Positions 1 to 20,123 of a stretch of 20,123 bases of DNA are shown piece by piece. Made by a program: the position numbers and the translations under genes. A model generated the notes under the pieces. The model had not been told where the DNA came from. It made no database searches and worked only from the letters and a program-made list of their open reading frames with translations. Position 1 is the first letter of the stretch. Each line of letters begins with the position of its first letter. The stretch is from a virus: positions 1-20,123 of IMG/VR virus record IMGVR_UViG_3300008450_000627; one strand, written 5' to 3'.

Positions 1-231
1 TTCTTTGTTAGCTTCGTTGGTGTACCTATTAGCTACCTACTAATGCTGGCAAGTAACTTAGCGTACGATGGCATGGATGGTAAACTTTGGCCTGGTAGAT
101 TTATGGCCTTCGCCATTGGTATGGTTGTGTTTACTATCCTAACTAGCTTATTGCTGGGAGAGGGGATAACGGCTAAGTCCGGTGTAAGCTTATTTCTAGC
201 GTTGTTAATCATATGTCTCCAGTTGTTATGA
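1..231 (+). CDS. Partial multi-pass membrane protein (3' end only)
   Basis: The frame is open from the first base of the window to a TGA at 229-231, so the gene begins upstream and only its last 76 residues are visible. An ATG at 43 is in the same frame but is probably internal, because 14 open codons precede it and these also encode hydrophobic residues. Three hydrophobic stretches can be seen: about residues 1-20, 35-52 (around FAIGMVVFTILTSLLL) and 58-76 (ending LALLIICLQLL). They are separated by short polar loops, one of them rich in Gly and Asp. This points to an inner-membrane protein of unknown function. The stop overlaps the ATG of the next small membrane gene as ATGA, which suggests translational coupling. 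I do not recognise the family. Confidence 0.6.
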   Translation, partial: FFVSFVGVPISYLLMLASNLAYDGMDGKLWPGRFMAFAIGMVVFTILTSLLLGEGITAKSGVSLFLALLIICLQLL

Positions 232-380
232 TATTTGTCCTCAAGTCGATATTTTATACGTGTATATCCCGTCTAATAGGGAAAGCATTACTCAGACAGA
301 AGTATGAGCCTGATGTAGAGGTTGGTGTATTTATATTCACATATATCTTCATCAGCGTATGTTTATTATTTTGTGATTAG
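228..380 (+). CDS. Small single-pass membrane protein, unknown function
   Basis: This short ORF encodes 50 residues from the ATG at 228, which overlaps the upstream stop codon as ATGA. An in-frame ATG at 213 would add five residues. I prefer 228 because the coupled overlap matches the packing of the neighbouring genes. The product has a hydrophobic N-terminus, a basic middle segment (RLIGKALLRQK) and a C-terminal hydrophobic helix (VGVFIFTYIFISVCLLF), so it may cross the membrane once or twice. There is no recognisable Shine-Dalgarno sequence for either start. The next gene begins 2 nt after the stop. Its reality rests on tight packing and membrane-protein composition, not on a recognised family. 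Confidence 0.5.
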   Translation: MIFVLKSIFYTCISRLIGKALLRQKYEPDVEVGVFIFTYIFISVCLLFCD

Positions 381-382
381 AT

Positions 383-559
383 ATGAATAAGAAGTTGTTT
401 AATATGGCTAAGGCAAAGCAGCGTGAAAATGCTAAGGAAGCTGGCTTCTATGACGGAAGGTTTCGTACTAAAGTTGTGGAGGATAAGAAGAAAAAGCAGG
501 AGCGTCAGAGTGCGAAGAAGTGGAAAAACCGAGATATTTTTGGAGAAGACAACGACTAA
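383..559 (+). CDS. Small lysine-rich basic protein, unknown function
   Basis: This ORF of 58 residues starts at the ATG two bases after the previous stop and ends at a TAA at 557-559. It is strongly basic, with many Lys and Arg residues including runs such as DKKKKQE and AKKWKNR, and it ends in an acidic tail (GEDND). A basic body with an acidic tail is common in small phage proteins that bind nucleic acid or the host RNA polymerase. That is only a composition-based guess. There is no membrane segment, cysteine cluster or recognised motif. It is the last gene before a 75-nt gap that may hold a promoter. Confidence 0.55.
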   Translation: MNKKLFNMAKAKQRENAKEAGFYDGRFRTKVVEDKKKKQERQSAKKWKNRDIFGEDND

Positions 560-562
560 CTG

Positions 563-602
563 TTGACTTTACGGATTTTTAGGTATAACTTCTATATATA
601 AT
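563..602 (+). promoter_or_regulatory. Candidate promoter in the 560-634 gap
   Basis: The 75-nt gap contains TTGACT at 563-568 followed 15 nt later by TATAAC at 584-589, a sub-optimally spaced sigma70-like pair. It also contains TATATATA at 593-600, one base away from the T4 late-promoter element TATAAATA, with TATAAT overlapping at 597-602. The ATG of the next gene is at 635. Several readings are possible, and none is proven by sequence alone. No terminator-like hairpin is visible in the gap. Confidence 0.3.
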
Positions 603-634
603 AGTAATAAGTAGTAAATTTAAAAAGTAGTTAT

Positions 635-832
635 ATGATTAGTATTGTAATTGGATTAGGATTTTTAGTAGTAATAGCAAGTGTTTATATACTTAAGCTA
701 TCGTTTGAGATAAGAGACTTACGTTCTGATTTAGCAACAGCAGCTGTTAAGCAGCAATTTCTTGTCGATTACATCGATAGCCTTAATAAGCAATTGAAAA
801 AGGCGAAGAGCTCTACTACAACCATCGAATAA
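635..832 (+). CDS. Small membrane-anchored coiled-coil protein
   Basis: The product has 65 residues. The first 22 or so (around MISIVIGLGFLVVIASVYIL) form one hydrophobic helix, and the rest is a polar, heptad-like helix (LKLSFEIRDLRSDLA, then DYIDSLNKQLKKA) ending in a Ser/Thr-rich tail. It therefore looks like a membrane-anchored coiled coil with a short N-terminal anchor, a layout also seen in phage spanin-like and superinfection-exclusion proteins. I see no lipobox or other evidence for those roles. The start is preceded by an A/T-rich leader rather than a Shine-Dalgarno sequence. The TAA overlaps the next gene's ATG by one base. Confidence 0.6.
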   Translation: MISIVIGLGFLVVIASVYILKLSFEIRDLRSDLATAAVKQQFLVDYIDSLNKQLKKAKSSTTTIE

Positions 833-1248
833 TGAGCTGCTTTCAATCCCTTGTAGGAAATAAGTTTATGGCTGACGCGCCTTTCGAGATACTCAAGGCT
901 AAGCGTTTGCTTATCAATGAGCATCCTATCTTTGGCGATGAGTTTAAACACTCCTTTGATAAGAATCAAAATCAACAAGCTTATTATCACGTCGGAAACT
1001 CACTGGGATTCTTTAATGAGTTATACAATATAGATGTTAAGAGCAGACGTTTGTATTACCTTCAATATGATAGATTCCTAATGATAGCTTGTCGCAGTAA
1101 GCGGCTAATAGACTCAGCGATAAAGGCAGCTGCAAATGTTAATGGCGATGTGCCAATCTACAAAACAAAACACGTAATACGTAAGGTAGGAATACATACT
1201 GTATTATTTAACACAAACTTTACGGTACCACCGGTATCACCAAATTAA
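832..1248 (+). CDS. Conserved-looking hypothetical protein, 138 aa
   Basis: This soluble protein of 138 residues overlaps the previous stop by 1 nt (TAATG). An alternative in-frame start at 868 (M13) is preceded by AGGA about ten bases upstream and would give a 126-residue protein starting MADAPFEIL. Both starts remain possible. The sequence mixes aromatic and basic residues (for example RRLYYLQYDRFL and the helix SKRLIDSAIKAAA) and ends in a beta-like segment (HTVLFNTNFTVPPV). I see no catalytic motif, cysteine pair or membrane helix, and I do not recognise the family. It probably belongs to the accessory block upstream of the transcription and structural genes. Confidence 0.6.
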   Translation: MSCFQSLVGNKFMADAPFEILKAKRLLINEHPIFGDEFKHSFDKNQNQQAYYHVGNSLGFFNELYNIDVKSRRLYYLQYDRFLMIACRSKRLIDSAIKAAANVNGDVPIYKTKHVIRKVGIHTVLFNTNFTVPPVSPN

Positions 1249-1268
1249 AACAAACAACGTTATATAAC

Positions 1269-1448
1269 ATGAGAAACAAACAAGCAATCGAAGATCTAGC
1301 AGCTAGATTAACCCAGGTTTTAGACCTATTACACAATGATATTGATAGTGGTAAGCCACACATTACTGCAGAGTTTGCTAAGCAGCAATTGGGCCAAGCA
1401 ATAATATATCTAGAATCGTTAAGACAATACCTTGATTTAGAGAACTAA
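1269..1448 (+). CDS. Small helical protein, 59 aa, unknown function
   Basis: This ORF runs from the ATG at 1269 to a TAA at 1446-1448. It fills the space between the neighbouring genes almost exactly, with 20 nt upstream and 2 nt downstream. The product looks mostly alpha-helical, with two amphipathic stretches (IEDLAARLTQVLDLLHND and FAKQQLGQAIIYLESLRQYL) linked by a short turn (SGKPHIT). That pattern suggests a helical hairpin that dimerises. The 20-nt leader is A-rich, with no Shine-Dalgarno sequence. There is no known motif. The exact fit between its neighbours is the main argument that it is a real gene. Confidence 0.6.
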   Translation: MRNKQAIEDLAARLTQVLDLLHNDIDSGKPHITAEFAKQQLGQAIIYLESLRQYLDLEN

Positions 1449-1450
1449 TT

Positions 1451-1855
1451 ATGTGCGTTGTAGAGTGTCAGAATTGCGGAGCACTACAACTCAACGTTCC
1501 AGCAGGCACTATCGTTAAGATGTGCTTTGACTGTGTTAGAGAGGCTGTAGCACCAGCGTACTCCCAAGCACCCAAGAAGAAGGGTTTCCCAAAGGGTTGG
1601 AAATTCATGAAAGTTTTCGTATATTCAGATGGCACGGTTTATCACAAAGGTGTAGAACAACCAATGCTTAAAGGCACTTTAGATCCTACTGTTATTGAAC
1701 CTAAGATAAAAAAGTCTAAGGCACAGAAGGCACAAGAGAAGCAACAAGCATTGGCTGAGCTACAGAAGTTGAAGATTGCGCTAAAGAAAGAAACAAGAAA
1801 GACTTATGCTAAAAAGCTTGAGTCGCAAATTAAAAGGTTACAAAAACAATTATGA
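1451..1855 (+). CDS. Zinc-ribbon protein with C-terminal coiled coil
   Basis: The 134-residue product begins with a four-cysteine cluster: C6-x2-C9 (CQNC) and C25-x2-C28 (CFDC), a typical short zinc ribbon or zinc knuckle. A basic Lys/Pro/Gly segment follows at about residues 41-50, then a small beta-like stretch (KVFVYSDGTVYHKG). From about residue 86 to the end there is a very Lys/Gln-rich helix with heptad character (LAELQKLKIALKKE, KKLESQIKRLQKQL). Such a protein could bind nucleic acid or RNA polymerase and oligomerise through its tail, but no specific function can be assigned. Its stop overlaps the following HD-domain gene by 4 nt (ATGA), so the two are probably translated together. Confidence 0.65.
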   Translation: MCVVECQNCGALQLNVPAGTIVKMCFDCVREAVAPAYSQAPKKKGFPKGWKFMKVFVYSDGTVYHKGVEQPMLKGTLDPTVIEPKIKKSKAQKAQEKQQALAELQKLKIALKKETRKTYAKKLESQIKRLQKQL

Positions 1856-2613
1856 AAAACTTCACTGCGGAGGAACTACAAGCCAACTTCTTTAAGCTTG
1901 TAGGGTATATCGATCTCTATATTTCTGGAGAACGAAAGGAAAAGCTAAAGAAGCTTTACGAAGATCATGCTGAACGTATTATGCTTATGCCTGCAAGTGG
2001 CAATGAGCATTATCACAACTGCTTTGCTGGTGGCTATGTTGACCATGTCCTTCGAGTAATAGATGTCGCATTAGATGTGGCACAATTATGGGATGGTTAT
2101 GGCGCAATTGATAGCTTCACTACAGAAGAGTTGGTATTTGCTGCACTTAATCACGACTTAGGTAAGATTGGTACAGAAGAAGCTGAGATGTATGTAATGA
2201 ACGACTCTGAGTGGCATAGAAAGAATCAAGGTAAGATTTATAAAATGAATCCTGCTAATGCCTTTATGACTGTACCTGACCGCAGCTTACGCCTATTGGC
2301 TGAACGTGGTATCTCAGTATCCGAAAACGAATGGTTTGGTATTAAGTTGCACGATGGTATGTACGACGAAAGCAATAAGCACTACTACATCAGCTATGAT
2401 GTCAACTCTCGCTTACGTACAAACCTTCCGTACATACTTCATCAAGCAGACCAGTTAGCTGCTCGTGTTGAGTACCAGCAATGGGCTGCTCAACAATCAC
2501 CGCTAACAGCTACAGCAATTAAGCCTAAGAAGACTGCTAATATAGAAAATACCACAGCTTTATCTGAGGATCAGAAGAGTGATTTACTTAACGCATTTAA
2601 AGACTTATTCTAA
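1852..2613 (+). CDS. HD-domain metal-dependent phosphohydrolase
   Basis: This protein of 253 residues carries the HD-superfamily signature: H65 in GGYVDHVLRV, the paired H101-D102 in ALNHDLGKIG, H167 in KLHDG, and H197 with D200 in LHQADQLA. These are the expected ligands of a one- or two-metal phosphohydrolase centre. The GGYVDH...NHDLGK spacing resembles the YhaM-like and nucleotidase-like HD proteins. The substrate, whether a nucleotide, an oligonucleotide or a signalling nucleotide, cannot be read from the sequence. After a Lys/Thr-rich linker (about 222-232) the protein ends in a short amphipathic peptide (SDLLNAFKDLF) that resembles a sliding-clamp-binding tail. It overlaps the zinc-ribbon gene by 4 nt and the next membrane gene by 1 nt. 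Confidence 0.8.
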   Translation: MKNFTAEELQANFFKLVGYIDLYISGERKEKLKKLYEDHAERIMLMPASGNEHYHNCFAGGYVDHVLRVIDVALDVAQLWDGYGAIDSFTTEELVFAALNHDLGKIGTEEAEMYVMNDSEWHRKNQGKIYKMNPANAFMTVPDRSLRLLAERGISVSENEWFGIKLHDGMYDESNKHYYISYDVNSRLRTNLPYILHQADQLAARVEYQQWAAQQSPLTATAIKPKKTANIENTTALSEDQKSDLLNAFKDLF

Positions 2614-2921
2614 TGGTTATAACAGTAATAATACTATCGCTGCTTTTGGTTGCTGCTTGCTGGTTAGCTTTTGCTAACTATCGCAAGTATGTAAAAGCAG
2701 TTGAATATGCAGAGAATGGATTCTTTGTGTATAATAGCTTTATAGCATCGCTCTATCGTAAATTTCAAGACACTGTGAACACTATGAACGTAATTGATCA
2801 TAGAGGTTCCTTTAAGGCTGATGATGAGGTAGGAGCTGCTTTTGAAAGTATGAAAGAGTGTGTAGATGAGTTAGACGAATATATTAAGCGCTATGTCCAA
2901 ACCGAGGAAAAAGAAAACTAA
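2613..2921 (+). CDS. Small membrane-anchored protein, 102 aa
   Basis: The product has one N-terminal hydrophobic helix (MVITVIILSLLLVAACWLAF) followed by a soluble, mostly helical domain with an acidic C-terminal part (SMKECVDELDEYIKRYVQ). With few positive residues before the helix and several after it (NYRKYVK), the positive-inside rule puts the domain in the cytoplasm. It starts on the stop of the HD gene (1-nt overlap), and its 3' end overlaps the sigma factor gene by 29 nt, which is long for this genome and suggests tight coupling. Its position beside the late sigma factor is suggestive, but I cannot assign a function. Confidence 0.65.
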   Translation: MVITVIILSLLLVAACWLAFANYRKYVKAVEYAENGFFVYNSFIASLYRKFQDTVNTMNVIDHRGSFKADDEVGAAFESMKECVDELDEYIKRYVQTEEKEN

Positions 2922-3597
2922 GAACTACTACTTCACAGCTGAAGTAGATGTTAGTATTAAGCAGCTTAATGCTACAGAAGATCAACTCGAAAGAGATAGA
3001 ATCTATCGCCAGGAAATTAAACCAGCCTTTGAAAAGCTTGTTGAGAATATAATCCACACCTTTAAATTCTACTACACTGACGGTATCTCCCTAAAGGACT
3101 TGCAGCATGAAGTAGTGAGTTTCTTAGTGGAAAAACTACCTAAGTTTACAGCTGACAAGGGAAAGGCTTTTAGTTATTTTAGCATTGTTGCTAAGAATTA
3201 CTTAATTTTAAACAATAACAAAAACTTCAAGAAGTTAGTAGATAGTGAGCAGCTCGAAGGAGCAAATGGCCATAGTTCTGCATTAGTTGTAGAAGAAGAG
3301 CCAACTCCAATTGATCATTTCATCCAGGATATGATAGGGTACTTTGACACAAACTTAACCAAAGTCTATCCTAAAAAGAATGATCAGATTGTAGTAGATG
3401 CTGTAATGGAGTTGTTTCGTAAAAAAGAATCTTTGGAAATCTTTAATAAGAAAGCTTTGTACATTTACATAAGAGAAATGACAAATGCAAATACCCAACA
3501 CATCACTAAGGTGATTAAGTCTCTTAAAGAGAAATATGTTAAGATGTATAACGATTACGATAAGATGGGATTTATTCCACGAAACATAATTTACTAA
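2893..3597 (+). CDS. 55: T4 gp55-like late-transcription sigma factor
   Basis: Family members replace the host sigma factor on RNA polymerase and direct it to phage late promoters, normally together with the sliding clamp. The protein has 234 residues (T4 gp55 has about 185). The signature lies at about residues 65-105: an LKDLQHEVVSFLVEKL helix, KFTADKGKAFSYF and SIVAKNYLI. This matches sigma region 2.1-2.2, in which the host sigma70 family reads roughly DL.QEG..GL..A...FD...G..FSTYA. A basic N-terminus (KPRKKKTKNYYF), an acidic linker around 130-140, and a basic helical C-terminal part (about 175-220) surround it. The extreme C-terminus (GFIPRNIIY) is hydrophobic, the position of the clamp-binding epitope in T4 gp55; that parallel is inference. 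The start is inside the upstream gene with no clear ribosome-binding site. Confidence 0.8.
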   Translation: MSKPRKKKTKNYYFTAEVDVSIKQLNATEDQLERDRIYRQEIKPAFEKLVENIIHTFKFYYTDGISLKDLQHEVVSFLVEKLPKFTADKGKAFSYFSIVAKNYLILNNNKNFKKLVDSEQLEGANGHSSALVVEEEPTPIDHFIQDMIGYFDTNLTKVYPKKNDQIVVDAVMELFRKKESLEIFNKKALYIYIREMTNANTQHITKVIKSLKEKYVKMYNDYDKMGFIPRNIIY

Positions 3598-3845
3598 TGC
3601 TAATATATTACAGTAAAGAAGACTTAATTAAATTTATAAAAGCAGAGCTTAAGGCTTGGGAGAAGGTTGGCGGTGGTCCCAACCTTCTTGCGTTTGAATT
3701 CGATCCTAAGACCACTGATCCAAAACAGCTACGAGAGTTAGGTTACTTCGATAACGTCGATTCTTGGATTGCTGGAGCTAGAATAAAAGCTTTGATGGAG
3801 TTACTTGAGCAAGTAGAAAACACAGACACTATAGCGAAAAGGTAA
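3597..3845 (+). CDS. Small hypothetical protein, 82 aa, with an internal RNA hairpin
   Basis: The product has 82 residues and starts on the stop codon of the sigma factor gene (TAATG). It begins with an amphipathic helix (SKEDLIKFIKAELKAWEKV), followed by a Gly/Pro turn (GGGPN), a middle segment around FEFDPKTTDPKQLRELGY, and a C-terminal helix (ARIKALMELLEQV). I do not recognise the family. Directly coupled to the late sigma gene, it could be a small partner in late transcription, but the sequence does not prove it. The coding region contains a perfect 10-bp inverted repeat, listed separately. Confidence 0.6.
   Translation: MLIYYSKEDLIKFIKAELKAWEKVGGGPNLLAFEFDPKTTDPKQLRELGYFDNVDSWIAGARIKALMELLEQVENTDTIAKR
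3661..3688 (+). repeat. Perfect 10-bp inverted repeat (hairpin) inside a coding region
   Basis: AGAAGGTTGG at 3661-3670 is the exact reverse complement of CCAACCTTCT at 3679-3688, separated by the 8-nt loop CGGTGGTC. In RNA it would form a stable stem-loop spanning codons 22-31 of the 82-residue gene. No T-run follows, so it is not a classical terminator. Confidence 0.7.
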
Positions 3846-3853
3846 TCTGCCTG

Positions 3854-3861
3854 TATTTATT
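3854..3861 (+). promoter_or_regulatory. AT-only octamer upstream of the baseplate gene cluster
   Basis: TATTTATT lies in the 30-nt gap 3846-3875, 14 nt before the ATG at 3876. Similar octamers occur in the other three gaps of more than 25 nt. It could be a -10-like element for the phage late sigma factor, or simply an AT-rich initiation region. No -35 element is obvious. Confidence 0.25.
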
Positions 3862-3875
3862 AGAAACATAAGGCT

Positions 3876-4220
3876 ATGGATAAGGATAGTGTATTGTTCG
3901 ATGATAAAACGTTTAGCGACTTGTTGAGAGACGTCTATCAGAACACAAAAAAGAAAGAAACTCAAATTAACGGTTTAATAGATCAACTTAAAGGGTTGAT
4001 AAGAAACATTACAGATGCTTCTATGATGGTTCCTATGATTAAGGAGTATTTAGAAGTGTCGGTCAAGAACGACGACAATCTAGTTCGTCTAACTGCAATC
4101 ATTCAAAGGTTGCTAGTTACTGGTAGTAAAGAAAACAAAGAAGGTGAATTAGGCTTAACTGAACAAGAGAGAGCTCAGCTAATGTCTGAAGCACAAGAAC
4201 TCTTAGATAAGGCAAAATGA
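3876..4220 (+). CDS. Small helical protein preceding the hub genes
   Basis: This protein of 114 residues is predicted by eye to be almost entirely helical. It has an acidic start (MDKDSVLFDDKTF), a coiled-coil-like stretch (KKKETQINGLIDQLKGLIRNI), a middle helix (VPMIKEYLEVSVKNDDNLVRLTAIIQRLL), and a C-terminal helical hairpin after a Gly/Lys turn (TEQERAQLMSEAQELLDKAK). It is separated from the upstream gene by 30 nt and overlaps the first hub gene by 4 nt (ATGA), so it is the first gene of the baseplate cluster. That suggests an assembly or chaperone role in baseplate formation, but this is context only. Confidence 0.6.
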   Translation: MDKDSVLFDDKTFSDLLRDVYQNTKKKETQINGLIDQLKGLIRNITDASMMVPMIKEYLEVSVKNDDNLVRLTAIIQRLLVTGSKENKEGELGLTEQERAQLMSEAQELLDKAK

Positions 4221-5821
4221 GTAGTGTCTTTAAAGGCCTAACCGAGTACTATGGTACAGCAGCTGCACCTAGTAATACCTTTAAGGATGGTGAGGTCTTT
4301 ATAGGACAAGTATTGGATGTTGGAAAGAGTACTTCAAAGTTCACAATTGGAGTTAGTGAGATAACCCCAACACAGGATCCCTATGTCATAGGGATGATTC
4401 GTTTCTTAAAAGCAAATAGTGGTACCAAAGCGGAGAAAGACGTTACATTAATAGCAGAGCCATTAGACAGAGCAAACTACAGACTACCCTTTGCTGGAGA
4501 GCAAGTATTAGTTGTTAGAAAGTTAGGAAGGTATTACTATTTCGATGTGGTAACACCATCTTTCTTTCTACGAAACAATATCAATCCAACACTCTTGCAA
4601 GACGCCTTTGACTCGTCAGGAGCGCCAGCCATCACAGTCGATCCAGAAATTGAAGCACAGCGATTTGCATTAAAAAACGATTTTAGTGATAATGCTTTAA
4701 ATGGTAGAGCAGGATCGTTTACTCGTGTTAGAGAAGGAGATTCTATACTCGAAGGTAGGATGGGAGGTGTAATAAAATTTACACATACAATTACAAAGGA
4801 TGGAGTTTGGAACCCAGAAACGCAAATAACTAATATAGGTAAGAGTGCTGATGGTGATCCTATGTTGATAATGAAAGCTAGTGTTAGGAGAAAAGAAGTT
4901 AACGAAATAATACAGGAATCTAATCTGATAGAAGATGACGACATTAATGTAGAAGATTCAAGCTTCTACTTAACTACGTCGCAAAACGTGCCAATAAAAC
5001 TAGCTGCAAGTGTATCTATGAGTAGTTGGAGTGTAAATATAACAAAGGGTAAGTTTGGTTTAAGTGATGATCCTGCAGCACGATTCCAATCATTCTTCCC
5101 AGAACTGACCTATGACCCTAACTTTGTACCAAGTGTTAACGTTAGTGGACTTGAAAGCTTAGCTTACGATCCTAATGCGTCAAACGGATTGGGCAACATT
5201 ACAGGAGTTAGCGACCCAGGCGTACCAGGTTCCTCTGCAAAAGCTAAATCTTTTGATGAGCTTAAATTAAAATTCCAAGAGTTAGGATACAACTTCCCAA
5301 CTGGAGTGCACTTTGTAGGTATACGATCTGTAACAAACATTAATATCAACAATTCTGGAGTTCAAACAAAGAATAAATTCGCAGATTTAGTTGGCGTAGT
5401 TAACAGCAACACTGGAGAGGTTAAGTTCTTCCCAGCAACAACGGTACCGGGAAAGAGCTACTTACTCAATTTCTTTAAAGGTGAGACAAGGACAGCTATC
5501 TTAAAACCCGGCCAGTATAATAGTGTATATAAGATAGGACAACACAATAGTCAATATAAGGCGTTCAGAGAATCAGGAACCTATGTGATATACACAGACC
5601 GTAATCGGGACGACGTTCCAGACGCAACACCACAAAACGCTTCTGGTGTATTTGGAATGAACTTACATAGAGCTAGCGCTAATAGCGTTACCCAAAACGT
5701 AGATAATTATAGTGCAGGTTGTCAAGTATTCGCAGCACCAACATCATTAGCCGAGGTATTGCGCCAAGCAGAAGCAAGCGGACAACCAGCATTCACTTAC
5801 ACACTCTTAATGTCTTGGTAA
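4217..5821 (+). CDS. gp5-like baseplate hub paralogue A with L,D-transpeptidase-like C-terminus
   Basis: This is the first of three tandem paralogues (534 residues). The hub module, about residues 1-310, has FKGLTE at the N-terminus, an OB-fold-like segment (IGMIRF, PFAGEQVLVV), the motif REGDSILEGRMG at 172-183, ADGDP at 211-215, a YLTTSQNVPI strand at 251-260 and YDPNF at 299-303. The same motifs occur in cyanophage-type gp5 proteins. After a Gly/Ser/Pro linker (about 315-345), the C-terminal domain (about 346-534) contains GVFGMNLHRAS (H484) and SAGCQV (S499, C502). This resembles the His...Ser-x-Gly-Cys active site of YkuD/L,D-transpeptidases, which also include peptidoglycan endopeptidases and carboxypeptidases. 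It probably acts on the host wall during injection. The hub call is strong; the enzyme class is an inference from a short motif. Confidence 0.75.
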   Translation: MSSVFKGLTEYYGTAAAPSNTFKDGEVFIGQVLDVGKSTSKFTIGVSEITPTQDPYVIGMIRFLKANSGTKAEKDVTLIAEPLDRANYRLPFAGEQVLVVRKLGRYYYFDVVTPSFFLRNNINPTLLQDAFDSSGAPAITVDPEIEAQRFALKNDFSDNALNGRAGSFTRVREGDSILEGRMGGVIKFTHTITKDGVWNPETQITNIGKSADGDPMLIMKASVRRKEVNEIIQESNLIEDDDINVEDSSFYLTTSQNVPIKLAASVSMSSWSVNITKGKFGLSDDPAARFQSFFPELTYDPNFVPSVNVSGLESLAYDPNASNGLGNITGVSDPGVPGSSAKAKSFDELKLKFQELGYNFPTGVHFVGIRSVTNININNSGVQTKNKFADLVGVVNSNTGEVKFFPATTVPGKSYLLNFFKGETRTAILKPGQYNSVYKIGQHNSQYKAFRESGTYVIYTDRNRDDVPDATPQNASGVFGMNLHRASANSVTQNVDNYSAGCQVFAAPTSLAEVLRQAEASGQPAFTYTLLMSW

Positions 5822-5822
5822 T

Positions 5823-7445
5823 ATGAGCAGTACATTCACAGGCTTATCGGAGTTTGTTAACAACATCAAAACATTAGAGCAATCTAATGTATCCGATTAC
5901 AAAACATTATTCTTAGCGCAAGTACTCAACGTAGTTACAGGCGAGGATGTGGAGCAAGCTGCCTTAGAAGGATTGATAGATGAGCTTAATACGACAGCAA
6001 ACTACCAACTAATAGGAGCTATAAGGTACAAACGACAAACTACAGACGATAATAAATACGAAGACGAGGTAGCAAGCATAGCTTACCCAGCTGATCGTAG
6101 TAATATGCGACTACCAGTACCTGGTGAGTTAGTTCTAATTATGTCAACTCAAAGTAACTCTGGCGCGCCACAAAGGAAAGTTGAGTTATACACAAATGTA
6201 GTGACAGGAGCTAGTATTCCAAGATACGCATCGGATCCTAAGGCACTTACAAGAATAGATCGTATATCTAAGCCGGAGGGTTTCGTAAGCGGATTACTTA
6301 ACACAATAACGCAAGAAGTTGCAAATACTAGATTTCAATTAAGACTTGAGCATAAACCATTTACTTTTGTCAAAGAAGGTAGAACTATCTCAACAATGAG
6401 AGAAGGAGATATGATCGTTGAAGGACGTTTTGGAAATAGCATAAGGTTTACAAGTACAATACAAAAGGAAGGTGTGTGGAGCGATAGTCAAATGACTAGA
6501 ATAGATAATAGTGCTGATGGGGATCCTTTCTTAATTTTAAAAAACTCAAAGCCATTAGAACCTGAATTACCACAACCTGAGAATGGTATACCACAGTTAG
6601 TGGATGAGGATCCTAACGAAGATCAAAGTACAATTTACATTAACACAACACAAAACATTCCATTAATTATAGGCACTAGTAAAAAGATGTCAACTTGGGC
6701 AGTCGAGATACAGCGAACTACTAGAGAGGGTAACAAACTGCTAGCCTACACCGACCAAGCAGCACGACTACAGTCGTTCATTGAAGGCGAATACGACCCG
6801 GACTTTAAGGTATCTGTAACAGCTGACGTTGTATTTCCTGGAGAAGCTTTTGATGACGATCCAACAAACGATAAGGTTTTTGAAGGAGGTGCTAGTCAAC
6901 CAGTACCACTAACAGGACCAGCATCAACAAGACAGGAACAGTTGGTTAAGGCAGCTTTAGAAGCGTCCTTTGCACAAGGTGAAACGAAGCATAAATGCGC
7001 TCGCGGAACATTTAACCACGCAAATAATTATAGTTTATTAGTCAAAGGTCAAGCAGCGATACCAGGAATGAACGTCGCAGCTGGAGGAAATGCGAATGGG
7101 TCTGGATTTCACAACCATATGGTGCAGATAGGCTATACGAAGTTCCAAGTTAACAATATACCAAAAACTACTATGATAGCTATTTGTGAAAAAGGTCCAT
7201 TAGATAGTAACAATAATCACGTACCGTGGAATGTAGGAGATGCGATAACTTATTGGGCGTCAGATGGTAACCCAGGAGCATCTCACGTACAGTATGGACA
7301 TGCTCAAATGTATATAGGAGCTTTAACAGGAAAAGGAAATTGGACAACAGATAATAAGTATAATTACAATGGCAGCTCTTTTGTTTACAGAAGTCAAAGT
7401 TCTAATAACTGGAATTGTGTGATATTTAGAGCACCAAGAGCATAA
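5823..7445 (+). CDS. gp5-like baseplate hub paralogue B with CHAP/NlpC-P60-like C-terminus
   Basis: This second paralogue (540 residues) starts one base after the first one ends. The hub module has FTGLSE at 5-10, LIGAIRY, the LPVPGELVLIM loop at 97-107, REGDMIVEGRFGNSIRFTST at 193-212, ADGDP at 231-235, IYINTTQNIP and YDPDF at 324-328. An acidic linker follows (about 338-360). The C-terminal domain (about 365-540) has KCARGTFNHA (C392) and, 100 residues later, VGDAITYW and YGHAQMYIG (H493). This is the order of catalytic Cys, Gly-Asp turn and catalytic His seen in CHAP and NlpC/P60 amidases and endopeptidases, which cleave peptide or amide bonds of peptidoglycan. At DNA level its first bases resemble paralogue C more than A. 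The domain class is inferred from motifs. Confidence 0.75.
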   Translation: MSSTFTGLSEFVNNIKTLEQSNVSDYKTLFLAQVLNVVTGEDVEQAALEGLIDELNTTANYQLIGAIRYKRQTTDDNKYEDEVASIAYPADRSNMRLPVPGELVLIMSTQSNSGAPQRKVELYTNVVTGASIPRYASDPKALTRIDRISKPEGFVSGLLNTITQEVANTRFQLRLEHKPFTFVKEGRTISTMREGDMIVEGRFGNSIRFTSTIQKEGVWSDSQMTRIDNSADGDPFLILKNSKPLEPELPQPENGIPQLVDEDPNEDQSTIYINTTQNIPLIIGTSKKMSTWAVEIQRTTREGNKLLAYTDQAARLQSFIEGEYDPDFKVSVTADVVFPGEAFDDDPTNDKVFEGGASQPVPLTGPASTRQEQLVKAALEASFAQGETKHKCARGTFNHANNYSLLVKGQAAIPGMNVAAGGNANGSGFHNHMVQIGYTKFQVNNIPKTTMIAICEKGPLDSNNNHVPWNVGDAITYWASDGNPGASHVQYGHAQMYIGALTGKGNWTTDNKYNYNGSSFVYRSQSSNNWNCVIFRAPRA

Positions 7446-7447
7446 CA

Positions 7448-9097
7448 ATGGGTAGTACATTTAGTGGTTTATCGGAAGTATTAGGGCCTAACAACACAAA
7501 GCCAAACCCTTCGTCACGTAAGAAGGGTTCTGAGAGAATACTGCTTGGGCATGTACTGGATACAATCTTAGATGAATCATCACCATATTACAACTCTGAG
7601 TATGGCGTAGGAGCAATACGTTTTCGAGCAATACCAGAAGACTACAAAAAAGAAGAGAAGAACGTCAGTCTATTTGCATTCCCTGCAAACCGATCAAGGT
7701 ACCAAGTGCCCTTACCAGGGGAGCAAGTAATGATATACCCAGTGTTAGTAGGCACAAGATTGAAGTACGCTTACGGAACTATTGTAAAGCAGTCGCTGAA
7801 TATTGCGTATGGATCAGAGCCGTTTTTATCGACTACAGCTTTTAACATTGATAGAGATTTGTTAGATGCTTTGGTAAATGAACCTTTATTAGCTACTCGA
7901 TTCCAAGATAAGCTACAAATACCATATGAGGATTATGAAAATTCAAGCTATGGAGTAACCTCTCTGAGAGAGGGTGATACAATTCTTGAAGGAAGGTTTG
8001 GTAGTTCCATCTTATTCACAAGTACAATGGATAAGATCATCGTAAAGGATCTATACAGCGACCTGCATATAGGGTCAGATGTCCTAAGTAAGGTGCAGAC
8101 TACAGAAGATGGGGATCCTATAACAATACTGCAAGCAAGTAAAAAAATAACAACTGACGAGTCTTATCTCATAAAACCTTCAATCAATGAAACGGACTCT
8201 GTTGTGTATCTCACAAGCACACAAACAATTCCAATGGAAGTTGCAACTAGCAAAAGAATGGATACATGGAATATAAAAGTAACAAGACCAAAACCATTTC
8301 AGAGAGTAGAGGACTTTGAGTCTACAAGGTTGCAAGCTACGTTTGACGGTATATACGACCCTAATTTTAGATTTGAGATTAACTTAAATGTTGCTGGATT
8401 TGTAGGAGGAGGTGGTGGCTTTGATATTGGTTCATTAGGAAGTGGTGGATCAAAAGATGAAAATATTCGAGTGCTAATAAACGCTATGCAGCAGGCTGGG
8501 ATAACAAATCCATTCTCGCAAGTAGGGATATTGGGGGTTATAGGAAAAGAGTGTGGATTTATACCAAAGGATGAATACGGATACGGCAATACATCAAATG
8601 AGAGGTTGAGGCATTTATTTGGATCGAGATTGGATCAATTTGATGAACCAGAGCTTGAAGCCTTAAAGAAAAGGGATGAAGAATTCTATGATTACATCTA
8701 TGGATATTTGGATAAATCACCAGGAAAGGAATGGAGAAAGCACACTGAACCAGGAGATGGTTGGAAGTATCGTGGACGTGGTTTTAACCAAATAACGTTT
8801 AAGGCATCCTACGAGAAGTACGGTAAGATGGTAGGCGTGGATTTGGTAGCAGATCCAAATCAATTAAATAATGTTCCAACTGCAGCAGCACTTGCAATTA
8901 AATTTCTATTAAACGGAATTGCAGGAAAAAAGATTCAAAAAGAAAAGAATAGCTTTACGTCGATAGACGACGCTGTTTATTGGTTTGTAAGAGCAAATCA
9001 CGGCGGTGGTGAGGTGAGAGGATCTGAAGGACATTTAAAGGCCTTAGAGATTGCAAATGCACTTTACGCAGCTGGTGTGGTGGGGAGAGGGGTATAG
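7448..9097 (+). CDS. gp5-like baseplate hub paralogue C with GH19/lysozyme-like C-terminus
   Basis: This third paralogue (549 residues) starts 2 nt after the second. The hub module shows FSGLSE, VGAIRF, PLPGEQVMIY at 88-97, REGDTILEGRFGSSILFTST at 174-193, EDGDP at 220-224, VYLTSTQTIP at 253-262 and YDPNF at 303-307. A Gly/Ser-rich linker (about 318-335) leads to the C-terminal domain (about 336-549). This has IGKECGF with E368 at the expected catalytic Glu position, GDGWKYRGRGFNQIT at 436-450, YEKYG and VADPNQLNN. These are hallmarks of GH19 chitinase-like endolysins, which hydrolyse the glycan backbone of peptidoglycan. It is the closest counterpart of the lysozyme domain in T4 gp5, although from a different glycosidase family. 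Both calls look secure. Confidence 0.82.
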   Translation: MGSTFSGLSEVLGPNNTKPNPSSRKKGSERILLGHVLDTILDESSPYYNSEYGVGAIRFRAIPEDYKKEEKNVSLFAFPANRSRYQVPLPGEQVMIYPVLVGTRLKYAYGTIVKQSLNIAYGSEPFLSTTAFNIDRDLLDALVNEPLLATRFQDKLQIPYEDYENSSYGVTSLREGDTILEGRFGSSILFTSTMDKIIVKDLYSDLHIGSDVLSKVQTTEDGDPITILQASKKITTDESYLIKPSINETDSVVYLTSTQTIPMEVATSKRMDTWNIKVTRPKPFQRVEDFESTRLQATFDGIYDPNFRFEINLNVAGFVGGGGGFDIGSLGSGGSKDENIRVLINAMQQAGITNPFSQVGILGVIGKECGFIPKDEYGYGNTSNERLRHLFGSRLDQFDEPELEALKKRDEEFYDYIYGYLDKSPGKEWRKHTEPGDGWKYRGRGFNQITFKASYEKYGKMVGVDLVADPNQLNNVPTAAALAIKFLLNGIAGKKIQKEKNSFTSIDDAVYWFVRANHGGGEVRGSEGHLKALEIANALYAAGVVGRGV

Positions 9098-9099
9098 TG

Positions 9100-9130
9100 T
9101 TTGATTTAAACTAAAAATTTCGTATATTTA
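9100..9130 (+). promoter_or_regulatory. Candidate Bacteroidota-type promoter before the spike gene
   Basis: TTTG at 9100-9103 and TATATTTA at 9123-9130 are separated by 19 nt. The known Bacteroidota pattern is a TTTG -33 element and a TAnnTTTG -7 element with about this spacing; only the last base of the -7 element deviates. The ATG follows 10 nt later, so the transcript would have almost no leader. Confidence 0.4.
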
Positions 9131-9140
9131 AAATTAAAGT

Positions 9141-10061
9141 ATGAGCCAATCAATACAAGAGATAAGCCAACAAGGTACACTGGTTGCAGGAAGCTTCCAA
9201 GCTTCTGGTAGCAACGGATCAGGATCCAATGCAAGTGGCTCAGCTACATCAGGATCTGGTAGTGTGTTTGGCTTGCCAATGAAAGACTATCTATATGATC
9301 AAGGTATAACAGTCGATCCAATACAACCAGGTGCAGGACTTAAAGCAGTTGGATTGGTTGCAAACGGAAAGTTTATTGTAAATGATCACGATGCTGGAAG
9401 TCCATCGATATTGATAAATTCTGGACGAGTTATTGTGAACTCAAAAGATAGCCAGACTATTATAGCAGGTGCTCAAGGCGTTGCGTTAACATCACCAACA
9501 AGAGTAAATATAGATGCTGACGAAAGTGTTACAATATTTGGAGACTCAGGAGTTTACCTAGGCATACCAGCAAAAGGGCAACCACCTAAACCACTCTCGA
9601 TTATACCAGGAGACCCTAGATTCTTTAAAGAAGGTAAAAAGCTAAAATCATATCCATCACCAGACGTTCCTTACGAACCAATGGTATTAGGATTAAAGCT
9701 AATCAACTGGCTAGATGACCTACTTGTGGTGTTAAAATATCAACAATCACTAACACCAGTTGGCTATGCAACAGCAAGAGAAGACACGCAGTGGGATTTT
9801 ATGGCACTACAGACTAGGCTACAGGAGTTAATTTCCACAGAAGTTTTTGTAGATGGGTATTCACATGAACAACCTGACTACGATACGTTACCTAAGCCAC
9901 CAACTGATGCTGAGATCACAAAACCACAAACCTCTATAGACGTTAATGTTAACGCTAGCATCAGCAACCCGCTAACAACACCTTCAGTACCAGCTGGCCC
10001 AAATATAAGCAAACCAGGATACTACGAATCAGCAGGACCAACAGTTCCTGCACTAAACTAA
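9141..10061 (+). CDS. Beta-helical tail-spike (needle) candidate
   Basis: This protein of 306 residues has four visible parts. Residues 1-20 are a polar N-terminus. Residues 21-42 form a low-complexity Ser/Gly/Asn/Ala linker. About 57-142 is a run of short beta-strands with regular hydrophobic, Gly and Asp spacing (SILINSGRVIVNSKDS, QTIIAGAQGVALTSPT, RVNIDADESVTIFGDSGVYL), like the triple-stranded beta-helix of T4 gp5C and VgrG needles. The rest (about 180-306) is a helical segment plus a Pro-rich tail (EITKPQTS, ISNPLTTPSVPAGPN). There is no PAAR-like metal-binding pattern. It follows the three hub genes, so I infer that the needle, which is part of gp5 in T4, is encoded separately here. The A/T-rich leader has a candidate promoter. 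Confidence 0.6.
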   Translation: MSQSIQEISQQGTLVAGSFQASGSNGSGSNASGSATSGSGSVFGLPMKDYLYDQGITVDPIQPGAGLKAVGLVANGKFIVNDHDAGSPSILINSGRVIVNSKDSQTIIAGAQGVALTSPTRVNIDADESVTIFGDSGVYLGIPAKGQPPKPLSIIPGDPRFFKEGKKLKSYPSPDVPYEPMVLGLKLINWLDDLLVVLKYQQSLTPVGYATAREDTQWDFMALQTRLQELISTEVFVDGYSHEQPDYDTLPKPPTDAEITKPQTSIDVNVNASISNPLTTPSVPAGPNISKPGYYESAGPTVPALN

Positions 10062-10065
10062 TTAT

Positions 10066-10851
10066 ATGGCTAATTTAACAGGAACAATGTCATCGGTAAT
10101 GGGAGTCAACTTAGATACCGAAGCAGCAGCAAAGTACAGCGAGATGGTTACAGCCTTTGGTAGCGAAATGCCTTTGCTTTACGGATACGTGTCTGAGTGG
10201 GACTGGTATGCGGAAATGGCGCCATGTGCAATAGTCCAGGAATCTAAGATTGATGAGTTTGAGAAAGTAAAGGGTCTTATAGCAAAACCAGACCCTACAG
10301 AAGACGATCGTACAACTATAAGTAACTTTATGAGCCGTATTAGTGAATTTGATATGGCAAAGCATCCTAACGCTGGAAAAGCGTGGGCTGCTTTTGATAA
10401 GTTCAATCTAACCTGGCCCTCTCCTTTTTTCAAGAGTTCTGGATTGTCGTATGTTTACGGCTGGCCAAATGTACAGTCGTTGGATCCACGTCGCACAGGA
10501 AAAACTATTGTATTTCAAGACCCTTCTACATACTTTGAGTGGTTAATCGAGAATAGCTATAAGTATGGTTTTGTTTGGTACGGACCTACAAACGAGGTGT
10601 TTACCTACGTAGGACAGTCAGCAACATATAGTCCTGATTTTATTGCAGCTGCATCTATGGGATTAAAAGCTCCACTATACACTATCTACAAACAAGCTAA
10701 AGGGAAAGCACCAGCAAGTAAGCAAGAAATCGTAGACTGGGTAAACAACCTACCAGCTACTGGATACGTTGTTAACAATGGACTGATACCAAAAGACAAA
10801 TTAGCAAACTCATGGATAGCATGGGATCTGTTCATGAATAAAATAGCGTAA
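10066..10851 (+). CDS. Virion protein with a degenerate VanY/M15-like peptidase domain
   Basis: The protein has 261 residues and lies 4 nt after the spike gene. Residues 138-183 resemble the conserved core of VanY/M15 D-alanyl-D-alanine carboxypeptidases: a fragment shaped like HxxGxAxD, then WLIENSYKYGFVWYG at 159-173, then a strand ending TYVG at 180-183 where the family usually has WHFRYVG. All three expected zinc ligands are replaced: R142 for His, V149 for Asp and V178 for His. If the alignment is right, the domain is catalytically dead. The N-terminal 110 residues are helical and aromatic-rich (YVSEWDWYAEM), and the C-terminal 60 form helices. The context suggests a baseplate or hub component. 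The VanY relationship is a pattern reading and could be coincidental. Confidence 0.5.
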   Translation: MANLTGTMSSVMGVNLDTEAAAKYSEMVTAFGSEMPLLYGYVSEWDWYAEMAPCAIVQESKIDEFEKVKGLIAKPDPTEDDRTTISNFMSRISEFDMAKHPNAGKAWAAFDKFNLTWPSPFFKSSGLSYVYGWPNVQSLDPRRTGKTIVFQDPSTYFEWLIENSYKYGFVWYGPTNEVFTYVGQSATYSPDFIAAASMGLKAPLYTIYKQAKGKAPASKQEIVDWVNNLPATGYVVNNGLIPKDKLANSWIAWDLFMNKIA

Positions 10852-13800
10852 TGGATTTTCAAGAGATTTTTACTAAGAAGCTAGCTAATGACTTGGAGCA
10901 AGGGGTGTATGCAAATGCAGATGACTTTGCTGCTGGAATTACCAAGCATTATATGTCTTCGTTATCTCTGAACGCTCCAAACGGCATCCCACTAACAATG
11001 CCTTCTCCGTTAGCGGCAGGTACGCCGGTACCAGTAGGTCCAGGAAACTCAATTACAAATAAGACAAGAGAGAGAATATTTTATAATACGGTTAGAGTCT
11101 ATTTTGTTGGTAAGGAGATATCTCAAGGAAAACTCAGGATACAATCACTATCACAAGACATCCAATCAGCAATCACAACTTACAACAAACTAACCAGCGA
11201 GATTCAAGACCTGCAAATACAGATACAGAATCTAGATGACCAGCTTCGTGAGATTAGAGAAAAGATACAAAGTATTGTGCCTGAGTTTAAGAAGTTTATT
11301 AACACCAAAAAGGAGATAATAAAAAGCGCTTTAGATGAAGTTAAGACTTTAGGAGATAGGTTTAGACAACTAAGCGCACAAAATTTATCAGACTTTAACT
11401 TTAACGAAGTGATGGCGCAAGAAATTGCAGACTTGCAATCATTACTTAGTCTGAAAGTGGAGCCAAGTTTAAACATAGCGTCAATAGAAGAAACTTTTCA
11501 AACACTGACAAGCTTTGCACGCAGTTCTAGAAATATAGTGAATAAGTATAAAAACACTTTTACCAGAGAAGCCAATTTCAAAACTTACGTATCTAAAAAA
11601 ATAAGAGCTGTTGTAAATGAGTTTATGAAAATACTTAACGGCTTTATCAACCCTGAGAAGTTTATTGGATACTGGAAAGAGCTAATCTATGTGCCAGGTG
11701 GAAGGGTGATAGGCAATACAATGCTTCAAATTATCGAAAATAACAAAAAACTAAAGGAGCTTAAGAAGAAGTTGTTAGCTAAGGTAGAAGCTAAAAAAAT
11801 AAGTGTTAGAGCTCAATTAGATAAGAAGTTAGATGATCTAAAAAATAGATTAGCGGATACGATTAAGCGTGTACAAAGCAAAATTGCAAAAGAAAAGGAG
11901 TTAAATGGACGAACTAAGAGGAAGGAAAGATTAGCAGCTGGTCGAAAGGTTAGAGAAACCGCAAAGCGAGTAAAAGCAAAAGCAAAAAAGATTCGCAGAG
12001 CAATACGACACTACAGACTAATACTAGACACCATACAAACTATATTCACAAAACTGTTTACCATATACACGACAATAAAGCAAGCTATACAGCAAGCAAT
12101 AGATACGGTAGCGGATGTAAAAGAAAAATATGGTGAGATAAAGTCCAGCATAGAAGAGTCAATCTCAGCAGCTGCCAAAGAAGCACGTCAACAAGCTTTG
12201 AATGCATTTAAAAGAAACACAACATTGCTAAACGCAGATACATCTACTGCACAACTTTTAGAAAGCGTAGGCGACAGTACTCCAATAGTGAGACAAATAA
12301 TGGAGCAAGTTCAAAACCTATACAAGCTTAATCCACCACAAGTGGCAGCTTTTCTTAGAAGGGGTGGTGAAAAGGTTATGCTTGTCACAAAGAGCGTTGA
12401 GACTATATTAGCCGTCGATATACCTAGACTGAAAAAGCTACTATCAATAAAGCCTAATGATCCATATTACCAACAGCTAATGCAAGAGGTAGATCGTATT
12501 ACGGAAGATTATAATTCCGTTGAAGGTGGTGCGGTTGGGGTAGCGAGCATTGTGAGAGGAGATGTGGATAGACATATGACTTATCTGCGCTTGATAAGAA
12601 GCTGTCGGGTAATCAACAATAAAATAGACGAGGCTGAGGTAACGGTCCAAAGATTGATTAGCGATAAAGAAGAGGAGTTGATAGCTGTAGTACAGGAGCA
12701 ACAGTACTTAGATGAGTACATCAATACATTATTGGACACCAATCCAACAGCTAAACGAATAAGGAATAAAAAAAGGAAGAATGAGTTTAACATAGTGAAG
12801 GCAAAGGAAAAATTAAACAAGTTCAGAAAGCTTGCTAAGGAGGCTCGATTAGCATATCAACTAGTTGTAAATGCTCCTCGTGTATTTGTAGGATTAGTAC
12901 AAAATACTGATGCACCCATAACACAAAACGAAGCTGGTGTTAGACAATTAGTTAATACCTTTTTAGAACTACAACTCGAAAGGGGCAAAATTACAAGAGA
13001 TCAAAAGCAAGCTGATATTAAGAAGTTCAACGCTAAGGTTGCAGACTTAAAAGCGTACGAGCAGATATTTCTATTCTTTAAGCGAATCATAGAGGAATGT
13101 AAAGAAACGGGGTTAGTAGCTCAAATTAAAAAAATATACGAAGAGAAAGTGGTAGCTAAGGGAAATGCTATCCAAGGAGCAGCAACTGGAGTTTTTGAAA
13201 ATCTAATGGAGATATTAGATGGAGCAAGAAGCAAACCAACGTTGCAAGAGCTTGCAGCTATACCAGGGCAACTAAAGGCTCAAGGCGATTTAGCATACTC
13301 AATAATAAGAGCAGAAAAGGCAGCGTTTAAACGACTGAGAGTAAAAGCTGCTGGATTAGGAAGTTTTATACCACAGGATACGAGAGATCCTGGACTTCTT
13401 TATCTCCGATATAAGTTATCAAAAGTATCAGATTTAATTTTACCAATAATTGATGGTATAGGACTGTTCTTTAAAAAGATAGTGGAGCTTATAGAGGATC
13501 TTCTGGATCCTGTTATTGCCTACATAAAAGGAGAGGCTGCAAAGCAAAAAGAAAAACTCGAACAGGATGTCGCAGCATATGCTAAAGCAAAAGCCGATTC
13601 TAGGATAAATCTTGATGCTAAAATCATGTCTTTTATTTTTGGATTAGCTGGAAGATTGTTTTGGACGGGAATTAGTTGGACAAATCAATATGGTACCAAA
13701 TTTATTGTAACTAATGTTGGTAGATTTTACCCTCAAATGCAAGCTTTGAGCGAAAATGGTGCACAAGGATATGCAGAAGAGTTGGGAGAAGGATTTAACC

Positions 13801-13910
13801 GCCAACTTGAGCGTATGAGCGGTATAGCCATACCACCACTAAGTACCGGAATTGCACCGTTTACATGGCGTGGGTACTTGTCAAAACAAGACTATGTCAT
13901 AGGTTACTAA
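10851..13910 (+). CDS. Large coiled-coil structural protein, tape-measure candidate
   Basis: This protein of 1019 residues starts on the stop of the previous gene. The first 90 residues look like a compact N-terminal domain (FTKKLANDLEQG, then a Pro-rich segment). About 93-190 is a long coiled coil (for example IQDLQIQIQNLDDQLREIREKIQ). About 290-395 is extremely Lys/Arg-rich and helical (RVKAKAKKIRRAIRHYR). About 395-450 is an amphipathic helical stretch (IQTIFTKLFTIYTTIKQAIQQ), and more coiled coil follows up to about 800. A hydrophobic stretch near 860-895 (LILPIIDGIGLFFKKIVELI) could interact with membranes. Long helical rods with such a segment are typical of tape measure proteins; at roughly 1.5 angstrom per residue the tail would be near 150 nm. 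A large baseplate protein is the alternative. I see no peptidase motif. Confidence 0.6.
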   Translation: MDFQEIFTKKLANDLEQGVYANADDFAAGITKHYMSSLSLNAPNGIPLTMPSPLAAGTPVPVGPGNSITNKTRERIFYNTVRVYFVGKEISQGKLRIQSLSQDIQSAITTYNKLTSEIQDLQIQIQNLDDQLREIREKIQSIVPEFKKFINTKKEIIKSALDEVKTLGDRFRQLSAQNLSDFNFNEVMAQEIADLQSLLSLKVEPSLNIASIEETFQTLTSFARSSRNIVNKYKNTFTREANFKTYVSKKIRAVVNEFMKILNGFINPEKFIGYWKELIYVPGGRVIGNTMLQIIENNKKLKELKKKLLAKVEAKKISVRAQLDKKLDDLKNRLADTIKRVQSKIAKEKELNGRTKRKERLAAGRKVRETAKRVKAKAKKIRRAIRHYRLILDTIQTIFTKLFTIYTTIKQAIQQAIDTVADVKEKYGEIKSSIEESISAAAKEARQQALNAFKRNTTLLNADTSTAQLLESVGDSTPIVRQIMEQVQNLYKLNPPQVAAFLRRGGEKVMLVTKSVETILAVDIPRLKKLLSIKPNDPYYQQLMQEVDRITEDYNSVEGGAVGVASIVRGDVDRHMTYLRLIRSCRVINNKIDEAEVTVQRLISDKEEELIAVVQEQQYLDEYINTLLDTNPTAKRIRNKKRKNEFNIVKAKEKLNKFRKLAKEARLAYQLVVNAPRVFVGLVQNTDAPITQNEAGVRQLVNTFLELQLERGKITRDQKQADIKKFNAKVADLKAYEQIFLFFKRIIEECKETGLVAQIKKIYEEKVVAKGNAIQGAATGVFENLMEILDGARSKPTLQELAAIPGQLKAQGDLAYSIIRAEKAAFKRLRVKAAGLGSFIPQDTRDPGLLYLRYKLSKVSDLILPIIDGIGLFFKKIVELIEDLLDPVIAYIKGEAAKQKEKLEQDVAAYAKAKADSRINLDAKIMSFIFGLAGRLFWTGISWTNQYGTKFIVTNVGRFYPQMQALSENGAQGYAEELGEGFNRQLERMSGIAIPPLSTGIAPFTWRGYLSKQDYVIGY

Positions 13911-13931
13911 CAGAATACTACAATAAAGCCC

Positions 13932-13939
13932 TATTTATA
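13932..13939 (+). promoter_or_regulatory. AT-only octamer in the 13911-13951 gap
   Basis: TATTTATA lies 12 nt before the ATG at 13952 and is followed by an almost pure A leader (AAAAAACAAAAAT). The octamer is similar to those in the other three longer gaps. An overlapping TATAAAAA at 13936-13943 is one base from the T4 late element TATAAATA. It is either a late promoter or an A-rich translation-initiation region. Confidence 0.3.
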
Positions 13940-13951
13940 AAAAACAAAAAT

Positions 13952-14326
13952 ATGAAACTAAGTCAATTTAAGTCCATGTTGCGTGAGCTTATCCGTGAGG
14001 AGGTTCAAATCGCAGTGCGTACTGAGATTAAAAAGCTTAATGAAGGTAAGCAGTCTATGCCTAAACCAAACCAAGCTTTGCAAGTAAACAAAAGAACTAC
14101 ACCGCTAGTAACTCTTGACGAGCCATTTACCACGGTAGGAGGACCTCTAGGCGATTTGCTAAACGAAACAGCACAAACAATGGCTGGTTTTGGAGAAGAG
14201 TCAGTGGAGCAAGCAAACCCAGACTTTCCAACAATAGGAGCATCAGCAACAGATATGTTTGTTAAGGATTATTCATCTGTCCTAAAGAGATCAGAAGAAT
14301 TAAGTAATCCAAACTTTAGACCATAA
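13952..14326 (+). CDS. Small protein with basic amphipathic N-terminal helix, upstream of gp25
   Basis: I place the start at 13952, giving 124 residues, rather than at the in-frame ATG at 13865. The longer form would overlap the previous gene by 46 nt and begin with an out-of-character stretch, whereas 13952 follows a clean A-rich leader. The N-terminus is an amphipathic helix rich in charged residues (LSQFKSMLRELIREEVQIAV). N-termini of this kind recur in many marine and environmental T4-like phage proteins, as I remember it. The rest is Pro/Thr-rich and acidic with short conserved-looking turns (DEPFTTVGGPLGDLL, NPDFPTIGASATDMF), suggesting an extended protein that binds other baseplate parts. 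The stop overlaps the gp25 start by 1 nt. The function is unknown. Confidence 0.65.
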   Translation: MKLSQFKSMLRELIREEVQIAVRTEIKKLNEGKQSMPKPNQALQVNKRTTPLVTLDEPFTTVGGPLGDLLNETAQTMAGFGEESVEQANPDFPTIGASATDMFVKDYSSVLKRSEELSNPNFRP

Positions 14327-14742
14327 TGGCGTATATTATACAAGTCAATCCAGTAGACCTAGAAAAGAATGTAGCTTTGGGTTTGGATCTTCCGTTGGCG
14401 GGAGAGAGAGGAGCGACTTTTAAGCAAAATTACTTTACAATAGATCAAGCAGAGGCCAATGCTAAAAACCTCTTACTAACTGAGCCTGGCGAAAGAGTAA
14501 TGCTTCCGGAGTTTGGATGCGGTTTAAAGAAGACTATTTTCGAAAACCTTACGCAAGAAACTCTACAAGCTTTAAGTCTAAGAATAAGAAATAGCTTCCA
14601 AACATTTTTGCCTTACATATTTATACAAAAGTTAGAGCTCACACCAGACGCAGAAACAAATACGCTTTTTGTTAAGTTGGATATAAGCTTAGATGAGTTA
14701 GGATTCGACACAAGATCAATATTATTGGAAGTAAATGGCTAA
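14326..14742 (+). CDS. 25: Baseplate wedge protein, gp25/GPW family
   Basis: The protein has 138 residues (T4 gp25 has 132), so it is full length. The family signature is clear: NAKNLLLTEPGERVMLPEFG at 45-64, including the EPGER motif at 53-57 and the PEFGCGL turn. An amphipathic helix (about 74-93) and a beta-strand pair (about 112-137) follow, as expected for the gp25-like lysozyme-related fold, which is structural and not catalytic. In contractile tails gp25 nucleates the tail sheath and joins the wedge to gp6 and the inner baseplate. It overlaps the previous gene by 1 nt and the gp6-like gene by 8 nt, consistent with a co-translated wedge module. Confidence 0.92.
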   Translation: MAYIIQVNPVDLEKNVALGLDLPLAGERGATFKQNYFTIDQAEANAKNLLLTEPGERVMLPEFGCGLKKTIFENLTQETLQALSLRIRNSFQTFLPYIFIQKLELTPDAETNTLFVKLDISLDELGFDTRSILLEVNG

Positions 14743-16621
14743 TCAAGATATAAAATACTACGGAAGAGATTTCGATTCTATTAAACAAGGTTTAATTGAG
14801 TTTGCTAGAGCCTACTATCCGGATTCCTATACAGACTTTAACGAAGCATCACCAGGATCATTGTTTATTGACCTAGCAGCTTATGTGGGTGACGTATTAG
14901 GATATTACACAGACGCTAATTTTAAGGAGTCTATGTTGCTGCACGCTCAAGAGCGTAGAAACCTACTAAGTATAGCATCAGCACTTGGCTACAAACCTAA
15001 GTTATCTGTACCTGCACAAGTAGATTTAGATGTATATCAACTAATACCTGCAAGTGGTTCTGGAAATGGTAGTACACCAGACATAAGATATGGTTTAAAA
15101 ATTGAACCAGGTCTAGAAACAAGATCAACAGGAACAGGCATTACCTTTACTGTACAAGACGCTATTGATTTCCGAATTAATAATACGTTCAATCCTACAG
15201 AGTACTCGGTCTATAGCATAGATAACACTACTGGCAATCCGATATACTATTTGGCTAAAAAAACAGTTAAGGCAATCAGTGCTGCTTTGCAAACGCAAAC
15301 TTATACAATAACCTCTCGCGAAAGATTTACAAAAATATTCCTACCAACCACTACAACAAATCCAATCATAGGATTAGATAGTATAGTAGACTCAGATGGA
15401 AATACTTGGTATGAAGTTCCATACTTAGCGCAAGATACTATATTTGAGCAAGTGGAGAATACAGCGTACAATGATCCAGACGCAGCAGTTTATAGTAACG
15501 AGACTCCATACCTTCTTAGATTAAAAAAAGTACCAAGAAGGTTTATAACTCGTGTAGTAGAGGGTGGATTAGAAATACAATTTGGTTCTGGAGTATCAAA
15601 CACACCAGACGAAGAGTTGTTGGCAACACCAGAGCAGATTGCAATAGCTACTGCAACCGGTAAAGCAGACACAGACGCATCTCTAGATCCAAGCAATCCA
15701 CTATTAACGTCCACATATGGAATAGCTCCATCAAACACAACACTAACGGTTAGCTACTACACAGGAGGAGGTGTAGCTTCCAACGTACCATCAAACACAA
15801 TTACGGAGATCACCTCAATAAACACTACAAACTCAACATTACCAACAAGTACGCCAACGCTAAACAATACAGTAATACAGAGTGTTATTGTAAACAACAC
15901 AACTGCAGCTGCTGGAGGTAGGAATGAAGAAACAATAGAGGAGATAAGACAAAATGCATTAGCACAGTTTTCTTCACAAAATAGAGCTGTTACTAGAGAA
16001 GATTATATCATGCGCTGCTACTCAATGCCAAGCACATTCGGCTCAGTAGCCAAGGCCTTTATAGCACCTGACGAGCAAAACAATATAGGTACATCGGAGG
16101 TTAATGATACGGTAGCAAATCCATTGGCATTGAATTTGTTTGTGTTGGGATATAACGACAGTAAGCAGTGTTCTATAGTAAACAGAGCAGTAAAAACCAA
16201 CTTAGCAAACTACTTAGATCACTATAGAATGCTTACCGATAGCATCAACATTAGAGATGCCTATGTTATCAATATTGGAGTTAAATTTGACATACTTCCA
16301 AGCCCTAACTTCAATAGCAATGAAGTCTTAGCTCGCTGTATACAAAGATTAAAAGAACACTTTAATATTGACAGATGGCAAATCAACCAACCCATTATAC
16401 ATAGTGAAATTATGATGGCATTGTTGGGAGTAAAAGGAGTGCAGACAGTTTCTAATTTAGCAATTCAAAACCTAAATAGCGTAGCTGACGGATATAGTGA
16501 CGTGCTCTACGATATTGCAGGAGCAACTAAAAATGGAATAACATACCCAAGCCTAGACCCAGCCATCTTTGAAGTAAAATTCCCAGACAGAGACATCGAA
16601 GGCAGAATAACATCTTTCTAA
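14735..16621 (+). CDS. 6: Baseplate wedge protein, gp6/baseplate-J family
   Basis: The protein has 628 residues (T4 gp6 has 660). The N-terminal 90 residues carry the gp6 signature: YYGRDFDSIKQGLIEFARAY, DFNEASPGSLFIDLAAYVGD, then ESMLLHAQERRNLLSIASALGY. The middle (about 95-385) is beta-rich and Thr/Asn-rich. At about 390-430 lies the baseplate-J motif (AGGRNEETIEEIRQNA, SQNRAVTREDYI). The C-terminal part ends in a helical and beta dimerisation-type region. In T4, gp6 dimers form the ring that holds the baseplate together and rearranges during sheath contraction. The 8-nt overlap with the gp25-like gene and the 1-nt gap to the next gene place it in the wedge operon. Confidence 0.9.
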   Translation: MANQDIKYYGRDFDSIKQGLIEFARAYYPDSYTDFNEASPGSLFIDLAAYVGDVLGYYTDANFKESMLLHAQERRNLLSIASALGYKPKLSVPAQVDLDVYQLIPASGSGNGSTPDIRYGLKIEPGLETRSTGTGITFTVQDAIDFRINNTFNPTEYSVYSIDNTTGNPIYYLAKKTVKAISAALQTQTYTITSRERFTKIFLPTTTTNPIIGLDSIVDSDGNTWYEVPYLAQDTIFEQVENTAYNDPDAAVYSNETPYLLRLKKVPRRFITRVVEGGLEIQFGSGVSNTPDEELLATPEQIAIATATGKADTDASLDPSNPLLTSTYGIAPSNTTLTVSYYTGGGVASNVPSNTITEITSINTTNSTLPTSTPTLNNTVIQSVIVNNTTAAAGGRNEETIEEIRQNALAQFSSQNRAVTREDYIMRCYSMPSTFGSVAKAFIAPDEQNNIGTSEVNDTVANPLALNLFVLGYNDSKQCSIVNRAVKTNLANYLDHYRMLTDSINIRDAYVINIGVKFDILPSPNFNSNEVLARCIQRLKEHFNIDRWQINQPIIHSEIMMALLGVKGVQTVSNLAIQNLNSVADGYSDVLYDIAGATKNGITYPSLDPAIFEVKFPDRDIEGRITSF

Positions 16622-16622
16622 T

Positions 16623-17720
16623 ATGATATACAGTATTTTTAGTGTAAAAGACGCAACCTTATACGAACAGTATCCATCACTTAATACTGGCCTAGATGCT
16701 GTGTTGGAAATTAATAAAGTAGCAACAACATCGGGATCAACTAATGTATATTATAATTCAAGAATTGCTGTTAAGTTTGATCTAACAAACTTCACAAATA
16801 ATTTTGATTCTACTTTATTAACCCAAACAGCAAGTTACTATCTAAGATTAACAGCCACAGAGCCAAGTGAGATTCCAACAAGTTACACGCTCTTTGCTCA
16901 TCCAATATCACAAAGTTGGAATATGGGCACTGGAAGGTATACGATAGCTGTTACCAGCAGCGACGGAACATCGTGGAACTACAGACTAACGAGCGCCAAC
17001 ACAGCATCAGCATGGCTAACAGCCTCTTTTGCAAACGGAACGACTGGAAGCTGGGCAACAAATCCTGGAGGAGGTGCTTGGTTCACAGCATCAGTACACT
17101 CACAAAGCTTTGATTACCAAGCAACAGATGTATTGATGGATGTAACTGCTGCAGTAAGACAGTGGATTGCTGGTACAAGAGTTAATGAGGGTTTTGTTAT
17201 TAAAAAGAGTGACATCGATGAAAGAAGCTCAGACGTCTTTAATAGCCTGAGATTCTTTAGTAAGGATACTCATACGGTATATGGACCTAGACTGGAAATG
17301 AGATACGATGACTCTATCTACCTTACTTCATCAACTTTAGTTGACTACAATGAGGAGGTTGCAGTAAACTTAAGCAACATACAGCCTCAATACGTCGAAG
17401 ATTCTAAAGCAAGAATTAATATATCAGCAAGACCAAAATACCCGGATCGCACATTTGCAACAATGAGCTATTACTACGATGCATATCGTCTACCTAGCTC
17501 AAGTTTCTATAGCGTAAGAGATGCACACACAAGTGATGTAGTAATTCCATTCGATGAAACTAATACAAAAATTAGTGCTGATGGCAACGGTAGTTACTTT
17601 ATTCTAAACTTTAACGGATTAGCTCCAGAAAGATACTACAGATTGCTAATTAAGTCAAAGACGTCCTCTGCAGAGGAGTATGTCTACGATAAAAATTGGA
17701 TCTTTAAAGTAGTACGATAA
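16623..17720 (+). CDS. DNRLRE-like jelly-roll virion protein next to the wedge genes
   Basis: The protein has 365 residues. Residues 8-228 look like the DNRLRE beta-jelly-roll domain: an opening segment with DATLYEQYPSLNTG, a strand with IAVKFDLTNF (48-57), LRLTATEP, a loop around SQSWNMGTGRY, the motif MDVTAAVRQWIAGTRVNEGF at 172-191, and a closing RFFSKDTHTVYGPRLEMRYD (210-229). The second part (229-365) is beta-rich with many Tyr residues and may be another sandwich. Such domains occur in adhesive and structural proteins. In T4 the two genes after gp6 are gp7 and gp8, and gp8 is 334 residues, so this could sit in the gp8 niche, but I see no sequence evidence for homology. It starts 1 nt after the gp6-like stop. 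Confidence 0.65.
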   Translation: MIYSIFSVKDATLYEQYPSLNTGLDAVLEINKVATTSGSTNVYYNSRIAVKFDLTNFTNNFDSTLLTQTASYYLRLTATEPSEIPTSYTLFAHPISQSWNMGTGRYTIAVTSSDGTSWNYRLTSANTASAWLTASFANGTTGSWATNPGGGAWFTASVHSQSFDYQATDVLMDVTAAVRQWIAGTRVNEGFVIKKSDIDERSSDVFNSLRFFSKDTHTVYGPRLEMRYDDSIYLTSSTLVDYNEEVAVNLSNIQPQYVEDSKARINISARPKYPDRTFATMSYYYDAYRLPSSSFYSVRDAHTSDVVIPFDETNTKISADGNGSYFILNFNGLAPERYYRLLIKSKTSSAEEYVYDKNWIFKVVR

Positions 17721-20123
17721 TGGCCAGAACCCTAAACGGAAAGTACCTAATAGCGGACTTAAATGATGCAGAAGGTGCTTATGTATCAGCATCTGTACCA
17801 CAGACTGAGTTTTCAACTACAAATGAAAACCAAACTGTATATAATCTATTCCCATACGAACTAAACGACGTTCCAATTTTCACAAAAAACGTTTACGAAA
17901 GCTCAGAGCCACAGATTGTAAGTGATCAAAGCTTTGAACCTGGGCAGAATAATTTATATTACGATAGTACTGGAACTATTAGGGTGGTTGTAGGATCATC
18001 GTTTAAGCTAGCAGTATCAGCACAGCAGCCAAACGTACTTAATGTAGAAAATGGCATACCCATTATAAAACCTGCCTCAGGAGACCTCAGATACGAATGG
18101 CTGGTTGATGGTAATTTGGTATTTGACGTAGAACCGTCCTTTTTAGATGAGAGAGTAGATAAGAGACGTCCTTTAGATAATGTACTTGAGTTTGTAAATG
18201 TCACAAAAAGAATGCAAGGAACATACACCTGCACAGTAACTAACGATATAGGACAAGTAACATCAGAAGATATAACAATTGAAGTTCTCGATCCAATCCG
18301 ATCAGATGATCCATTTGCACCATTTAATCGTAGAAATGCAATCCAAAATGGATTTGCTTTAGATACGGTTAATAACTGGACAGCCCTTATTGGGGATGTT
18401 ACAGCAAAACCAATGCTTACAAAAGAGCAAGAAGCTAAGGCAAAGCAACCAAATGCATCAGTATTTGGACACGCACCAGGCGAAATATACCCACACCCAT
18501 TTAACGTTAGAGCGAATGGTATAACTGGCTTTGCTCCTGCAGACTTACTCAAGAGAAACGCTGCGTACTTTACAAGAGGACCAATACAGTATATTGCAAA
18601 TGGTGGAACAAATCAAGCAGCAATATACCAAGACGTAGACCTTAGTGAAATTACTGATTATATTAGTGGTAAAGCTTATGGATCAAGGGGGGTTAGAGCA
18701 TACTTTGGTTGCATACTTGGAAACGCTATTACACGCTTTATTCCAACAATTGACATACTAGGCCCAGACGAACGAAGTAAGGAGGAATTTTACTATTCAA
18801 ACGCACCTAGAATTTCATATGAGAACTTTGTTCTAGCAGGACCTGCTTTTTTAGAAGAGGTCGTAACGGTAATTGTACAAGAGTACGAAGGAGAGACACC
18901 ATTACAAAGCACTATTTACGAGAATGGAGAAGAAAAACTTGTCGATAATATACAGATAGTAGATGCGCTCTCATCGTTGTACAAACAAACTCAAACAGAC
19001 CCAATACAACCGCCAATACCGTCAGTTAAAACAGCTGATAATGATGTAGTAGTATTAAAGCCTATAGAAGGGGAACAAGCTCGAGTGTTAAACCTATACA
19101 ACAAAATATACCCTAACAAGCAAGAGCATTACGCCTATGGGCAGTATGCAGAGTACAAAGACTTTGTAATTAGCAAACTCAACACAAGAACAAATAAAAT
19201 TAGAGTTACTATACGGTTTGACATTTCGACAACTAGAATGAACGAAATTGCACCTGATATAATATCCAACGATCTTTTTGATTTAGAAATTTGGAGAAAG
19301 CCTTATATAAAACTACTCTTTAAGGAGTATAGAAAATCAGTACTATCCGTTTTTCAACAAAACCAAGGCTCGCAATACAAAGATCGACCACTAGGGGAGC
19401 AGATAAGACCAGGAAACCTATCACACGCAATGGCTACTGGCCTAGGACTTATATTAGAGCCTATTATACCTACAACACAAGACATAAGTGGTTTTAAAAG
19501 GGGTTTGATTGAGGTAGTACCAAAAGAGATAGAAGTAAGACCAAATCCAATAGACGTATACACATCACAAATTACCTTTGAAGACGCAGCGAGTAACATC
19601 ACCGGCTTGTCGACAATATTAGATATACAAGGCATCGTATACATTAGCTTTTATAGAAAGTTTGATAACGCAGGATGGTGGGGATTTAGAGACAGTATGC
19701 GGGATAGTCACGATGATGATGATATAAATGGACGAATCAGAATAACAGACATAACTACAAACACTTTAATATACGACACACTAACCTACGCATCAGACGG
19801 ATCTGTAGCAGTAGGAAAAGGTACAGACCAAGAACCAGCATACACAAACTTTTCCGGAGAACACGTTATTAGGATAGAAGTTCAAGCTTTTGGTGGAGAA
19901 GGGTGGAAAAGAAAAGTGTTTCCATACTTAACAGTGGAATTGGCCAATGAATTAAGTGAGTATACTGGTGAAGTGGGTCCAGGAAGATTGGCACATTTGT
20001 GGCCAGCACCAGTTACACAATATGAAGCACGTATTGATAACTTTATTGATGGTACTCCAAATACAGACATAGGACGCCCAGGCGTTACCCGTCGTATGGG
20101 AATGTATCCAAGAGAGGGATACA
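17720..20123 (+). CDS. Large baseplate/tail protein with Ig-like domain, truncated by the window edge
   Basis: The frame is open from the ATG at 17720 to the end of the window, giving 801 complete codons and no stop. The start overlaps the previous stop by 1 nt. Residues about 84-190 look like an Ig-like domain: a strand FKLAVSAQ, YEWLVDG with the core Trp (W127), and MQGTYTCTVTNDIG with the Tyr-x-Cys motif (Y169, C171). The first disulfide Cys is absent. Residues about 207-400 resemble a carbohydrate-binding-like jelly roll (NGFALDTVNNWTALIGD, then AAIYQDVDLSEITDYISGKAYG). The remainder is beta-rich with no motif I recognise. Its position and size of more than 800 residues would suit a gp7-like wedge protein, but a tail-fibre or receptor-binding role is also possible. 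Confidence 0.65.
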   Translation, partial: MARTLNGKYLIADLNDAEGAYVSASVPQTEFSTTNENQTVYNLFPYELNDVPIFTKNVYESSEPQIVSDQSFEPGQNNLYYDSTGTIRVVVGSSFKLAVSAQQPNVLNVENGIPIIKPASGDLRYEWLVDGNLVFDVEPSFLDERVDKRRPLDNVLEFVNVTKRMQGTYTCTVTNDIGQVTSEDITIEVLDPIRSDDPFAPFNRRNAIQNGFALDTVNNWTALIGDVTAKPMLTKEQEAKAKQPNASVFGHAPGEIYPHPFNVRANGITGFAPADLLKRNAAYFTRGPIQYIANGGTNQAAIYQDVDLSEITDYISGKAYGSRGVRAYFGCILGNAITRFIPTIDILGPDERSKEEFYYSNAPRISYENFVLAGPAFLEEVVTVIVQEYEGETPLQSTIYENGEEKLVDNIQIVDALSSLYKQTQTDPIQPPIPSVKTADNDVVVLKPIEGEQARVLNLYNKIYPNKQEHYAYGQYAEYKDFVISKLNTRTNKIRVTIRFDISTTRMNEIAPDIISNDLFDLEIWRKPYIKLLFKEYRKSVLSVFQQNQGSQYKDRPLGEQIRPGNLSHAMATGLGLILEPIIPTTQDISGFKRGLIEVVPKEIEVRPNPIDVYTSQITFEDAASNITGLSTILDIQGIVYISFYRKFDNAGWWGFRDSMRDSHDDDDINGRIRITDITTNTLIYDTLTYASDGSVAVGKGTDQEPAYTNFSGEHVIRIEVQAFGGEGWKRKVFPYLTVELANELSEYTGEVGPGRLAHLWPAPVTQYEARIDNFIDGTPNTDIGRPGVTRRMGMYPREGY

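Follow-up and report, generated by a model that had tools for sequence, protein, structure and literature searches.

In bacteriophage T4 the baseplate hub contains gp5, which combines an N-terminal adapter module, a wall hydrolase and a beta-helix needle and is cleaved into gp5* and gp5C (PMC3004832), a division that is mirrored by separate module and needle genes in the locus described here. The window that we analysed (20,123 nucleotides of a viral record) resembles T4 in these elements, but where T4 has one gene, a homotrimer and three lysozymes, the window encodes three paralogues, A, B and C, with three different enzymes, each attached C-terminally to its module. Vibrio cholerae likewise has three spike paralogues whose C-terminal domains differ or are missing, and heterotrimers of VgrG-1, VgrG-2 and VgrG-3 have been proposed (PMC3166118, PMC8668125). 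These proteins belong to a bacterial secretion system, their genes lie in different loci and their effectors act mostly against rivals or host cells, whereas the window phage has one operon, wall hydrolases only and a separate needle gene. Lysozyme, endoglucanase and peptidase domains are combined in the gp15 hub of Anabaena phage A-1(L) (PMC10966104); however, all are on one polypeptide that forms a homotrimer, and gp15 is a gp27-type hub protein, not a spike.

Precedents are therefore known both for VgrG heterotrimers (T6SS) and for a homotrimeric multi-enzyme hub (A-1(L)), while the literature searched yielded no phage whose spike consists of three paralogues, in agreement with the earlier note, which knew of no described example of the triple arrangement. 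Other related phage proteins are gp116 of immuto and WWT39504 of Mel-JY01, which share the module family and the synteny before gp25/gp6, but are encoded in single copy, have the needle fused to the module and carry no recognised enzyme domain. The huge phage LR756502 has a GH19 domain related to that of C and a phrog_3000-type domain related to that of A on two neighbouring hub-type genes, but these encode a gp27-like and a gp5-like protein that are not mutual paralogues.

ORFs A (4217–5821, 534 aa), B (5823–7445, 540 aa) and C (7448–9097, 549 aa) are separated by only 1 nt (A/B) and 2 nt (B/C). Their N-terminal modules of about 305–330 aa are 33–38% identical in pairwise comparison over about 305 aa, and all three are detected at E ≤ 1e-69 by a single profile that picks up single-copy relatives as well, confirming that these are adjacent paralogous genes. 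The shared landmarks listed in the earlier note were all located, with the boundary at the residues given there: FxGLxE (FKGLTE in A, FTGLSE in B, FSGLSE in C), REGDxIxEGRxG (REGDSILEGRMG in A, REGDMIVEGRFG in B, REGDTILEGRFG in C), (A/E)DGDP (ADGDP in A and B, EDGDP in C), a TSTQxIP-like strand (TTSQNVP, NTTQNIP and TSTQTIP, respectively) and a module boundary at YDPNF 299–303 (A), YDPDF 324–328 (B) and YDPNF 303–307 (C). Past this boundary the proteins diverge completely, as had been proposed, with no mutual BLAST similarity between the C-termini at E ≤ 1e-3.

Features of the triplet locus (coordinates in the window)
Feature	Residues	Coordinates	Strand	Basis or remark
114-aa protein		3876–4220	+	syntenic marker; in almost all relatives the module gene follows it directly
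A, N-terminal spike module	1–303	4217–5125	+	profile; clade A; model mean pLDDT 73.6
A, C-terminal wall-hydrolase-type domain	359–530	5291–5806	+	phrog_3000 family; H...SxGC motif
B, N-terminal spike module	1–328	5823–6806	+	profile; clade B
B, C-terminal cysteine-peptidase-like domain (CHAP/NlpC-type by motif)		6945–7442	+	motif; homologues
C, N-terminal spike module	1–307	7448–8368	+	profile; clade C
C, C-terminal GH19 glycosidase domain		8471–9094	+	PHROG; Pfam; profile to solved endolysins
Single needle gene		9141–10061	+	gp5C-like; beta-helix core about 9405–9566 and EP(M/L)VLG...WLDDL region
261-aa conserved neighbour		10066–10851	+	weak match
1019-aa helical/coiled-coil-type protein		10851–13910	+	conserved in the triplet clade and L096
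gp25-like baseplate wedge protein		14326–14742	+	Pfam, PHROG; anchors the locus as baseplate
gp6/Baseplate_J-like wedge protein		14735–16621	+	Pfam, PHROG

The three genes sit in a baseplate gene cluster with gp25/gp6. In the window and other loci the needle, whose beta-helix character was read from its repeat pattern, is encoded by a separate next gene; in immuto, Mel-JY01, L017, L028, L041 and L069 module and beta-helix form one polypeptide, and, at E values from 2e-2 to 2e-7, the needle of the window matches the beta-helix segment that follows the module in such fused proteins, among them immuto gp116 and that of Mel-JY01. Since some single-copy relatives carry this fusion, we equate A, B and C with T4 gp5* and the needle with gp5C, and it is mainly through the fused needle that the proposal of gp5-like spike paralogues, arranged as a fixed triplet with different wall-degrading domains, is supported. 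Direct comparison of the module with the gp5 family by hhalign gave a weak match with collinear strands (P = 0.0025, probability 12%). The module model contains a five-to-seven-strand region, and Foldseek searches of the PDB with two models returned OB/beta-barrel folds, none of them significant. A viral fold library gave weak VgrG/central-spike matches; what it mainly returned was another triplet of this family, carried by an uncultured phage. PDB sequences searched with a 51-row module profile gave no match, and neither did Pfam Gp5_OB in the window, a silence that is uninformative because the controls were equally silent. When the needle profile was compared with the C-terminal portion of huge-phage gp5, the match was below usable strength. 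The spike module probably consists of an OB-fold and short beta strands.

The enzyme domain of C, described earlier as GH19/lysozyme-like, can be assigned to GH19: it matches a PHROG endolysin (4e-21) and Pfam GH19 (1.5e-4, slightly below the Pfam cut-off), its C-terminal profile reaches solved GH19-type endolysins (best 3.5e-16), and the acidic motif is kept, with the glutamates of KECGF and KDEYGY present. By its sequence, C is likely a glycosidase. The domain of A matches phrog_3000 (1e-22) and the endolysin family phrog_33083 as well as crAss-like/Bacteroides phage proteins, and is related to a standalone protein (L006:3163–3756) and to the C-terminus of the gp5-like protein of LR756502. 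Its label as L,D-transpeptidase-like is based on the H...SxGC motif; no YkuD-type match was found in Pfam, NCBIfam or PDB sequences; a peptide-acting enzyme of the SxGC type is plausible. The domain of B, modelled with a block-mean pLDDT of about 80–92 across most of its length, has relatives within other large tail-type proteins, and its Cys and His motif positions are invariant across 4 homologues. Here the CHAP/NlpC-P60-like assignment is carried by the C...GH...(N/D) motif and not by profiles (no match in Pfam, PHROG, NCBIfam or PDB sequences) or fold (no match); a peptide-acting enzyme of the cysteine-peptidase type is plausible. Of the suggested set of one glycosidase and two peptide-cleaving activities, the glycosidase is likely and the other two are plausible from their motifs.

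Related phages with the same triple arrangement do exist. Among the best 80 of 387 hits, a partly redundant family sample, exactly three copies in fixed order were present in 7/7 contigs complete through C, the triplet of the window recurring in L005, L006, L007, L011, L088 and L095, and a single copy occupied the same place in 58 loci complete through gp25, including those of the cultured Flavobacterium phage immuto and Microcystis phage Mel-JY01. No relatives were found in bacterial genome contigs. In the module tree A, B and C form separate clades (support 100/99, 100/100 and 100/99) on long stems, and the nearest single-copy relatives in this sample fall outside all three. Because the three clades are fully supported, the triplication is, judging from the tree, older than the radiation of the triplet lineage. 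Derivation of A, B and C by two duplications from the gene that is single-copy elsewhere in the family is the origin that we moderately favour. The modules are all under purifying selection, with dN/dS of 0.05–0.16 wherever dS was computable.

While the modules keep their slot identity, the enzyme cassettes change slot: a GH24 lysozyme cassette is shared by L007_C and L095_A (63%, E 4e-79), and a lysozyme-like cassette by L088_A and L011_C (49%, E 3e-54). Pfam hydrolases among family members comprise GH19, GH24, M23, VanY/M15 and Amidase_2. Slot B holds a peptidase-type domain in every case, CHAP-like in the window, L005, L006, L007 and L095, M23 in L010/L088 and VanY/M15 in L011; a 'CHAP' label for the last three was dropped in favour of these Pfam assignments. 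In L012 the slot-A module is retained without any enzyme.

We infer the virion location, trimerisation and A:B:C stoichiometry of these proteins, as well as the activities of A and B. On balance, we lean towards A, B and C being gp5*-type spike paralogues of a contractile-tailed phage that assemble as an A:B:C heterotrimer with a common needle. The single-copy gene in the rest of the family would most likely form a homotrimer, and it seems rather probable that an obligate heterotrimer arose from it via the two duplications, the slots being fixed structural positions and the hydrolases pluggable. Each protein would comprise a spike module followed by a peptidoglycan-degrading domain, and one copy each of A, B and C would come together in the baseplate hub as a single heterotrimer with pseudo-threefold symmetry, capped by a homotrimer of the needle protein (gp5C equivalent). 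Upon tail contraction the needle would pierce the outer membrane, and the tip would bring the glycosidase (C, GH19), the cysteine-peptidase-type (B) and the SxGC-type (A) enzymes to one spot of the wall.

A different assembly is possible, though we consider it unlikely: three separate homotrimers, A3, B3 and C3, could all be virion proteins at different places, stacked or at other baseplate positions, with one of them the true spike. Such an arrangement would give an identical copy number, the long stems would fit different structural positions, and each paralogue could have kept the self-assembly of its presumably homotrimeric single-copy relatives; against it, each locus has just a single needle gene and a single set of baseplate neighbours, and the copies number exactly three, never two, in all complete loci among the best 80 of 387 hits. 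The heterotrimer is also favoured over alternative tips, in which each virion would carry A3, B3 or C3 (or random mixtures) like alternative T6SS VgrGs, because the copy number is exact, slot identity is kept despite the enzyme moves, the needle gene is common and L012 has an enzyme-less slot-A protein. It is common for T6SS genomes to encode several VgrG proteins (PMC6971182), and the fast turnover of cassettes would suit such tips. However, interchangeable adjacent modules should recombine or homogenise, whereas the A, B and C clades have remained distinct despite the movement of enzymes; the L012 protein would yield virions without an enzyme, and the tight gene coupling fits joint use, making alternative tips improbable. 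The T6SS also counsels caution towards the heterotrimer, as the need for several VgrGs may reflect their effectors rather than obligatory heterotrimers (PMC8668125).

It is very improbable that the module is some other baseplate-associated carrier (for example peripheral, in six copies) that displays hydrolases. Neither fold nor profile searches gave the module a significant match to gp5/VgrG, and gp27 was not identified within the window, which fits such a carrier, but the cultured relatives have the needle joined directly to the module, and the weak matches, an OB match collinear with gp5 and those in the viral fold library, point to a spike.

If the A:B:C heterotrimer is correct, a symmetric homotrimeric spike became a tip with three enzymes, in which the structural slots are fixed and the enzymes interchangeable, so that one puncture would bring three cuts that complement each other and the hub would lose its threefold symmetry. 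The family would then offer a natural experiment in the transition from homo- to hetero-oligomer, with single-copy outgroups for comparison, and a naturally occurring instance of several wall-cutting activities delivered to one point, which would be relevant for tailocin biology and bear on the way in which phages get through the walls of environmental bacteria.

The product of 10066–10851, downstream of the needle gene, is possibly a degenerate VanY/M15-like fold without catalytic motifs. Relatives have separate lysis-type genes elsewhere, a PG-binding plus GH19 gene on the L005 contig and the standalone phrog_3000-type gene of L006, and A–C would therefore not be needed as endolysins.

The window comprises 20,123 bases of an IMG/VR virus record. 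The three adjacent ORFs that an earlier note had read as gp5-like hub paralogues are present in the window, where A, B and C almost abut one another, and each contains all the landmarks on which their common N-terminal module had been defined. By alignment, the modules are 33-38% identical across about 305 residues, and a single profile, which also covers distant single-copy relatives, matches all three at E <= 1e-69; chance would not produce such likeness. Past the YDP(N/D)F boundary, where complete divergence had been claimed, the regions of A, B and C indeed have no BLAST similarity to each other.

Coordinates of the genes discussed, with the domains observed
Locus	Position	Feature
Window	2893-3597	234-aa protein
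Window	4217-5821	A
Window	5823-7445	B
Window	7448-9097	C
Window	9141-10061	needle gene (beta-helix-like core)
Window	10066-10851	261-aa protein
L005 contig (G001)	74105-75184	PAS/histidine-kinase-type gene
L005 contig (G001)	107817-128060	long series of sugar-metabolism/glycosyltransferase-like genes (by eye)
L096	8812-9774	GH108-type lysozyme gene
L001 (huge phage LR756502)	8900-11551	gp27-like protein with C-terminal GH19
L001 (huge phage LR756502)	13388-14902	gp5-like protein with C-terminal phrog_3000-type domain
L122, other phage	586-3897	B-type cysteine-peptidase-like domain inside large tail-type protein (the three about 630-1130 aa)
L123, other phage	589-3990	as L122
L124, other phage	1621-3516	as L122

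IMG/VR searches, using either the module or a single slot as query, gave matches that fell into two sets. The search for related phages with the same triple arrangement, as the earlier note had advised, yielded six further contigs complete through C (L005, L006, L007, L011, L088 and L095; n=7 with the window), all with A-B-C in identical order; L010 is a near copy of L088 cut within C. The whole contigs of L005 (131 kb), L006 and L011 hold three module copies each and none further. Distant relatives with exactly one copy include Flavobacterium phage immuto, Microcystis phage Mel-JY01 and huge phage LR756508. Triplet and single-copy loci have common flanks, with an HD-type protein, the 234-aa protein and a 114-aa protein upstream and gp25, gp6 and a 365-aa protein downstream; among the best 80 of 387 matches, 58 single-copy and 6 triplet loci, partly redundant, are complete as far as gp25. 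L096 has the most closely matching neighbourhood, yet its single 295-aa module lacks an enzyme, and a separate GH108-type gene comes next. The literature searched, which takes in few subscription journals, yielded no described phage whose spike has three paralogous subunits. The triplet is a real, conserved variant of a probable gp5-type spike, so far undescribed in that literature.

The 234-aa protein shows family-wide synteny with the hub and by eye resembles T4 gp55-type late sigma factors; it has no Pfam match. UniProt entries A0A6J5M8U1, A0A6J5MDN0 and A0A6J5MII8, from uncultured Caudovirales phages and annotated solely as uncharacterised or GH19, form another A/C/B set of the same family.

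In a maximum-likelihood tree of 37 modules, A, B and C form three clades (support 100/99, 100/100 and 100/99), the near single-copy pair L013/L096 forms a separate clade, and fifteen distant single-copy modules fall on the opposite side. L013 is single-copy as far as its contig reaches, which is 91 bases past the module gene. Because A, B and C are separate clades with the single-copy modules outside, the triplication precedes the radiation of the triplet lineage. Module dN/dS is 0.05-0.16 in all three slots where dS was computable (window, L006, L007 and L088).

Direct fold evidence for an OB-type module is modest: the model (pLDDT 73.6) has a compatible strand pattern, Foldseek returned OB/beta-barrel proteins without significance, and comparison with a profile of bona fide gp5 homologues (a family shown by annotation) aligned the expected strands at P = 0.0025 with low probability. 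The gp5/VgrG spike plan is an OB-type module plus a beta-helix, and this anatomy offers stronger evidence for a probable gp5-type identity. The product of the gene directly after C has a beta-helix-like core (INSGRVIVNSKDSQTIIAGAQGVALTSPTRVNIDADESVTIF) together with an EPMVLG...WLDDL segment; a matching core is fused behind the module in immuto gp116, Mel-JY01, L017, L028, L041 and L069, and many other relatives encode it in a small gene immediately behind the module gene. In T4, cleavage splits gp5 into gp5* (OB plus lysozyme) and gp5C (beta-helix), giving (gp27-gp5*-gp5C)3, with trimerisation driven by gp5C (PMC3004832). Whereas these two parts derive from one protein, A/B/C and the needle are encoded by separate genes and, by analogy, would stand for gp5* and gp5C, respectively.

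Enzyme domains by slot
Locus	A	B	C
Window, L005, L006	phrog_3000-type	CHAP-like	GH19
L007	phrog_3000-type	CHAP-like	GH24
L088, L010	divergent lysozyme-like	M23	GH19 (L010 cut within C)
L011	phrog_3000-type	VanY-M15	divergent lysozyme-like, same domain as L088/L010 slot A
L095	GH24	CHAP-like	GH19
L012	no enzyme	cut by contig end	

Slot B has a peptidase-type domain every time, and each complete set includes at least one glycosidase-type domain. Slot A of L088 and slot C of L011 have a common cassette (49%), as do slot A of L095 and slot C of L007 (63%), indicating that enzymes switched slots while modules kept their slot identity; to judge from these sequences, the enzymes are mobile plug-ins on slot-faithful modules. 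Where a hydrolase is recognised in single-copy relatives, it is the only one and of the M15/VanY or Amidase_2 type. Separate enzyme genes beside the enzyme-less module of L096 and the module gene of Mel-JY01 suggest that enzymes were neighbours before fusion. The Mel-JY01 gene (GH19, WWT39505) lies in the same place as that of L096.

The earlier note had proposed either a heterotrimeric hub or three alternative tail tips. The best, albeit unproven, reading is the heterotrimer, in which the A, B and C modules would together make one A:B:C spike; this is the simplest explanation for a single needle gene and a single hub locus alongside exactly three module clades that are not interchangeable. 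Equivalent adjacent copies could recombine harmlessly, and enzyme domains were indeed exchanged, but modules were not. The slot-A module retained in L012 despite its absent enzyme, comparable to the unextended VgrG-2 of V. cholerae (PMC3166118), points to a probable structural role. Stoichiometry and trimerisation are inferred, as is what A and B do enzymatically; the needle would penetrate first, and glycosidase and peptidase activities would then reach one spot of the wall. Heterotrimers have been proposed for T6SS VgrG paralogues, although the Aeromonas need for several VgrGs turned out to be effector-dependent (PMC8668125). In phage A-1(L), one homotrimeric hub protein holds several hydrolytic domains (PMC10966104). 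In the huge phage LR756502 the enzyme family of C sits on the gp27-like protein and that of A on the gp5-like one, so that two enzymes are spread over hub and spike.

Lysis-type genes apart from the triplet occur in L005 (PG-binding plus GH19) and L006 (standalone phrog_3000-type). The 261-aa protein encoded after the needle gene is conserved in L096 as well as in the triplet clade. It resembles a VanY/M15 fold that has degenerated (hhalign against VanY domains, P = 0.0018), in which NSYKYGFxWYGP and DPRRTG replace the metal-binding motif, and is possibly a pseudo-enzyme in the baseplate.
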